From Desulfosporosinus sp. Sb-LF (GTDB lineage Bacteria; Bacillota; Desulfitobacteriia; Desulfitobacteriales; Desulfitobacteriaceae): 64,000 nucleotides of DNA. The first letter of the stretch is position 1, and each line of letters starts with the position of its first letter. Shown in pieces: positions 1 through 64,000 of this stretch. Made by a program: the position numbers and the translations under genes. Below the pieces are notes generated by a model, which had not been told where the DNA came from, did no database searches, and worked only from the letters and a program-made list of their open reading frames with translations. The stretch covers positions 1 to 64,000 of the forward strand of contig NZ_SPQR01000014.1 of NCBI RefSeq assembly GCF_004766055.1. Reading direction: 5' to 3'.

Positions 1-60
1 TGCATGTGTTAGGCACGCCGCCAGCGTTCGTCCTGAGCCAGGATCAAACTCTCCAAAAAA
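1..60 (-). rRNA. rrs: 16S rRNA, 5' end only
   Basis: The reverse strand carries the universal 16S start, AGAGTTTGATCCTGGCTCAG at about positions 33-52, followed by the conserved GACGAACGCTGGCGGCGTGCC segment read toward position 1. The gene runs off the left edge, so only about 60 bases are present. The exact mature 5' end is placed by analogy with other bacteria. Confidence 0.97.
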
Positions 61-201
61 GTTATTTCAACTTCTGTATTGAAGAAGATGATGACTTGCT
101 CATTGTTTCTTGAAACTCTTTCGAGTTTCTCTCATTGGCTGTCCTTGTTGTTTAGTTTTCAAAGACCATAGATTCCGTTGACCCGCTTAGACCAGATCTA
201 A

Positions 202-230
202 ATCTTAGCATTTTCAACTCGCGTTGTCAA
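202..230 (-). promoter_or_regulatory. rRNA operon promoter, proximal
   Basis: On the reverse strand a perfect -35 TTGACA (225-230) and a -10 TAAGAT (202-207) are separated by 17 bp, reading toward the 16S gene. The 140-base leader between this promoter and the 16S is typical of rRNA operons. Confidence 0.85.
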
Positions 231-326
231 TCACTAATTTGCATTGTTTCGATTATAAGTTCGAAGTTTTTACTCCTTACTCGTTCAATCACTATACTTT
301 TTCGGCCTGTTTTTGGCTGGAAATAT

Positions 327-355
327 AATTTAACATTTACATCCCTTGTTGTCAA
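327..355 (-). promoter_or_regulatory. rRNA operon promoter, distal
   Basis: A second TTGACA (350-355, reverse strand) lies 17 bp upstream of TAAATT (327-332). The same TTGACAAC string occurs at both promoters, which fits tandem rRNA promoters in Firmicutes. Apart from these promoters and the terminator at 600-633, I see no gene between 60 and 658. Confidence 0.7.
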
Positions 356-599
356 CAACTAATTTTGATTGTTTGTATTGTTCGATTGAGAAATTCGCAA
401 AATGCTCACAGTTTAGTTCTAAAATTAAATTCTGTTAATCCAAAAGAGCGGATGGCCAGCCATTCCCCTTTTGTGATTAGACTCTTTTATGTTTGGGATC
501 TCATTATTTGGAAAGTTACTGTTCAGCTGGTTCAATATAATTATTCATTTAATTTAGATGACAGGCAGGGGTAAATGAGGGCTCTGTATTGGATCTATA

Positions 600-633
600 A
601 AAGCTTATGATTCCACTTGAAATCATAAGCTTT
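600..633 (-). terminator. Terminator after the EamA permease gene
   Basis: A perfect 13-bp stem (AAAGCTTATGATT at 600-612 with its complement at 621-633) lies 25 bases after the stop of the permease gene. The T-rich side is modest on the reverse strand (TTTTA), so it may also act on the forward strand. Confidence 0.7.
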
Positions 634-658
634 CTTTCTGCGGTTATAATCAATTATT

Positions 659-1510
659 CTATTTGTTTGAAATCATTGTAGATCCCAATATAAGTACTCC
701 TCCTAGTATTTGATAGATTCCAAATGGTTCCCCTAAAATAGCTACTGCAAAAATTATTGCAAACACAGGATCCAAGTAGCTATATAGAGCTACGCTCGTC
801 GAGGAAAGCTCTTTATAACTTGAAAAATACATTTGATACGCAAGCCCCGTATGTACAATCCCCAAAATAAGCAACATAACAATTCCATGTAGGTCTAATA
901 AAATCCACTGCTGGATTGGACCTTCAAATAACACAAGTGGAGCCAAAATTACCGCTGCCATCATTAGTTGAATAAAAGTAGCCGATTGAATAGGAATATG
1001 CGTTCCAAACTTACGGTTAATAAGCACTATGATAGCGTAAAACATTCCCGACACTGCCCCGAATGATATGCCCATTAAATTAGCTTCTTTTATATTTAAC
1101 GATGTTGCAACTATTAAAATCAACCCACAAAATGCAATTATAACACTTAGAACTTGATTAGATGAGAGTTTTTCCTTTAATAAAATTGGTGCTAAAATCA
1201 ACACATAAATGGGACACATATTATATGCCAATGTTGCATTGGCTACGCTTGTAAAGCGGTATGCCATAAAGAGTGCGACCCATGCAAGTCCTATCAGCAT
1301 TCCACTTAGCATAACAGGTTTTGCACTTTTGTTCTTGATAAACGAGAATAATTTCTGCTTATCCTTCCTAATAAAAGCATAAACAACTGGTAGTGCGATG
1401 ATCGCCCTGCTAAAAGCAAGTAGTGTCGGGGAAATTGAAATATTCCGAGCAAAAACACCTATACTACCCCAAATAATCATAACAAATATTATTTTTAATT
1501 TACTGCTCAC
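659..1510 (-). CDS. EamA/DMT-family permease
   Basis: The 283-residue protein is almost entirely hydrophobic, with about ten predicted membrane segments arranged as two EamA repeats. The first repeat contains the typical segment 'AFSRAIIALPVV' near residue 32; the second ends with 'SYLDPVFAIIFAVAILGEP' near residue 245, a hallmark of the family. Members export amino acids, nucleosides or other small metabolites across the cytoplasmic membrane; the substrate cannot be told from sequence. The start is GTG at 1510, with GAGGT about seven bases upstream. The gene stands alone, facing the rRNA operon, with its own terminator. Confidence 0.9.
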   Translation of the reverse strand: MSSKLKIIFVMIIWGSIGVFARNISISPTLLAFSRAIIALPVVYAFIRKDKQKLFSFIKNKSAKPVMLSGMLIGLAWVALFMAYRFTSVANATLAYNMCPIYVLILAPILLKEKLSSNQVLSVIIAFCGLILIVATSLNIKEANLMGISFGAVSGMFYAIIVLINRKFGTHIPIQSATFIQLMMAAVILAPLVLFEGPIQQWILLDLHGIVMLLILGIVHTGLAYQMYFSSYKELSSTSVALYSYLDPVFAIIFAVAILGEPFGIYQILGGVLILGSTMISNK

Positions 1511-1649
1511 ATATTTACCTCAACTTACACATTAGTTTTCTTATTTTCAAGAAACCCTTTAAATTTTCCTGACTGAATTGATAGTTATGGCTTACTTTTT
1601 TCCGAAATTGATCTTAATATTATTCTACTCTAACTCCCAAAATTCCTTT

Positions 1650-1790
1650 TAGACCACAAAAATTCCCCTTATCTTCGTCCCACTCTTTAACACACAAACA
1701 AAATGCGTTGGCGAGATGACTTAAATCTCTCACCAACGCATTGAATATTTGTTCAAACGTTCTGACCGTTCCACTCATATTATAGATTTG
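1650..1790 (-). pseudogene. Relic of a serine recombinase 3' end (copy 1)
   Basis: The reverse strand gives 'FEQIFNALV' followed by a degraded match to the 'NALVEKIEILTPTHFVFELKSG' type C-terminus seen better at 12,879 and 58,802. The frame is broken. The inverted repeat AATGCGTTGG (1702-1711) / CCAACGCATT (1733-1742) present in all copies is retained. I see no intact gene between 1511 and 2146. Confidence 0.6.
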
Positions 1791-2146
1791 TTCCACGGCT
1801 TCCTTTTGGAAGAGCACAAACAACTACGGCAAAAATACCAACGGCATTGGCAACATTACATATCGAAAAATGTTCCTGTGTGCAAACCTTTCCCCAAAAC
1901 TGTCAACCCAAACTGCTCAATGATGTTTCCGGGGACGTATTATCTTATTAAAAGTTGCAAAATTACAGAGGAGCTCCAGAGCCCCAGCCAAAAGGGGCTT
2001 TTAGCTATTTTTTATATTGAGACTTACTACTGTCTCCACGTGCGTGGTGTGCTCGATTTGTCGGGTTTGAAAACACATTTAAATAAAAAGCAGATTTGAT
2101 GTGATATCTTCAAATCTGCTTCCATTAATTAGTTATATATGTTTAT

Positions 2147-2375
2147 CTAAAAATTTAAATACCTTACTGCCGCTGGGAAAAGAGTTTCTCCACTAAACCA
2201 ATAATTAACAGCCACTACAGCATAGCCTTATTTAGCCCTGTAAGTTCATCGTTTATTTCGCCGGAATTTTTATCACCCATTTTAAATCCACCACCATAAA
2301 TAGCTACAATTACAGGGAATGGCCCGTCTCCTGAATTATAGGGATGGCTTCTAACATCATAGATTTTAAATTGTC
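2147..2375 (-). pseudogene. Alpha/beta-hydrolase (esterase) fragment
   Basis: Read on the reverse strand, this stretch encodes 'PVIVAIYGGGFKMGDKNSG', then after one frameshift 'GYAVVAVNYWFSGETLFPAA' and a stop. This is the oxyanion-hole region (the HGGG-like GGGF) and following strand of BD-FAE-type esterases. The nucleophile elbow, the rest of the domain and any start are missing, so it is a short relic rather than a gene. Confidence 0.7.
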
Positions 2376-2406
2376 TACAGTTAAGTATTAAAGAATTTTA
2401 TAATAA

Positions 2407-3621
2407 TTATATGATTTGTGCCTTAAGTTTAGCTTTATCCATACTACATCCTAGTTCTTTAACCTTCTTCCCTTTATCTAAAACAATGACGGCAGGGACA
2501 GCTTTTATCTCATACTTTTCTGCAAGGTTTTTCTTGGTAGCTAAGTCTACTTTAACAATTTTATAGTCTTCATTATGCTCTCGCTGAAGCTCCTCCATTA
2601 AGGATGAAAACTCCAGACTTTCTGTGTTCGAGGCATTGAAGAACACCAGTAAAACTTTTTTATAGCTATTAGCGATATTGGTCTTGAAGGCATTGAGTTC
2701 TTCAATGTAGCGCTCAGCAGCTACAGCTGCCGTAGCCCCATCTCCAGCCGCCGAAACAACTTGTCTTAAATATTTAATTCGATTATCCCCAACCGCATAA
2801 ACACCCTCCAGATTCGTTTCCATCAGGTTATTGACAGGGATATATCCCCTCTTGTCCATCTCGACGCCACTCTCTTTAAGATATTGCGTAGAGGGAACCA
2901 TTCCAACAAAGAAAAATACACCCTGGCATTCTAATTCTGAAGAGTCGCCTGTTTTTAAGTTCTTTATTTTAACCCCTTTAACACTTTCTTCGCCCAATAC
3001 TTCTTCTACCGTGGAGTTCCAGATAAACTCCATTTTTTCTTTACGAAACGCGCGTTCAGCACTGACTTTATTGCAATCCAAGATTCCTTCATCATGGAGC
3101 ACAATAACTGTAACTTTTTTCGCAAACTTGGTAATATACATGCCTTCCTCGATGGCTTGGTCGCCGCTTCCAATGACAACGACGTCTTCCCCTTCGAAGA
3201 ATTCAGCATCACAGGTGGCGCAATACGCTACTCCACTACCTTGGAGCCGTTTCTCACCAGGGATATTCAGGAGCCTTGGCTCACTACCGCAGGCGATGAT
3301 CACAGCCTTAGCTGTAAATTCCTTCCCCTTTTTGGTTTTGATCACTTTATCTTCTTGGGAAAAATCGGTACTTACGACTATATCTCTTAAAAACTCCACG
3401 CCAAATCTCTCAGCATGTTTCTTAAAGTCAAGCATGAGATCAGAGCCACTAATTTGTCCGTAACCAGGGTAATTAACAATTTCACGTGTCGTATTCACTA
3501 AACCGCCGACGGCTCCTTTGTTGATGATAAGAGTTTTAAGCTTAGCCCTACCCCCATAGATAGCAGCGGATAATCCAGCGGGTCCCCCGCCAATAATTAT
3601 CAAATCATACGAATTAACCAT
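2407..3621 (-). CDS. trxB: Thioredoxin reductase-like flavoprotein with C-terminal thioredoxin-like domain
   Basis: Residues 1-310 form a thioredoxin reductase: FAD-binding GGGPAG at 11-16, active-site CATC at 134-137, NADPH-binding GSGDQAIE near 151-158 and the C-terminal FAD motif 'GVYAVGDNR'. Normal TrxB ends at about 310-320 residues; this protein has 404. The extra 80 residues have a thioredoxin-like pattern (VLLVFFNASN...VPAVIVL) but the CxxC position reads NASN, so the added domain has no redox cysteines there. It should use NAD(P)H to reduce the thioredoxin encoded 20 bp upstream. Start ATG is preceded by GAGGTG. Identification as a TrxB-type enzyme is firm; the electron donor and the role of the tail are inferred. 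Confidence 0.92.
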   Translation of the reverse strand: MVNSYDLIIIGGGPAGLSAAIYGGRAKLKTLIINKGAVGGLVNTTREIVNYPGYGQISGSDLMLDFKKHAERFGVEFLRDIVVSTDFSQEDKVIKTKKGKEFTAKAVIIACGSEPRLLNIPGEKRLQGSGVAYCATCDAEFFEGEDVVVIGSGDQAIEEGMYITKFAKKVTVIVLHDEGILDCNKVSAERAFRKEKMEFIWNSTVEEVLGEESVKGVKIKNLKTGDSSELECQGVFFFVGMVPSTQYLKESGVEMDKRGYIPVNNLMETNLEGVYAVGDNRIKYLRQVVSAAGDGATAAVAAERYIEELNAFKTNIANSYKKVLLVFFNASNTESLEFSSLMEELQREHNEDYKIVKVDLATKKNLAEKYEIKAVPAVIVLDKGKKVKELGCSMDKAKLKAQII

Positions 3622-3641
3622 TTTCTCATTTCACCTCATGA

Positions 3642-3968
3642 TTATGAATTCAGCACGTCTGTAATTTTTTCCTCGACGTCTTCTTCCTCAACCTTACCTG
3701 CTAATTTTCCTTGGTATTCGCCATCTTTAAACAAAAGAATTTGAGGAACGCCTTTTAAGGAGAATCTTTGGTATAAGGCCTTGTCTTCCTCAACATCGAC
3801 ATAATAAAAACTAAACTTACCTTCGAATTGCGGCTGCAAATCTTCTAAAACGGGCACGACACCCTGACAGACATGACAGCTTTTTCTTGAAAAGATAACT
3901 AAACAGGGCTCTCCATTATCGTAAATTACTTCTTCGAAGCGGCTCGAATTCAATTTTTCTAACGACAT
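3642..3968 (-). CDS. trxA: Thioredoxin-family protein
   Basis: This 108-residue protein has a thioredoxin fold with the active site C31-H-V-C34 in the place of the canonical CGPC, the central strand 'FSFYYVDVEED', and the cis-Pro loop 'LKGVPQILLFKDG'. CHVC differs from classical thioredoxin and resembles specialised thioredoxins of clostridia. It is the first gene of a two-gene unit with the reductase 20 bp downstream. Start ATG follows AAAGGAGTG. It may share a transcript with the arylsulfotransferase gene upstream on the same strand, but hairpins lie between them. Confidence 0.92.
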   Translation of the reverse strand: MSLEKLNSSRFEEVIYDNGEPCLVIFSRKSCHVCQGVVPVLEDLQPQFEGKFSFYYVDVEEDKALYQRFSLKGVPQILLFKDGEYQGKLAGKVEEEDVEEKITDVLNS

Positions 3969-4038
3969 TTTTTCTTCACTCCTTTAAAATGATGATTTTT
4001 CTAACCGATTGGATTTTAACATCTATTGGACAGAAGAA

Positions 4039-4099
4039 ATGCTCCCCTACAGTAACAGATTTGTTATTATCTATTATCTGTCTACTTTTACGGGAGCAT
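4039..4099. other. Long stem-loop before trxA
   Basis: ATGCTCCC (4039-4046) pairs with GGGAGCAT (4092-4099), and inside it ACAGAT pairs with ATCTGT. It sits in the leader of trxA. It could be a terminator of upstream transcription or a leader structure; no known riboswitch class is recognised. Confidence 0.4.
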
Positions 4100-4133
4100 A
4101 CCAATATCTGAGAGACTAATCACCACGTCGCAT

Positions 4134-4165
4134 TGCATACATAGTGTTCGAAGGAACTAAGTATG
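4134..4165 (-). terminator. Hairpin after the arylsulfotransferase gene
   Basis: GCATAC-TAG pairs with CTA-GTATGC with one bulged A on each side, starting ten bases after the arylsulfotransferase stop. There is no strong T-run, so it may be an RNA-processing or stabilising stem instead of a terminator. Confidence 0.4.
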
Positions 4166-4174
4166 CATACACTC

Positions 4175-6067
4175 TTAAAGTTTCGCTGAGAATTGAGTAT
4201 CATATCGTTTATTATCTATATTTAAATAAATATTGAAGTCACCCGCTAATCGTTCCCTACTAACATAGAATTGGAAATCATTATCGTTTTGCTCCTCAAA
4301 AGAAACACATGCTGCGGTAACATCATGAACTACTGTCGGAACTGAGTAGAACTTCGATTCGTTTTCGTCTTTTAATTCAAGAAAGACTTCAGATCCTTCC
4401 TTAAATGTTGCCCGAAGAGCTAATCTATCTTCTTCAAGTATTAACGAGAAATTGTGTTTTGCCGGAACTTCTCCCTCTGCGTCTTTAAATTTAACTTTAA
4501 ATCCAAACTCTGGAGTTATTCCAAATCCACCCAGGAATTTTCCTTTACCAAGAGCAAAGTTGGTCGTTTCGTCATATAACGGAAGTCTTCTTGCCCGATA
4601 ATAATTACCGCCTTGAACTTTCAATTCGTATTTAACTTCATCATTTTGTACTTCAACAGTGATGGATTCTAACGTTAAATGGATATGCTCGTCTTTATAT
4701 TTATTCAAGAGCATTGCACCTAAACCATCGGTATGTTTTCCTCTATAGGTGGCAATACCGCCGGAGTGAATCATATAGTGTCCTTCATTATAGTAATCGA
4801 CATTACAAATATAAGGGGAATAAAATTCTACTCCTCTTTCTTTACCATACTGCCAAATTTGTTCGATTTCCATTTTGTCGGTGTCAATTCTATAGATAAC
4901 CCCTCTGGAGAAATTGTGGTCAGGTGAAATTCTAGTAGCTTCGTTTTTAGATCGATAGGTTCCGTTATCAAAGACGAATACATCCCCATTAGGTAGAATT
5001 ATTGCGGCATGTTGTTCGTACTGCCAGTCAAAATCACCTATAGTTACGTTTTTAAAGAAATATTTTTGCCATTCTTCTCCCCAACCTTCTGGGTCACCGA
5101 TAATCCAGTTTAATTTTGCAGTATCATAATCGAGGTTAATAATCGCATCTTTGTGTCTGCCGGACATGGTAATAGAATTCGTCGCTTTGTCATACCAAAC
5201 AGCGTTGTTGTGGAACCAATCATGGTGGTTCCAATCTCCCGCGTTCCCTTTTTCTCTTGGTAAGATATTAAGAAGATCCCAGGATTTAACGACTTCCCCT
5301 GTTTTTCTATCGATCTCAACGACATAGTCTTCAACAGATTCATCGAAGTCATGATCCGAAGCTGCTAAGATGTTGCCATTTTCTAACTCTATTGCATCAT
5401 GGTGAAACCCGCCCGGCAACCGATATTCTGTATAGATTTTACCGCTAAAGTCCATTTCCATAAGTCCAACCGTATAGTACGGTTTTTGGATTGTCCGGTA
5501 AGACGTTACCAAAAGCCTTCCATTTTCTAATCGTTTAATATCCCAGCTTTGCTTATTTGTGATAACCCATCGTAAATCACCAGCATAATCAAATCCGACC
5601 GTTTTGCAAGATTCAATTAGAGGAGTAGTCGTTGAGATCATCATTAGGTCTTTCCCGAAATACTCTGAGGTGGTATGGCAATATAGAGCTTTATTGACAT
5701 CTAATTCTTCAATTTTAATTTTTACTTGTGACGTTTTACCATTGTCGAGGGTTATAAGCACAGTGTTTTCATAATTATCATATAATCCATAAATCGGTAA
5801 TACATGTTCTTTTGTAGTAGCAAAGGTATGTGTTAGATCACCTTCTACTGCTTTACCTTTTACAGTTATTTGTGCTGTAGTTCTCTCATCTGTGTTAAAA
5901 CAAATGACTGCAGCAAGTGGATTAATCAAATATGGGTTTTCGACAACAAGTGGGTTTTCTAAAGTATAATTTCCCGACCTAAGCTCAGCCAAAAACTTTT
6001 CTTCGGACTCGGATTGTAGTGTAATCAAATGTTGTTCTGTTTTTAAATAATTGCTCAAGAGGTTCAC
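4175..6067 (-). CDS. Arylsulfate sulfotransferase (ASST family)
   Basis: ASST enzymes move the sulfuryl group from one aryl sulfate to another phenol without PAPS, through a sulfo-histidine. The 630-residue protein has the family's repeated beta-propeller segments (for example 'HHDAIELENGNILAASDHD' at 222-240 and 'ILPNGDVFVFDNG' at 357-369). H286 and R304 are spaced 18 residues apart, as are H356 and R374 in Escherichia coli AssT, and H353 in 'EQHAA' is my candidate for the sulfated histidine. Unlike the proteobacterial enzyme there is no N-terminal signal peptide, so a cytoplasmic location is likely. It is divergent from a LysR regulator and near an MFS transporter, which suggests uptake plus intracellular use of an aryl sulfate or sulfonate. 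Confidence 0.85.
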   Translation of the reverse strand: MNLLSNYLKTEQHLITLQSESEEKFLAELRSGNYTLENPLVVENPYLINPLAAVICFNTDERTTAQITVKGKAVEGDLTHTFATTKEHVLPIYGLYDNYENTVLITLDNGKTSQVKIKIEELDVNKALYCHTTSEYFGKDLMMISTTTPLIESCKTVGFDYAGDLRWVITNKQSWDIKRLENGRLLVTSYRTIQKPYYTVGLMEMDFSGKIYTEYRLPGGFHHDAIELENGNILAASDHDFDESVEDYVVEIDRKTGEVVKSWDLLNILPREKGNAGDWNHHDWFHNNAVWYDKATNSITMSGRHKDAIINLDYDTAKLNWIIGDPEGWGEEWQKYFFKNVTIGDFDWQYEQHAAIILPNGDVFVFDNGTYRSKNEATRISPDHNFSRGVIYRIDTDKMEIEQIWQYGKERGVEFYSPYICNVDYYNEGHYMIHSGGIATYRGKHTDGLGAMLLNKYKDEHIHLTLESITVEVQNDEVKYELKVQGGNYYRARRLPLYDETTNFALGKGKFLGGFGITPEFGFKVKFKDAEGEVPAKHNFSLILEEDRLALRATFKEGSEVFLELKDENESKFYSVPTVVHDVTAACVSFEEQNDNDFQFYVSRERLAGDFNIYLNIDNKRYDTQFSAKL

Positions 6068-6111
6068 TCCTTATCAGATATCGGGCCGTTTGTCCTTGTT
6101 CATTTAAGTAC

Positions 6112-6140
6112 ATTATACATTTCTCAAAATACGACATAAA
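6112..6140 (-). promoter_or_regulatory. Promoter of the arylsulfotransferase gene
   Basis: On the reverse strand a perfect -10 TATAAT (6112-6117) has a poor -35 TTTATG (6135-6140) at 17 bp, the usual pattern of an activator-dependent promoter. The operator at 6157-6183 would be centred near -65. Confidence 0.6.
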
Positions 6141-6156
6141 ACACAACTTCATTGTT

Positions 6157-6183
6157 TAGTTCACAACGCTTTGTTGTGAACTA
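6157..6183. promoter_or_regulatory. Palindromic operator, likely LysR binding site
   Basis: TAGTTCACAA (6157-6166) and its exact complement TTGTGAACTA (6174-6183) surround a 7-base centre. It lies in the divergent spacer between the sulfotransferase and lysR-type genes, near -65 of the sulfotransferase promoter, the classical LysR recognition-site position. It contains T-N11-A style spacing. Confidence 0.75.
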
Positions 6184-6354
6184 GAACGCATAGTCGAAAA
6201 GAATCTGTTGCATACAGACCCTCTTGGGATATACTAACGAAAACAATAATTTTTAGGCAGCGACAGGTTTAAGTGCCGTCATTTTAATCGCAAAGGTCAG
6301 TAAATATTTGGATCTTACTACATAAGGCAGAATTTAATAGGAAGTGAAATAACG

Positions 6355-7290
6355 ATGCGTATCAGTGACTTAAAACTTTTAATAGAATTGTCTCATTCGA
6401 AGTCGATTACACTTACGGCTGAGAAAATGCATATTTCCCAACAAGGTCTGAGCCAAATGATTGCGCGATTGGAGCAAGAGCTTGATGTTATATTATTTCA
6501 TCGGAGTCGACAGGGAACGACCCTAACGGAGGCTGGCCAAAAGACCGTTCTCACAGCAAAGGGGATTATTGAAAAGTATGATGATTTAAAGGCTGAGTTA
6601 GAGCTGCTTGGCCAGCAGCAAAAGTCCCCGATCGTGGGTGATCTGACCCTTTTTCATTCCCATAATTCAGGTACAGCAGTTTTGCCCAAGGCTTTAAAAT
6701 TTTTTAAGTCTAGATATCCGAATGTTAACTTAACGCTTAAAGAAAGTTCACCTTTAGAAACCGTTGATCGTATTAAGGATGATCCTGCAGCGGTGGGGCT
6801 TATAAACTTTCCGGAAGCTTATTACCAGGATCCTGAAAAACAAATTTTGTTTTCCTGTCCCGAGTTATTGTATAAAAAACTTTTACGCGATGATTTAATC
6901 GTCTGTATTCCGAAATCCTGGTCATTAAGCAAAGATCAACTTGCTTCGGTCAATGAATTGGTAAAACGTCCAATGGTCTATTTCGATACAAAGCAATACG
7001 ATGAAATTATATCGTTAATTTTTCAGGTAGACGATCAGTCACCCAAGGTATTTTTAAAAACACTTAATAATGAATTATTCCGTCAAACGATCATTGATGG
7101 GTTAGCTATGGGTGCTCTTTCTTCGCTTGAGTTGAGTGATTATCGGCTTTTGAAAGAGTGTACTGTTCAGTCAGATCTGCGCTTAAAGCTCGTTTTTACC
7201 TGGGTGAGTTCAGCGAATTGCCCCATGTCAATTCCCGCACAGAAGTTTTTAGAATGTCTAGAGCTATCCTTAAATACAACGAATGAGTAA
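6355..7290 (+). CDS. LysR-family transcriptional regulator
   Basis: The 311-residue protein begins with the LysR winged helix-turn-helix ('TLTAEKMHISQQGLSQMIAR' at residues 20-39, then 'LEQELDVILFHRSRQGTTLT') and continues with a periplasmic-binding-protein-like effector domain from about residue 90. It is transcribed away from the arylsulfotransferase gene and toward the MFS gene, and the spacer holds a palindromic operator. It is therefore the probable activator of both, with an aryl sulfate or product as co-inducer; the ligand is inference. Start ATG at 6355 is preceded by GGAAGTGAAATAACG, giving a plausible GGAAG ribosome site. Confidence 0.93.
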   Translation: MRISDLKLLIELSHSKSITLTAEKMHISQQGLSQMIARLEQELDVILFHRSRQGTTLTEAGQKTVLTAKGIIEKYDDLKAELELLGQQQKSPIVGDLTLFHSHNSGTAVLPKALKFFKSRYPNVNLTLKESSPLETVDRIKDDPAAVGLINFPEAYYQDPEKQILFSCPELLYKKLLRDDLIVCIPKSWSLSKDQLASVNELVKRPMVYFDTKQYDEIISLIFQVDDQSPKVFLKTLNNELFRQTIIDGLAMGALSSLELSDYRLLKECTVQSDLRLKLVFTWVSSANCPMSIPAQKFLECLELSLNTTNE

Positions 7291-7296
7291 CTACAT

Positions 7297-7356
7297 TTTG
7301 TTGTGCTAAAGGACAATGAGGTTCTGTTATATAGTGCTATTAGGATTATGTATAAT
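7297..7356 (+). promoter_or_regulatory. MFS promoter with a half-site shared with the lysR operator
   Basis: A perfect TATAAT at 7351-7356 has no good -35. TTTGTTGTG at 7297-7305 repeats the right half of the palindrome region near 6171-6178 and would be near -60 of this promoter. This suggests the same LysR regulator activates the transporter gene. Confidence 0.55.
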
Positions 7357-7482
7357 ACGATTGAGAGAATAAGTACAAACAGAAAGAAAGGAGATTATCC
7401 ATAATCCTAGCCAAACTAAAGAGCAATGGTGCCTTTTGGTAATAACTAAAGAAATAATACACAAGGTATAGGAGGATAGCCT

Positions 7483-8868
7483 ATGGCAGTCGAGGCGCAC
7501 AAGAAAACTGATCTTTCTAAGGAACTTCTAGGTACTCCAGCTAAAAACGGTAAGATCATTAATAATTATTTTGACGGCTTAGAAGTGACATCAACCCATA
7601 AGTTATTATTTTACATTATAATGTTAGCCTATTTCTTTGAGCAAATGGATAATTGGAATTTTGGTTTCATTGCTCCCGCGTTAATGAAAAGCTGGCACCT
7701 TGACTTGGCTGCGGTCGGAAAAATAAATTTCGCCTATTTTGTAGCCATGACCCTCGGAGGGTTAACGGGTGGTATAATATCGGACTTTATTGGACGCAGA
7801 AAAACATTTTTAGGAGCAATTCTTCTCTTCTCAGTCGCTTCGATCGCTAATGGTTTTGCTCAAAGTGTTGAAGTTTTTACAATAACTAGGACATTAACAG
7901 GTTTTGGTATCTTTTGTATGATGGTCACTTCGCAAGTATATATTGCAGAGATGTCACCCGGAGCCACTCGTGGAAAGTGGCAAAGCTTAACGGCTTCAAT
8001 TGGTTTCCTGGCAGCCCCTTTAGTAGGGCTTTTATGCCGCATAGTTATTCCACTGAGCCCAGAAGCTTGGCGCTATATTTTCTTCTTGGGTGGATTTGGA
8101 TTTATTGGATTCATAATGGGTCTCAAATATTTAAAAGAATCACCGCGTTGGTTAGTTACTAATGGTAAGAGAGAATCAGCAGAAGAAGTCATTGAACAAT
8201 TAACTAATGTAAAAGTCGACTTGACTGAAGCAGCTTCTAAAGTCGAACCTCGGGTTAAAACATTGGACGTTTTAGTCGGTATATTTTCACCGAAGTATAT
8301 TAAAAGAACATTAATTATCTTGTTCTTTGTTCTCCTAACAGTCCCTGCTGGGTTTGTTATTACGAACTGGACACCGACCCTATTAAACCAAAGAGGGTTA
8401 AGTGTTAATGATGCTTTAACAGCTTCCTCTCTCCTTATGTTTGGCGTTCCGGCAGGTTGTTACCTATCCTCCTTGATCGCTGACAAAGGCGGTAGGAAGA
8501 TTCCAATGGCAGTCATGGCTATTTCGGTCGCAGTATTATCTGTAATCTTTGGACAAATAAAAGGGTTTGTTCCTATTGTACTTTGTGGATTCCTAATGAT
8601 AGCTGTTAATATGGCTATGAACTTCATAACATTTAGTTATATTGCTGAGAATTACCCAACAAAAATGCGGAATACATCAACTGGAATTCATAATTCAGTA
8701 GGACGTTTAGCAACTTCTGTTCTACAATTATATATTCCTGTAGTTTTTGCCCAATATAAATTTACAGGTGTTTACAATATGGTCGCGATTTTGGTTTGTA
8801 TTCCGGTAGCTGTTTTATTACTATGGGGGCTAAAAACGGGTGGCAAGTCGCTTGAAGAAATTTCTTAA
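7483..8868 (+). CDS. MFS transporter, probable aromatic acid/aryl sulfate uptake
   Basis: This 461-residue protein has about 12 membrane segments. The MFS motif A is visible after segment 2 ('GGIISDFIGRRKTFLG' near residue 98-113) and again in the second half ('LIADKGGRKIPMAVM'). The segment 'YIAENYPTKMRNTSTGI' is typical of the sugar-porter and aromatic-acid:H+ symporter groups. A consensus AGGAGG precedes ATG 7483. Clustering with the arylsulfotransferase and LysR genes suggests it brings in the aryl sulfate or phenolic substrate; this is inference, because MFS substrates cannot be read from sequence. Confidence 0.9.
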   Translation: MAVEAHKKTDLSKELLGTPAKNGKIINNYFDGLEVTSTHKLLFYIIMLAYFFEQMDNWNFGFIAPALMKSWHLDLAAVGKINFAYFVAMTLGGLTGGIISDFIGRRKTFLGAILLFSVASIANGFAQSVEVFTITRTLTGFGIFCMMVTSQVYIAEMSPGATRGKWQSLTASIGFLAAPLVGLLCRIVIPLSPEAWRYIFFLGGFGFIGFIMGLKYLKESPRWLVTNGKRESAEEVIEQLTNVKVDLTEAASKVEPRVKTLDVLVGIFSPKYIKRTLIILFFVLLTVPAGFVITNWTPTLLNQRGLSVNDALTASSLLMFGVPAGCYLSSLIADKGGRKIPMAVMAISVAVLSVIFGQIKGFVPIVLCGFLMIAVNMAMNFITFSYIAENYPTKMRNTSTGIHNSVGRLATSVLQLYIPVVFAQYKFTGVYNMVAILVCIPVAVLLLWGLKTGGKSLEEIS

Positions 8869-8922
8869 AAAATTAGCAAAGCAAGTAATTTTAATACTGC
8901 AACTCAGGTAATTTTTAGATCG

Positions 8923-8960
8923 TAAAACTGCTGAAAGCATTAAGTTTTTGGCGGTTTTTT
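8923..8960 (+). terminator. Terminator after the MFS gene
   Basis: An imperfect stem (AAAACTGCTGAAA with TTTTTGGCGGTTTT) is followed by a T-run, about 55 bases after the MFS stop. Confidence 0.65.
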
Positions 8961-9093
8961 CTGTTACTATGGCATAATTAATTAAATTTTTGCGAGTTAA
9001 TACTAATAAATAATCAGACATGTCTCCAGTAGAAAATTAGATCCCAATTAGCAGGTGAATTAGCACTGTTTTCTAAGAAATATGTTTCCTTAG

Positions 9094-9351
9094 TCAAGGG
9101 GATACTCCTTTTCTTGTCTGAGGAAACATATTGAGCCAGTTGCAAAATTAAGTAGCGTTAAGATTAATGGTAGTAATCCCAATACATTTACAAATATCAG
9201 AAATGTATATGCAGCAACACATTTAGTAGATTCTGGAGATCCCGTTACTAATGCAGCTGCAACATTCCAGATAAATGTGGACAACACGGCAGGGATTTAC
9301 TCACCAACTGTTGAATCAACATCAGCTGGAAGTACAGTTACTATTCAGTAA
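9094..9351 (+). pseudogene. 3' fragment of a beta-rich protein gene
   Basis: The frame is open from a TAG at 9091 to a TAA at 9349 and encodes 85 residues, including 'SNPNTFTNIRNVYAATHLVD' and 'AAATFQINVDNTAGIYSPTV'. The composition (Thr, Asn, Ser, Val) suggests a secreted or surface beta-domain. There is no ATG, GTG or TTG start in frame and no ribosome site. An imperfect 14-bp foldback (9080-9093 with 9118-9131) overlaps its beginning. I do not recognise the family. Confidence 0.5.
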
Positions 9352-9418
9352 TTGTAAGATTCCACCACAAGGAATCTTCCCCGAAGTCGTACCCCCTTTA
9401 GATTCAAATAGATTATTT

Positions 9419-9451
9419 TAAAAGAGCTTTCGCTATACGGAGGGCTCTTTT
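9419..9451 (+). terminator. Terminator after the beta-rich fragment
   Basis: AAAAGAGC pairs with GCTCTTTT around a 15-base loop and ends in a short T-run, 68 bases after the fragment's stop. It supports the fragment being the 3' end of a former gene on this strand. Confidence 0.7.
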
Positions 9452-9544
9452 GTCGTCTCGCCATTATATATCGTAAGCGCATGAGAACTAGGCAATACCT
9501 ATCTGGCAATACAATACATATATTCCCCACACACCACGACACAA

Positions 9545-9712
9545 AAAAATAACAACCTACTCTACGACCCGCTTATATCAATGGCTTTAACTCAACACCG
9601 ATATAGCACTACCAAGCATTCCACGTGCCTGTTTGTGGGAACATATGGCCCATAATAGCCTACAATGAAGTAACACCAACGCGCGCTATCACGTTAAAAG
9701 TGCTATATCTTT
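9545..9712. repeat. Dispersed repeat B, divergent copy
   Basis: The run 'gatatagcac taccaagcat tccacgtgcc' at about 9600-9630 matches the parts of repeat B near 13,404 and 54,500. The closing GCTATATCTTT at 9703 is also shared. The leading hairpin of the other copies is not evident here. I see no gene in this stretch. Confidence 0.55.
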
Positions 9713-9826
9713 ATTCTGACTTATACCAACCGTAAATAATTTATTAGATCATCAAGACACAGAAAGCAATACCCACTTTCCGGTTGAGAAGATGTGTCAA
9801 TATCCGAATTGATTGGGGCATGTGAT

Positions 9827-10867
9827 TTATGAACTTTTGTTCTCTACTGAAAGAGAAGCAGCTTGTGAACGCACATAATCGGAATTCCATTGAGCATATT
9901 TATTATCCGTTCGATGATCTACCAAACTATAGTTTTCTTTTAGGAATTTTCCCATATCCATAGTAACTTTAACTGCACCCCAAATATTCACGTGCCCTGC
10001 ATTGTTCATATCTTCTTTAAAGTCAAACCCTATGTCACTCATTTTATCGCAATAATTAATAAATGGTATATTATTCTCCTTAGCAATCTCTGCTACCTTA
10101 TTAAACATCTCAATAGGCTCTTTGACCCAGCTACTTGATTCACCCGGACTGTTATAATCATAGGGGGTATTAGTAAAGATTAACTTAAAGCCATCTTTTT
10201 TAGATAGGTCAATGATTTTAACTAGATATTCCATTGTCTTAGGTGGAAGGTCTATCGTTTTTGTTGTAGAAATATTACTTGAATCATCCTTTCCATATTT
10301 TTCGATACCAGCCTCAAATCCTTTTGCATAATTCGCATTAGAACCATAATTGAAATCCTTTGCCGTTAGTTCCTTCCATCTATCGTGATATTCGAAAATT
10401 GGAAATAAGTAATCTATTCTATCTTTAAGTGGTGTACAATTTATGATGGCAACAAGTTTATTCATGGAAAAATTCATATTATCAAGAACATATCTGACAT
10501 ACCCTTCTTCCCCATATTCGTCTGTTGAACCTAAATAGTATAGATCCATAACAACAATAGGGTTTTTATGTTTTTCGAGGACCTCCTTAAGTAAATAATA
10601 AGTTACATCTATGGGTTGTCCTCCGGTTGCATAGTTAAAGCTAGTTATACCATATTGATGCCATAATACATTCGGGTCTAAACCACCGTTCATATGACTT
10701 GAACCCATCAAAACAACATCATAAGCATCACTAGGCTGATTATACAAGCCTTCAATCAGCTTATCGCGATGGACTGTTTTTAGTATAAATATAGAATTAA
10801 GAATTGCAATAATGGACATTAACAAAACAAGAAAAACGGAACCTTTTACCATTGCCTTTCTAACCAC
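9827..10867 (-). CDS. SGNH/AlgJ-DltD-like partner of the MBOAT O-acyltransferase
   Basis: One N-terminal membrane anchor (residues about 8-28) is followed by an extracytoplasmic SGNH-type domain: block I 'VVLMGSSHMNGGLDPN' with the candidate nucleophile Ser, an internal 'VVMDLYYLGS', and a late 'NAGHVNIWGAVKV' matching the D/N-x-x-H block. Such proteins finish the transfer of acetyl or other acyl groups to extracellular polysaccharide after an MBOAT protein moves the group across the membrane. I place the start at GTG 10,867 because AGGAGG lies six bases upstream; an ATG at 10,924 would overlap the MBOAT gene. The gene follows the MBOAT gene by ten bases, so the two form one transcription unit. 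Confidence 0.8.
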   Translation of the reverse strand: MVRKAMVKGSVFLVLLMSIIAILNSIFILKTVHRDKLIEGLYNQPSDAYDVVLMGSSHMNGGLDPNVLWHQYGITSFNYATGGQPIDVTYYLLKEVLEKHKNPIVVMDLYYLGSTDEYGEEGYVRYVLDNMNFSMNKLVAIINCTPLKDRIDYLFPIFEYHDRWKELTAKDFNYGSNANYAKGFEAGIEKYGKDDSSNISTTKTIDLPPKTMEYLVKIIDLSKKDGFKLIFTNTPYDYNSPGESSSWVKEPIEMFNKVAEIAKENNIPFINYCDKMSDIGFDFKEDMNNAGHVNIWGAVKVTMDMGKFLKENYSLVDHRTDNKYAQWNSDYVRSQAASLSVENKSS

Positions 10868-10877
10868 GGATAACCTC

Positions 10878-12401
10878 CTAAAATTGAAGATAGATAAACT
10901 GTTGAGGATTAAACCTCGGTCCATATATGCCGAATATCAGAATAATTACGACAGTGGTTAAATATACAGACCATCTAAACACTATATTTTGTTTGGATAA
11001 TTCACTACGCAGATTTCTGGTCCTTTGCATCATATTTACAACTAAAACCACACCTACACAAAGTATTGATATTGAAAAGTCCTTCTGGTCTAATCCCAGT
11101 TTAAAAATAGAACCATCAATAAAAATCCACGGATTAAAATAGAACATTTTCCTAATTAATGTTATAGCAATAGTAAATGTGCCAGCCTTGAAAAATATCC
11201 AAGCAAAATCAACCAGTGCAAACGTTACCATTACCTGAAACAACTTTAAACCAAATCCTTTTGTATTAATATTTAGTTTTTTTATCATAGTTTTCTTAAC
11301 AGGCTTGAGCATGTCACCGGTTATTTGATAAATACTGTGTATTGCTCCCCAAATTATAAAGTTAATTGCTGCACCATGCCATAAACCACATACGAAAAAT
11401 ACAACCAGGATATTATAATAATATCTTAACTTACTACACCTGTTACCTCCCAAAGGGATATATAAATAATCTTTAAACCATGCGCCAAGAGTAATATGCC
11501 ACCGTCTCCAAAACTCTTTAATTGATTTCGAAAAATATGGACGTTCAAAATTCTTGGGTAACCTGAATCCCAGGACTTCCCCTGCACCTATCGCTATATC
11601 TGAATAGGCTGAAAAGTCGCAATAGATTTCGAAAGCATAGAACAAGGTAGCTATGGCTATTTCAAATCCTTGATAATTACTAGGATTTTTATATACGGTA
11701 TTTACCAATTCCCCTAACCTATCAGCAATGACTGTCTTTTGAATAACTCCCCATAGCATCAAAATCAATCCATTTTTCACTCTATCATAATCGAATGAGT
11801 GCTTCTCATCAAATTGATGTAGCATATTTTTCGATTTTCCTATGGGTCCGGCAAGCAGTTGTGGAAAAAATGATACAAATAAAGCATATTTGCCTAAATT
11901 TTTCTGAGCTTTAACATCATTTCTGTAAACATCAATAGTATAACTGAGAGCTTGAAATGTATAAAAGGATATTCCTACTGGCAATATGTAATCAAATGAT
12001 GGTATATGAGTATTAATATGTAGAAACGAAAATATCTCTACTAGGGTAGTACCAAAAAAATTATAATATTTAAATAGAAATAGAATACCTAAGTTACTTA
12101 AAAGATTCAGGAAAACCCAGAATTTTTTAAGCCTTACAGATCGTTCTTCGTCATATTGTTTATGTTTAGTTTCTTTTTCTATTAACAAACCACTACTATA
12201 CGTTATTAACGTTGATGTCGCAATAAAAATACAATATATAGGATTCCAGCTCATATAAAAATAATAGCTTGTGACTAGAAGCCAAATCCATCGGATTTTA
12301 TGAGAAATTGCAAAATAAACAATAGCCACAAAAAAGAAAAATATTAAAAATTGTATTGAAGTGAATAACAAACCTAAATACCCCCATTTAAAACCCTTCA
12401 C
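10878..12401 (-). CDS. MBOAT-family O-acyltransferase (AlgI-like)
   Basis: This 507-residue polytopic protein has the signature blocks of AlgI/DltB-type acyltransferases: 'LPVGISFYTFQALSYTIDVY' near residue 140-160, 'RRWHITLGAWFKDYLYIPLG' near 295-314, and the catalytic-histidine motif 'CGLWHGAAINFIIWGA' near 341-356. It would take an acyl group from a cytoplasmic donor and pass it across the membrane for esterification of an exported polysaccharide. The downstream SGNH protein completes the usual pair. No glycosyltransferases are adjacent, so the polymer is unknown. The next 470 bases upstream (12,402-12,878) are AT-rich and hold no gene I can support. Confidence 0.93.
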   Translation of the reverse strand: MKGFKWGYLGLLFTSIQFLIFFFFVAIVYFAISHKIRWIWLLVTSYYFYMSWNPIYCIFIATSTLITYSSGLLIEKETKHKQYDEERSVRLKKFWVFLNLLSNLGILFLFKYYNFFGTTLVEIFSFLHINTHIPSFDYILPVGISFYTFQALSYTIDVYRNDVKAQKNLGKYALFVSFFPQLLAGPIGKSKNMLHQFDEKHSFDYDRVKNGLILMLWGVIQKTVIADRLGELVNTVYKNPSNYQGFEIAIATLFYAFEIYCDFSAYSDIAIGAGEVLGFRLPKNFERPYFSKSIKEFWRRWHITLGAWFKDYLYIPLGGNRCSKLRYYYNILVVFFVCGLWHGAAINFIIWGAIHSIYQITGDMLKPVKKTMIKKLNINTKGFGLKLFQVMVTFALVDFAWIFFKAGTFTIAITLIRKMFYFNPWIFIDGSIFKLGLDQKDFSISILCVGVVLVVNMMQRTRNLRSELSKQNIVFRWSVYLTTVVIILIFGIYGPRFNPQQFIYLQF

Positions 12402-12878
12402 ACATTAAATTTTATTAGTCTATCCGTCTATGAGGGCTAATAAACTCTGTAAGCTATTTATTCCATAGAATTTTCAAGACAGTTGAATCGGCATTATTTA
12501 CATTATGAAGTTATTATTATTCTTGCATAACCATTTAAAACTCATTGTTAGTTTTTTACATGTTGGTAACGTTAACATTTTACGGAACACTCTTCATGAA
12601 AAAATATTTATATACTATGTTGCTTTTACATAACTGCACAAATTCAAGTAACAGCTAAACGGACTATTTAATCAGAATGAACTAAAAGCTACCCAAAGCA
12701 ATCTTTTTCAACCCCGACCGGCATTTTGCTTTAAAGTATCTCACTCACCTCAACTCGCCCTTAACACAAACTCGAGCATCGATCGCACCTTTACTTTATT
12801 GACAACCCTACTCTTGTTCCATTCGTTATTTTTCTCCCAAAGGCAATAATCAAAGCCACAGCGCTGTCAATACGCTCG

Positions 12879-13109
12879 TCACCCATTCCTTAGACACCGC
12901 CTATCCTGATTTTTCTTGCACATCTCCCCTCGTCCACTCTTCAACTCAAAAACAAAATGCGCTGGTGTGAGACTCTCTATCTTCTCAACCAACGCATTAA
13001 ATATTTCTTCATCGAATTCTTGCAGCAACGAATCCCTTCTGTTTATTGTCTCTAGAAATTTATAAACGGGAATGCGAATCCCTAACTTAATGTACAATCT
13101 TATGTTCAT
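12879..13109 (-). pseudogene. Serine recombinase 3' relic (copy 2)
   Basis: The reverse strand encodes 'DSLLQEFDEEIFNALVEKIE' and then 'SLTPAHFVFELKSG', the characteristic C-terminal end of large serine recombinases. The catalytic, recombinase and zinc-ribbon domains are missing. It is close to the copy used as attB at 16,140/58,802 and shares the inverted repeat ACCAACGCATT (12,988-12,998) with its partner at 12,956. Confidence 0.8.
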
Positions 13110-13229
13110 CGGCTGTCATTTTCCTTCCCCCTTCAAAGTATTGGATTAGAATTTACATTAACGGGTGCTAAGTACCTTTTTCTTCCGCGAGAGCACTTTC
13201 GATCGCTTAGATTATTCCACTCTAATATT

Positions 13230-13463
13230 TCTACATTTATCGCTCACATCCTCCCTGGATAGCAAATATATTCCAATAATAAACAAAAAATCCAGACCGT
13301 TTCAAAAAAACGATCTGGACAATATATTTCCCTGTACGCCTCAAACTCAAAAAAGAATATAACCCTTCTCAAACCCGCTCATACTAAGGCTTCCACTCAA
13401 CGACAATATAGCACTATTAAGCACTCCACGTGCCCTGTCACCCCAAAAGAGCTATATCTTATA
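13230..13463. repeat. Dispersed repeat B, full copy
   Basis: About 60 bases of shared leader are followed by the hairpin TCCAGACCGTTT / AACGATCTGGA (13,291-13,319). Then comes a shared tail with 'CAAACCCGCTCATACTAAGG' and 'AAGCACTCCACGTGCCCTGT' and the pair ATATAGC / GCTATAT. The same module occurs at 54,315-54,555, and partly at 9,545 and 36,782. It lies between a recombinase relic and helD. Confidence 0.75.
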
Positions 13464-13534
13464 TAATCTTATTACCGTGATCAGAGGGAGTGAATTTGCT
13501 AATCCAAACTTTAGAAATGTTTTATAATTCATAA

Positions 13535-15769
13535 TTAGATCAATGAACTTTTATCTCCTTTATAATATATTACGAGCCGATGGAGCGCTCGTGTGCAAGC
13601 AATGTACAATAATTGTTTATCAAAATCACTCGAATAGTTTTCCTTACTAACATCGTAAACGATTACAACATCAAATTCTAAACCTTTGGCCACATAAGAA
13701 GGGATGACCAATACACCTTTTATAACTTCTCCGCCCTGTGGTTTAATTTGGGTAATTTGTACCGATGTTTTTAACCGAGAATACACTTTTTCTGCATCTT
13801 CCTGAGTTTTACATATTACAGCTATAGATTCATACCCTTGCGCTGTATACTTTGCAATTTCTTCTATGAGAGCCTTGTCCATGGACTCAAATGTTTCTTG
13901 GTAACAAACCAAGGGTTCTTCACCATGCCGTTCGATTGAATAATATTTTTTTTTGCCATCTTCACCTAGAAGTTTCCGAGTAAAGGCGTTTATTTCATAT
14001 GTTGACCTATACCCTTTATTTAAAGACAGCTTAATCGTTTTTTGTTGATTGAGTATCTCAGAAATATCATCATAGACTGAACCATCTGTTGCTTTTTCAA
14101 TCGTCTGATGAATGTCTCCCAAGACAGTATAAGACGCATTTTTGTACAAAAGTTTAAAAACCTCATATTGCAGGGGAAAATAATCCTGGGCTTCATCAAT
14201 GACCACGTGTTTGATCTCAGAAAACATATCATTCCCTTCAATCTTTAACTTAAGATAAAGAAGTGGAGCATAATCCTCATAATGCATTTGCCTACTTCGA
14301 AAATTTTGTTGAGTTGATGAAACAATTTCTTCAATATTCTTTGGCAGTTTTAGTCCTTGCGACAATTTAACCAACAACCCAGGGTTATTGAAAAGCAGTT
14401 CGTACAACTGTCCATAATCAACGATCGAAAATTTCTGAATTCGTTCCCGAAAAGCTCTAGCTTGTTTAATGGCTAATAATCGACTGAATGACTTTATTTC
14501 AAGTTCATGCTCCTTATTTTTCTCTACGATCTTTTCCAATCGATCAAGCCTCTTTTTCTGTAATGGGCGAAACTTTTCCAAGAGTCTAGATTCAATTCTT
14601 TTGAGCTGTTTTGCCATCGGAATATCCATCTCATTGTTTAGAAAACGATGCTTTAGCTCTTGCCTTGTCGCAAGAATCGTTCCATTATAATATACATCGT
14701 CGAAGACAATTATTCGATGCGCATAATACCATAATAGTCGATCTAGAATTTGTTTAAACATCCTCGAACCTTTGAAATCAATGCTTTGACGCCTTTGGTC
14801 TCCTGCAGTCTTAGTTCGAGAAATTATCAACGTTTCGAGCTGCATATCCCGCGTTTCTTCTCCAAACCTGCCTTTAAACGCATCTAATACCAGATCATCG
14901 AAAATGCTTTGCCTCACGTTTTCTTCTCCGAGCTCGGGGAGAACATTAGAAATATAGTGGCTAAACACGCTGTTCGGAGAAACTATCATGACATCGTTCG
15001 ACTGAAGCTTGGAATCAATGCCCTCATATAAGAGGAAAGCAATCCTATGCATTGCAATCGATGTTTTGCCACTACCCGCTACTCCTTGTACAATTACTAG
15101 CCCATGATCATTATCCCTAATAATTACATCTTGTTCCTTTTGAATAGTTTCTATAATATTTTTCATTTTAGCGGAAGTATTATGACTTAACACTTCCTGT
15201 AGAATGTCATCGGTAATTCTGATACTACAATCAAAAAAGGATTTAAGCTTAGAATTTCGAATTTGATATTGCCTTTTCAATGAAACATCTCCCCGACTAA
15301 TTCCGATCGGAGAGTCATACATTGCTTCACCTAGTTCATACCTATAGAATATGCTTGAAACGGGCGCACGCCAGTCATAAACGTATACTTGACCTGTGTT
15401 CCTATCCATTAAATTGTAAAGTCCAATGTATATTTTTTCATTTTCACTGAAACCCTTTTCTATAAAGTCAAACCGTCCAAAGTAAGGAGAGCTTATCATT
15501 TTCTTGAGTTTCTTAATACGCTGTGAATTTGTATTGCAATCTGAGATTTGATTATTAATCTGCGAATGATATAGATTCATGTCAACAAGACTCTCAAAAT
15601 CGCTCGAAACATGAATGGTGTTTTCATACATATCCTTTCTAGCGGCAATTAAATCACTCTTTTTCTCTGCTAAATCGTCCCCTTCCCCTTTCACCTCTTC
15701 GGTAATAAAAGCGATTGTTTTACAAAGATACTCAATTTCCTCTTGATGATCTTCATGATAAATGTCCAT
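13535..15769 (-). CDS. helD: HelD-like UvrD-superfamily helicase/RNA polymerase-recycling factor
   Basis: The 744-residue protein has the organisation of firmicute HelD: an N-terminal coiled arm (residues 1-110), Walker A 'VQGVAGSGKTSIAMHRIAFL' near residue 230, Walker B/motif II 'VVIDEAQDYFPLQYEVF' near 525, and the late motifs 'YVAKGLEFDVVIVYD' and 'LLYIACTRALHRL' of superfamily 1A. HelD binds stalled RNA polymerase and strips it from DNA using ATP. It is monocistronic; AGGAGTG precedes the ATG. The length is near the usual 750-780 residues and no motif is missing. Confidence 0.92.
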   Translation of the reverse strand: MDIYHEDHQEEIEYLCKTIAFITEEVKGEGDDLAEKKSDLIAARKDMYENTIHVSSDFESLVDMNLYHSQINNQISDCNTNSQRIKKLKKMISSPYFGRFDFIEKGFSENEKIYIGLYNLMDRNTGQVYVYDWRAPVSSIFYRYELGEAMYDSPIGISRGDVSLKRQYQIRNSKLKSFFDCSIRITDDILQEVLSHNTSAKMKNIIETIQKEQDVIIRDNDHGLVIVQGVAGSGKTSIAMHRIAFLLYEGIDSKLQSNDVMIVSPNSVFSHYISNVLPELGEENVRQSIFDDLVLDAFKGRFGEETRDMQLETLIISRTKTAGDQRRQSIDFKGSRMFKQILDRLLWYYAHRIIVFDDVYYNGTILATRQELKHRFLNNEMDIPMAKQLKRIESRLLEKFRPLQKKRLDRLEKIVEKNKEHELEIKSFSRLLAIKQARAFRERIQKFSIVDYGQLYELLFNNPGLLVKLSQGLKLPKNIEEIVSSTQQNFRSRQMHYEDYAPLLYLKLKIEGNDMFSEIKHVVIDEAQDYFPLQYEVFKLLYKNASYTVLGDIHQTIEKATDGSVYDDISEILNQQKTIKLSLNKGYRSTYEINAFTRKLLGEDGKKKYYSIERHGEEPLVCYQETFESMDKALIEEIAKYTAQGYESIAVICKTQEDAEKVYSRLKTSVQITQIKPQGGEVIKGVLVIPSYVAKGLEFDVVIVYDVSKENYSSDFDKQLLYIACTRALHRLVIYYKGDKSSLI

Positions 15770-16139
15770 TGGATCACACTCCTAAACTAAGAATCTTAAA
15801 AGCGCACTTGACATTCACATAGTCTTTATGCTACAATAAAATTGAGAAATATGGATTTTATAGTGGTTTTTTATGTCTTTTTCATTATACAACTAAACGT
15901 ATCCTAAGTATAGTAATAGTTAGTGTATCCGGTCAATCTTATTTTTACGTTTCTTTGATGAGGTTGAAATACGTTAAAAACCAGCTTCGAAATGCTCCCC
16001 CGTCATGACAGACAGATATATATTATTAAGATGCTCAGGTCTGATTTCGGTATTATATCGGAATCAGGCTTTTAGGTTTTTCTGTAAGCTCTTGTGTTAA
16101 TGAAATCAATGTATTCTTTCTTAAGCCATTTTCACTATC
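15770..16139. other. Intergenic region with an orphan promoter and hairpin
   Basis: A forward promoter-like pair, TTGACA at 15,808-15,813 and TACAAT at 15,832-15,837 (18-bp spacer), is followed by no supported gene. A stem-loop (CTGATTTCG near 16,041 with CGGAATCAG near 16,059) then ends in TTTTAGGTTTTT. The arrangement could be a short transcript or a relic. Confidence 0.35.
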
Positions 16140-16184
16140 CTACTCCACTATTTCCACTACCCTCATCCCACTTTTCAATTCAAA
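16140..16184 (-). pseudogene. 3' end of the attB recombinase gene, separated by the element
   Basis: The reverse strand reads 'ELKSGMRVVEIVE' and stops at TAG (16,140-16,142). Joined to 58,798 onward across the AA core it restores 'THFVFELKSGMRVVEIVE' in frame, matching the relic at 12,879. It is therefore the outer left piece of a recombinase gene split by insertion. Confidence 0.85.
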
Positions 16185-16210
16185 CACGAACGGCACGAAT
16201 TGCAGCAAAG
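16160..16210. other. attL: attL of the integrated element
   Basis: The outer half is recombinase-gene sequence to 16,182. The proposed AA core is 16,183-16,184, followed by CAC and the element arm GAACGGCACGAATTGCAGCA, which continues AAG to 16,210. That 23-base arm is the exact reverse complement of 58,772-58,794 at the other end. Each arm is three bases from its core, the symmetry expected of a serine-integrase attP split by integration. Confidence 0.85.
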
Positions 16211-16256
16211 ATTATGGGGCAAGCTATTTGTAGGATGAGGAAAGGGAGATACTAAA

Positions 16257-17870
16257 ATGAATAACCACAGCTTAGACCACGGATTGAGCAAGGTAATAAT
16301 GCCTAACAAAGCGGCGATTTACGTTAGATGGTCCACTGACGAACAAACGGACGGCAACACGCTCAGTATTCAGTTGGGAGCCTGCAATCATTACCTGAAA
16401 AGCCAAGGTTGGCAGGTAAATGAGAATTTGGTTTACATTGACGAAGGATGCAGTGGCGGAAACCTAGACCGGCCAGCTATGAAGAAGCTTCGTAGGGACG
16501 TCAAAAAGGGTTTAATAGATTGTGTGATCATCTGGAAGATAGACCGTCTTTCTCGAAGCATTGTTGATACGGTTGATCTAGTTCTAAACGAGTGGAAATA
16601 TTATTGCTACGTCAAGAGTGTTAACGAACCATTCGACACATCCACACCAATGGGAATGATGGTGCTTACCTTACTCGCGAGTTTTGCGCAAATGGAGCGG
16701 GAGAGTATCTTCCTTCGGACATTCAGCGGTAGGGTTAAATCTATTGAAGAAAGGGGCAAAAGTCCCGGAATCAGAATGCCTTACGGATACAAAAAAGGTG
16801 ATGAACGGGGAACGTTCAAAATCATAGAAAATGAAGCAGAAATCGTCAGAAGGATATTCAAGGAATACATTGATGGCGACGGAATATATGCAATTACTTA
16901 CAGGTTAAATGAAGAAGGCATACCATCAAGGACAGGTAAATCCTGGAGCAAAGATACTCTGAGTAAAATGATTGCCAATCCCATTTACACTGGGAAACTG
17001 ATTTGGGGTAAGATGCAAAATAACCCAAAACGGAAAATGGAAGGTGAGAAACGCAGGCTTCATCGGGATAATCCAATCATCCGGCAATTATCAGAAGATG
17101 TCTTGAAACCGATTATTTCGAAGGAGGATTTTGAGAAAGCTTGCGAAATACGCAAATCAAGAAATGTCTTTGAACATAAGAAAACGTCAGGTAGAATTTT
17201 TGACAGCCCAAATTTACTCGCAGGGTTGTTGCGCTGTAAAAAGTGTGGGAGCTCTATGTATGTATATAAAAGAACAAATTCCGTCTACACTTACTATGCT
17301 TGCAGAGGCCACCGCGAGAAAGGGGTATCCTTCTGTGATTCCGGATACATACGGGAAGAAGATGTCAATCAGCTGGTGGTCGCTGAAGTCAAGAAAACAT
17401 TTTTAACCGGTGAAACTAATCTATTGGAGATTATTTCAGAGAGGTATGATACCACCCTCCGTGGATTGCAATTAGCACAAACCTCCCTAGAAGCTAAACT
17501 TAAACAACTTGATGCAGAATATGCCAAAGTCTTTAAGGACTATCGAAAGGTTGATGGTGGCATCAGCGCAGAAGATTTCAATGTTATAAAGGCGGATATT
17601 ACGCAGGAACGAAACGAGGTTAACCGTAAGTTGGAAAGTTGTAAAGAGGAGTATGAGGCTCAAACTTCAAAAGGGATTGACGCGTCCGAGATTATTGCAT
17701 TTTCACAATCCTTGACGATCTGGGACGAATTAACCTTCTCTGAACAAAAGAGATTACTATATAAATGGATCGACAGAATTGAGCTCAACAAAAATAAAGG
17801 CAGGTTCGAAAAGTTCCAAATTAAGATCCGTTTCCAATCAATGTTAGAAGATACAGAGGAAGCCATTTAG
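16257..17870 (+). CDS. Large serine recombinase (element integrase)
   Basis: The 537-residue protein has an N-terminal resolvase domain with the nucleophile S26 in 'YVRWSTDEQ', the helix 'IDRLSRSIVD', and 'LASFAQMERESIFLRTFSG'. It is followed by a Recombinase domain (about 190-300, 'GIYAITYRLNEEGIPSRTGK'), a zinc ribbon with 'CKKCGSSMYVY' and a second CxxG...C cluster (about 325-365), and a C-terminal coiled coil (about 390-460). It would join attP and attB through a phosphoserine intermediate, and with a directionality factor reverse the reaction. It lies directly inside attL, the usual place for an integrase gene. Start ATG follows AAAGGGAG, and a terminator follows the stop. Confidence 0.97.
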   Translation: MNNHSLDHGLSKVIMPNKAAIYVRWSTDEQTDGNTLSIQLGACNHYLKSQGWQVNENLVYIDEGCSGGNLDRPAMKKLRRDVKKGLIDCVIIWKIDRLSRSIVDTVDLVLNEWKYYCYVKSVNEPFDTSTPMGMMVLTLLASFAQMERESIFLRTFSGRVKSIEERGKSPGIRMPYGYKKGDERGTFKIIENEAEIVRRIFKEYIDGDGIYAITYRLNEEGIPSRTGKSWSKDTLSKMIANPIYTGKLIWGKMQNNPKRKMEGEKRRLHRDNPIIRQLSEDVLKPIISKEDFEKACEIRKSRNVFEHKKTSGRIFDSPNLLAGLLRCKKCGSSMYVYKRTNSVYTYYACRGHREKGVSFCDSGYIREEDVNQLVVAEVKKTFLTGETNLLEIISERYDTTLRGLQLAQTSLEAKLKQLDAEYAKVFKDYRKVDGGISAEDFNVIKADITQERNEVNRKLESCKEEYEAQTSKGIDASEIIAFSQSLTIWDELTFSEQKRLLYKWIDRIELNKNKGRFEKFQIKIRFQSMLEDTEEAI

Positions 17871-17873
17871 ATT

Positions 17874-17909
17874 GAAGCCGTGGGATTTTCTCACGGCTTC
17901 TCTTTTTTT
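17874..17909 (+). terminator. Terminator after the integrase gene
   Basis: GAAGCCGTG (17,874-17,882) pairs with CACGGCTTC (17,892-17,900), followed by TC and seven T. It is a classic intrinsic terminator, three bases after the integrase stop. Confidence 0.92.
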
Positions 17910-18055
17910 CTCAAATAGGCATGGGTCAAAAATTCATCGAGTAGTCGATAACCTTCTATAACTGCTTCTGGGTTGTAAATAAATTGCACCTCGACTTTGT
18001 TATCATCGTCGTATTGCCGTTTCGTAATAACGCCTCCAATCTAGAGAACGAGTTG
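17891..18055 (-). pseudogene. Short coding-like relic opposite the integrase end
   Basis: The reverse strand reads 'KRQYDDDNKVEVQFIYNPEA' and 'VIEGYRLLDEFLTHAYLRKK' before a stop at 17,891. The amino-acid pattern looks like real coding, but upstream there is a TAG and no ATG; GGAGG occurs just before a GTT-ATT-ACG stretch. I cannot name it; it is a small decayed gene or one with an unusual start. Confidence 0.4.
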
Positions 18056-18479
18056 ACCAGATTTCACGGAATAAACCTGGCCAGCGAAGAATAAGAAGAA
18101 GCAGCCACCCAGGTGCTTTGACCTTTCGTAGCTGCTTCTGATTTAAAATTCATTCTCACCTGTCAGTTTTTAAAAACTTTCCTTCTATTATAAATACATT
18201 CAGACCTTGATCGCTGTTTGCACTTTTCAAGCACGAGTGCAGACGTTGGTTTAAGCTATGTTTATTGCATGAACACCCACTTGCCCCAGAGTTAGCTACA
18301 AACGCAACACAAGCCAACGTCGCACGACACGGCTCTACTCATGTGTAAGCAGCAAAAAGGAACCCCCTTCGGAGTCCATCTTTCGGGCCTGCTACGTTCC
18401 TCTTGATCCAAGGTTAAGTAGTTAACGGAGGCAGGACGCGTTATAGCGAACCAGGCATAACCATAACATGTACTTACCT
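18056..18479. other. Intergenic region with inverted repeats
   Basis: AGAAGCAGC near 18,093 pairs with GCTGCTTCT near 18,131 across a loop of about 30 bases. A run 'AAAAAGGAACCCCCTTCGGA' near 18,354 recurs in altered form near 19,880 and 26,419, where it forms hairpins. No gene is supported here. Confidence 0.4.
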
Positions 18480-18974
18480 TTACTTTACATGTTCACTCTG
18501 AGCGGAATGGAAGTCAAGACTGTCATCGCCTATCAGCCTGATCTTCTCAATCAGTTTATCAAATTCGAAGATTTCTCGTGCCAGGTCTCTTTTCGCTGGA
18601 TTGTCGCACCAGTTTGAGTGATCTTTGTTCTTCAAGAGGATAAAGCAGGCCGCGACATCGGGTGGCAAATGGTTTTTAATCTTCTCATTACATTTAATTG
18701 TTTTTCCATCGATAACTCTGCTCGACTCTTTCGTTTCTTCAAAATCGTAGCCCAATGCACGTTTGAATAGCGCATTCTCGATTTCTGCAACTGCCATTTC
18801 TCTTCCCCTGTTTATAGCTTCTAATAATTCAGGGTATCTATCCTTGAAGTCATTCAATGTTGTTCGGTTAACACCTAGATTTTTACATATTTGAGATTCG
18901 GTTAAACCATTTTTTGACCATCCTTCTACCATCTTAAGTCTACTTTTAACTAGGGACCATTTAGTCCTTGCCAT
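18480..18974 (-). CDS. Helix-turn-helix protein, terminase small subunit-like
   Basis: From ATG 18,974, preceded by AAAGGAGG at a good distance, the protein has 164 residues. A helix-turn-helix is clear near residues 20-45 ('GLTESQICKNLGVNRTTLND'), followed by 'ALFKRALGYDFEETKE' and 'LPPDVAACFILLKNKD', a pattern seen in small terminase-type DNA-recognition subunits of phages and in related element proteins. No large terminase or portal is present inside the element, so packaging is not supported here. The reading frame continues upstream to 19,082, but that part belongs to a different relic. Confidence 0.65.
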   Translation of the reverse strand: MARTKWSLVKSRLKMVEGWSKNGLTESQICKNLGVNRTTLNDFKDRYPELLEAINRGREMAVAEIENALFKRALGYDFEETKESSRVIDGKTIKCNEKIKNHLPPDVAACFILLKNKDHSNWCDNPAKRDLAREIFEFDKLIEKIRLIGDDSLDFHSAQSEHVK

Positions 18975-19082
18975 ATTAACAATAACCTCCTTTGTTCTTA
19001 CAATATTGTAAAGGTTTCTTAAGGGCACTGTCTTGTCGCAATAATATCTCCTTAACAGTTTCATCGTAGAATAATAATCCAT
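18975..19082 (-). pseudogene. Fragment of the 20,325-type gene
   Basis: The reverse strand encodes 'DYYSTMKLLRRYYCD', closely matching 'DYYSTMEMMRTMDMD' inside the protein at 20,325-20,876. The DNA shares 'GTAGAATAATAATC' with that gene. It is a partial third copy of this small gene family, fused by chance to the frame of the downstream helix-turn-helix gene. Confidence 0.55.
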
Positions 19083-19179
19083 TATAGATAAATATCCGCA
19101 TGAAGATCAAAGGAGCTCCTGAAGTGGTCCCTCTGAAGTTTCACGTTAAGATTGGAGCACATACTCTTTGCAGCATTTA

Positions 19180-19671
19180 CTAAAGTGTTTCAATCTCATG
19201 ACTCTTATTAGAATGTGTTCGGTAAAAATCTTCCCTTACTTTGGCACTTATTTCATTAAAACGCTGTATATCTTCATTGGGATAATCTAACATGAAAAGA
19301 TCAATTTCATCTCCTAAAGGTTCATCGAGATCCATCAGATCTATCTTTGCCAAGCTGGGATAACAATCCCAAAATTTAGTAGGGAATACTTGCATAAATT
19401 GCCTTAGAGTAGCATTGACCATTAAATTTTTTATGCCTAATGAAGTCAGGAAAAGTGCACTATTTTCCAAGGCGTTGTTCAATGGGCAATCTAAGAAAGC
19501 CTTTAGTCCATGATACGACGTAAACATTAATTCTTGCCCAATATCTAATGATTCTAATTCCTCCCTAACTGAATCTAAAATTTGCATATGATGTTTAAAT
19601 CTAAGTCGGTGGTTCTCCCCTTCGGGTGTTCTGGTTGTAAATTCATACCAGTTGTTGTTATATTCATTCAC
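19180..19671 (-). CDS. Hypothetical element protein, family member 1
   Basis: This 163-residue acidic protein starts at GTG 19,671 with GGAGGT upstream. It has no recognised domain. Its C-terminal half, with 'ATLRQFMQVFPTKFWD' and 'MDLDEPLGDEIDLFMLDYPN', is clearly related to the protein at 20,325 ('LTPRQFIATFPI', 'MDMDCPIGDEIEEFMFGYLN'). The shared motif is therefore RQF-x3-FP, then D-x-P-x-GDEI-x2-FM-x2-Y-x-NEDI. The two genes flank the replication module on the same strand. Function is unknown. Confidence 0.7.
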   Translation of the reverse strand: MNEYNNNWYEFTTRTPEGENHRLRFKHHMQILDSVREELESLDIGQELMFTSYHGLKAFLDCPLNNALENSALFLTSLGIKNLMVNATLRQFMQVFPTKFWDCYPSLAKIDLMDLDEPLGDEIDLFMLDYPNEDIQRFNEISAKVREDFYRTHSNKSHEIETL

Positions 19672-20010
19672 AATTAAATACCTCCAATTTTTTCAATCGA
19701 TTAGAACTATAGATCCGCACCTTTATCAATACTTCTGTATTTTTCAACATATCTGTTTCCCCTTTATGAAGTTACTTATTTTTTTACAGTTTAACCCACC
19801 TCCCTAAAATACTGTTAAGCCAATAGTTTTCGAACGTTCACATATCACTCGCTTAAGCAGGACCAATCAACTGAGCACCAAAAAAGGAACCCCTTCTGGA
19901 AGTCCCTCAGATATTTTTGCTGGAGCTATTTCAGCTCGTCCCTGGTTATTCATCATAATAGCCCCCTCGAACTGATCTTGCAGATTTTATCGCTAGTATT
20001 TCGGGCCTTC

Positions 20011-20328
20011 TTAGTTCATATATTCTTGATCATTACCGTATTTCTCACATAATTGATCAAGTACTGCTTTCAGCTCTGGCAACGTTCTAACGTCGCGAAC
20101 TATTTCTACCGTTTTCGCTGTGTAATTTGCACCGTCCCTTATATCCCACACCTGGACATAATTACACGCATTGGCTTTTCGCGGATCACTTATGCCGCTA
20201 ACCTCGACGTCGAAGCCATTATTCAGGTTTCTGTAAAGGCAGTCTTCGAAGTCAATTGTTTGCACTTCGTAAGGCTCGCCTAAATAATCTAAAGCCATTT
20301 TCATGTTTTCCGTAATTTCCATCATCAC
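20011..20328 (-). CDS. Hypothetical protein overlapping the upstream gene
   Basis: About 105 residues, beginning at one of three adjacent starts (GTG 20,328, ATG 20,325 or 20,322) that overlap the stop of the preceding gene, so translational coupling is likely. Ribosome site AAAGGAAG. The protein has a mixed alpha/beta look ('YVQVWDIRDGANYTAKTVEI', then 'LPELKAVLDQLCEKYG'). I recognise no family. Confidence 0.65.
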   Translation of the reverse strand: MMMEITENMKMALDYLGEPYEVQTIDFEDCLYRNLNNGFDVEVSGISDPRKANACNYVQVWDIRDGANYTAKTVEIVRDVRTLPELKAVLDQLCEKYGNDQEYMN

Positions 20329-20876
20329 ATCTTCCTTTCAATTCCTTGGCTATACTCCAATGCTAAATTTTTTCGCAGTATTGAAAATCCCCATTCCAGC
20401 AAACTACATTTTCGACTATCGTAGTTATCGTTTACTCGCTCAACAGCATTTATAACCACGAAAGACCTTATTTGAAATAGTGATATATCCTCGTTTAAAT
20501 AGCCAAACATGAACTCCTCAATTTCATCACCAATAGGGCAATCCATATCCATTGTCCTCATCATTTCCATGGTAGAATAATAATCTCCAGCGTTCCTCTT
20601 CGCAATTGGGAATGTAGCTATAAACTGCCTTGGGGTCAGATTGCTCATTAGGCCGTTAATTTTATCTAACAAGATTAACCTAGCTTTAAAAGATTCGTTA
20701 TCTCTCAGATCATTTTCTTCCCATTCACTATTAAAAGCTTTTACTCCTATGAAAACTGCGGACATTAATTCAGTTACCCGTTCATGAGAATGGGTTGTAA
20801 CCAATTCATTCAATTTTCGTTCAAATGCTCTAAGATAGAGCTCCCCTTTAGGCACTTGATTGGTACATTTCAACAT
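20325..20876 (-). CDS. Hypothetical element protein, family member 2
   Basis: I choose ATG 20,876, because GAGG lies seven bases upstream, giving 183 residues; a GTG at 20,915 is possible but lacks a good site. The protein is a paralogue of 19,180-19,671 (shared RQF-x3-FP and GDEI-x2-FM blocks), and a third fragment exists at 18,975-19,082. It overlaps the start of the next gene by four bases. No function is known; position next to the origin and replication genes suggests a role in element maintenance. Confidence 0.65.
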   Translation of the reverse strand: MLKCTNQVPKGELYLRAFERKLNELVTTHSHERVTELMSAVFIGVKAFNSEWEENDLRDNESFKARLILLDKINGLMSNLTPRQFIATFPIAKRNAGDYYSTMEMMRTMDMDCPIGDEIEEFMFGYLNEDISLFQIRSFVVINAVERVNDNYDSRKCSLLEWGFSILRKNLALEYSQGIERKM

Positions 20877-20955
20877 GTTTTTTCCTCGTTTCACTAATGA
20901 ATTGAACATGCTCACCTGCCACCGTTAGGTCGAACACAGCCTGTCTAACCACTCC

Positions 20956-21238
20956 TGTACCGTTCGGTTGCCGAGTTGCCGATTGCCGATAGTTTTTTAA
21001 ACTTCAAATACACAGGGTTGTGCCCCCCCCCCCCCTACCACTATATATATAAAATAATAATACTTTAATAATCATCGGCAACCTAGGCAACCTGACCCCT
21101 TATCCCTTGGTGTGCCTGCCTTTCAGCGGTTGCCGATATCGGCAACCATCGGCAACTTTCGGAAGATGTCGGCAACTTTTTAGCACATTTTCAGTCATAG
21201 GAGCAACCGTTTCACATTGTTCTCGGCAACCATTTATT
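20956..21238. other. Putative replication origin with TTGCCGA iterons (copy 1)
   Basis: About nine copies of TTGCCGA or its complement TCGGCAA occur, grouped on both sides of an AT-rich stretch (about 21,040-21,075, TATATATATAAAATAATAAT), with a poly-C tract of 14-15 bases before it. A perfect 20-bp palindrome GGTTGCCGATATCGGCAACC lies at 21,128-21,147. It sits directly after the VapE-type helicase gene. Iterons beside an AT-rich unwinding region are the usual architecture of an initiator-bound origin. Nearly the same sequence recurs at 29,287-29,562. Confidence 0.7.
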
Positions 21239-22682
21239 GTGTTCTCATATATGCCCTTTGAACCCCATATAATCGAAATTTGAGTTTACCATCTTTATTG
21301 CCGTCGTACTTTTCCCATCCCTCGATCTGACGCATCAGACCATGTATTTCATCGACTTCATACCTTTTAGACGCCGCCATGTCTTTACTAAACAGCTCAC
21401 ACCATATTTCTGAAACACAAACTCTGTCACGCCTTACAGTGCCACTTGTGACTTTTAAAAGCTCATCGCCGTGAATAAAATTTCTTCTTTCATAAAGATC
21501 TTTTTCCTCCCAGTTTTCCGGTAACAACATATCTAAAAAATCCTGGATTACGCCTAAACGCTCATCGGATTCCATTGCCGATTTTTGTTGCTCGTAAGCT
21601 TCTGTTTGGGCTTCTCCCTCAAGGAAAAGATCCTCTCCTTCTTTCCAAGCCGCTAGTGCTTCTGCCCAGACTTGATCAACAACATCGTCACTCAATGTCC
21701 AAGGCGCTCTGTCCCCTGGTACCTCCGTCACCGTAACTGGCCAAAATCTCCGGTTTCCAGTACTGTCTCGCAGAAAACCAGTTTCATTGTTCGTGCTCCC
21801 AACAATAATACATTGCCGAGGTTGCTCCACTGTTCGGCGACCATAAGCTGGTCTGTAAATATCACGCTGTCGGCTTAAGAATGCCTTTACAGCTTCCAGT
21901 TCAACCTTCCGGAGTCCAGATAATTCAGCTATTTCAAGTAACCAATAACCTGATAATTTTTCCGCACCTGTTTTATCTCGGGCATCATTCATACTAAGTG
22001 AGTCATTGAACCATTCTCCGCCAAGGCGATTAAATATAGTGCTTTTCCCTATACCTTGCCGACCAACCAAGACCAGCATAGTATCGAATTTGCAACCAGG
22101 ATTCATCACTCGTGCTACTGCGCCCACTAATGTTTTCCTAGTCACGGCCCGTGTATAAACTGAATCCTCAGCTCCAAGATACCTAATAAGCAGATCTTCA
22201 AGCCTTGGTACACCGTCCCATTCAGGCAAATTTCTCAGATATTCTCGAATAGGGTGAAAAGCCCTCTCGTGAACAACTGTCAATAATGCATCATTGAGTT
22301 TGGGCGGCGACCATATTTTATAGATATTATCCAGATACACTCTCAAGCTTGAGTCGTCCTCATCACTCCAATTGACCCCTTTCCAATCATTGTTATTGCG
22401 CCAAGGCACTGGTTTCAATAGTACAATCGTACCTTTATGCTGGTTATACGCTATACCCTGAAGACTCGGGTCGTTGCGTATAATTAACACTAGATTTGAC
22501 AGGGAACCGACTACAACACCTTTAGTGTTATATTCCAGTTCTTTCAACCAGTCCTTTGAAACTAGCGGGATATTAAGGGATTGTTGTGCTAGTTCTAGCA
22601 TTTCTTCGCCCATAATAAGTTTCACTTGATCATCGGCCAAAGCAAAATCAACCATTGCATTATACGAGGTTAGTTTATTCAT
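21234..22682 (-). CDS. VapE/virulence-associated E family helicase
   Basis: The 482-residue protein has the VapE core: 'HPIREYLRNLPEWDGVPRLE' near 143-162, Walker A GRQGIGKST at 207-215, 'EIAELSGLRKVELEAVKAFL', 'RPAYGRRTVEQPRQCIIVGS' and 'GNRRFWPVTV' (arginine-finger region). These P4-type superfamily 3-like ATPases act as replicative helicases in phages and satellites. I start at ATG 22,682, which overlaps the stop of the primase-like gene and has GAGGAAG upstream. It lies between the primase and the iteron array, so it is probably the element's replication helicase. Confidence 0.92.
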   Translation of the reverse strand: MNKLTSYNAMVDFALADDQVKLIMGEEMLELAQQSLNIPLVSKDWLKELEYNTKGVVVGSLSNLVLIIRNDPSLQGIAYNQHKGTIVLLKPVPWRNNNDWKGVNWSDEDDSSLRVYLDNIYKIWSPPKLNDALLTVVHERAFHPIREYLRNLPEWDGVPRLEDLLIRYLGAEDSVYTRAVTRKTLVGAVARVMNPGCKFDTMLVLVGRQGIGKSTIFNRLGGEWFNDSLSMNDARDKTGAEKLSGYWLLEIAELSGLRKVELEAVKAFLSRQRDIYRPAYGRRTVEQPRQCIIVGSTNNETGFLRDSTGNRRFWPVTVTEVPGDRAPWTLSDDVVDQVWAEALAAWKEGEDLFLEGEAQTEAYEQQKSAMESDERLGVIQDFLDMLLPENWEEKDLYERRNFIHGDELLKVTSGTVRRDRVCVSEIWCELFSKDMAASKRYEVDEIHGLMRQIEGWEKYDGNKDGKLKFRLYGVQRAYMRTQ

Positions 22683-23646
22683 CGGCGTCTTCCTCGACTT
22701 TCTTATCAAGTTGTCCAAACTTATGCAGTCTAACTAAGTCAAAAGCGTTACAAAGCCTACCGCTGCACGGGTCTGTGGCGTGGTGGCTGAATGCGAAAGT
22801 GTCGTTCTCATAAATCACTAATCCTCCAGATGTTGATCCATCGAGATAGGTGTACCGATCATCTGTGTTGTCGCATGGCGCGTAGACATCCGGGAGGAAT
22901 GTTTCGATTGCTTCGCTGATTGAATATGCCCGACAAAAAACCCCGACAACTCCTTCCTTTTCTAAGGGATTACCTTGCTTAACCGCCGACTTCTTTCGCT
23001 CTTGACCAACTCGCGATGACACTGGCCAGCTTGAACTGTCTGTCCAATCCGGGTATAGCGCGAGGACGTCATCTGGATCAAGCAAAGGACCATCCTGGTA
23101 CTTAAAGACATGCTCCCCATCGCTTGACGTGCTTCCCCAATACATCAATCGAGAAGGGGAATATGTGGTGTCATCAAATTGTTCGATGCCGATGCCCCAC
23201 GCAACCATATGTGCTATAGCCATATACTCGTCCGGCGACACATCTCGCGATAGTAGTATCACGAGCCTGAATCTTGGAGCCTCAGCTGTGTGCTTGTGCG
23301 TACTGTAAATGCAGCAAGCACATTTGGTATAGCTTATTATGGTGAGCCACACATTCAATAAAGCGTGGTCAAGGTCAAGCGTTAGTACGCTGCGATATTC
23401 CACGCTCCCGTTCTTCCTAATACCTCCCCGGAGTTTGCCACCGACGAAGCCACCGATGTCCTTGAAGTCATCCTGCATGACTTTCGACATATCACGGTAT
23501 TCAGCAACAGTTTCTCCGGTGTACGTCGGCTGTGCCAACCTTTCAAACAGCTTCGAGCCCGCCATCTCTATGATTTCCAGATTTTTATCTTTTCGTGAGA
23601 TTGCGATGGCAATAGTAATTGTTCTGTCATGATCCAATTTAATCAT
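22675..23646 (-). CDS. Primase-like replication protein
   Basis: This 323-residue protein pairs with VapE. It has a primase/polymerase-like core: 'VLTLDLDHALLNVWLTI' (Asp pair), 'AEAPRFRLVILLSRDVSPDE', 'QFDDTTYSPSRLMYWGSTSS'. A C-terminal 'FAFSHHATDPCSGRLCNAFD' is the typical ending of the primase module that precedes VirE domains. In many phages both halves are one polypeptide; here they are split and overlap by eight bases. Start ATG 23,646 follows GGGAGG. It should lay primers at the iteron origin; assignment to a precise primase subfamily is inference. Confidence 0.75.
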   Translation of the reverse strand: MIKLDHDRTITIAIAISRKDKNLEIIEMAGSKLFERLAQPTYTGETVAEYRDMSKVMQDDFKDIGGFVGGKLRGGIRKNGSVEYRSVLTLDLDHALLNVWLTIISYTKCACCIYSTHKHTAEAPRFRLVILLSRDVSPDEYMAIAHMVAWGIGIEQFDDTTYSPSRLMYWGSTSSDGEHVFKYQDGPLLDPDDVLALYPDWTDSSSWPVSSRVGQERKKSAVKQGNPLEKEGVVGVFCRAYSISEAIETFLPDVYAPCDNTDDRYTYLDGSTSGGLVIYENDTFAFSHHATDPCSGRLCNAFDLVRLHKFGQLDKKVEEDADE

Positions 23647-23725
23647 CAACAAGCCTCCCTTTCATCCTACTAGCTTTATTAATTCGTTTAGCAGAACTCT
23701 ATCCTGGTGGGTGCTGAATGACAAA

Positions 23726-23759
23726 AAGTAGGACACCTTAACTTCGAGGTGTCCTACTT
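23726..23759 (-). terminator. Terminator upstream of the primase gene
   Basis: A perfect 13-bp stem, AAGTAGGACACCT (23,726-23,738) with its complement (23,747-23,759), is followed on the reverse strand by TTTTTG. It should end leftward transcripts from the ArpU-like gene. Between it and 24,095 a short reverse-strand coding-like tail ('YTEEQSELSTKLMQKELVEL') ends near 23,838; I see no full gene there. Confidence 0.85.
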
Positions 23760-24095
23760 CGCTTGGTATTTGGAGATTAATAACGACGTTTCTGAGCAAG
23801 TGACTACATTTGTCTACAACTTATAATCAGTCTATATGATTGTTAATTCTACCAGCTCCTTCTGCATTAACTTTGTCGATAGTTCACTCTGCTCTTCGGT
23901 GTAAAAAGGAAGTCAAACTGAGCAAGCGCTGTGAGAGGAGATTAATACAAAAGGCCCTCGGACAAAGATTGCCCAAGAGCCTTAATGGAAATTTGACATT
24001 ATTAATATACCCCACAGTAGTGTGCATTTATGTAGCCATATTAGTCACCATTTATGCACTCTTTAAACACCAAAAGTGTAACCGGCTATCAATAC

Positions 24096-24566
24096 TCAAC
24101 CCTGCGCCAACGATTCGTATAAGTTGGCTAATTCAGCGATTCCCTTTTTGCAGTATTTCTTGACCATGCTTTGCGACACGTAATATTTATTGGCAATATC
24201 CGCCCAGATCATTTCATGAATAAATCGATCTGTTAGAACACCTTTAAGCTTCGGATCTAAAGAGTCGATACCGTGTTCTAATAGTTCTTGTTCCTCCCTT
24301 TTTTTGCGGTATTGTAAATATAGTTCCCTAAAAATTTCCTCGTTGCGTTCGTTCGTTTTATCCCTATACAATAGAGCAACCGTTGAAGTTTTATCTGCCA
24401 CAAAGCTACTTATAATACGCTCTCCCTGCGGGGTTGATAATGTCAACTCTTTAATTATTTCTACATCGCTTGTCTCTGTAAACTGTTGCAACCTGAAATG
24501 TAGGAAACAAATTTTGCGTTTATTATCTTGATAATTTTTGAGTAGTTCTTCAACATTAGCTCTCAT
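24096..24566 (-). CDS. ArpU/sigma-like phage transcriptional regulator
   Basis: The 156-residue protein is helical, with a C-terminal sigma-4-like helix-turn-helix ('WADIANKYYVSQSMVKKYCK' near 125-144) after 'LKGVLTDRFIHEMI'. This layout is that of ArpU/RinA-type regulators that turn on late or packaging genes in Gram-positive phages. I prefer ATG 24,566 (GAGG nine bases upstream) to ATG 24,581. It lies between the replication genes and the Com-like gene, with a terminator downstream. Confidence 0.75.
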   Translation of the reverse strand: MRANVEELLKNYQDNKRKICFLHFRLQQFTETSDVEIIKELTLSTPQGERIISSFVADKTSTVALLYRDKTNERNEEIFRELYLQYRKKREEQELLEHGIDSLDPKLKGVLTDRFIHEMIWADIANKYYVSQSMVKKYCKKGIAELANLYESLAQG

Positions 24567-24721
24567 TTCAAACATCCTCATCTTATATTTGGCTCAAATT
24601 ACCCGTTATCCAAGTATCGGAACATTTTAGTCGCACTGTTCATCTTAAGCAACCTATGAAATACTCCCTATCACTAACCACATGATCATAACTCACTCCC
24701 TTTTGATAATTTGGTACAAAA

Positions 24722-24766
24722 AAATAGCCGAATAATCGCCTATTAGTGGCGACTATCCGGCTATTT
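24722..24766 (-). terminator. Terminator after the Com-like gene
   Basis: AAATAGCCGAATAATCGCC pairs with GGCGACTATCCGGCTATTT with two mismatches, and the reverse strand continues into a run of T. It closes the two-gene unit 25,641-24,809. Confidence 0.88.
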
Positions 24767-24808
24767 GGTAGTTCATTTGACTCCGTTGCTCGGTATAATT
24801 AGGTATAA

Positions 24809-24946
24809 TTAGATATGTAAATCATGAAGCTTGATCCGAAACAATTTCTTACATTGCGGGCATTTGATTTCTATTTCACCGGTCGTTTCCTTCTGGATAT
24901 CCAGCAAACGCTTATCACAACCAGGACATTTTATTTGTTTAGGCAT
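24809..24946 (-). CDS. Com-like small zinc-ribbon protein
   Basis: This 45-residue protein has two CxxC pairs ('IKCPGCDKRL' and 'IKCPQCKKLFRI') that form a zinc ribbon like phage Mu Com and its Gram-positive relatives, which act as small translational or transcriptional regulators. GGGAGG overlaps the end of the upstream gene and the ATG lies two bases after that gene's stop, so the two are translated together. It is too short for most automatic gene calls. Confidence 0.8.
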   Translation of the reverse strand: MPKQIKCPGCDKRLLDIQKETTGEIEIKCPQCKKLFRIKLHDLHI

Positions 24947-24948
24947 TG

Positions 24949-25641
24949 TTACTTTCCTCCCTTAATTGTATGAGACTGGCTTACGCCTTTGGTCAAGAGA
25001 TATAGTATGTACTGATTAAGACTAGTACCTTCTGCCTCCGCGTTTTCGGCTAGCTGGTAATGCAACGTTTTAGGGAATCTAACCCTAAGTTCTCCAGAAT
25101 AATTCATTACTTTATTATTGGGATTAAACCTTTCTAACTTTATGATTTTGCATAAATCTACAATTTCCCTAAAATCATTTTGGTATTGATGCTCAAGTGA
25201 AATAATGTCTGGTGTTGTTAAAATGGTTGAAATGTTTTCATTTAGGGAATTCAAGTGCAAGAGGTTATACAAAATAGTCTTTCCGTTGAGCATTTTACCA
25301 GTTAGGTCCTGTTTGTGAATATTATCAAACCCAAAAAGGATCGGTGTCTTTATCTCTTTAATGTTATTATCAATAAATTCAATGAATTTTTTTAGCGCCT
25401 TCAAACTTTTTATTTGCGACTCTCCACAGTGGTATTGCACAAGCGCAATCTTTTCAGATGTATTTAGAATGTCTAGGTTGAGTTCATCAGCAAGACTAGA
25501 AAACGCCCGCGAAGTGAACCCTTCAATTTTATATAAATTATTGAAAATATAGGTTCTACCTTGAAATGATTCTATTGTTGGTTCGAAAAAACAACTCGTT
25601 TTTCCAATATCATTCTCGCCATAAATTATTTTGTTAATCAT
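24949..25641 (-). CDS. P-loop NTPase with C-terminal ribbon-helix-helix domain
   Basis: From ATG 25,641 the protein has 230 residues. Residues 6-16 read 'YGENDIGKTS', a Walker A motif; 'TPILFGFDNIH' near 95-105 may be Walker B. The last 45 residues ('LRVRFPKTLHYQLAENAEAE', 'GTSLNQYILYLL') match the HicB/Arc ribbon-helix-helix DNA-binding fold. I know of no standard family with this order. An ATPase fused to a ribbon-helix-helix could act in partition, copy control or regulation of the element; this is inference. A 45-residue zinc-ribbon protein is translated immediately downstream. The 400 bases upstream (25,642-26,043) show no gene. Confidence 0.65.
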   Translation of the reverse strand: MINKIIYGENDIGKTSCFFEPTIESFQGRTYIFNNLYKIEGFTSRAFSSLADELNLDILNTSEKIALVQYHCGESQIKSLKALKKFIEFIDNNIKEIKTPILFGFDNIHKQDLTGKMLNGKTILYNLLHLNSLNENISTILTTPDIISLEHQYQNDFREIVDLCKIIKLERFNPNNKVMNYSGELRVRFPKTLHYQLAENAEAEGTSLNQYILYLLTKGVSQSHTIKGGK

Positions 25642-26043
25642 TGTATAAATACCCTCCCTTAGAATTATATACAACACCATATAAGGTGTCAAATTTCTAA
25701 GTGGGGTTTCTGAATTTGTCTTTAAATTGAAAGCAGTATGAACGACTTTAATATAAAGCGGAAGTTTTGTATTGACCCAAACATCGCAAAAACAAAACTG
25801 ATAAGAATAGCGCCTACTCCTATACACTCCAAATAGAGGTTTTGCTTTTTTGACAATCTAAAAATAACATTTATTACAAAGGTTAGAGCCCTAATATAGA
25901 CATTATTTCATTCCGTAAACCATTCGCAAGGTATTTTAGGATAGAACTGTACAATCAGGGTCTATAAGATCCTCTATTTTACTTTAATTTCCATATTTAG
26001 CCTCAAAAATCGAAATTTTTACGCATACGAAAGCTGCCCGACG

Positions 26044-26350
26044 TCATGGCCCGGTCTCCCAGGCATTTAAGGGCGGGGGGGTTATCCTGGAGTGGCAACG
26101 ATTGCACAATGAGATGTGGTTGTAAAGCTCGAACCTTCGGCTCCAGTCCGCCTTGACCTCATGTGATGGACCATGTCCGCGAGCGTTACCTTCCCTGCTG
26201 ATATGCAATGCAGGCACAGCCCGATGTCCCTTCGCAGCGCTGCTGCTCTTGCTTTCTTCCACGTAGCTGAGTTGTAGAAGGATTGCTCCTTCTTGTCTGC
26301 TTGTATTCCAATGTGGCTGCTGACCTTGTCGCTTTGCCGCTTGCAGTACA
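26044..26350 (-). pseudogene. HNH endonuclease relic
   Basis: The reverse strand encodes 'SFYNSATWKKARAAALRRDI' and 'GLCLHCISAGKVTLADMVHH', then after a frameshift 'VKADWSRRFELYNHISLCNR' and 'CHSR'. These are the CxxC, HH and CxxCH elements of phage HNH nucleases, split by an indel after MVHH. Such genes usually lie next to terminase genes, so this marks a former phage late region. Confidence 0.8.
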
Positions 26351-26419
26351 GGCTCGCGTCCCTAGTTAGATGCGGCCAATCTACTTGCTTGCTTGTATGG
26401 TATTGACGACTTACTTTAA

Positions 26420-26453
26420 AAAGGAACCCTCGATTAAGTTCGAAGGTTCCTTT
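26420..26453. terminator. Bidirectional hairpin terminator
   Basis: AAAGGAACCCTCG pairs with CGAAGGTTCCTTT, flanked by A- and T-rich sequence on both sides. It separates the phage-like block from the dinB region. No gene is seen between it and dinB. Confidence 0.75.
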
Positions 26454-26683
26454 GTTATCAGCTACCAAATCCTGAGATATGGTGCGTCCACCCCTGCTCT
26501 CAGTACTAAGGCTACACGCGCCAACGTCACGCAACTCGTCGCATATGGGTGTGTAATCACAGACTATCAGTAGTATATGGACTTTGTGAGCTATACCTTC
26601 CACCTAACGATTGTAGTGTGGTTTATCAATAGGTATTTCCGTAACTTATTACTATAATTTGGCGAATGTATTTTCTTTACACA

Positions 26684-26695
26684 GAACATATGTTT
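26684..26695 (+). promoter_or_regulatory. LexA/DinR box before dinB
   Basis: GAACATATGTTT fits the firmicute LexA consensus (GAAC-N4-GTTC type) with one mismatch, and lies 45 bases before the dinB start. It predicts SOS induction of dinB. Confidence 0.75.
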
Positions 26696-26739
26696 TGTTA
26701 TTATGGAAACAGGTATTCCCTACGAAAAAGGTGAAGTGA

Positions 26740-27993
26740 ATGAACCAACGAATTATATTTCATATAGATGTGAATTCGGCGTATTTGTCATGGGAGGCCG
26801 TACATCGCTTACAGCATGGCGATCTACTTGATCTTAGGACCGTGCCCTCGGTTGTTGGTGGTGATCCTGTAACTCGCCATGGCATTGTCTTAACGAAATC
26901 TATTCCTGCTAAAAAGTTTAATATTCAAACCGGCGAGAGTATTTTTAGTGCTAGTGCGAAATGCCCTGGACTGATTATAGTACGTCCGAATTATGGACTG
27001 TACATGCAATGTAGCCGAGCTTTTGGTGATATTCTAAGGGAGTACTCACCCTTAATTGAGCAATACAGCATTGATGAGTATTTTATGGATTTCACGAACA
27101 TGGAACGCCTTTTTAAAGATCCTGTGGAAGCTGCTTATACAATCAAAGACCGCATCAAAAACGAACTAGGCTTTACCGTGAATGTCGGAGTTAGTACGAA
27201 CAAGATCCTAGCTAAGATGGCCTCCGAGCTTAAGAAGCCCGATAAAGTACATACTATTTTCCCTGACGAGATTGCAGAAAAAATGTGGGTTCTGCCTATT
27301 GAGGAACTGTTTATGGTCGGCCGTGCAACTGCGAAGAAGTTAAGGAGCCGGGCTATCAACACGATTGGCGATTTGGCTAATTTTGACCCAAAGATCATTA
27401 AACTCTTTCTCAAAAGCCATGGGATGTTAGTCTGGAATTACGCGAACGGAAATGAAGCAAGCCCAGTGAGGGAATGTCGTAGACCTTTGATTAAAGGTAT
27501 TGGGAACTCAACCACAATTCCTTTTGATGTTATGGACAAAACGACCGCTCACCTAGTTTTGCTGTCTTTGACAGAGACAGTTGCAGCGAGATTAAGACAG
27601 GCACAATATTTTGCTAGGCTAGTTTCGGTTTCGCTTAAGACTAATGAATTCTATTCTAGTTCGCATCAAAGGAAATTTTCATCTCCGATTGATTGTACTA
27701 ATGCTATACACGAATTGGCTTGTGAACTGTTCGATGAACTTTGGAAAGGTGAGCCTGTTCGACAGTTAGGTGTCCGTGTGTCGGAGCTGACCATAAATAG
27801 TTTCCATCAGTTAGCTCTTTTTGAGAAGGATTACGAGAAACAACGTGCTATGGATCATGCTGTCGATTCAATACGTGGCAGGTTCGGTAATAGTTCTGTG
27901 TTCAGATCCTCGTTTTTGAATAGTGGGGTACGCTTTAGCAGCGGCGGGACAGTTGATGACGAAGAATACCCGATGATGTCTAGCCAATTGTAA
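26740..27993 (+). CDS. dinB: Y-family DNA polymerase (Pol IV type)
   Basis: The 417-residue translesion polymerase has the catalytic motifs 'IFHIDVNSAYLSWEAV' (first Asp) and 'YSIDEYFMDFT' (second Asp-Glu pair), the palm/fingers 'GIVLTKSIPAKKFNIQTGES', the thumb helix-hairpin-helix 'FMVGRATAKKLRSRAINTIG' and a little-finger domain up to about 370. The length and motif set are normal. A LexA box upstream predicts SOS control. Start ATG follows AAGGTGAAGTGA. It is the only intact gene between the phage-like relics and the helix-turn-helix gene and could serve element or host mutagenesis. Confidence 0.95.
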   Translation: MNQRIIFHIDVNSAYLSWEAVHRLQHGDLLDLRTVPSVVGGDPVTRHGIVLTKSIPAKKFNIQTGESIFSASAKCPGLIIVRPNYGLYMQCSRAFGDILREYSPLIEQYSIDEYFMDFTNMERLFKDPVEAAYTIKDRIKNELGFTVNVGVSTNKILAKMASELKKPDKVHTIFPDEIAEKMWVLPIEELFMVGRATAKKLRSRAINTIGDLANFDPKIIKLFLKSHGMLVWNYANGNEASPVRECRRPLIKGIGNSTTIPFDVMDKTTAHLVLLSLTETVAARLRQAQYFARLVSVSLKTNEFYSSSHQRKFSSPIDCTNAIHELACELFDELWKGEPVRQLGVRVSELTINSFHQLALFEKDYEKQRAMDHAVDSIRGRFGNSSVFRSSFLNSGVRFSSGGTVDDEEYPMMSSQL

Positions 27994-28057
27994 ATTAATC
28001 TAATCAATCCAGCTCACCATTGAACCAGAGGTTCGCCCGGACTACTGCGTGTTTGAA

Positions 28058-28086
28058 AGAGCTGCCACTCACCTTAAGGCAGCTCT
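28058..28086. terminator. Hairpin between dinB and the convergent gene
   Basis: AGAGCTGCC pairs perfectly with GGCAGCTCT, lying between the two convergent stops. T-runs are weak on both sides. Confidence 0.6.
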
Positions 28087-28119
28087 AGTAATCTCTTGCT
28101 TACATGTTGGCAAAGTTCC

Positions 28120-29085
28120 TTAGAAACTACCTTCTTCAAATATATAATTGTCATCTATAACTGAAGAGTTCTTGTTTACAACTGGAGTAAGTTCAAATAG
28201 TATGGCTGTTTTTGTTTGAATCCCACTACTATGCTCAGTTACCACAAAGTCAGATACGAAAAATTGTCCTAAGTATTGCATTCTATTACTTACAGAGCTA
28301 CTAACTTTATTAAAAACATGAATATATTCCGGTACACCTTCTTTGCATCTTATATCCTTCCTGAAAACCTGGTATTTTCGATAGAGATGTAAATTTGATC
28401 CCTTAAATTCTTGGATATCCTTTCCTTTGCCTTCATAGTAGATTTTCCCTGAACTCCAATAACCACTGTACTCTGAAGATTCTACCAGTGGGTTGTCTAC
28501 ACCGAGTTTAGTGATAACAAATAACTCTTTACTACTGGTGCAAAAATTTATCCCTTCTTGCTGAGGGTTTCTTCCAAATATTTCATTTATGTGTTCTCCA
28601 CTGACAATCTCGCCAACACTGATCTTTGAGTGTGCTCTAACCGAAATAATGTTTCTTAATATGTTGACCAGCCCCTCAGTTGTTGGCTGCATTTTAACTT
28701 TTAATACATTCTCGATATCCCTGATCGTTGCCGGTAATGAGGAGAAACTCGATATCTCTTCTAAATGTTTGCCGAATACTTCCAAAATTTCGGTCCCAGC
28801 AGTCATGATCAGTCTCTTAAGGATTTCAGTTTGAAGTCCTTCCACATCGTCTCTGATTTTTCTATTTGGTTCTACCCCTGCTGCATTTAGCATGAATTTT
28901 AGTGCATTAACCTTCGAGTCACAATATTTGGGATTTTGATTTATAAGGCTGAGCGCATCATGGTCAGCTATCTCAAATGTACCATTATCCGTCTTCTCCG
29001 CTTGTAATTTTCCGTCTTTAACTGCTCGTCTAATGGTCAAATCACTAACCCCGAGAATCTCTGCAAGTTGATTAATCGTTATCAC
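28120..29085 (-). CDS. Excisionase-type helix-turn-helix protein of unknown role
   Basis: The first 50 residues are a MerR/excisionase-like DNA-binding unit ('MITINQLAEILGVSDLTIRR', 'AVKDGKLQAEKTDNGTFEI'). The remaining 270 residues are not recognised; they contain a helical part and a beta-rich end with 'YEGKGKDIQEFKGSNLHLYR'. Start is GTG 29,085 with AGGAG upstream. It lies next to the second iteron array, so it could be a recombination directionality factor or an origin-binding initiator; neither is proven by sequence. Confidence 0.7.
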   Translation of the reverse strand: MITINQLAEILGVSDLTIRRAVKDGKLQAEKTDNGTFEIADHDALSLINQNPKYCDSKVNALKFMLNAAGVEPNRKIRDDVEGLQTEILKRLIMTAGTEILEVFGKHLEEISSFSSLPATIRDIENVLKVKMQPTTEGLVNILRNIISVRAHSKISVGEIVSGEHINEIFGRNPQQEGINFCTSSKELFVITKLGVDNPLVESSEYSGYWSSGKIYYEGKGKDIQEFKGSNLHLYRKYQVFRKDIRCKEGVPEYIHVFNKVSSSVSNRMQYLGQFFVSDFVVTEHSSGIQTKTAILFELTPVVNKNSSVIDDNYIFEEGSF

Positions 29086-29286
29086 ACCTAGCTCACTCCT
29101 TATGGTTCTTTACCAAATGATATATCATTTAGCACGCTTACCATATAACGTTTCCCGGTGTATAGCTATCAGTTTTTATAATAATGAAATATCATAAGCC
29201 TCGGGTGAAAATAGTAGGCTAGTCAGGCATAACTATTTACTGTTGAACATGCCCCGTACTGCCGATAGGCATGAGTATCGGGTTCA

Positions 29287-29562
29287 CTGTACCGCCAGGT
29301 TGCCGAAGTTGCCGATTGCCGATAGTTCTGTAAACTTCAAATACACGTGGTTGTGCCCCCCCCCATGCCATGTATATATATAATAAAATATTACTTTAAT
29401 AAGTATCGGCAACCTAGGCAACCTTACCTCTCAGCCCTTGCTGGGCCTGCCTTTGAGCGGTTGCCGACATCGGCAACTATCGGCAACTTTAGAGAGATGT
29501 CGGCAACTCTTGATATATTTTCAGCCTATAGAACTTATGATCGTCAACCATTTATTGTGTTC
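29287..29562. other. Putative replication origin with TTGCCGA iterons (copy 2)
   Basis: This stretch repeats 20,956-21,238 nearly throughout: three TTGCCGA iterons, a poly-C tract (nine C), an AT-rich block with TATATATATAATAAAATATT, CGGCAACCTAGGCAACC, and four further iterons. It ends in 'ACCATTTATTGTGTTC', which in copy 1 is the last codons of the VapE gene. It is therefore a duplication that included the helicase gene's 3' end, or a relic of a second replication module. About eight heptamers remain. Confidence 0.7.
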
Positions 29563-29646
29563 GCTATAAAAAGAGGTTTAAGAGTTCAATACTCCAAACC
29601 CCTGTCAATGTGTGCCCATCTCCTTGCTCGTGAACATGAGTTCAAC

Positions 29647-29787
29647 TTATACAGCTCCATCATCAGAAGAACTTTCCTTGTGCTTTGTTTTTCGGGTGTA
29701 GTCTTTACTTGATTTGTGTGGGCGTGTACCAGTATTGAAAAGAGATCTTGTTCTCCCCTTACCGATTGGAGCTAATTTCTTTTTCAT
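29647..29787 (-). CDS. Small basic protein
   Basis: ATG 29,787 is preceded by GGAGGA at five bases. The 46-residue product is very basic ('MKKKLAPIGKGRTRSLFNTG' to 'TRKTKHKESSSDDGAV') with an acidic end. No domain is recognised. The good ribosome site is the main support; a nucleic-acid-binding role is only suggested by composition. Confidence 0.55.
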   Translation of the reverse strand: MKKKLAPIGKGRTRSLFNTGTRPHKSSKDYTRKTKHKESSSDDGAV

Positions 29788-30068
29788 AACTTCCTCCATG
29801 CCTAATGATATTAGAAAGGTCCTCGATTGTGTCACAAAATATCTAGTAGAAAAAACCGGTCATTACACTGTTTACGATCCTTAATAATTCTTTGCATTTT
29901 TATTTTTTCCTTTCAACAAAATTCTATATCCCCACAAGAGCATTAGTAAGCAATATGCAGATGCTTACGTCCATAATTCTAGTAATACCATTATTGTTGC
30001 CCATAGCAGGAGAATAGTGTTCTTTGCTGAACGTATTAAAGATGTAAATTCATAGAGGTGGTGACGAA

Positions 30069-30239
30069 GTGAGCGACAAACCGAGAAAATGTAAAGCATG
30101 TGGTAGGATCGTCGAGCCATCAGCGAAAATCTGCCCAAGTTGTAGGTATAATCTTGAGTCTAATCTTACCACTAAGGTATTAATAGGGATAATTGGGCTT
30201 GTGATTCTAGGCATAGCTGCCTACTTCCTACGACATTAG
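30069..30239 (+). CDS. Zinc-ribbon membrane peptide
   Basis: GTG 30,069, with AGGTGG about six bases upstream, starts a 56-residue protein: an N-terminal zinc ribbon ('CKACGRIVEPSAKICPSCR', two CxxC pairs) followed by one transmembrane helix ('VLIGIIGLVILGIAAYFL'). Such zinc-ribbon plus TM peptides are common in Firmicutes and of unknown function. The cytoplasmic ribbon with a C-terminal anchor suggests an adaptor or sensor. Confidence 0.75.
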   Translation: MSDKPRKCKACGRIVEPSAKICPSCRYNLESNLTTKVLIGIIGLVILGIAAYFLRH

Positions 30240-30395
30240 GTTCTCCCAATTTTTAGATAGATGGATCCGTATTGTAGTTAATAAAATTTATATAATCAAA
30301 CGTCCTTATTCTTCCGATATTGACTAAGCGGGAAAACATATTAGGATATCGAATATTTTACATGGATATTAGAACAAAGAACTGGAGTGAAGTTA

Positions 30396-31604
30396 TTGCA
30401 ATTTATCCCAAAAAAGAAGATCGCCGGAATATTCCTTGCACTAGCATTAGCCATTGGTGGTTGCTCAAATAATGCAGTACCAACGACAAGTCCACCTAAG
30501 GTTGAGGAATCATCGAAGCAAGTTTCAACAGCTGATTCGCAAACAGCTACCACAAAAGATACCGCTCCAACCACAGTAGCCCCAGGTCAAAAACTCAGAA
30601 TATCTTATATCGACGTTGGTCAAGCTGATTCTATCTTAATTCAGATTCCTAACGGTAAGAACGTTCTTATTGATGCAGGCAATAACGGGGATGCTAACAC
30701 GATAACATCCTATCTGAAGAAGCAAGGTGTTAGCAAGTTAGACATCGTTATTGCAACACACCCCCATGAAGATCATATTGGATCTATGGATAAGGTAATA
30801 AACACATTCGACATTGGGCAAGTCATTATGCCAAGGAAAGATTCGACTACCCAAACCTACAAAGATATGATTACCGCCATCCAGAACAAGGGTTTAAAGA
30901 TCACTGAAGCGAAAGCTGGTTTGAAACTTGAACTTGGCTCAGAAGTAAATGCTTTATTAATAGCACCTAATTCCGTAAGCTATGAGGATGTTAATAATTA
31001 CAGTGCGGTTTTAAAGCTATCCTATGGAACTAATACGTTCCTTTTCGAGGGCGATGCCCAAGAACAATCTGAAAACGAAATGGTCAATTCTGGGTTTAAC
31101 CTCAAGGCAGACGTCCTCAAAGTAGGGCACCACGGCAGCCACACATCAAGCTCCATTGCATTCTTAGCAAAGGTTCAACCCAAGTATGCTGTTATTTCAG
31201 TCGGCCAAGGTAATAGTTATGGGCATCCTGCACAGACTACTATAGCTAGACTAACGAACATCGGTTCGAAGGTTTACCGCACCGATCAGTCAGGCACGAT
31301 TGTCGCTGAAGCAGATGGAACAAATATTACTTTCAATGTTATCGCAAATGAAGTACAACCACGGGCCCCCTCTACAACTACTTCTACTCCTCCGCCCGCA
31401 GCTCCTAGTAGTACCACTTCTAATCCGGCACCTGTTCCGGCTTCTTCTGCTGCACTTGTGCATTATGTAGTTAATACTAAATCACTGAAATTCCATCTCC
31501 CTACATGCTCAGGGCTACCTACTACAAATAGGGCTGATAAGGATTCTACGAGAGAAAACCTGATCAAAGAAGGTTATTCCCCTTGCGGTATCTGTAAACC
31601 TTAA
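30396..31604 (+). CDS. ComEC/Rec2-like MBL-fold lipoprotein
   Basis: A lipoprotein signal ends at 'ALAIGGC', so the product is anchored outside the membrane. After a Thr/Ser-rich spacer comes a metallo-beta-lactamase domain: 'RISYIDVGQADSILIQIPNG', the metal motif 'THPHEDHIGS', 'FEGDAQEQSE', 'KVGHHGSHTSS' and 'SVGQGNSYGHP'. This matches the ComEC/Rec2 nuclease-like domain. A Pro-rich linker leads to a C-terminal Cys-containing domain ('FHLPTCSGLP...YSPCGICKP') that resembles the Ada-type metal site. I prefer TTG 30,396 (GGAG eight bases upstream) over GTG 30,387. The DUF3006 gene follows by 10 bases, a common pairing. Likely an extracellular nuclease or phosphodiesterase. Confidence 0.85.
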   Translation: MQFIPKKKIAGIFLALALAIGGCSNNAVPTTSPPKVEESSKQVSTADSQTATTKDTAPTTVAPGQKLRISYIDVGQADSILIQIPNGKNVLIDAGNNGDANTITSYLKKQGVSKLDIVIATHPHEDHIGSMDKVINTFDIGQVIMPRKDSTTQTYKDMITAIQNKGLKITEAKAGLKLELGSEVNALLIAPNSVSYEDVNNYSAVLKLSYGTNTFLFEGDAQEQSENEMVNSGFNLKADVLKVGHHGSHTSSSIAFLAKVQPKYAVISVGQGNSYGHPAQTTIARLTNIGSKVYRTDQSGTIVAEADGTNITFNVIANEVQPRAPSTTTSTPPPAAPSSTTSNPAPVPASSAALVHYVVNTKSLKFHLPTCSGLPTTNRADKDSTRENLIKEGYSPCGICKP

Positions 31605-31614
31605 GGAGGTAATT

Positions 31615-31827
31615 ATGAAAGGCATAATTGATCGTTTCGAAGGCGATTTCGCGGTCGTTGAGTTTGACGGGAGACAGATCAGGGACATACCTAAAAGTGA
31701 ATTAGCTCCAGGAGCCAAGGAAGGTGACGTTATATTCTTGGCAAATGGTAAGTATCAAGTTGATCTAGCTGAGACTCTACAAAGAAAGACCGAAATATCA
31801 AAGTTAACTGAAAATATGTGGGAATAA
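31615..31827 (+). CDS. DUF3006 protein
   Basis: The 70-residue protein 'MKGIIDRFEGDFAVVEFDG' onward is a typical DUF3006 beta-barrel-like domain. Genes of this family are commonly found directly after MBL-fold lipoproteins, as here. It has AAGGAGG upstream of ATG and a terminator seven bases after the stop. Its function is not known. Confidence 0.88.
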   Translation: MKGIIDRFEGDFAVVEFDGRQIRDIPKSELAPGAKEGDVIFLANGKYQVDLAETLQRKTEISKLTENMWE

Positions 31828-31833
31828 AATGAA

Positions 31834-31856
31834 GCCCTCGGCATTGTTCCGAGGGC
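31834..31856 (+). terminator. Terminator after DUF3006
   Basis: GCCCTCGG and CCGAGGGC form a perfect 8-bp GC-rich stem with a 7-base loop just after the stop codon. The T-run is absent. Confidence 0.65.
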
Positions 31857-31947
31857 CATGATATTTAATCCAAGTTATCGCGACAGATCCTACCACCTAC
31901 TGAAGTGTTTTATCTAGTGGCAGATGATCCGGGGATTCTATAAATTA

Positions 31948-32166
31948 TTAACCAGCGTCACTTCTTCGAACAAATCGACAAAGGTCAGCGTCCCACACCC
32001 ATTCCGATGGGTCTCCGGAGATACTGCAGATAAGCTTAGTTAGAACGTCATGCTCCGATTCTATTAAAGCAGTCTCGAACCACTCTTCCAGGGTTATATT
32101 AAGCGATTTGCACACGGCATCTAGCCTTGCTTTCACTTTTTCATCAGCTGGGAAAGCTATGTAAAT
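31948..32166 (-). CDS. Ribbon-helix-helix-like small protein, probable ATT start
   Basis: The frame opens right after a TAA at 32,167-32,169, and its first codon is ATT (32,164-32,166). GAGGTG lies exactly seven bases upstream, the ideal distance. The next candidate start is GTG at 32,134-32,136 without a site. The 72-residue product ('YIAFPADEKVKARLDAVCKS', then 'LNITLEEWFETALIE') looks like a ribbon-helix-helix DNA-binding protein whose beta strand would be lost if translation began at the GTG. It may be an antitoxin or regulator, but no toxin is adjacent. Confidence 0.55.
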   Translation of the reverse strand: MYIAFPADEKVKARLDAVCKSLNITLEEWFETALIESEHDVLTKLICSISGDPSEWVWDADLCRFVRRSDAG

Positions 32167-32286
32167 TTATAGTCACCTCACGGTTTGCCTAAGGATTTAT
32201 ACAAAACAACCGATCGCTATTATATCTTGCAGGGAATATGTCTCATTCCGGCTAATTATCAATAAATTACCATTTCGGAGGTTTAA

Positions 32287-32571
32287 ATGATAATTCGCAG
32301 TATTCAGCTTGCTACTGGCTACCCTTATACACTTTATTTTCATATTCTTACGACATCTGCCAATTACGCTACTGTAGCGTTTGATGGTTGTGTAATTGAA
32401 GTTTTCCAAGGTGATGTCACAAGCAGAGAAATCGATGAGCTAGAGATTGCCCTTAGATTATGCGCATTAATATTGTTTGATGCCTCTATACCGTTTTCTG
32501 AACTTAGAACAGAACAATTGGACACTATCACTAAGGCCATAAACAAACGGCTATTATTTCAATTTCTTTGA
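32287..32571 (+). CDS. Hypothetical protein, 94 residues
   Basis: CGGAGG lies six bases before ATG 32,287. The protein alternates strands and helices ('ANYATVAFDGCVIEVFQGDV', then 'IDELEIALRLCALILFDASI'). No family is recognised. It lies just left of the first ydbC-like repeat. Confidence 0.55.
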   Translation: MIIRSIQLATGYPYTLYFHILTTSANYATVAFDGCVIEVFQGDVTSREIDELEIALRLCALILFDASIPFSELRTEQLDTITKAINKRLLFQFL

Positions 32572-32589
32572 TTGGATAGATTACACAAC

Positions 32590-32700
32590 CAACGCAGAAA
32601 ATCACTTAACTACCCCAGAGCTTCTTTATTAAGCTGGTACACCCTTCCTGATCTGGGATGAGCGGGTTACTGGAGCTTTGAGAGACAGCATAGCAAACAT
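32590..32700 (-). repeat. ydbC 3'-end-like repeat, copy 1
   Basis: On the reverse strand it aligns with the last 115 bases of ydbC (37,873-37,990): shared blocks include the CTTCCTGATCTGGGA region, AAGAAGCTCTGGGGTAGTTAA and GTGATTTTCTG. It no longer encodes an open frame. The rest of 32,701-32,955 shows no gene. Confidence 0.6.
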
Positions 32701-32955
32701 TTTTAGAGACTGAAGCATAAAATAACCTGTTCCATTTCCACCTGAGTAAATGATAGGTTCGTTGTTATCAGTAGTTAACCAAGGAACCAAGATTGACGGA
32801 TTGTTTGACCAGGTTCGCCATAGGTTAGGGCCATTTAGGGGACCTGTGGCTTATTAAAAGCTCTACTCAAAGCTTCTTGGACATGCCTAGACAAAATTCA
32901 ATGTAATAGGACAATGTATACCTCTAATAGGCTTAACCAAGGAGGTGTACTACCT

Positions 32956-33618
32956 ATGATTGATGAGGTCAAAGGGTCTATCAATGATGTGGATTCCTTT
33001 AGCCAGGATGAGAAAACTGAACTAGTTGAAAAGAGTTTTGTGGCCATAACTGCTGTTTCAAAAAAGAAGGGTAAAGCTCGAAAAACAGAGGTCGCTATGG
33101 GTACTGTAAACGGGATGAAATTATTTACATATGGCATAGATGAGAGCATTAAAAGTAGATCGCGCCCCAAACCAGAGGATCGGATAAGAGCAATGGGGCT
33201 GGAAAAAGTAGTAACAGAAAAGATCGTCTCCGAAATCAAAGAGGGCAAAGTGACATCTCGACATCTTGATGATTTGGTTAAGACAAATCTTATTGAAGAA
33301 ATCTCCAAACTGGATTCAAAATCTCAGCAGGAAATCACCCAAACTCTATTTGATAATAAGAACGAACGTAATGCCAAGAATACCGAAGATATTTCAGTTG
33401 TCATCTTACAAAATGGAACCATCAGCAATTACTTAACCGAAAATTGGTACTCTGGACTGCTTCGAACTATTATAAAATTATCCCAGCAAGCATCCGTCAA
33501 TAAAGAAATTCTTGACGAACTGTCCGACGAACAAAATTGCTACCTGACCGGCTGCACAAAAGATTTAAAACTTATATTGGATAACATGTTAAAATCACTT
33601 AATCCCGACCAAGTTTGA
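32956..33618 (+). CDS. Hypothetical protein, 220 residues
   Basis: ATG 32,956 has AAGGAGGTG eight bases upstream, which decides the start over ATG 32,914. The product is mostly helical and charged ('SRHLDDLVKTNLIEEISKLD', 'SKSQQEITQTLFDNKNERNA'), and has no recognised domain. It faces the helicase-nuclease gene and is bracketed by two ydbC-like repeats, so it may be an independent cargo unit. Confidence 0.7.
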   Translation: MIDEVKGSINDVDSFSQDEKTELVEKSFVAITAVSKKKGKARKTEVAMGTVNGMKLFTYGIDESIKSRSRPKPEDRIRAMGLEKVVTEKIVSEIKEGKVTSRHLDDLVKTNLIEEISKLDSKSQQEITQTLFDNKNERNAKNTEDISVVILQNGTISNYLTENWYSGLLRTIIKLSQQASVNKEILDELSDEQNCYLTGCTKDLKLILDNMLKSLNPDQV

Positions 33619-33784
33619 CTCTGGTCACGCATCCCTGTAGTTGTATGGGAAGAATAGACTACGATAAGCCCTTCTTGGACATTTTACAGAAGGGCTTTAA
33701 CTAGTGCGGTCATGTCGAGCATTTCGTCCCGGCTCTTGGTCTTAAATCACATTTATTCCATCATGTTGTTCTCTCGCCTATTTA

Positions 33785-33910
33785 CAAATTCATTCCACCC
33801 AGTAAATCACTTAACTGTGACAGCACATCTTTACCAAGCCGGGACACCCTTCCCAAATCCAGGAAAGATCCTGGATTTGGGAAGGGGTGTGGCACTTGAA
33901 TTCTTGTCGT
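33785..33910 (-). repeat. ydbC 3'-end-like repeat, copy 2, with long hairpin
   Basis: The reverse strand ends 'LSDLLGGMNL' and a stop, paralleling YdbC 'LKDFLSGLNL'. Inside it, 33,844-33,864 and 33,869-33,890 form a nearly perfect 21-bp hairpin (CTTCCCAAATCCAGG arm), not seen in the other copies. The stretch 33,619-33,983 has no other gene. Confidence 0.65.
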
Positions 33911-33983
33911 TCCATCCATGGGTTACTAATCATATTAAATCATGCTTACTGAAGTAGCTAAACTCCTCGCTTTCATCCATTGT

Positions 33984-36593
33984 TTATCTACTGATTTCCA
34001 TCTCATCCAACTTATTAGTTGTAAGTATTTCGTTTACATGCTTATATGAGAGCCGTTCACTACATAGCACCTCACAGATATGCTCTTTTGTAAAAAGATT
34101 GGACTCTCCATCCTTGGCCATAATACTTCTGATTCGTCGCAAGGAATTTGTAACTCTAAGTGCCAAATCTCTAATTTCAGTAATATTTTGGTGAAATAGC
34201 TCATGAACTTGAGGAAGTGCATCTGGATGTAACCTTTCCTTGTGGTCAAGCAGTACTATTTTTATAGATAACTGCTGTGGGAACGTCTCATCATCTGAAA
34301 TCCAATTTCTATGTCCGTTTGCCTGTCTACATGTACTTAATGAAATCGGATTTTTGCTATCTTCTTCGCTTTTGGCCTCGAATCCGTATGCATTGTTACG
34401 AAGTACCCAAATTCCATCTGGTGCACCTTCACTCGGCGGTTTCTTTGACTGAAATCCTAAGTATTCTCCAAGCTTTTCAAGCCCTTTTTCAAAATTCCCT
34501 GAGTTATTATTACTAATTTTTTCCATGAACTCAGTCATTTTTTTCTCAAACTTAGGTCCTACTATCGATAATCCTGTTAATACGTCTTCAATGGCCTCAG
34601 CTTGAGTAACCAGATCTGAATCCGTAGTTACTATTTCAGAGTTAGATGGAACATACTTTGCCAAGTCAGCTAACCATGTTAATGAGTTTGTAGTCTGTAA
34701 TGCTGTAGAATAATTTTGTTTCGCAACACTTAGATCCATCAAATTACGTCTGTACCCCAAGTAGCCACAACTGCCAGCAAGATAAAACCACCAAGCACGA
34801 TAACCAGCCAATTCTTTACCACCGCTAAGTGCATCAGTTACAGCTTTAGCCATTTGTTGAGCCATATCAATATCATTTTTCCAAAGAGCAGTTACATATT
34901 CTAATTCGCTTTTAACGCTCTTCATTAGTTGAGCAGTAGCAGGCTTAACGACCTTTTCAGTGTCATCTCTTAACCCGGTGATGGCTAGGTTAATTTCTTG
35001 AAAAAATACTTTATCATTAATAAAGTCTTCCATAAACCCTAATAAGTCATCAGAAGTATCAAAGGGTTCAGAATTAGCAAGACCAAAGGCGATCTCCGCC
35101 TGAATTTCTGGATGAAAGTTCTTTAGGTTTTCCTTAATTGCACAAAATTTCAGCAAATCACTACCTACCATTAATACATTACTGAAGTCATCACTACTTC
35201 GAGTGCACCTTCCCAAAGCTTGTGTGATCCTAGTTCGTATTCGGTCGTTAAGTAATGCATTCGCGCTTAATCGATTCCAAAAGAAACCTTCCTGTAGATT
35301 GGTTGCTTCCGGTAATTTAAAAACAACCAATAGCCTACAAGTGTCCCCGGATAAATCAATACCATCATACCGAGTTAGTATTAAAACAGCTCTTTCCTCT
35401 TGAATAAAAGGATCTAGGCTCTCCTCAATATCGTATGAATCCATTATTGGTATGGTATGATAGGACTTGTGAAACTGTTCTTTGAAGAAATCAGCTGAGT
35501 GTGTATCAGGACATAGAACCAATGCCCGACCATGTTTCTCGATAGCTTTAAATGCAATTTCTAGGCTCTTGCTAGAGTCAAATTTCCGATCTGGAAATAA
35601 AATCAGGCGTCGTCCTGAGCTATATTTCTCCCAACCTATTGGTATGGGAAGTCGTTCTATTTCTTTAACTCCAGTTAGACGTTCTAATTCACCCCCATCT
35701 CCCAGTGTCGCAGACATATATATTCTCTGTTTAGCATATGCAAAGGGGTAGTGAGTAAGGGCGGGTGGGATAATAGGTCTTATGTTTATTTCCCCCCAAG
35801 AGATATATACATGACAAGCCTCTAAATTTTCCTTGATCTTGCTCCATGCATACTTGGCCTTATCACAATTTATGATATTCGCTTCTATGTATTCACTTAG
35901 TTGTGGTATTTTATTATAATAATTTGGGTAAGGCACAACATCATATGACTTCATGAAATAATCATAGTCTGCCTTCATTAACCGAGAATATAAATAGTCC
36001 GGAATATCTTCCTTAAACAAGTTTATAATTGAGTTATAAACTTGAAAACATTCCTTCCGAAAAATTTTAACCGTCCAGAGTGAGGCAATATGACTCTCAG
36101 CAGAATGGGCATCATCAAAAATGATAGCCTGTGCATTATCTATTCTGGGATTTGTATTAAAAATTGCACTGTAAGTAGTAATGGCAATGGCCTTTGAAGT
36201 GATAAAGTCAGCAAAGTCTACCTGAGAATATTTCGACTGTTGTCCTACTAATACGACGGTCGGAATTCCGTAGTCTTGTGCCTTACAATGCACTTGATAA
36301 GCTAGTTGTTTCGTGGGACAAAGATACACTACTCTCTCCTGTTTGATTCTCCTTCTATATTCGGCAATTAATAATCCGATGAGCGTCTTACCAGTACCAG
36401 TAGGCAGTTCTAACGCAACATCACCTTTATCTCGAGCTTGATTATAGTAAGATCTCAGAACATCTGCTTGTTGTGACCAGAGGTTTTTAACTTGACTAGA
36501 ATTAACTTTTAAATCTCTAAATATGGTTTCGGGATCTTTATCACTTACTTGAATTTTGGTAGGCATTACAAACTTGCGAGGAGTTTTTCCCAT
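33984..36593 (-). CDS. DEAD/DEAH helicase with C-terminal nuclease-like domain
   Basis: The 869-residue protein has superfamily 2 motifs: Q-like 'WSQQADVLRSYYNQARDKGD', Walker A 'ELPTGTGKTLIGLLIAEYRR', motif Ia 'VVYLCPTKQLAYQ', motif II 'AIIFDDAHSAE', 'MSATLGDGGEL', and late motifs 'VLILTRYDGIDLSGD' and 'QALGRCTRS'. The C-terminal 200 residues contain 'GAPDGIWVLRNNAYGFEAKS', which fits a PD-(D/E)xK nuclease core, followed by a Gln/His-bearing stretch. A helicase joined to a restriction-type nuclease in a defence island suggests an anti-phage nuclease. It is not a classical DinG or type III Res protein. Start ATG 36,593 has AGGGGG upstream. Confidence 0.8.
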   Translation of the reverse strand: MGKTPRKFVMPTKIQVSDKDPETIFRDLKVNSSQVKNLWSQQADVLRSYYNQARDKGDVALELPTGTGKTLIGLLIAEYRRRIKQERVVYLCPTKQLAYQVHCKAQDYGIPTVVLVGQQSKYSQVDFADFITSKAIAITTYSAIFNTNPRIDNAQAIIFDDAHSAESHIASLWTVKIFRKECFQVYNSIINLFKEDIPDYLYSRLMKADYDYFMKSYDVVPYPNYYNKIPQLSEYIEANIINCDKAKYAWSKIKENLEACHVYISWGEINIRPIIPPALTHYPFAYAKQRIYMSATLGDGGELERLTGVKEIERLPIPIGWEKYSSGRRLILFPDRKFDSSKSLEIAFKAIEKHGRALVLCPDTHSADFFKEQFHKSYHTIPIMDSYDIEESLDPFIQEERAVLILTRYDGIDLSGDTCRLLVVFKLPEATNLQEGFFWNRLSANALLNDRIRTRITQALGRCTRSSDDFSNVLMVGSDLLKFCAIKENLKNFHPEIQAEIAFGLANSEPFDTSDDLLGFMEDFINDKVFFQEINLAITGLRDDTEKVVKPATAQLMKSVKSELEYVTALWKNDIDMAQQMAKAVTDALSGGKELAGYRAWWFYLAGSCGYLGYRRNLMDLSVAKQNYSTALQTTNSLTWLADLAKYVPSNSEIVTTDSDLVTQAEAIEDVLTGLSIVGPKFEKKMTEFMEKISNNNSGNFEKGLEKLGEYLGFQSKKPPSEGAPDGIWVLRNNAYGFEAKSEEDSKNPISLSTCRQANGHRNWISDDETFPQQLSIKIVLLDHKERLHPDALPQVHELFHQNITEIRDLALRVTNSLRRIRSIMAKDGESNLFTKEHICEVLCSERLSYKHVNEILTTNKLDEMEISR

Positions 36594-36781
36594 CAACCTA
36601 TCCCCCTTGTTTCTCGGATTTCATACAATTGTTATAATCTTAACGATCTGCTTGTCAAACTCAATCACAGTATATAATGTGCAATAATGGAATCGGTAAC
36701 GTTTATCCATCGATAACAGGAGGAAGAAAAAGAAGTTAAACATCTCTATATGTCAAGACTGTCTTCGAAGCCAAAATATAC

Positions 36782-36885
36782 ATTATTACCTTCCACATCT
36801 TTCCTCGCATTCCTCCTAAGATCGCGTAAATAACCCAATAAAAAACAAAAAGTCCAGACCGTTCAATATAAACGATCTGGCAAAT
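36782..36885. repeat. Dispersed repeat B, leader and hairpin only
   Basis: The leader 'CCACATCTTTCCT' and a following AAATAACCCAATAAAAAACA precede the hairpin CCAGACCGTT (36,854-36,863) / AACGATCTGG (36,871-36,880), as at 13,291 and 54,381. The long tail of repeat B is absent; a ydbC-like repeat follows instead. Confidence 0.6.
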
Positions 36886-36914
36886 ACTTGGGGGTCGTCT
36901 TCTCTTGTGACTAT

Positions 36915-37030
36915 AAACTCAACCCACCCAGAAAATCACCTAACTACCTCTTTACCAAGCCGGGACATCTTTCCCCAATCTGGGAATGATACAGGCGAGT
37001 GATAAGGAGTGTGGTACTTTGGGACTCTAT
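36915..37030 (-). repeat. ydbC 3'-end-like repeat, copy 3
   Basis: The reverse strand encodes 'LGDFLGGLSL' then TAG, against 'LKDFLSGLNL' plus stop in the intact gene at 37,873. It lies between the helicase-nuclease and DUF1643 genes. Confidence 0.7.
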
Positions 37031-37102
37031 GTTTCTGTATAATAATATTTTAAATTTCTAAATGTCTCTTACTAAGTATGACAATTTCAACACAAGAAAC
37101 AT

Positions 37103-37780
37103 TTAGAGATAATGAGTAAGAGCTATCTCAGGTTCATTAGGAACTTCAAGGAATTCAGTATTTCTAATGACGAACTTTTTAGCTTTATTTACATATTGGC
37201 CACCAAGTGGATTTAGATGATATGTAAAATGTCCTTCTCCATAGAATTGCTTATTTTGGTCACCCTTACATAGGAATACAAACTCAACCTTTTCTTCCAA
37301 GTAATTGTGTATGGATCTAATTAATTTTCGATATGAATCCTTGTCAACGATTTCTTTTGGCACTAATCCAGTACACAGAAATACATAATTAGCATTGTCG
37401 ATTTCTTGTAAAATTGTTGTTTTGTTTTTCTCCATAGTACTTCCATAAAGATTTGGATGATTGGTCTTTAAGTCCTCAATAATTGTTTGTAATTTAAATG
37501 ACTTTGGCTCGTAATAGGGATGTATATTTACAATTGTTACTGACCCTATTTTTAGTTGTTTTACATCAGTATAAGCAATATGAGCGCAATAGTTGATTGT
37601 TTCGTCGGAAATTAAATCAGTTGCATGGCTAGGGTTCATTAAGATAAATAACAGTTTACTTTCAAAATGATTATTAAGTTTTGCTGTCAAAGAATATCTT
37701 ACTGTATAAGGGGTATTTGGGATCGTTTGTGGGTCACATTCAGTCGGTAACTTAACATAAGAGGGATACTTTTCAGACAT
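37103..37780 (-). CDS. DUF1643 family protein
   Basis: From ATG 37,780 (AAAGGAA upstream) the protein has 225 residues. The family pattern is evident: 'YSLTAKLNNHFESKLLFILM', 'NPSHATDLISDETINYCAHI', 'VTIVNIHPYYEPKS' and 'GEGHFTYHLNPLGG'. DUF1643 proteins are widespread in bacterial accessory DNA and phages; their biochemical role is not established. It lies between two ydbC-related segments. Confidence 0.88.
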   Translation of the reverse strand: MSEKYPSYVKLPTECDPQTIPNTPYTVRYSLTAKLNNHFESKLLFILMNPSHATDLISDETINYCAHIAYTDVKQLKIGSVTIVNIHPYYEPKSFKLQTIIEDLKTNHPNLYGSTMEKNKTTILQEIDNANYVFLCTGLVPKEIVDKDSYRKLIRSIHNYLEEKVEFVFLCKGDQNKQFYGEGHFTYHLNPLGGQYVNKAKKFVIRNTEFLEVPNEPEIALTHYL

Positions 37781-37872
37781 AAGAATCGTTCCTTTCCAGA
37801 GTGCCAAACTCAAAAGACAGAGAACTAGCATTCGCGCATGTCAGACCGAAAATGATTTACTCTAACACTATT

Positions 37873-38094
37873 CTAGAGATTCAAGCCACTCAGAAAATCC
37901 TTTAACCTCTTTATTTCCTCTTTGGTAAGAGTGATACCTTTCCCCATCTTCGTATGATCTGGCGACCATTCTCGGATGTCATACTTTGGGGCTGCATCAT
38001 TCCAACTAACAAGGTTTAGTTCTTTCGACCAGCCTTTTGCTGATTCTGATAGGACACCGATTGTTTCTTTGATTTCGAATTTGATTTCTGCCAT
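37873..38094 (-). CDS. ydbC: YdbC-family PC4-like protein
   Basis: ATG 38,094 has AAAGGAGG upstream. The 73-residue protein ('IKETIGVLSESAKGWSKELN', 'YDIREWSPDHTKMGKGITLT') is a full-length YdbC/PC4-like domain that binds single-stranded nucleic acid as a dimer; bacterial members have been linked to transcription and RNA metabolism. It is the apparent parent of at least seven decayed 3'-end copies nearby. Confidence 0.9.
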   Translation of the reverse strand: MAEIKFEIKETIGVLSESAKGWSKELNLVSWNDAAPKYDIREWSPDHTKMGKGITLTKEEIKRLKDFLSGLNL

Positions 38095-38164
38095 TACAAA
38101 TTCCTCCTTTGAATGACTATTAATCATGGAGTGCTAAATTTTTTACTAATTTAAAACGCTTTCA

Positions 38165-38285
38165 TCAGCTTACCCAGATAATCACTTACTACCGCAATTC
38201 CTCTTAACCAAGCCGTAAAACCCTTCCCCAATCAGGCATTGGCAGGCTAGTAGGTACGTGATGTGGTATTTTGGTCGCAACTAAC
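38165..38285 (-). repeat. ydbC 3'-end-like repeat, copy 4
   Basis: It begins 70 bases upstream of ydbC itself. On the reverse strand the end reads 'LSDYLGKL', against 'LKDFLSGL'. Blocks such as CCAATCAGGCATTGG mark further decay into a hairpin. Confidence 0.55.
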
Positions 38286-38403
38286 GACTATAAGTAATGC
38301 CACTATGTTAACTCTTGAGTCAGATATTTAATCGAAGCACTCTCAATGGGTTGACATTCTTCATATAGACTATGGTATAGGCTAAAGCGCTATCATATTC
38401 GCT

Positions 38404-40545
38404 TTAGTACATTTCAATTAACAGCTCCAACCCAATCTCAATGCCCACCTTTTCCCACTCTTTCTTACGCTCATCATATAAATTTTTGAGAAGTTCTTCT
38501 GCGCCTTCACCATAATGTAGTTGGTTGTGACAGTTACTGCAAAGTGACACTATGTTTTCTTCAACATCAAGGGAAACATCAAATCTATCCGAATAAGCCA
38601 TCGGAACAAGATGGTGTGGCTCGGTATAATTTTTATCAGAGTTTTTCCTCTTAAATAACGAATGATTCCTATTAATTTCACATTCATATCCAGCATGTGC
38701 TAACGCGTTCCGAGCTGTTTGTCTATCTCTTGGGTAGGTTAAATGCCCATTTGACAAAATTACATCCTGCTTTTTCTTGGGAACACCTTTAAATGCATTT
38801 ACAGGATCTATATCGGCAATTGGATGTTTTCTTAGATCCTCTACCAGTTCATTATCAGCAATTTCATCGTCTTTAATATAGTCAAACTCTGGATATAAGC
38901 TCTGAATGGCTTTTGCAAGCTCTGGTCTCAGTTTCCATTCAAAGTGCCCATCTTCCCTATATTTTCCCCAAAACGGGATACCCCACCATGTTTCATTGCC
39001 ATCATGTTTTATCACAGGTTTTAAATTTAGCTTACTTGATATTCTCCTAGCTAAAGCTACAACAGGTTTTATGTAAGTACTCGGAGATACTCCGTCTTCC
39101 AATCCCAATTCATGACAGGTTTTAGCGTGATTTTCTCCAGTATAAATTCGTTTCATCAACTCGGTGTCTTTTTCTAAAAATATCTCACTATCTTCAATCA
39201 GATCTTTCCACTGACTTATCGAAATCCCTACATGAACTACATGCTCCTTGGGATAATTCTTGTCATATTCTTCTTGCTGATTTTTGACTTGCTTTTTAGC
39301 TTCAGACAAACTCCCAAAAGTTTGGTATAAGAATCTTGCAAACGAATACATCGGCCAATCCTTCGTTATACCATTTTCATTTTTCCACTTTACTAGTTTG
39401 AGTTGTTTATCGAGTTCGTCGATATTTTCTGAAAAATCAACTTTAAGCTTGTTTAAAAAATATGATAAATGTTCTCCAGAAAATATGCTTACATACTGCT
39501 CTGGATAGTATGTAGATAGAATTTTCCCCTTAAACATTGGAGAAAGTGAACAGTTCCTAATATCATTGTAATTATGATTGCCGCCGGCAATTATTAAGTT
39601 TACTATTTGCTCTTTTATTTTTACAAGTGCCTGATCTGCATCGGTTCCATATTTCCCTTCAGATATTTGATATTTGTTGTCTTTATCGTCTCCTCTGATT
39701 CCATAATAAAGACCAAATTTTACAGCTGTTGATCCATGAATGTCACCAAGCTCCATTAGCTCAGTTTCAAGTCTATAACAAAACGTGTCTTGTCTCCCCA
39801 AACCAACAACATATTCTTCTTTTTCCATTTCAATAATTTTTTTGATTTTGAAGTCATTAACAAACTTTAATCTCAGTTTTTCAAGATGAATCCCATTATC
39901 TTTATTCTGTATAATTATCTTTTCAAATCTTTTGATTTTCGAGTTTATGAATTCGATTGGATCATATGTAATAAGTTTTTCAGCTTCTTCATCAATTACG
40001 TCATTGCCGCTTTTGGCGTAGAAATCTTTAGTTGTTACACCTTTTCTTTTCTCGATATTTTTTGGACTTATTGCCGCTCTTGGAACCACCGCGATTTCTC
40101 CTAGTGACTTAGTTGCTGACTCAACATTCCAATCTAATATTCTCCACTTAAAATGAACAGGCTTAATTCTTGTGGCATCATGTTCTACATATGCAAGATT
40201 ACCCAAATAGGTATACAGAGTATTCTTCTCTTTCCTCAAGAATAGATAGATATTATTCTTTTCGTGATCAAAATTTATAAACCCCTGAACTTTACTATTG
40301 CTAAAATCCATACTTGGCTGAGTCTGCCAAGTTAAAACTCCGTTTTTAGTAATACTTTCGTCAAAATTATGCGCCCCTTGACTACTCCCTAAGGTAACAA
40401 AAAATACGTAGTCACCGCCACTATCTGGCACATTAACTATTCCATGAAGACCCCATGTTCCAGCCTGCGGTGTGAAAACACCAGATGGATCGAAAATACT
40501 ATGAACATCTTCCCTACTGTATTTTTTGTAGCGCCCTAATTTCAT
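38404..40545 (-). CDS. DUF3427-HNH restriction-type endonuclease
   Basis: The 713-residue protein starts with a DUF3427-like domain (residues about 10-135: 'LTWQTQPSMDFSNSKVQGFI', 'IYLFLRKEKNTLYTYLGNLA'), a module usually found behind helicases in defence proteins. The middle has a conserved 'LSPMFKGKILSTYYPEQYVS' block of unknown role. The C-terminus is an HNH nuclease: 'YTEPHHLVPMA', 'DVEENIVSLCSNCHNQLH', with the paired His, Asn, Cys and His residues intact. I infer a modified-base-dependent or otherwise gated nuclease, similar in logic to type IV restriction. GAGGAG precedes ATG 40,545. Confidence 0.8.
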   Translation of the reverse strand: MKLGRYKKYSREDVHSIFDPSGVFTPQAGTWGLHGIVNVPDSGGDYVFFVTLGSSQGAHNFDESITKNGVLTWQTQPSMDFSNSKVQGFINFDHEKNNIYLFLRKEKNTLYTYLGNLAYVEHDATRIKPVHFKWRILDWNVESATKSLGEIAVVPRAAISPKNIEKRKGVTTKDFYAKSGNDVIDEEAEKLITYDPIEFINSKIKRFEKIIIQNKDNGIHLEKLRLKFVNDFKIKKIIEMEKEEYVVGLGRQDTFCYRLETELMELGDIHGSTAVKFGLYYGIRGDDKDNKYQISEGKYGTDADQALVKIKEQIVNLIIAGGNHNYNDIRNCSLSPMFKGKILSTYYPEQYVSIFSGEHLSYFLNKLKVDFSENIDELDKQLKLVKWKNENGITKDWPMYSFARFLYQTFGSLSEAKKQVKNQQEEYDKNYPKEHVVHVGISISQWKDLIEDSEIFLEKDTELMKRIYTGENHAKTCHELGLEDGVSPSTYIKPVVALARRISSKLNLKPVIKHDGNETWWGIPFWGKYREDGHFEWKLRPELAKAIQSLYPEFDYIKDDEIADNELVEDLRKHPIADIDPVNAFKGVPKKKQDVILSNGHLTYPRDRQTARNALAHAGYECEINRNHSLFKRKNSDKNYTEPHHLVPMAYSDRFDVSLDVEENIVSLCSNCHNQLHYGEGAEELLKNLYDERKKEWEKVGIEIGLELLIEMY

Positions 40546-40604
40546 TACTTTCTCCTCTTTCGTTGAATTTTCCAGTTACTTTGTATTCAACTAAGTTTTC
40601 TTCT

Positions 40605-40730
40605 AGCTGTCACCCACCCAGGCACATCTCTATACTACCCCAGAGCTTCTTTACTTAGCAATGGGACACCCTTCCCCTTATCGGGGTATGAGCTGGGCGA
40701 GCGGATACATAATGTGGGACTATGGATCAC
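40605..40730 (-). repeat. ydbC 3'-end-like repeat, copy 5
   Basis: Blocks ACACCCTTCCCC, GCTTCTTTACTTAGCA and CCCAGAGCTTC match copies 6 and 7. It separates the HNH gene from the gene at 40,863. The frame is destroyed. Confidence 0.6.
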
Positions 40731-40862
40731 TGTATTCGTTTTGCTAAGCGTATACGAAGGAGCTTTGATCATGGAATATATAGTAACAAGACAATATGGC
40801 CCGATAGTCCAGCAAGGGCCACTCAACACGCTACAATATCCACGTCACTTTAAACACATTAT

Positions 40863-41171
40863 TTAATAGATAGAATCAAAGTGCATGATCACCTGTTGAA
40901 CAAGATTTCTTAATTCAATTTCGCTATTTATTTTTCTTACACTTATATGACCATTTTTACTACATTGATTTTTATATTCTTCCAGTACCTTAGCAAATAA
41001 ATAACCCCCAGCCCCGCCATTATCTAGAGGTTTTAGCCTTTCAAAAATAATCTTATGTTTCTTTCCTTTATGGAAAGTAAAATGGGTTCCTTCGGAATTT
41101 GAATGTTGCTCAAGTCCAAACGATAGCAATATATTCTCAATTTGATTATAATCCAAATAAATGACCCCCAA
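40863..41171 (-). CDS. Hypothetical protein, about 100 residues
   Basis: The start is uncertain: TTG 41,171 or TTG 41,156, the latter with GGGGG upstream. The protein includes 'YNQIENILLSFGLEQHSNSE' and 'THFTFHKGKKHKIIFERLKP', which recall small nucleic-acid-binding or toxin-like folds (HicA-like order of strand and His), but a true family match is not secure. It begins directly after the end of a ydbC-like repeat. Confidence 0.55.
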   Translation of the reverse strand: MGVIYLDYNQIENILLSFGLEQHSNSEGTHFTFHKGKKHKIIFERLKPLDNGGAGGYLFAKVLEEYKNQCSKNGHISVRKINSEIELRNLVQQVIMHFDSIY

Positions 41172-41174
41172 CTT

Positions 41175-41300
41175 ACAGATTCATCCCACACATCAAATTC
41201 ACATAACTACCCCAGAGCCTCTTTACCAAGCCGGGACACCCTTCCCGATCTGAGAATGAGCGGACTACTGGATGGAGTTATGTCGTACTTGGGTTACAAT
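41175..41300 (-). repeat. ydbC 3'-end-like repeat, copy 6
   Basis: The reverse strand ends with 'VGMNL' and TAA, against 'SGLNL' and stop in YdbC. It includes GGGAAGGGTGTCCCGGCTTG, shared with copies 2 and 5. Positions 41,301-41,496 show no gene. Confidence 0.7.
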
Positions 41301-41496
41301 CATTTATTACTAATGAAAATGAGGAGTAGTAAAGATTATTTCAGTAGTAATACTGACGTACAGAACAACCTTGTAGATTCACCTTTGTTATAGTGCCGAG
41401 AGCCTAGGACTCCCGCAACACCCCAAGAAACAATCATATACTATTACCTAACCAACCAACAATTAGATAATGTGTGATCGAGTTCTTAGTATTTAA

Positions 41497-41949
41497 TTAA
41501 ACCTTTGCAATGCATTGTCCTTCTTCAACTGATTCCATTAGTCCGCGCAACTTAAAGGCGGATATTGGTCTATGACCGTTTTTTTGCATTTTCCCAGCGT
41601 TATCCCATGCCAATCGGCCAGGACCATTGAATATTTCCTCTGATAAACCGTTAGGCAAGATCTTTATTACTATTAAGTAATCAGGTTGACTACTTAAACC
41701 AATTGATTTTCCTTGTGTAGCTTTAATCTGTACCATTCGCCCATCAACACTTCTAGCATCGTGTTTTTCAAAAGATGCGGGCATTAATGTCAGTCCGTAT
41801 TGATGTGAGGCCAGAACTTCGCCAATGCTTCCAACTAAGTGACCATCTGGCGTAAAGTGCCTTCCAGGAAAATTCTCTTCGAGTTTATGAATGATAGCAT
41901 ACATCTCTTGTATTAGTTCAGGCATTCTCTCAATATTATTAGTCACCAA
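41497..41949 (-). CDS. DUF6998-like, possible nuclease-fold protein
   Basis: The 150-residue protein contains 'FTPDGHLVGSIGEVLASHQY' and 'HDARSVDGRMVQIKATQGKS'. The E...D...QxK arrangement is compatible with a PD-(D/E)xK-type core in which the usual ExK reads QIK. I associate it with the DUF6998 group by memory, not by search. It sits in the defence cargo between a ydbC-like repeat and an HD-domain gene. Confidence 0.6.
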   Translation of the reverse strand: MVTNNIERMPELIQEMYAIIHKLEENFPGRHFTPDGHLVGSIGEVLASHQYGLTLMPASFEKHDARSVDGRMVQIKATQGKSIGLSSQPDYLIVIKILPNGLSEEIFNGPGRLAWDNAGKMQKNGHRPISAFKLRGLMESVEEGQCIAKV

Positions 41950-42054
41950 CTATAAACCTCTTCCTTCATTCATACTCCAAACTTCACAAATAAATTTCCT
42001 TTATTACATGTTAAAACCCGTCGACACCTATACATTTAATGATGACCTGCCTAG

Positions 42055-42609
42055 CTAGCTGGCGGCTGGCTGCTTGCTTATTAGTTCCTTAAAAGCAGCA
42101 ATAAATTCTTTCTCTACACTGACAAAATCCCTTTGAGAGAAGTCATGTTCCATAGCCTTGTTTGGTGGAGGGTTAAACATCTGAATCTCCATTAATGATT
42201 CAAACTCATAGTGAAGTAATGTGTCGTCAACATCTTTTATCTGCTTTTGTTCTCCATCCGATAAATCACCAAGCTCAAACCTATCATAGATTATACTTTG
42301 CAGCCTCGCTTCAATAACAGAATACTCAGGCATGTTACGCTTGACTGGCCTTGTTAAATCGGAAATATAACCTTCACTGGCATCATGCAAAAGGCAACCG
42401 AGTTGTACCCGTTCAGAATACCCTCGGCTTTTGGCCTCCTGATAGCAATGAATCGAGTGTTGGGCTACCGAATAAAAATGACTGAAATGGCCGTTTGCCC
42501 TAGTCATCAGCGACAACGAGTGAGCAATATCCTCTATTTTGATGTCTGCCATTATTGGCTCCATTGGAAAGAACTTAATTTTTGAGTAAGTCAATATGTA
42601 ATCGGACAC
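42055..42609 (-). CDS. HD-domain phosphohydrolase
   Basis: The 184-residue protein has the metal-binding pattern of YfbR-like HD enzymes: 'FSHFYSVAQHSIHC' (first His), 'LGCLLHDASEGYISDLTRPV' (HD pair), and a later Asp in 'DVDDTLLHYEFE'. Such proteins remove phosphate from deoxynucleotides. Similar enzymes are common in phage and mobile DNA, where they alter nucleotide pools. Start GTG 42,609 follows GAGGTAAAGAA. Confidence 0.85.
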   Translation of the reverse strand: MSDYILTYSKIKFFPMEPIMADIKIEDIAHSLSLMTRANGHFSHFYSVAQHSIHCYQEAKSRGYSERVQLGCLLHDASEGYISDLTRPVKRNMPEYSVIEARLQSIIYDRFELGDLSDGEQKQIKDVDDTLLHYEFESLMEIQMFNPPPNKAMEHDFSQRDFVSVEKEFIAAFKELISKQPAAS

Positions 42610-42774
42610 TTCTTTACCTCACATTTCAGATTGATTGCAATCAGGTTTATCTAATAATTTTCGCATAACAGATACGTTTCACGTCTGATAACAACCTAGG
42701 AGCAATTTCCCGTTTGTATAATGACAGTTCGGTATGCCCCGACTGTGTGCTTGTTTTTAAGCGAGCTGCAGAAT

Positions 42775-42984
42775 TCATATCATTCCAAAATGCCTAAAAG
42801 CATTCCTAAGAGCATCTTGTTTTTCTAAAGGACAGGGATTCGTCCTACTAGTTGGTGAATACCTTCTTGCAGACATCTTTGGGTTTAGACCGCACAATTC
42901 TTTCATATGGGCAATCCAGCATGATTTTGACATAAAACCGTTATTAAGCTTTACATAGTCTTGTATTTCTTTATAAGTTGCCAT
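42775..42984 (-). CDS. Small conserved protein, restriction-cargo associated
   Basis: ATG 42,984 has GAGGAG upstream. The 69-residue product ('MATYKEIQDYVKLNNGFMSK', 'SCWIAHMKELCGLNPKMSAR') ends 'NAFRHFGMI'. Proteins of this type with the closing 'FGMI' are common in Firmicutes accessory DNA; I recall no assigned function. Confidence 0.7.
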   Translation of the reverse strand: MATYKEIQDYVKLNNGFMSKSCWIAHMKELCGLNPKMSARRYSPTSRTNPCPLEKQDALRNAFRHFGMI

Positions 42985-43159
42985 AATAAAGTTCTCCTCT
43001 CGAGACTGTTTATAAAAAACCCGTCCAGAATACATCAATGAATTTATGATTCTTCATTAGTTGCTAAATACCTCTTTGGTTGAGGGCAATAAAAAAAGAC
43101 GCTGAATTATTCAGCGTCGAACATAACGACAAAGGATTACTACTTAAATCTAATTCTAG

Positions 43160-43295
43160 ATATTCTACCCCACCCAGAAAATCCCTTAACGTCCCAGAGC
43201 TTCTTTACCAAGCCAGTATACCTTCCCCGATCTTGGAATGGGCTGACGACTGGATTAGGGATGTGGTGCTTTGGTCTTTGTCATTCCAATTACAT
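43160..43295 (-). repeat. ydbC 3'-end-like repeat, copy 7
   Basis: It is among the best-preserved copies: CAAAGCACCACATCCCTAAT, CCAAGATCGGGGAAGGTATA and AAGGGATTTTCTGGGTGG align along the ydbC 3' end on the reverse strand. The region 43,300-43,535 upstream of it shows no gene. Confidence 0.7.
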
Positions 43296-43535
43296 TTAAT
43301 AGAATAATAAGTATTGGTAAGTACGTTCGAAATTGGCGTTAAGAAGTCTTATCTGTTAACGCCTTCACTATTAGGAGTAGCAACCTTTCACCACTTGCAA
43401 GTTCCACGATTTTTGCCTCAATCAGAGGAAAAAGCGAACAACAATATTTCGTAGTCGGGTGCGGAGGTGTAAGCGTAGACCCCACTTTTGGTGAGCTCTA
43501 CGTTAGATTAACTTAAACATCAATACCTTACGTTT

Positions 43536-44228
43536 TCAATTGAAAGCTTCTTTCAGAATGTCTAGGTGATAAGTATTGACTTGGCCAAACCTTGGATCAG
43601 TAACTTTGCCCATTTGAACACCGTAGTCTCGACTAAGTTTTGACGCTTTTCTCCCTAATAGATTAGCCCGGCTAATATCCACCTTAAAACCACGGAGGCT
43701 CGCGTAACCGGCAATCGAGAAAAAATCTTTAGGATGGGTTTCAATTTTGGCAGCAAGTAGCTTGATGGATTCATCTTGTTGTTCCTGCTTTAATTTAATA
43801 TCTTTCATTGACTGCAACTGAGCAATAAGGACATCTTCTATACTCGTGGGCTTGCTCTCGATGAAAGCAGCCGCTAGAACATCTTTAGCTTTCAATTGAT
43901 AGCTAATGAGTCGTTCCTGGACTCCAGGATGGTCGATAATGTTGGCATTGATCTTTGCTAACCATAATGGAAGAAAGTCGAGTTCTAGACAGAGAATCTC
44001 CTGATTACCGCTTGAAGTGGGGAGATTGATTTTACAAGCACCCCTAGAGAGAACTAAATCACTTTGAATTTTCTGAACCTGAACATCTGATTTACTTTTG
44101 TCTAGCCCTATTCCGTTAGCGACCCATTTGACTCCTACTCGGATCTTTCCATCATTGCTCTTGATCACCATAAGTTCAGAACCGTTGAAATCAACTAGTT
44201 TTTGTTCCACTGGTATTAGATTGCTCAT
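43536..44228 (-). CDS. Phage antirepressor-like protein (P22_AR_N)
   Basis: ATG 44,228 follows GGGGGTGGA. The 230-residue protein carries the antirepressor N-terminal domain ('SDGKIRVGVKWVANGIGLDKS-like KSNDGKIRVGVKWVANGIGL', 'LELDFLPLWLAKINAN', 'VQERLISYQLKAKDVLAAAF') and a C-terminal DNA-binding-like part with 'GYASLRGFKVDISRANLLGR' and 'KASKLSRDYG'. These proteins switch prophage or element genes. It is the second gene after a promoter carrying the Xre operator, so it may be derepressed when the Xre repressor is cleaved. Confidence 0.85.
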   Translation of the reverse strand: MSNLIPVEQKLVDFNGSELMVIKSNDGKIRVGVKWVANGIGLDKSKSDVQVQKIQSDLVLSRGACKINLPTSSGNQEILCLELDFLPLWLAKINANIIDHPGVQERLISYQLKAKDVLAAAFIESKPTSIEDVLIAQLQSMKDIKLKQEQQDESIKLLAAKIETHPKDFFSIAGYASLRGFKVDISRANLLGRKASKLSRDYGVQMGKVTDPRFGQVNTYHLDILKEAFN

Positions 44229-44286
44229 ACCATCCACCCCCACTTTTTAGCTCAAGAAATCTTCAACTTCATATGCCTTAAAGTCA

Positions 44287-44475
44287 TCAACGGCACGGCT
44301 GCGCCCTCCGAGTGATCTCCGTCAGTTCTTTAGGCAGCATATATATTTTGTACGTTCCATCGTCATAAAGATAGACTGTAGCCTCTTGTTTGTACAAAAC
44401 AATTTCTGTCTGCTTTTGTTCATCGTCCCACTTGAAGAGTAGTCTTTCGTTTAGCAAATTTTTCACTCATCATCC
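44287..44475 (-). CDS. Small protein in the Xre-controlled unit
   Basis: Two adjacent ATG codons (44,475 and 44,472) follow GAGGGAATGG. The 62-residue product ends 'TVYLYDDGTYKIYMLPKELT'. The sequence has no recognised domain. It is the first gene after the operator at 44,496-44,515 and precedes the antirepressor gene. Its frame passes through a run of seven A, so it is easy to miss. Confidence 0.6.
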
Positions 44476-44495
44476 ATTCCCTCTATTATGCGCAA

Positions 44496-44515
44496 TAAGC
44501 GTGTTCGCTTATTAC
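44496..44515. promoter_or_regulatory. Xre operator, site 1
   Basis: AATAAGCG-TGTT-CGCTTATT is a perfect 8-bp inverted repeat with a 4-base centre, followed by CTAACACTAT. It overlaps the spacer of a reverse-strand promoter (-10 CATAAT near 44,487). The same site lies before the xre gene at 45,722. Confidence 0.85.
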
Positions 44516-44566
44516 TAACACTATGATTAAAAAAATAGGTTATGTACAATAGCATATTCCCATGGC

Positions 44567-45295
44567 CTAAAACAAATCGATGTCGTCAATGTCATATACC
44601 CTATTTTGGAGAAGATTAAGTCCGCAAAGACGATATTTCATTGCTATATATGATGAATTAAACAAATCAGCCATTTCATAAATTTTAGCATTAATATGAA
44701 ATGTCAAAGGAATTGGGGTTGTAGGAAGAGTACTCAGCTCGAGCTTTTCAAGGAAGACATTGCGTACAGCTTGTCTTGGCATTAGAAAGGCAGCAGTAGA
44801 AGCATTTGCTTGCCACTCAATTATTTCAATTGCAGTCATTGTCTTCTTTTTGCCGACATTTGCGTAAAAATCCTTTTTCGCACATGAATGCATATAGTCG
44901 ACTTTCCCTCTTGAGAATGACTTTCGATGTAATATCTGATGAAAGCACTCATGTATGACAGTAAAGTTTTCTCGCCCTTTGCTTTGACAATTGACAACCG
45001 AATTATCTATTAAAATAGTGTTTTTAGGGACCACAAGTTTTTCCGGCAAGGTTGAGCCATCTGTTTTTGCTCCATCTGGCCAGACCCACCAATAACCGTC
45101 ATTAAATGCAGTTAAACCTAAAAGTGACTGGTCTGGCGTTAGGTTCTTCCAATCATAAGGCACATCTAGATACTGCTCAATAAAATCATATACATCTAAT
45201 GTTTTGGGGAGCTCTAACCGTTCTGCGTCAAATTCACGCAAAACGCCCTCAGCCTTCTGCTCTATATTTTCCTGGGAGTATTTGTAATATATCAA
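44567..45295 (-). CDS. immA: ImmA/IrrE metallopeptidase
   Basis: The 242-residue protein has the zinc motif 'FTVIHECFHQILH' (HExxH) and downstream 'AIEIIEWQANASTAAFLMPR' with the third ligand Glu. ImmA-type proteases cleave or inactivate the paired repressor upon DNA damage or signals. It is preceded by the xre gene with a 38-base gap. Start is TTG 45,295 with GGAGG ten bases upstream. Together they form a classic element-induction switch. Confidence 0.93.
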   Translation of the reverse strand: MIYYKYSQENIEQKAEGVLREFDAERLELPKTLDVYDFIEQYLDVPYDWKNLTPDQSLLGLTAFNDGYWWVWPDGAKTDGSTLPEKLVVPKNTILIDNSVVNCQSKGRENFTVIHECFHQILHRKSFSRGKVDYMHSCAKKDFYANVGKKKTMTAIEIIEWQANASTAAFLMPRQAVRNVFLEKLELSTLPTTPIPLTFHINAKIYEMADLFNSSYIAMKYRLCGLNLLQNRVYDIDDIDLF

Positions 45296-45333
45296 TACTT
45301 CAGAACCTCCTATTTTCTTAATTAATTGCAGTA

Positions 45334-45699
45334 TTATTCCTTGTTCTCTAGCATCTCTATAATTTTTTGCCAGTCTGCATCATCAGCATTGATGTCGCGT
45401 GCTTTTCGCAAAGCAAAACGTAACTTTTCATTTCCCATGATGTATTCTGGCAAGTCCGGCGATACTGTGTTCTCTTTTTCTAAAGCAGCCAAATCAAACA
45501 TCTCATTGGTTTCTTCTTCAGAAAGACAAAGAGCTTCAGCAATTTTGTAAAGTTTCTCCTTGTCAGGCGGATAACGTCTGCCTTTCTCCATATCACTCAT
45601 ATAAGCAGGAGCAATTTTAAGTATTTCAGCGAGTTTTCTGAGATTAATTTCCTTCTCTTTTCTCTTAAGTTCTACAAATTTCCCGAATCTTTCACTCAT
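45334..45699 (-). CDS. Xre-family repressor
   Basis: The 121-residue protein has a helix-turn-helix of Xre type ('INLRKLAEILKIAPAYMSDM', 'EKGRRYPPDKEKLYKIAEAL') and a helical tail. I choose ATG 45,699 because GGGGG lies eight bases upstream. It is followed by the ImmA protease gene and its own promoter carries an operator identical in core to that at 44,496, so it probably represses both units. Confidence 0.93.
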   Translation of the reverse strand: MSERFGKFVELKRKEKEINLRKLAEILKIAPAYMSDMEKGRRYPPDKEKLYKIAEALCLSEEETNEMFDLAALEKENTVSPDLPEYIMGNEKLRFALRKARDINADDADWQKIIEMLENKE

Positions 45700-45721
45700 T
45701 ACCATTACCCCCTATGTATTA

Positions 45722-45741
45722 TAAAAGCGTGTTCGCTTATT
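45722..45741. promoter_or_regulatory. Xre operator, site 2 (autoregulatory)
   Basis: TAAAAGCG-TGTT-CGCTTATT followed by CTAACACTAT repeats site 1 with one or two changes in the left arm. On the reverse strand it overlaps the spacer between TATAAT (45,718-45,723) and a weak -35. It lies directly before the xre gene. The AT-rich stretch 45,745-46,101 before hsdM carries no gene that I can support. Confidence 0.85.
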
Positions 45742-46101
45742 TCTAACACTATTCTATCTGGAATATTTTATTTTGTCAATGGCCTAATTAGAATTTAAAT
45801 ACATTTAAGTTACGAATATTAAATTGATTTATTGAAATTTTTAGAGCTATAATATATTTCGAGGTGAAATTGTTTTAAGTATTAAAAAACATGGATATTC
45901 TTTACGATAATGGTATAAAAAGGAAGGATCTGACTGGAATAAGTACTACTTTATTAACCAAGTAAGGCAGAAATGAAAATGGATATATTATGGGGAAATT
46001 ATGCAATGCTTAAGTTGCAGTAACGAATATTGGGAATATTATATAAACTAACTATTTTTTGTTAAACAGTATCGTATATAATATAGCATAGGAGTGTTTA
46101 C

Positions 46102-48237
46102 ATGGACGATCAAGTATATAATCAAATTATTACTTTTATTTGGAATATCGCAAACGATTGCTTGGTTCACATATACAACAAGGGCGATTACAGAAAAATT
46201 ATTTTACCTATGATAGTTATTCGCCGTTTCGATGCGGTGCTCGAGCCGACAAAAAAAGAAGTATTGGAGTTTAAGAAACAACTTGACGAAAATGATGTTT
46301 TAGAACAGGATGATGCTATTTGTAACATTATTGGGGAAGCATTCTGCAACAGTTCTCCATACACATTGAAGGACTTGAAAGCAAGAACCAGACAGCAACA
46401 GCTTCGTGCAGACTTCAGTTTATATCTTGATGGTTTTAGCAAAAATGTGCAGGAGATTATCGACAAATTCAAATTCAGAAACGAAATCGACACATTGGTG
46501 GATAACGACATCCTTGGAATGCTTATAGAAAAGTTTGTTGACCCTCAAATCAACTTGGGCAGTCGCCCAGTTTATTATGATGATGGCAAAACCATCAAAT
46601 TACCTGCACTCGATAACCATTCAATGGGTACTGCCTTTGAACACCTACTTCTTCGATTTAATGAAGAAAATAATGTAACCGAGGCCGGTGAACATTTCAC
46701 CCCAAGAGATATCGTTGAACTGATGGCGGACATTGCATTTATTCCAGTTGCCCATAGAATCACCAGCACAACCTACCGCATCTATGACGGTGCCTGCGGT
46801 ACTGGAGGTATATTAACTGTTGCTGACAATCGTATCCATGAATTAGCTGAAGCAGCTGAGAAAAAGGTTTCGATACATCTCTATGGACAGGAACTTCAGC
46901 CAGAAACTTACGCTATTGCCCGAGCTGATATGCTTATTAAAGGTGAAGGTGAACAGTCGGAACATATTTTTTATGGTTCGACCATATCCAACGATGGCTT
47001 TTCCAGGGAGACCTATGACTTCATGATTTCTAATCCACCATTTGGGACCCCTTGGAAGAAAGACCTTGAAGCATGGGGCTACAAAGATAAGAAAGAAATC
47101 ACCGATAGTCGATATATTATAAATTATAGCGGTGACCCCGAATACACCATTGTTCCGAACGTAGGTGACCCACAGATGCTTTTCCTTGCTAACAATGTTA
47201 GTAAAATGAAAAAAGACACCCAACTAGGTAGCCGTATTGTTGAAGTACATAGTGGTTCCTCGCTGTTTACCGGTAGTATAGGTGGCGGTGAAAGCAATCT
47301 GCGCCGTTATATCATCGAAAACGATTGGTTAGAAGCGATTGTAGCGTTGCCAGAAAAGCTGTTTTACAACACCCCTATCGGCACTTTCCTTTGGATTGTG
47401 ACAAACAAGAAGCCAAAGGAACGTAAAGGCAAAGTTCAATTGATAGACGCTACCTCATTGAAAGCATCGCTTCGCAAGAACCTTGGCGAGAAAAATTGTG
47501 AAATCACATATGATATTCGCAGGCAAATTATGGATATATATATGGCTTTCGATAATGCAAATTCAGAATACAGCAAAGTATTTGATAATATTCAGTTTGC
47601 GTATTACTCTGTTGATATTTTAAGACCTTTACGTCTTGCTGTGCATTTGACCGATGAGAACTTTGCTCTATTTAAAAAGAATGTCGATGATAATCCACTT
47701 TATAGTGTGTTAGTAGCCGTTAAGGAAATATTGTACCAAGAATCGCTTCTTGACTACAACGACTTTATAACCCAAGTGCAAGTTGTTGCTACAGGGAAAA
47801 ACGTAAAAATGAATACAAAGCGCGAGAAATTGATTCGCACTTATTTTACTATAGTAGATGAAGCGGCCAAAAAGGTGTACAAAAAACAATATCCAAACGA
47901 AGAACCGAATCCCTTGTACGGTAAATTTGACCCAATAGCGGAGGGTTATGCCTCTACTGTTGAATTTGAAAGCGACAAGGACTTGAAGGATAACGAGATA
48001 ATACCACTCTCCTATGAAGGTGGTATTGACGCCTTTTTCAAAACTGAAATTTTACCATTTACACCCGATGCATGGATCGATGAGGATTCTACTAAAATCG
48101 GTTATGAACTTAGCTTTACAAAATATTTTTACAAGCCTGTTCAGCTCCGTGATTTGACAGATATCATTGCTGATATTAAAGGCATAGAAGCAGAAACAGA
48201 TGGATTACTTGCAGAAATAATTGAGGTTGATTTATGA
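46102..48237 (+). CDS. hsdM: Type I restriction-modification methyltransferase subunit
   Basis: This 711-residue N6-adenine methyltransferase begins with the HsdM N-terminal helical domain ('NQIITFIWNIANDCL'), then the AdoMet site 'YDGACGTGGILTVAD' near 230-245 and the catalytic 'FMISNPPFGTPW' near 310. The C-terminal extension (450-711) is helical and contacts HsdS. It forms a complex with HsdS to protect the host site. GGAG lies nine bases upstream of ATG, and the stop overlaps the hsdS start by four bases, so translation is coupled. Confidence 0.97.
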   Translation: MDDQVYNQIITFIWNIANDCLVHIYNKGDYRKIILPMIVIRRFDAVLEPTKKEVLEFKKQLDENDVLEQDDAICNIIGEAFCNSSPYTLKDLKARTRQQQLRADFSLYLDGFSKNVQEIIDKFKFRNEIDTLVDNDILGMLIEKFVDPQINLGSRPVYYDDGKTIKLPALDNHSMGTAFEHLLLRFNEENNVTEAGEHFTPRDIVELMADIAFIPVAHRITSTTYRIYDGACGTGGILTVADNRIHELAEAAEKKVSIHLYGQELQPETYAIARADMLIKGEGEQSEHIFYGSTISNDGFSRETYDFMISNPPFGTPWKKDLEAWGYKDKKEITDSRYIINYSGDPEYTIVPNVGDPQMLFLANNVSKMKKDTQLGSRIVEVHSGSSLFTGSIGGGESNLRRYIIENDWLEAIVALPEKLFYNTPIGTFLWIVTNKKPKERKGKVQLIDATSLKASLRKNLGEKNCEITYDIRRQIMDIYMAFDNANSEYSKVFDNIQFAYYSVDILRPLRLAVHLTDENFALFKKNVDDNPLYSVLVAVKEILYQESLLDYNDFITQVQVVATGKNVKMNTKREKLIRTYFTIVDEAAKKVYKKQYPNEEPNPLYGKFDPIAEGYASTVEFESDKDLKDNEIIPLSYEGGIDAFFKTEILPFTPDAWIDEDSTKIGYELSFTKYFYKPVQLRDLTDIIADIKGIEAETDGLLAEIIEVDL

Positions 48238-49627
48238 GCGCAAAATTGACAACTTATGAGAAATATCAACCAACGAATCTTCCTTGGCTTCCTCAAATTC
48301 CTGGACACTGGACATTGTTGAGAAATAAAACTGTTTTAAAAGAGTGCAAAACAACCGTTGGTGAGAAATCGTCCGAATATACTTTGTTGTCATTAACTGT
48401 TAATGGCGTCATAGTAAGAGATATTGAAAGCGGTAAAGGGAAGTTTCCAAAAGACTTTGGTAATTATAAAGTGGTCGAAAAAGATGATATTATTTTTTGT
48501 CTATTCGATCTTGATGAGACACCTAGAACAGTGGGATTATCTCGTTTTGATGGGATGATTACTGGTGCATATGATGTTTTCAAGATTCAGGGAATCATTA
48601 AGCGTTATCTTTATTACTACTATCTTTCACTAGATAACGTAAAGGCTCTAAAACCACTTTACACAGGTCTTCGAAAGGTAATAAATGTACCTGTTTTTCT
48701 CGGGGCAAAATTACCAGTCCCACCTCACGAAGAACAGGAACAAATTGTTCGTTATCTTGACAGCCAGACTTCTAAAATAAAGAGATTTATTAAAGCAAAA
48801 AAGAAACAGATTGCCTTTTTAAAGGAGCAACGAGTAGCCGAGATAAACCATGCTGCCACCAAAGGCGTCAACACTGCTGTGAAAATGAAGCCAAGTTATG
48901 TTAATTGGCTTGGGGATATTCCAGAACACTGGGAAGTCGTTCAAAGCAAACGACTATTCACACAAAGAAAAGAAAAAGCACATTCGGATGATGTTCAACT
49001 AACAGCTTCACAGAAGTATGGTATTATTGAACAGGGCGAATTTATGAGGCTAGTAGGACGCAGGGTTACAGTTGTGCTAAAAGGCAGCGATATTCTGAAA
49101 CACGTTGATCTAAATGATTTTTTGTCATTAGCATGCGTAGCTTTCAAGGCGGCTTGGAGCATAGTAAAATTCGGGGATGTATCAGTTCAGCCTATGTTAT
49201 GATTATTCCAGGAGAACATGTAGAACCTGCATATTTTCGTTGGTTGTTTAAATCTCCTGATTATATCAAAGCACTGCAAAGCACCTCTGATCTTATTCGT
49301 GATGGACAAGCGTTGCGTTTCTCCAACTTTGCAGCGATTCCGCTGATAAAGTTCAGCAAAGAAGAACAACTTGAAATAGCAAATTATCTTTCTGATAAGA
49401 CAACTAAAATCGACGCGCAGATTAAGATGCTTCTAGATGAAATCCAGCTATTGATAGAATACCGCACCAGCCTCATCTCCGAAGTGGTAACCGGCAAGCT
49501 AGACATTAGGGGCATTGAGATTGAGGACTTTGTAGAAGAACCAACAGGTCTTGACAATCTTGAGGAAGATGTCGAAGCTGACGATGATTTTGAAGAAGCG
49601 GAGGAAGTACTCGATGAAGACCAGTAA
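48234..49627 (+). pseudogene. hsdS: Type I specificity subunit, frameshifted in a T-run
   Basis: The first part (to 49,202) covers target recognition domain 1, the central conserved helix ('PHEEQEQIVRYLDSQTSKIK') and part of domain 2. The second part (49,133-49,627) starts 'MRSFQGGLEHSKIRGCISSA' and contains the last half of domain 2 and the final helix with 'EEQLEIANYLSDKTTKIDAQ'. The frame is lost in six T at 49,118-49,123; seven T would restore '...NDFFVISMRSFQGGLE'. This is either a real off state or an error in the T-run. If off, the complex would lack the second half-site reader. Confidence 0.88.
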
Positions 49628-52580
49628 CACTAAAGAAGATGGATTAGAAAACTTGATTGTTAATTGGCTTGTCAACAACAACAACTTCGAACAAGGTCAA
49701 AATGCCGACTTCAACAAAGACTACGCCATAGATGAATTTCGCCTATTTCGCTTCCTCAAGGATACCCAGCCGGTCAAGGTTGCTGAGCTTCATATCTTGG
49801 ATAGCGAGATTGAGAAGACAAAATTCTTGACCTACTTAAGCGAGAAGCTGCGTACCCTCGGCATCATCGATATTTTCCGGAAGGGTCTGCGCTATAAGCA
49901 TCTTGTGCTTGATATGTTCTTTGTCATTCCTTCTACAGGAAATGCCAAGGCAGTAGAATTGTTTAAAAAGAATATCTACAGCGTGACCAGACAGCTCATG
50001 TATTCCAAGGAAAATGCGAGGTTGGCATTGGATTTCGCAGTTTTTATTAATGGTCTTCCTGTAGCAACTTTTGAACTCAAGAATCAGCTGACCAAGCAGA
50101 ATGTAGACGATGCTGTTCAACAGTATAAAAAAGACCGTGACCCTAAAGAATTAATTTTCAACTTCAAGCGTTGTATTGTTCATTTCGCAGTAGATGATAA
50201 CGAAGTAAAAATGTGTACCGAACTAAAAGGCAAAAGTTCGTGGTTCCTACCTTTCAATAAAGGCACCAAGGAAAGTGGCGCAGGTAATCCGCCAAATGAA
50301 AATGGTTTAAAGACTGACTATCTATGGAAATATTTTTTGACCAAGGTAAAGATGGCAAACATAATTGAGAACTATACTCAAGTCATAGAAGAAGTAGATG
50401 AGGATACAGGCAAAAAATCTTACAAGCAGGTATTCCCAAGATATCATCAGATTTCCGTGGTCGAATCATTGCTCTCAGAAGCGCAGAAAAGCGGCACCGG
50501 GCAAAAATTTCTCATTCAGCACAGCGCAGGAAGCGGCAAGTCTAATTCAATAGCATGGCTTGCACACCAGCTCGTGACAATCCAGAATACAAATGGTAAT
50601 ATCTTTGATACGGTTATTGTTGTTACCGACCGTATCAACCTAGATAAGCAGATAAAGAATACCATCAAACAATTTATGCAGGTATCTAGCACAGTTGGTT
50701 GGGCAAATGATTCTACCGAACTGAAGAAATTGCTAGCAGAGGGTAAAAAAATCATTATCACCATTGTTCACAAATTCCAGTTTATACTTGATGACATTGA
50801 AAGTTTCCATCAGAATAGCAATTTTGCCATTGTCATAGATGAGGCGCATTCCAGCCAAAGCGGTAGTTTGTCTGCGAAGATGAACATTGCCCTGTCCGGA
50901 AGCGTCAGTGAGGACGATGATGAATTAGAAGATAAAATCAATACCATCATAGATGGGCGTAAAATGCTGCCGAATGCCAGCTATTTTGCATTCACAGCAA
51001 CACCAAAAAATAAGACCTTAGAGATTTTCGGCATTCCTTATGTGGTAGATGGAAAAACAAAGCACCGTCCGTATCATACCTATACGATGAAGCAAGCCAT
51101 CGAAGAAGGTTTTATCAAGGATGTACTGAGATACTATACGCCTGTTCAAAGCTTTTATAAAATAGCAAAGACTGTTGAGAACGATCCGATGTTTGATAAG
51201 AAAAAAGCGCAGAAAAAGCTACGTTCTTTCGTAGAGTCCGATAGCTATGCTATCGCTCAAAAGGCAGATATGATGGTTGACCATTTCCACTCAGCGATCA
51301 TTTCAAAGGGCAAGGTTGGTGGCAAGGCTCGTGCTATGGTCGTTACAAGCAGCATTGCACGCGCCATTGAATATTACTATGCCATCACTAAGAAGTTGGA
51401 AGAGCGCAAGAGCCAGTTCAAGGCTATTGTCGCTTTCTCAGGCAGCAAAGAATATGGCGGCAAGCCCTTAAACGAAGTCAGTATTAATGGTTTCCCGAGT
51501 GCACAGATTGAAAAAATGTTCAAAAAAGATCCTTATCGTATTTTAGTCGTAGCAGACAAGTTCCAGACCGGCTTTGATGAACCATTGTTGCACACCATGT
51601 ACGTTGATAAAGTGCTGACAGGTATTAAAGCAGTGCAAACACTGTCTCGCTTAAATCGTGCTATTCCACAGAAGACAGACACGTTTATTCTGGACTTTGC
51701 CAATGATACAGAAACCATCAGAAATGCATTCTCGGATTATTATAAGACAACTATCCTTTCAGATGAGACCGATGCAAACAAACTAAACGACCTCATTGTT
51801 ACAATGGAAGACTTGCAGGTGTATAACCAAAGTCAAATTGACATCCTAGTGACTCTGTATTTGAACGCAGCTGAAAGAGATAAGCTCGATCCAATTCTTG
51901 ATATTTGTGTAGAAAACTACAAGCACCTTGAATTTGAGGAGCAGATTGAATTTAAGAGTTCTGCAAAAACATTCACAAGAACCTACAATTTCTTGTCTGC
52001 TATTCTTCCATACGGCTCAGTGGAATGGGAAAAGCTTACTATCTTTTTAACATTACTCATACCGAAACTACCTTCTCCGAGGGAAAACGATTTGTCCGAA
52101 GGAATCCTGGAGGCAGTTGACTTGGAGAGCTACCGTGCTGAAGCCCAGACAATGATGTCCATTGCTCTTGAGGACGAGGATGCAGAAATCGACCCAATTC
52201 CGGTTGGAACTGATGTAGGTATCCATGTGCCAGATATGGATTTTTTGAGCAACATTCTTGCATCTTTCCATGAGATGTTTGGAGACAAAGACTGGACTGA
52301 TACAGAAAAAACCGGTAAGAACATCTCCGAATTACCTGAGATCATAAGACAAGATGAGGCATATCAAAATGCCATAAAAAACTCTGATAGGCAGAATGCT
52401 CGTGTTGAAAGTGAACGTGCGCTAAAGAAAGCTGTCATGGATATGATGTCTGTAAATATGGAGATTTTCAAAGCCTACAACAGCGATGCTTCCTTCAAAC
52501 AATGGCTATCTGATATGGTGTTTAATGCTACTTACAATATGGATGGAGCAAATTCAGCAGGTTCTCATACGTATGCGTAA
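49614..52580 (+). CDS. hsdR: Type I restriction subunit (nuclease/translocase)
   Basis: ATG 49,614 lies inside the end of hsdS (overlap of 14 bases), with GGAGG upstream. The 988-residue protein has the N-terminal nuclease with 'ATFELKNQLTKQNVDDAVQQ' (ExK), superfamily 2 Walker A 'SAGSGKSNSIAW' near 303, motif II 'VIDEAHSSQSG' near 410, 'YFAFTATPKNKTLEIFG' and 'DKFQTGFDEPLLHTMYVDK'. The helical C-terminus binds HsdM2S. It translocates DNA and cuts far from the recognition site. Motifs are complete. Confidence 0.97.
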   Translation: MKTSNTKEDGLENLIVNWLVNNNNFEQGQNADFNKDYAIDEFRLFRFLKDTQPVKVAELHILDSEIEKTKFLTYLSEKLRTLGIIDIFRKGLRYKHLVLDMFFVIPSTGNAKAVELFKKNIYSVTRQLMYSKENARLALDFAVFINGLPVATFELKNQLTKQNVDDAVQQYKKDRDPKELIFNFKRCIVHFAVDDNEVKMCTELKGKSSWFLPFNKGTKESGAGNPPNENGLKTDYLWKYFLTKVKMANIIENYTQVIEEVDEDTGKKSYKQVFPRYHQISVVESLLSEAQKSGTGQKFLIQHSAGSGKSNSIAWLAHQLVTIQNTNGNIFDTVIVVTDRINLDKQIKNTIKQFMQVSSTVGWANDSTELKKLLAEGKKIIITIVHKFQFILDDIESFHQNSNFAIVIDEAHSSQSGSLSAKMNIALSGSVSEDDDELEDKINTIIDGRKMLPNASYFAFTATPKNKTLEIFGIPYVVDGKTKHRPYHTYTMKQAIEEGFIKDVLRYYTPVQSFYKIAKTVENDPMFDKKKAQKKLRSFVESDSYAIAQKADMMVDHFHSAIISKGKVGGKARAMVVTSSIARAIEYYYAITKKLEERKSQFKAIVAFSGSKEYGGKPLNEVSINGFPSAQIEKMFKKDPYRILVVADKFQTGFDEPLLHTMYVDKVLTGIKAVQTLSRLNRAIPQKTDTFILDFANDTETIRNAFSDYYKTTILSDETDANKLNDLIVTMEDLQVYNQSQIDILVTLYLNAAERDKLDPILDICVENYKHLEFEEQIEFKSSAKTFTRTYNFLSAILPYGSVEWEKLTIFLTLLIPKLPSPRENDLSEGILEAVDLESYRAEAQTMMSIALEDEDAEIDPIPVGTDVGIHVPDMDFLSNILASFHEMFGDKDWTDTEKTGKNISELPEIIRQDEAYQNAIKNSDRQNARVESERALKKAVMDMMSVNMEIFKAYNSDASFKQWLSDMVFNATYNMDGANSAGSHTYA

Positions 52581-52612
52581 ATAATAGTTTGCAGGTTATT
52601 ATCAGATTATCT

Positions 52613-52680
52613 TAAATATCCACTCATATTAAAAAGCAACTGCCTTCCAGCAGATGCTTTTTAATATGAGTGGATATTTA
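52613..52680. terminator. 26-bp perfect stem-loop after hsdR
   Basis: The 26 bases at 52,613-52,638 (beginning TAAATATCCACTCATATT) pair perfectly with 52,655-52,680, and CTG/CAG pair inside the loop. The location 32 bases after the hsdR stop suggests termination, but a stem of this length without a T-run is unusual and could be a miniature inverted-repeat relic. Confidence 0.65.
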
Positions 52681-52699
52681 CTTTACTTATTCATCCCAA

Positions 52700-52830
52700 C
52701 CTCAACCGTAACCTTCTTGCCCTTTTCCCCTACCGAATAATCCTTGTGATATAGCAGTACACTCCAGTTTCGAGAAGGTATTCGCTTGCCTTTCAGCAAT
52801 AGTTCTTAAACGTTATTCATTTATAATTAT
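52700..52830 (-). pseudogene. Unidentified 3' coding relic
   Basis: The reverse strand encodes 'LLLKGKRIPSRNWSVLLYHK' and 'DYSVGEKGKKVTVEVGMNK' before a stop near 52,690. The pattern looks like the end of a protein with an OB-like 'GKKVTVEVGM', but no start or family is recognised. Confidence 0.35.
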
Positions 52831-52879
52831 CAGACAAGCCTTTTTAGATCTTCTTAAATTGATAGCTAGAAATTATTTA

Positions 52880-54256
52880 TCAGGACAATTGATTATTTAT
52901 CTGTATTAATTCAGGGGTTAGCCAATCGCTTAGTGGTTTACAGACTAACCTTGAATTGTTATATGCCCAATCCAACTCAATAATTGTATGTCCCAGATAA
53001 TTCCCACTCCCTGTACTTTCCACCACTAATGCTACGTCCACTACTGATTCTTTATTCAAAGACAACGGAAGAAGTAATGTCATTTTTCCGCCTTTAGGAT
53101 AATACATTGGAATTGCAGTTTTATAATTCCATGCTACCCTTTTTACTGCTAAATCAATAGCTTCAGAAATTCTGTCTTTAATTCTTTTGAATACTTCTTT
53201 ATTTATGTCGATCGCTTTTGAAATATTTGACCATATACTTAATCTCTCGTCCCGAATCTGTTTCTTCTGAACATCATCAATTAGTGTCATTATATCGGGG
53301 TAGTCGTAACATTGCTTTATCAAAAAATCCATTGGAAGCCTTTGCGTGTTTTCAATTATTATATGTCTATAGTCAGGTCTCGGAGCCTGATCTCTAAGCG
53401 ACCTGTCTGAATCGATCATATAAACCATATCATTTATACTTCTAAAATATGTAGCAGGTCGTGGTAGAGGATTAAAAAATCTAATCAAGTCTTTTCCTAA
53501 CTCTTCTTCAGCTTCAACGCAAAAACCTTTAAACCTCCATTCTGATTGACCAGATGGATTTGGCACAAACATGGCATAAATATACTCAAATCTCTCATCC
53601 ACTAGCCCAGTATTAAAAGCAGCGTAATTATTGGTCTCCATCACTTTACTCTCTCTCCAAAGTTTAGAAAACGTAAATCTTAAATAGTTCCAGAGAATAT
53701 CATTATTGTTATCCTCACTTCCATAATACCATTTTTCTGGTAAAGCCATATCTCTCAATTTTTGAACGGTTTGTCTCCAATCATTCAAATAGGCCCAAGT
53801 CATTAATAATTCACCAGGGTCGGTTGCAATATCAAATTTAATTTCTTTGCCATGAATAATACCAACACAGAACCAAGGTTGTAATCCTTTATTATTATTT
53901 GGCTCAAATTTTAGGAATATTGATTCTCCGTTTATTGTAGTAAAGTGAGTATCAAAATATATTTTCGTAGCATTATTAATATCCGATGAGCCGATCTTTT
54001 GCCTATCTTTGTAAATTACAAAATCATCTTCTACAGCACTTGAAAAGACAATATTTATATCTTGCTCGGTATTAATAAAGGAATTTTTTAAAGAAGCCAA
54101 TTCATTAACTTTTTGATAATAACTATTATGAACATGTCCAAAGTCTCTAAACCTTGTGAAATTGTCATTGAACATAGATCCCCCACACCCTTCTTTTATG
54201 TAAAGCTTTATTGTCCTTGAATCCTTGACCTCAATTCTACGATTGTGTATTACCAT
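52880..54256 (-). CDS. DUF3825-domain protein
   Basis: The 458-residue protein has the DUF3825 pattern: 'LRDMALPEKWYYGSEDNNND', 'AAFNTGLVDERFEYIYAMFV' and the closing 'YLGHTIIELDWAYNNSRLVC', 'KPLSDWLTPEL'. This domain is often found with OST-HTH or NYN RNA-related domains. The N-terminal 150 residues are beta-rich with no assigned family. It is the first gene after the type I operon on the opposite strand, flanked downstream by relics. An RNA-linked defence role is possible but unproven. The start at 54,256 is the longest option; no strong ribosome site is visible. Confidence 0.75.
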   Translation of the reverse strand: MVIHNRRIEVKDSRTIKLYIKEGCGGSMFNDNFTRFRDFGHVHNSYYQKVNELASLKNSFINTEQDINIVFSSAVEDDFVIYKDRQKIGSSDINNATKIYFDTHFTTINGESIFLKFEPNNNKGLQPWFCVGIIHGKEIKFDIATDPGELLMTWAYLNDWRQTVQKLRDMALPEKWYYGSEDNNNDILWNYLRFTFSKLWRESKVMETNNYAAFNTGLVDERFEYIYAMFVPNPSGQSEWRFKGFCVEAEEELGKDLIRFFNPLPRPATYFRSINDMVYMIDSDRSLRDQAPRPDYRHIIIENTQRLPMDFLIKQCYDYPDIMTLIDDVQKKQIRDERLSIWSNISKAIDINKEVFKRIKDRISEAIDLAVKRVAWNYKTAIPMYYPKGGKMTLLLPLSLNKESVVDVALVVESTGSGNYLGHTIIELDWAYNNSRLVCKPLSDWLTPELIQINNQLS

Positions 54257-54314
54257 TGCTATGAAACACTACCCAAATGCCAATGCCTCAAATATGCTTT
54301 AACCAATAATCTAT

Positions 54315-54555
54315 TACTTTCCACATCTTTCCTTTAACTCCTCCCAGGGTAGCATAAATAATCCAAGAAAAACAAAGAAAGCCAGACCGTTTATAAAAAA
54401 AAACGATCTGGCTCAATATGTTCCCACATACACTCTGTCACCCTAAAAAGACAATCACCTTCTCAAACCCGCTCATACCAAGGCTTTCAGTCAAGGCAAA
54501 TATAGCACTATCAAGCACTCCACGTGCCCTGTCACTACAAAAGAGCTATAATATT
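54315..54555. repeat. Dispersed repeat B, full copy
   Basis: This copy has leader 'CCACATCTTTCCTTTAACTC', hairpin GCCAGACCGTTT / AAACGATCTGGC (54,381-54,412), tail 'CAAACCCGCTCATACCAAGG', 'AAGCACTCCACGTGCCCTGT', and AAAGAGCTATA. It matches 13,230-13,463 along its length, in the same orientation, though one copy is outside and one inside the element. Confidence 0.75.
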
Positions 54556-54579
54556 ATATTCATATTGTCGTAACCAACG

Positions 54580-54895
54580 AATATCGACAAGCGCCTGGAG
54601 GTGCTTCAAACCGAGCTTCTGAAACTAGCCAATACCAAGTCCGATTACGAGCATGTCGCTGATGAGATTTACCGCCTACGCTAAGAGAAACAAAAGGTGC
54701 AGCTGGAAAGCGCCGGACGGGACGGGATGAGCTGAAAAAGCGGATTTCTGATATGGTCATATTCCTACGAGAACAGGCCACAGCAATTACGGAATATGAC
54801 GAGCCGCTTGTCCGATGGTTAATTAAGAAAGTTATCTTTGGGGAAAAATTCACCGTTGTATTCAAGTCAGGATTGACGGTGGGTGTGAATGTATA
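54580..54895 (+). pseudogene. Serine recombinase C-terminal relic, second family
   Basis: With frameshifts it reads 'LEVLQTELLKLANTKSDYEH' (coiled coil), 'REQATAITEYDEPLVRWLIK' and 'KVIFGEKFTVVFKSGLTVGV'. It is the C-terminal end of a large serine recombinase, from a different branch from the 12,879/58,802 type. The stop is TAA near 54,893. No gene lies between it and 55,076. Confidence 0.8.
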
Positions 54896-55076
54896 ATGGT
54901 AAAAATGGGCAAGGCACCTACGTTGATTAATTACAATGTAGGGTGCCTTGATTCTTTCTGGTATACGGTTAGCTTCCCTAATCTTCCATTGGGGTCGTTG
55001 CCTACCGTGACGATATCAAAATACCACCAATTGTGGAAAAAGCAGATTTGATGCTTTCTGACGAAGGATTTGCCCG

Positions 55077-56093
55077 TTATATTATGTCGCCATCATCAAA
55101 CGGGTCGCCACATTCCGGGCAGAACTTTGGCGGGCAAGTTTTATCCTCCGGCTCCCAACCGCATTTGGCACATAGGTATTGCGGTAACCCGGCAGGTTTT
55201 GCTTTGCCACACTCGGGACAGAATTTGCCTTTGTTCACTGCGCCACAGAAACACGTCCAACCGTTTGTCGCAGTTTCCTCATTGACTACTTCCACCAGCT
55301 CGGCATCTATTACAATATCCTCCGAATCAATGACGAAATTATTTGCGGCATCGTATTCGGCAAACTCTTCCGGCGACATATGAGCCATTTTGGACAGATG
55401 TTTTTGGAGTTTGTGCGTCATTGGCTTGAATGTAGCTAGTGTAAGAACGCCCGAAATAGCTCCACCGAGTATCGGTATAACTTTGCCTACACTCTTTGCA
55501 AATATATCTTTGGTCATTCTTTGCCCCAGAATTGCTGCAATTTTCTTCACAATCGGATAATACCACGTTTTGGTTAGTGCTTGGGCAGCAATCTTTTTTG
55601 CAACAGACTTCATTGCTGTTTCACCGAACAGTTTGGTTAGAGCCTTTTTAGCCGCCTCCACGCCTGACATCACACCAATAAACAAGACAAGTTGCGACTC
55701 CATCTCAGCGTCAAGATCGGATGATTCAGTAAATATCTCGTCCCAGCCATATATGTACGCAAGTTCCTGCGCAACACGGATAATGTGACCGTAGAACTGC
55801 ACCAAGTCAGCCGGGATAGAAGCAGCCATAGCAAGCCCGCCCGGTATGCCCGCCACTGTTGATACAGAAGTTACCTTGATGGTTTCTGCATTAATTACAT
55901 TTTCAGCCAACTTATCCAACTTCTCAATCGGAATGTTGGCGTTAAGAGTTCCCTCCGTGATAGCCTTTTGCAACTGCGCTGGGGTACACAGCTTGCTGAG
56001 GTTCTTCGTTAGGAACTCGGTACGGTCGATGCGAACAAGCGGTAGCTTTGCTGCGCCCTCAATGACTGAGGTGAATGATAATTGTTGAGCCAT
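55077..56093 (-). CDS. EcsC-like protein with C-terminal zinc ribbons
   Basis: From ATG 56,093 (AAAGGAGAG upstream) the protein has 338 residues. Residues 60-210 resemble an EcsC-type helical membrane-associated domain ('AGIPGGLAMAASIPADLVQF', 'YGHIIRVAQELAYIYGWDEI', 'IPILGGAISGVLTLATFKPM'). The C-terminus has three CxxC-type pairs ('WTCFCGAVNKGKFCPECGKA', 'LCAKCGWEPEDKTCPPKFCP'). It sits alone between recombinase and regulator relics. Zinc-ribbon plus EcsC proteins occur in defence and stress loci; function here is unknown. Confidence 0.65.
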   Translation of the reverse strand: MAQQLSFTSVIEGAAKLPLVRIDRTEFLTKNLSKLCTPAQLQKAITEGTLNANIPIEKLDKLAENVINAETIKVTSVSTVAGIPGGLAMAASIPADLVQFYGHIIRVAQELAYIYGWDEIFTESSDLDAEMESQLVLFIGVMSGVEAAKKALTKLFGETAMKSVAKKIAAQALTKTWYYPIVKKIAAILGQRMTKDIFAKSVGKVIPILGGAISGVLTLATFKPMTHKLQKHLSKMAHMSPEEFAEYDAANNFVIDSEDIVIDAELVEVVNEETATNGWTCFCGAVNKGKFCPECGKAKPAGLPQYLCAKCGWEPEDKTCPPKFCPECGDPFDDGDII

Positions 56094-56359
56094 AATAATC
56101 TCTCCTTTAATTAAATGTCTTGTGGTTCTTTGCCATTTCGATGTTTCGTGGCACGAAGATAACTTTGCCGTTCGCCGTGCATTATACCGTGTGTAATTCA
56201 CGCGAGGAAGGAGGTAGTAACGCTGTTCATGCTGATGTACCGAGTCCATTAGGAAAGCCTGCATGAGTCATAACCTTTCATCATTTGCATGTAAGCAGGC
56301 TTAAGATATGTAATTTCCAACTTTCGCTGCTCCCTTACAGCTAAGCTCAGATCCCAAAT

Positions 56360-56827
56360 TCAATTTAATAGAATTTTATCATGCCTAACAGGTAGATAAT
56401 GCAAGCGTTCATTGCCGATAACTCCAGTTACATGCTTGCGAGTGTCTGAGATGCACTGAGCCGTGATCTTGTCTAGTAGAGAATTAAGCTCTGGTTTAGT
56501 AAATGCTCTGCTTTCTATGAGTATTTTAGCAATAGCTAACACCTCTTCTTGGGTAAGCCAAGCGCCGACACGCCTTAATAGATAACCATTCTTAAGGCGA
56601 TCGTATTCGATGGACGCCATAACACTCTCCCCGCGCAGAGCCTCATCTTCTAAATAAACCCGCAAAACATCAATATCACGTTGAATAGCTTTCTCACTCA
56701 CGGAAAAGTTTGCTGCCGCCTGTTGCTTGTTGACGACAGAACCCTTGTTAAGACTGTCATACAAGGATAGAACCCGGTGAACTTTTACATATGCTTCTTT
56801 TTTATCGACTTCTCTACTCCTATCCAT
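56360..56827 (-). CDS. Truncated WYL-type transcriptional regulator
   Basis: The 155 residues from ATG 56,827 (an upstream TTG at 56,857 is possible) contain the DeoR-like helix-turn-helix ('VVNKQQAAANFSVSEKAIQR', 'DIDVLRVYLEDE') and the linker 'AWLTQEEVLAIAKILIESRA'. Usual WYL regulators have about 320 residues; here the frame ends after 'GVIGNERLHYLPVRHDKILL', before the WYL domain. It may be a relic or a short DNA-binding form. Confidence 0.75.
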   Translation of the reverse strand: MDRSREVDKKEAYVKVHRVLSLYDSLNKGSVVNKQQAAANFSVSEKAIQRDIDVLRVYLEDEALRGESVMASIEYDRLKNGYLLRRVGAWLTQEEVLAIAKILIESRAFTKPELNSLLDKITAQCISDTRKHVTGVIGNERLHYLPVRHDKILLN

Positions 56828-57108
56828 ACTAGCAAGTCTCTTCAGCTTGTAGTGCAAATCCGATACTGCAGTTATAGTTTACTTTTAGCAATACTCCTGT
56901 AGTTCTTCTTTAAAATACATATTTCCTGCATAAAGCGTAATGTTTACCAAATTTAATATTTAATGACATTAAGCGACTCTCAATCTTTTCACATCTAGCC
57001 TTTATATTTAAGTTTATGCTTATTTAGACAAAATTCACACCCCTTAGTGATCTACCCATATAAACAGAGTCAGTGCTGAAATGGCTTGCACAAGTCTGCG
57101 AGGTATGG

Positions 57109-57309
57109 TCAGGTCTTTCCTCGAGTACTCTTATTTTTCAGCCCCAACTTAGCCAAACTCTGCTCATCAGCCTGAGCCAGTTCGATACTATTAACATCCA
57201 TAGTTTTCTCTTTTGCTAAATCAGTATTACAATAAGGGCATAGCCACGATCTGTGCTCACTTGCGCTATATGATGCCTTGCCACAAACTCTACAGTTCTT
57301 TCTTAACAA
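57109..57309 (-). CDS. Small zinc-ribbon protein
   Basis: TTG 57,309 after GGGGTT starts a 66-residue protein with 'CRVCGKASYSASEHRSWLCP' and 'YCNTDL' (two CxxC pairs) and a hydrophilic tail. It precedes nothing on its own strand within 700 bases. A zinc-binding nucleic-acid or protein adaptor is likely; no family is assigned. The region 56,828-57,108 shows no gene. Confidence 0.6.
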   Translation of the reverse strand: MLRKNCRVCGKASYSASEHRSWLCPYCNTDLAKEKTMDVNSIELAQADEQSLAKLGLKNKSTRGKT

Positions 57310-57429
57310 GATAACAACCCCTTCGGCTTTTGTTCTATATTAAGAATATCAAAAAGACATGGACAGAATTTGTCCATGTCTAAATAAATAATATAATAAA
57401 ATCAGTCTAAGATCCTATGCCGCTATTCA

Positions 57430-58143
57430 TCACTCAAAAGTAACAGATATGGGCGAATGATCACTTAGTCCAGACCACTCTTCATATGAACCAATATCAA
57501 CGCCATTAATTCTTGCCAATAGGTTCTCCGAGGCAAAACAGTAATCAATGTGATATGGCTTGTCCTTCTTTCGGTACATATATAAAGTGGGTTGAGTCTC
57601 TTTCCCTTGCTCCTCACCATTGAATACATGGTAAGTGCTTTTGATTCCTTTTTCTTTGAGATAGTTTACAACATCCGTATGGGTTCCAGCACGTTTGGGA
57701 CTCTCATTATCCCAGATAACATTACTGTTGAAATCCCCACATATAATAGTCGATTCGTCGAGTAGTGAATCGTAGTATTTCAATGCCAGCCATATTTGAG
57801 CTATGTACCTACGAAAAGGGTTCACTCTATCGTTCATCGCCCAAATAGCAAATAAGATAAATTTAGTGAGGCCTTCTACCCTCATTGGGAGTATATATTT
57901 GAACTCAGGGTTGTACATTTCATGAACGCTAAGTTTATATTGAGATGAGGAAAAGACGCCTAGACCCTTTGACTGATTTTCACCGATCCATTGTTTATGA
58001 CCAGATTCAAACAAAGAACTCAGGTTAGAGTATCTATCTAGGTTCTCACACTCGGGAACTACCAAAATATCTGGTTTGTAGGCCAGTATAGAGTCGTACT
58101 TCTTCCTGAAAGCCATATTACAATTCCAGGATATGATCTTCAT
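57430..58143 (-). CDS. Endonuclease/exonuclease/phosphatase-fold protein
   Basis: The 237-residue protein begins 'MKIISWNCNMAFRKKYDSIL', the EEP start with the metal-binding Asn, then 'PDILVVPECEN' (catalytic Glu), 'STIICGDFNSNVIWDN' (Asp-Asn) and the closing 'LSDHSPISVTF' (Asp-His). All active-site residues are present, so it is a competent Mg-dependent phosphodiesterase or nuclease, perhaps against DNA or RNA. It is the last recognised gene before attR on this strand. Confidence 0.88.
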   Translation of the reverse strand: MKIISWNCNMAFRKKYDSILAYKPDILVVPECENLDRYSNLSSLFESGHKQWIGENQSKGLGVFSSSQYKLSVHEMYNPEFKYILPMRVEGLTKFILFAIWAMNDRVNPFRRYIAQIWLALKYYDSLLDESTIICGDFNSNVIWDNESPKRAGTHTDVVNYLKEKGIKSTYHVFNGEEQGKETQPTLYMYRKKDKPYHIDYCFASENLLARINGVDIGSYEEWSGLSDHSPISVTFE

Positions 58144-58301
58144 AATGCTACCTCGATTTCGTTAAAATGCCGTTATTTATGGTAATTCAGGACTAATACG
58201 ATCGCGACTTAGTTGTAGCTATCATTAGGATAGCTCAAAATTAACCCCTTTTCTCAAATAAATGGGCATACTAAACAATGAGAAAGGAAGTGAAAGCAAT
58301 A

Positions 58302-58433
58302 ATGGAATATGCTATTATTGGCTTTTTTATAGGAGTTTTAGGAACCTGGTATTTGCTGCGGTGTATGCGGGATGACATTCGAAGTGGGAAGTTCTGGCGA
58401 GACGAAAATGGCGACTTCCACATGGATAAATAG
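58302..58433 (+). CDS. Small single-pass membrane protein
   Basis: ATG 58,302 opens a 43-residue frame with one transmembrane helix ('YAIIGFFIGVLGTWYLL') and a charged tail 'DDIRSGKFWRDENGDFHMDK'. A second in-frame ATG lies at 58,278. GGAAG precedes by about 13 bases, a weak site. It is an orphan near the right end of the element. Confidence 0.45.
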   Translation: MEYAIIGFFIGVLGTWYLLRCMRDDIRSGKFWRDENGDFHMDK

Positions 58434-58439
58434 TAATTA

Positions 58440-58740
58440 TATTACATCTGCCCAATTCATCAGGTCATCTCGAAAGGATGTTCCATAATCTAATTCACTT
58501 TCAAATGTCGATGGAACCTCAAGCCGGAGCAGTTTGCTGTGCTGACACTGTCTATCCGGTCGTGCCCGGTTCCACCAGTATACCTAGTGTCTCATGAGCC
58601 ATCTGTGCTGTCCAGCGGTGCCTGATATTATGCCTCCTCACAACGTCCCCGCTCTTGCCCTTCGGAAATGCTGACGTGTTGGCTTCTGACACCAACAGTA
58701 CGTGCATATGGCAGCTTTATCTACTTTACTATAATCCATT
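58440..58740 (-). pseudogene. Decayed coding region before attR
   Basis: The reverse strand gives 'HNIRHRWTAQMAHETLGILV' and, in another frame, 'LEVPSTFESELDYGTSFRDD', separated by stops. It is higher in GC than its surroundings. No family is recognised; it is probably an old phage-type gene. Confidence 0.35.
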
Positions 58741-58771
58741 TTAGATCTATAGTAACAGCTAGAGTCCTATT

Positions 58772-58825
58772 CTTTGCTGCAATTCGTGCCGTTCCTTAAA
58801 ACAAAATGCGTTGGTGTGAGAATTT
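58772..58825. other. attR: attR of the integrated element
   Basis: The element arm 58,772-58,794 (ending TGCAATTCGTGCCGTTC) is the exact inverse of the attL arm. CTT follows, then the proposed core AA (58,798-58,799) and ACAAAATGCGTTGG of the recombinase gene. The symmetry (three bases between arm and core at each end) and restored coding frame support this exact junction. Confidence 0.85.
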
Positions 58826-59155
58826 CTATCTTCTCAACCAACGCATTAAATATTTCTTCATCGAACTCTTCCAGTAGTGAATCCCTGCTGTTTATTGTCT
58901 CTAGAATTTCGTCAAACCTTTGCTTCAACCCATCCTTTGATTCGATTACCTTATCATACTCCTATCTTTTCTTTCGCACTTTCCCCAGCTCTTCAGATAT
59001 GGTTTTGTATCCCTCATTATAAACCTCTGGATCGATGTTGTTACTAACCTGAAACCGGATAAGCCTCATTAACTCATTTTTCAATCCTTCTATCCGTTTA
59101 TCCAAAGCTTCGGTCTCTCGACTATCCGGTTTTAGCAAAATAATCGTTTCAAATT
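58802..59155 (-). pseudogene. Serine recombinase C-terminal pseudogene used as attB
   Basis: The reverse strand encodes 'ETEALDKRIEGLKNELMRLI', 'DPEVYNEGYKTISEELGKVR', one stop, then 'LETINSRDSLLEEFDEEIFN', 'ALVEKIEILTPTHFVF', running into attR. The coiled coil and C-terminal end of a large recombinase are clear; catalytic and zinc-ribbon parts are missing. Its last 18 codons are at 16,140. The inverted repeat AATGCGTTGGT / ACCAACGCATT (58,805-58,847) lies within it. Confidence 0.85.
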
Positions 59156-59176
59156 TGCAGTCATATAGAAGGAAAG

Positions 59177-59338
59177 TTACCCACACTTTCCCCAATCTCC
59201 AGATATACATTCCGTACATCCCCCGACATGGATGAGCTTGCACTTACACACTGGGCATTTATCATTCTGGATTAACCAGTCTTCACAGGGTTCCATGCAA
59301 TAGGTCTTTCTATCGCAATCAGCACATATGTCTTCCAT
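59177..59338 (-). CDS. Small Cys-rich protein
   Basis: From ATG 59,338 (GAGGGTGGG upstream) the product has 53 residues and nine Cys, as in 'ICADCDRKTYCMEP' and 'CPVCKCKLIHVGGC'. The frame extends up to ATG 59,434 but no ribosome site supports that start. It probably binds zinc or iron-sulfur. Function unknown. Confidence 0.55.
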   Translation of the reverse strand: MEDICADCDRKTYCMEPCEDWLIQNDKCPVCKCKLIHVGGCTECISGDWGKCG

Positions 59339-59506
59339 CTTACCCACCCTCGCAGTACGTATATTTAGCCAAACTCTTATTCTTTTATAGCCAGATTTAG
59401 TTAGAAAATCAATGAAGACGTTATCTTTAGCCATTTATTTTACCATTTTGTGTCAGGTAACAAGGCCGAGAATATCATGTAATATACTGGAAAGGAGGAT
59501 GTTCAG

Positions 59507-59584
59507 ATGTTATTTTGTGGTGCAGGTATCGCTATCGTAGTTGTTGCTATTCTTATCCTTATTTCTATGGGCATTGTATTCTAA
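59507..59584 (+). CDS. YjcZ-like tiny membrane/spore protein
   Basis: The 25-residue product 'MLFCGAGIAIVVVAILILIS' plus 'MGIVF' is a single membrane helix with the 'MGIVF' end of YjcZ-like proteins. AAAGGAGG lies seven bases before the ATG and a terminator follows, so it is a real short gene. Similar genes lie at 62,838 and 62,983. Members are made in sporulating cells and found in spores. Confidence 0.8.
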   Translation: MLFCGAGIAIVVVAILILISMGIVF

Positions 59585-59629
59585 TCCAAGATCTTTTTCC
59601 CTATCTCTAACTCTTGCTGCAGTATACCC

Positions 59630-59655
59630 AGCCCTCCCCTTTTTTGAGGAGGGCT
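59630..59655 (+). terminator. Terminator after the YjcZ-like gene
   Basis: AGCCCTCC pairs with GGAGGGCT. The loop carries the T-run. It lies 45 bases after the stop. Confidence 0.75.
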
Positions 59656-59829
59656 GATTACTTAATGCTCAGATTGGTTAGTTGTCCTAACCTCTCGGTT
59701 TTATGTTTGTTGGACAGCTTGTCCGGGTGTGGGTGTATCGGTTGTAACAACCGAAGCACATTGACAGGCTTATCTTCCGTAGAAATGGGCGTTGTGTCGG
59801 TTAGTGTATCTGTTACAGAAGAGACTGTT

Positions 59830-60730
59830 TAAGGTTGTACCACTGGCGTAACATTAATCTGACTCTGAATCCGGATTTGGATTCCACTGAATAGTTGGCT
59901 CCGAGAAAACTGCAGCCATAGTTGCCGGGTAGGTTAGTGATGAAACGAACGTCTGCTGTGCAGGATGATCTTGTCGAAACAAGTAAACGTCCAAACGTTG
60001 TTCTGATAGCCCCTGGTATCAATATAATACTTTCCAACAGCGGCCCAATCTGTAACCCCTTCATAAGGAGAACGGTGGCGTTAGAATGTTTCGCTCGTTC
60101 TTAGGAAGAGTGTCAATTTGGAAGTGATAACGGAACCCAAGCCGAATTCTTCCGACGGTATTCAAGCTATCCTCAACATCAAACGATATAACCATCGTCT
60201 TATCATAGGCTGTGGTATTAATAACTGCCTGTACTTCAAACTCTCGATCCGGCCTGGATAAAAACAAGGGTAGTAATTTTACAATGAGCTCGATCTTAGT
60301 CTTGGCAGCTGGTGCTGTAGCAGCCTGGGTACTTAATAACGTTAGTGAGACAGCCGCAGGGGTAACTTGCAGCCCGGCGCTTGAAGGTAGCACAATTGAG
60401 GCTGCTGTCCTTAATTGTGTTAATGCAACGAACTGGATCGACATACCCACACTCGCCGGGGTGTTGATAGGCACATTTGCATTGAGCGTTTTACAATAGC
60501 CCGGAAGTGTAAAGTCAATCAGAAAGGTAAGGTATTGCTCACTAGCACGGTGGGTAGCGCGTTATTGACTGTCCAGGCTTGCATCCCCACAGCCCCGTTT
60601 GACGCGGATTGTATATCCACGGTTAGGCTAACGTAGAAGTTAAAGGTCAATTTCGCAGATATTGGTAGGTCTATGGCCCCTGTGCGGACCTCTAGCTGTA
60701 TCGGGGGTACCAGCGTGACGGTCATCACAA
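59830..60730 (-). pseudogene. Decayed beta-rich structural protein gene, GC-rich
   Basis: Several reverse-strand frames carry coding-like peptides in series: 'SAKLTFNFYVSLTVDIQSAS' (60,519-60,728), 'FEVQAVINTTAYDKTMVISF' (60,061-60,474), then by +1 shift at 60,064 'YEGVTDWAAVGKYYIDTRGY' and 'SSLTYPATMAAVFSEPTIQW'. They look like one former gene for a beta-rich surface or structural protein, interrupted by frameshifts. The DNA is richer in GC than its neighbours. No family is recognised. Between 60,731 and 61,155 I see no gene. Confidence 0.45.
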
Positions 60731-61155
60731 CCGAGACCAGGATGGCTTGGATCGGTCCATCAGCCCTAGCCCTACAGGCACAGCCGGGACTAACTCGACG
60801 GACATCCTTGGGTTAGTACTTTATTTGCGGAGATGTGGACCATTCAACCGCGATGCTTACCGTCACCTGGGAGCCCTAAGAAGTGCTTATAACAGGTTCC
60901 TAGTTGGGTGCAAATCATAAATATACTTAGAGAAGTATACAATTTCCATAAATCATGTACACACGCGACAGACCCGTTGAACCTCTATAAGATCGTTACC
61001 TAATATTTAGGGGGTCAATTTCGAAGAAGCTAAACTAGTTCGACCAGTGATTTCTAAAAAGGCAAGAAATGTTAAAGCTGCGGTCGTATTTTAGGTTTTA
61101 AAGAAACACAGATTTAATTATATGGAATAATATGGTGGTAGAAAGGGGTGAGGGA

Positions 61156-61863
61156 ATGGGTCATTTGGAAAAATCGAAGGGTTTATACCCTCCGCACATA
61201 TGGTATCCGTCACAACAATGCCCTATAAATTCACCTTTTGTAGGGGAAGGGAAGGGAGCCATCTACTCTTCTAACCCTTTCTTAAAACCTGGGCATCAGT
61301 CAGCGGGACCGACAGAACGGGATATTGCAGTTGCCGATATTTGGCCTTTATTGCCTGCAGCTGTTGGGGCCGCAGCGGCGATTTTATTGCTGCTTATGGT
61401 AAACCATAAGCAATGGAAGGATGAGAGCGACAATGGGAGTTCTAAAGGATATCCTGAGCCACAGGATACTCCGGTCGGGTCGGCTGTAGTCGTCATTTAT
61501 TCAATAATCGCAACTGCAGGTGTATCATACTATGTGTTTAGGGTGTTAACAGCTACCGACGGGCATATGCTTACAGCATTTATTCCGGTGGTCTCGGCCA
61601 TTACTCTTTTAATGATTTATTTTGCAGTTGCTTATGACCTCGAATATCACATGGTTCCGGGAAGTTTTACGGGAAATCATTTCGGAAATGACATCGTCAC
61701 TGAATTATTTACGTTCGTCTATTTTAGTGTTACAACCTTTGCTACTGCAAGCATGGGAGACTTCTCGCCAATCAGTAATGCCGCAAGAATTCTAGTAACT
61801 CTTGAAGTCATGTTCTTTATATATATCTTTACAATGGGGATTGTCTTTTTTGCCGATTCCTAA
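61156..61863 (+). CDS. Two-TM ion channel-like protein with unusual filter
   Basis: ATG 61,156 has GGGGTGAGG upstream. The 235-residue protein has a Pro-rich N-terminus, one TM near 60-82, then two TM pairs, ending with an Ion_trans_2-like pore: 'LFTFVYFSVTTFATASMGDF', 'SPISNAARILVTLEVMFFIY'. The layout matches the pore and last helix of potassium channels, but the filter TVGYGD reads TASMGD, so selectivity must differ or be lost. It has no cytoplasmic RCK domain. A structural homologue or altered channel is the best reading. Confidence 0.65.
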   Translation: MGHLEKSKGLYPPHIWYPSQQCPINSPFVGEGKGAIYSSNPFLKPGHQSAGPTERDIAVADIWPLLPAAVGAAAAILLLLMVNHKQWKDESDNGSSKGYPEPQDTPVGSAVVVIYSIIATAGVSYYVFRVLTATDGHMLTAFIPVVSAITLLMIYFAVAYDLEYHMVPGSFTGNHFGNDIVTELFTFVYFSVTTFATASMGDFSPISNAARILVTLEVMFFIYIFTMGIVFFADS

Positions 61864-61944
61864 GACGTTAGGAATTAAATTAGTCTGGACACTTTACAGA
61901 TGTCATGTATATATTTATGCGCCTTAAGAATTAACCCTCCAGAC

Positions 61945-62519
61945 CTATTTTCCTGTTATCATTTTATATATGGCGTCCGTCACAGCTTTGGCTTGGTCGG
62001 CCTCTTGAATTTTACCGGTCTCTCCCATTTTGAGAGGTTGCATAAAAATATCACCGTTAGGTATAGACGGCATATTCTCAAGTTTCCGAATGTGTTAACA
62101 CTGAGCCAGCCCCACTGCCTTCCTTGCGCATAAGCAGTTGACCTGCTTACTGCGTCGCCTCGAAGTAGGAATCAATCTTAAATTCTATATAGACCCTGCC
62201 CGTCTTTCCTGACCAGTGACCAATTGCATGTCGATGTTCTCTTCACACCGTTTGAAAATCGGGATCATGGTATACATGGCAAATTCAAGACTTTAGTGCT
62301 CAATATTGTTGTTAGTGAGTGACCGAGAAGTTGGTTTAAGTGTTGTGGGACCCGGTATATACGGCAGATGTCCTCAGTTTGAAATGATTTACTCTCTAGT
62401 AATTGGAGCTCAAGCAGTATTTTTTCGTCCTTGCACCGGGTTCCGTTCCACCGTTTGCAGATCAGCGGGTTTTTAAGTGAATATGCTGATAAGCGACTCA
62501 ATCTATGAAGACGTATCAT
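61945..62519 (-). pseudogene. Phage portal protein relic (HK97 type)
   Basis: In three frames the reverse strand encodes 'ESKSFQTEDICRIYRVPQHL' (portal 'ED-x-A-R-x-F-R-V-P-x-H-L' block), and near the end 'IRKLENMPSIPNGDIFMQPL' and 'DQAKAVTDAIYKMITGK' with a TAG. These are the C-terminal half of HK97-like portals ('EVRELE-x-LPPVPGGD' and 'MQPLN'). Frameshifts and stops make it inactive. It shows that a prophage once lay here, outside the present element. Confidence 0.8.
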
Positions 62520-62639
62520 CAGAATCTTAACATTATAGCCTCAAACTTTTGAAGGTCTTTTTTTATCCATTGTTAATAAGTTGAATAACGTTATATCCAA
62601 AAGGCGAGGCTTAACCCTTGCCTTTAATTTACTTTTTAA

Positions 62640-62745
62640 TGGACTCTAACTTTTTGGCCCGGATAAATTCGATGTGGATTATAGATATGAGGATTTAAAC
62701 GCCTCAAATGATGGATCAACTTTCCATCTCCTCGCTATTTGTTTT
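62640..62745 (-). pseudogene. LysM-domain relic
   Basis: The reverse strand gives 'IKQIARRWKVDPS' then in another frame 'RRLNPHIYNPHRIYPGQKVR', the two halves of a LysM peptidoglycan-binding domain. A frameshift separates them and no start is present. It may come from a cell-wall hydrolase or tail protein. Confidence 0.7.
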
Positions 62746-62837
62746 ATAGTATGCCACGACGATTTATTACCATTATGTTCCACATTAACCATACTGTGCA
62801 TATTATGAATTATCTCTTAACTAAGGAGGAAATCGAT

Positions 62838-62960
62838 ATGGCATTCGGCGGAGTTGATGGAGCTGCTTGTGGTTGTGGAACAGGACGTGGCTTCGGTGCG
62901 GGAATCGCGGCAGTTGTAGTTATAATTCTTCTGCTTATCGCAATGGGAATCGTATTCTAA
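62838..62960 (+). CDS. YjcZ-like small spore protein 1
   Basis: I start at ATG 62,838, where TAAGGAGG lies upstream; an earlier ATG at 62,739 has no site. The 40-residue product has a Gly/Cys-rich head ('MAFGGVDGAACGCGTGRGFG') and a TM tail 'AAVVVIILLLIAMGIVF'. The 'MGIVF' end matches the gene at 59,507. Probably expressed in the spore or mother cell. Confidence 0.8.
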   Translation: MAFGGVDGAACGCGTGRGFGAGIAAVVVIILLLIAMGIVF

Positions 62961-62982
62961 ATTTAGAAAGGTGGAATTTTTA

Positions 62983-63159
62983 ATGTACGGAATGGGTTAT
63001 GGTGGATTTAGTCATCACCATGGTGTATGCTGCCCTGCTCCCGTTGCCCCTGTCGCCCCGGTTGCTGCATATGGCTATGGTGGCGTCGGCGCAGGAGTCG
63101 GTGTAGGAATTATCGCTATTGCAATCCTGATTCTTATCGCTTTAGGTGTGATCTTCTAA
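62983..63159 (+). CDS. YjcZ-like small spore protein 2
   Basis: ATG 62,983 follows GAAAGGTGG by 7 bases. The 58-residue product has a Gly/Tyr/His head ('MYGMGYGGFSHHHGVCCPAP'), a Pro/Val/Ala-rich stretch and a C-terminal TM 'IIAIAILILIALGVIF', the family pattern. It is 22 bases after spore protein 1. Confidence 0.8.
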   Translation: MYGMGYGGFSHHHGVCCPAPVAPVAPVAAYGYGGVGAGVGVGIIAIAILILIALGVIF

Positions 63160-63226
63160 CAAATACTTTAAAAGGCTATCATCATTATTGGTGGTAGCCA
63201 GTTCTATTATAGAAGGAGTTGATCTT

Positions 63227-63352
63227 ATGTTTGGTTTTGGATTTCTTCCCTTTGCTCTAGGTTTAGGTTTAGGGGCTACTATAACAAGACCTCGCTATTA
63301 CCCATCCGCATATCCCTATGCCTATGCACCATATCCTTACGGATGGTATTAG
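63227..63352 (+). CDS. Small Gly/Tyr-rich protein
   Basis: AGAAGGAG precedes ATG 63,227. The 41-residue product reads 'MFGFGFLPFALGLGLGATIT' then 'RPRYYPSAYPYAYAPYPYGW' and Y. This aromatic-rich composition recalls small spore-coat proteins. It is third in a cluster with the two YjcZ-like genes, separated by a GGCTATC/GGTAGCC hairpin at about 63,173-63,199. Confidence 0.7.
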   Translation: MFGFGFLPFALGLGLGATITRPRYYPSAYPYAYAPYPYGWY

Positions 63353-63439
63353 TATTTGACTATATTGACAATTAGTCAATTATAGAAGCTCAACGCTTTA
63401 TCACTAACGAAAAATACTTCTAAATATAAACTAAGTAAA

Positions 63440-63465
63440 GGAGAGCTTAACGCTCTCCCTTTTTG
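63440..63465 (+). terminator. Terminator after the small-spore-protein cluster
   Basis: GGAGAGC (63,440-63,446) pairs with GCTCTCC (63,452-63,458), followed by CTTTTTG. From here to 63,753 I see no gene. Confidence 0.85.
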
Positions 63466-63753
63466 TTTCCATGAAGTCCAGCTACAACAATTCCAATTAT
63501 GTTTAATAACAGTCTAGGATGCTCCTACCGTGCTTTTTCATCACCCTCACGTCCCTTAAGGCCCCGGTTCCTCATTGGTAAGTGTCCACCCTTCCCAATA
63601 ATCTAGAGACCAATTTACCCCAAAGCAAAATCGTACTTCTGGATAAAAATCGCAACTATGTTGTAAATACAAAGTAACTAAACGCAAAATTAGCCCACCA
63701 CATCATCCTAACCACTCTCAACTGGCTTTTTAAATCCCTTTTTGCGGCGTGTA

Positions 63754-64000
63754 TTAAATAGATGCATAGTAAGTCAACTCCGACCACTTCACATAACAGG
63801 TACGTTCACTGGGACCATCAATCATATAATCCTTAAAAACGAAGCTATTATTTTGTACAGCTAGTTTACAAAGGTCTATTTCTTTGTATCCTCTAGGATT
63901 GTTTTTTATTGTTATGTCCCCCGCAGATACGTTACGAGCAAGTCCAGAATAATGTTTGCAGACACCTGAACCGGAAAAAGTAGTTACTTCACCCTCTGGC
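63754..64000 (-). CDS. Hypothetical protein, 3' part only
   Basis: The reverse strand is open from the right edge to TAA at 63,754-63,756 and encodes about 82 residues, with 'GDITIKNNPRGYKEIDLCKL' and 'GPSERTCYVKWSELTYYASI' at the end. Three Cys are present. The start is beyond the window and I do not recognise the family. Confidence 0.5.
   Translation of the reverse strand, partial: PEGEVTTFSGSGVCKHYSGLARNVSAGDITIKNNPRGYKEIDLCKLAVQNNSFVFKDYMIDGPSERTCYVKWSELTYYASI

Follow-up and report, generated by a model that had tools for sequence, protein, structure and literature searches.

The textbook lysogeny switch is built on two divergent promoters. In the mobile elements ICEBs1 and TnSmu1, ImmA is expected to remove the repressor ImmR once damage has occurred (PMC10233336). 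The Listeria monocin and phage phi10403S have a CI-like repressor and an adjacent metalloprotease (MpaR) that serves as an anti-repressor (PMC6872733). Other repressors act on polymerases already under way: in cluster A mycobacteriophages (L5, TipsytheTRex) the repressor is said to stop elongation at stoperators away from promoters (PMC9283540), and LacI at O3 (PMC3711431) and C.Kpn2I (PMC6237814) are each described as a roadblock to polymerase from their own promoter.

Here, we describe a repressor locus in the window, a stretch of 64,000 nt from Desulfosporosinus sp. Sb-LF (contig NZ_SPQR01000014.1, positions 1 to 64,000, forward strand). The features around the repressor gene, in the direction of its transcription, are as follows:

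45751-45779, minus strand: xre-immA promoter, TTGACA-17-TAGAAT, an 11/12 consensus match with equivalents in relatives
45722-45741, minus strand: operator 2 (xre operator), predicted, TAAAAGCGTGTTCGCTTATT, the inner part of a conserved minus-strand site that spans 45717-45750
45334-45705, minus strand: xre, 123-aa XRE-type HTH repressor (Pfam HTH_3, PADLOC capH)
44567-45295, minus strand: immA, M78/ImmA-IrrE-type metallopeptidase (Pfam Peptidase_M78, PADLOC capP)
44529-44535, minus strand: T-run, separated from operator 1 downstream by 15 nt
44494-44513, minus strand: operator 1 (post-immA), predicted, AATAAGCGTGTTCGCTTATT, the inner part of a minus-strand site that spans 44489-44522
44287-44466, minus strand: 59-aa ORF with a GTG start and an in-frame stop directly upstream, a doubtful gene
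43536-44228, minus strand: ant, antirepressor-like, 230 aa (P22_AR_N 76.4 bits; phrog_524, anti-repressor Ant)
43351-43507, minus strand: phage DNA polymerase remnant (early operon), two short pieces with stops, 52-62% identical to the L014/L032 polymerase

Like ICEBs1 and TnSmu1, the window has, in a mobile element, a gene for an XRE repressor and behind it one for an M78 peptidase; unlike in those elements, the second operator lies behind immA, before a co-directional early operon, with no visible promoter. The Listeria systems share with the window a repressor and an adjacent metalloprotease in a phage element, but they have two oppositely directed promoters with the early genes on the other strand, whereas the early genes of the window are on the same strand as immA. 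CapH/CapP of CBASS and other defence operons, again an HTH repressor with a peptidase (PMC10233336), supply the closest PADLOC profiles, although the operators in the window serve xre-immA and downstream phage genes and not defence genes. The stoperators number 26 and are asymmetric and monomer-bound, whereas an Xre element has one such site, a symmetric dyad often behind a terminator; with two sites per element and a symmetric dyad in 18 sites, the present system departs from the L5 type in the number and the symmetry of its sites. The roadblocks of LacI at O3 and of C.Kpn2I tune the mRNA of the regulator itself, whereas operator 1 would gate a phage early operon. Unlike in the textbook switch, repressor, peptidase and early genes share a strand, and behind immA comes the second operator, with no visible promoter. 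In the literature covered (titles and abstract openings, with few subscription papers), no description of a repressor site behind a terminator in an Xre/ImmA phage was found.

The genes xre and immA adjoin each other and are transcribed leftward. Xre matches HTH_3 (31.6 bits) and a phrog family of transcriptional regulators, is 72-77% identical to five relatives, and in a PDB profile search its alignment matched several HTH repressors, including an immunity repressor and DdrO. ImmA matches Peptidase_M78 (28.3 bits) and has an intact HExxH motif (residues 115-119), with H115, E116, H119 and E160 invariant across 10 sequences; the PDB profile search with its alignment gave zero matches at E 0.01. 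The best PADLOC matches are capP for ImmA (40.9 bits) and capH for Xre (34.3 bits), and the capP profile was matched in 10/10 members of set A1.

The earlier note on this DNA had reported two matching palindromes, and the pair is real: the second site is at 45722 as claimed, and the first starts at 44494, not 44,496. They are ~1.23 kb apart, operator 1 being located between immA and the small ORF with the antirepressor gene, and operator 2 beginning directly downstream of the -10 element of the xre promoter. The two differ at 2 of 20 positions, have the spacer TGTT exactly with zero added bases, and their match is lengthened by a common flank to ATAGTGTTAGnAATAAGCGAACACGCTT on the minus strand. 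Random scatter through the genome, which the note had named as grounds for giving up its claim, was checked and is not seen: the 14-base core AAGCGTGTTCGCTT has exact copies only at operators 1 and 2 in the whole 4.27-Mb genome and recurs with one mismatch at one further place, while at up to two mismatches its 25 matches are nearly equal to the 23 of a reversed-pattern control. A position weight matrix (PWM) trained solely on sites of relatives ranked operators 1 and 2 as the top two of the 64-kb window, with 36.8 and 35.0 bits against 14.6 for the next place.

The site pair is conserved. The close relatives comprise five ImmA matches from genome contigs, four viral contigs, the phage record L048 and L051, with L014/L032 and L016/L017 as near-duplicates. 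A site precedes xre in all ten that have sequence there (L013-L017, L030-L032, L048, L051), and a site follows immA in 10 of 11 (L029 added; L051 ambiguous); the two are ~1.2 kb apart. When 18 sites were aligned, the symmetric core was conserved, with two inner pairs, C-G and G-C, in 18/18 and A-T to T-A exchanges at the outer dyad positions. The window, the 44-kb G259 contig, which holds a large part of a prophage, and the 24-kb record L048 have two strong sites each, and the 49-kb phage PV036438 has exactly two exact dyads, ~1.36 kb apart; a third operator was found neither by PWM scan in the first three nor by dyad search in PV036438. Divergent operators with the same placing before xre and after immA occur in PV036438, PV036413, PV036448, MT835765, L011, L020, L080 and L082, and the phages with the pair have hosts spanning several phyla. 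The prophage on G259 contig 35, within which the contig terminates, carries hsdMSR, xre-immA and genes for a sigma-like protein, exonuclease, DNA polymerase, antirepressor, helicase, terminase small and large subunits, portal, head protease and major head protein. Behind the second site, the relatives have an early operon for sigma-like, exonuclease, annealing, DNA polymerase and antirepressor proteins, and in distant phages the site comes before the phage replication operon.

Do the two sites of a locus change together? The summed similarity of own pairs in 19 loci was 266, against 205 ± 11 when partners were swapped; in 12 distant loci it was 165.5 against 119 ± 7, and in the 11 of these that are left when the window is taken out it was 140 against 109 ± 6, with 0/20,000 permutations reaching the observed value in each case. 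In 6 of the 19 rows the site from the same locus was the best partner and in another 4 it was second, the lower ranks in the close group arising because the sites of other loci are almost identical. The phage loci examined are part of 33 + 12 matching phage records. Omitted beforehand were L012 (gap upstream of xre), L029 (no pre-xre sequence), L049 (record stops before xre), the near-duplicates L017, L032, L076 and L081, L021 and L022 (reversed gene order), L073 (broken immA), and L077-L079 (no separate xre; probable fusion). Within the test, L020 scored low with its post region misplaced, although it has the shared 14-mer, and the match of L016 is not at the operator. Three of the 19 loci (L010, L051, L075) have no convincing pair and were excluded from the promoter and terminator counts below.

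It is thus very probable, as judged from these comparisons, that operators 1 and 2 are the two operators of one prophage-type switch. Operator 2 lies at the promoter of the repressor's own gene, the arrangement of an ImmR/ImmA-type switch as far as the sequence can tell. The proposed lysogeny-type Xre/ImmA switch, in which a single repressor has two operators, is supported by the conservation of the pair in relatives, the G259 prophage and phage records; the layout is real and conserved, and it extends beyond the window.

What, then, would Xre do at the second site? Operator 1 might cover an ordinary promoter, though a weak or unusual one, from which the 59-aa ORF and ant are transcribed, with Xre repressing two separate promoters. 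This is the model of the earlier note, the main rival to a roadblock at operator 1 and a possibility to be taken seriously, if a doubtful one. Operator 1 is just upstream of the next gene and matches operator 2 in sequence, and a TGTACA-17-CATAGT element (8/12) overlaps it and is also seen in L031. The counts in 16 loci with a convincing pair speak against it; here the operator strings were picked by eye, a choice that favours operators but not promoter or terminator counts. The pre-xre site has a promoter of 11-12/12 in 12 of the 16 loci, whereas the best sigma-70 match at the post-immA site is 6-9/12 in all 16 and in none exceeds shuffled sequence, the highest (L072, 9/12, shuffle fraction 0.08) being near the edge; a consensus score of this kind overlooks unusual promoters. 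No extended -10 was seen near the post-immA site in 15/15 loci, and within up to 2 kb downstream no promoter of at least 10/12 was found in 12 of 15 (L080 was not part of these two scans, and the stretches for L016, L020 and L011 were shorter in the latter); a 10/12 promoter is present downstream in L016, L048 and L082. In the window itself, the 8/12 element, the best at operator 1, is likewise not above shuffles, so that the earlier placing of both palindromes within promoters holds for site 2 (TTGACA-17-TAGAAT, 45779-45751) and not for site 1.

In many loci a different signal precedes the post-immA site. A hairpin and T-run terminator ends 21-30 nt before it in 9 of the 16 loci, and the same rule (score at least 9) detects one before xre in 3 of 16; in several relatives the hairpin and T-run fill what would be the -35 region, a further point against an ordinary promoter. 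Under this strict rule the remaining 7 loci, the window included, are without a terminator before the second site. Upstream of operator 1 in the window there is no qualifying hairpin, only a weak fold of -5.8 kcal/mol, and the T-run at 44529-44535 is read as a putative worn remainder of the terminator seen in relatives. That the second site comes after a stop signal and not a start signal in many phages hints at an unusual way to silence phage genes. Because no promoter and often a terminator is found at the second site, these features are most simply explained by a roadblock that stops read-through coming from the xre promoter; on the sequence evidence we put the chance that operator 1 acts in this way as even.

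An outline of the proposed process is as follows. Xre would be the repressor and ImmA its cognate M78 peptidase. Bound to operator 2, Xre would restrict the strong xre promoter and hence its own synthesis; bound to operator 1, directly behind immA, it would silence the co-directional early operon by halting polymerases that started at the xre promoter and leaked beyond immA. With usual footprint sizes, the front of a polymerase stalled at the T-run would reach about to the start of the operator. When ImmA removes Xre, upon DNA damage or in response to some other signal, the freed xre promoter would let transcription proceed into the early genes; induction after DNA damage is proposed by analogy with the ImmR/ImmA family. 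The sequences themselves show the sites with their places, conservation and co-variation, the xre promoter, the terminators of relatives and the decay of the element; from these we infer the binding of Xre, the cleavage by ImmA, induction, and roadblocking rather than a hidden promoter. The chain as a whole, an Xre-ImmA prophage switch with autorepression, a roadblock at operator 1 and release by ImmA, seems about as apt to hold as to fail. After induction, a terminator placed before the early genes would itself hold back run-on transcription, and partial read-through or antitermination would therefore be needed. A roadblock of this kind, if true, would be a simple, portable switch design and would give a rule for predicting operators of uncultured gut phages.

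The same reasoning can be extended, tentatively, to a group of temperate phages, among them the human gut phages Ca. Heliusvirales, in which the early operon may perhaps be silenced by a repressor-gated terminator and not by repression of an early promoter. The early genes would have no promoter of their own; Xre, 21-30 nt behind the xre-immA hairpin, would hold or release leaking polymerases, one strong promoter would serve repressor and lytic genes alike, and ImmA would open the gate. If true, such a gate would be common to a widespread temperate phage group.

The genes behind operator 1 in the window are few: the early-operon content near it consists only of the 59-aa ORF, ant and the polymerase remnant placed just behind ant. 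The ORF, which the earlier note had given as a gene of 62 residues, matched nothing in a single scan of viral contigs. It is likely that xre-immA and the ant unit are controlled jointly, but the special link between switch and antirepressor that had been drawn is not supported, as other genes follow the second site in relatives, where ant lies further along the operon and belongs to a phrog family unlike that of the window ant. The N-terminal half of the window ant matches G017, G002 and L055 at 54-61%, and the C-terminal half matches L054 at 92% and also other genomes of the genus; from these matches ant looks chimeric.

Is the switch still of use to its host? The remaining phage features of the window are as follows:

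21234-23652, minus strand: VapE-type phage helicase/primase, split by a frameshift (phrog_256 on both halves; one relative protein spans both)
18480-19082, minus strand: terminase small subunit (phrog_309)
16257-17870, plus strand: large serine recombinase (Pfam Resolvase, Recombinase, Zn_ribbon_recom)
54580-54899, plus strand: C-terminal remnant of a second serine recombinase, 61% and 40% identical to the L031 recombinase in two frames

The serine recombinase, terminase small subunit and VapE of the window, together with the G259 prophage with its head genes and the relatives among phages and viral contigs, mark the surroundings as a mobile element. Its best reading from the gene content is a decayed prophage, and it may be of satellite origin. 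That the sites are relics of a once active prophage, the switch being no longer useful in the present host, we consider rather unlikely, although the decay is plain: polymerase, HTH, VapE, hsdS and recombinase genes are remnants or frameshifted, and among the window ORFs scanned the terminase small subunit and a weak portal-like match at 62041-62310 are the only packaging, head or tail genes, which is not the content of an intact prophage. Against this, xre and immA are full length, the catalytic residues and both operators are preserved, and the reading frame of ant is open. The picture of a self-contained working element is not supported all the same, given the polymerase and HTH remnants and the split VapE and hsdS.

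Some further observations concern the prophage. The portal match (33%, E 7e-6) and a weak serine recombinase match (24%) at 58818-59147 are possibly phage remnants. A Y-family DNA polymerase (impB/mucB/samB) is encoded at 26740-27993, and Heliusvirales also have an annotated DNA polymerase beside xre; an MBL-fold, ComEC/Rec2-like protein (phrog_14556, 378.6 bits) lies at 30387-31604, and a DEAD-box/helicase protein matching the PADLOC candidate defence family PDC-S28 (413.9 bits) at 33984-36596. The window scan found no tRNA and no tmRNA, and for this reason no attachment site was found there. Beside the G259 prophage, a tmRNA gene is located at L024 11650-12000 with the hsdR end ~240 bp off, a probable attachment site.

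On the other side of the switch lies a type I restriction system:

45824-45853: hsd-side promoter-like site, with no overlap with operator 2
45897-46043, plus strand: small HTH gene remnant with internal stops, 43-49% identical to the small HTH of L014, L015, L030, L031 and L032
46102-48237, plus strand: hsdM, type I methyltransferase (Pfam N6_Mtase, HsdM_N; PADLOC MTase_I)
48234-49627, plus strand: hsdS in two frames (parts 48234-49202 and 49133-49627)
49551-52580, plus strand: hsdR, type I restriction subunit (PADLOC REase_I, Pfam HSDR_N; homology to a relative from 49563)

The gene hsdM is divergent from xre, as it is in 8 of the 9 close relatives reaching that far (L013-L017, L030, L031, L048), L051 being the exception without hsdM and L029 and L032 ending too early; in L020 (by eye) and L080 hsdR is encoded on the xre strand and ends just upstream of xre. 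A small HTH gene lies between xre and hsdM in relatives, and the copy in the window is broken. A single homologue, the HsdS of L048, matches both hsdS parts in different frames with the joint near 49121, where the split adjoins a run of six T; it may reflect a broken gene, phase variation or an assembly error. This recurrent neighbourhood, together with the best PADLOC matches to capH and capP, would suit a CapH/CapP-like control of defence in which Xre-ImmA regulates the divergent hsdMSR upon damage. We regard it as improbable, because a relatives-PWM scan of the window found no operator at the promoter on the hsd side, the early operon is what the second site faces, hsdS is split in the window, and in Ca. 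Heliusvirales phages xre adjoins a gene annotated as DNA polymerase with no hsd in the examined stretch. The suggested tie of the switch to the restriction system is not supported, the hsd-side site being clear of operator 2, and the association of xre-immA with type I restriction suggests common prophages and not necessarily common regulation. RptR (PMC12255303) also regulates type I systems, but this protein is unrelated to Xre in name and kind and its site is TAGCTA.

A DNA loop in which Xre bridges both operators and strengthens xre repression, the second site having no downstream effect, would account for exactly two sites at a similar spacing of ~1.2 kb in close relatives, but it is very improbable, as operator 1 always borders the next gene, the spacing changes to ~1.36 kb in PV036438 and Xre is not known to form tetramers.

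Some further loci deserve mention. L080 is the plasmid phiCATYP2070I of Corynebacterium atypicum, an actinobacterial phage-plasmid, in which the genes for a type I restriction endonuclease, xre, immA, a sigma-like protein and DUF2800 follow one another and the operator pair around xre-immA matches. In the Streptococcus suis phages L077, L078 and L079, one ORF of more than 600 aa takes the place of the short immA, and phrog_4031 (626 positions) matches the window ImmA and, weakly, the window Xre, suggesting from these matches that the Streptococcus suis protein is an Xre-ImmA fusion.
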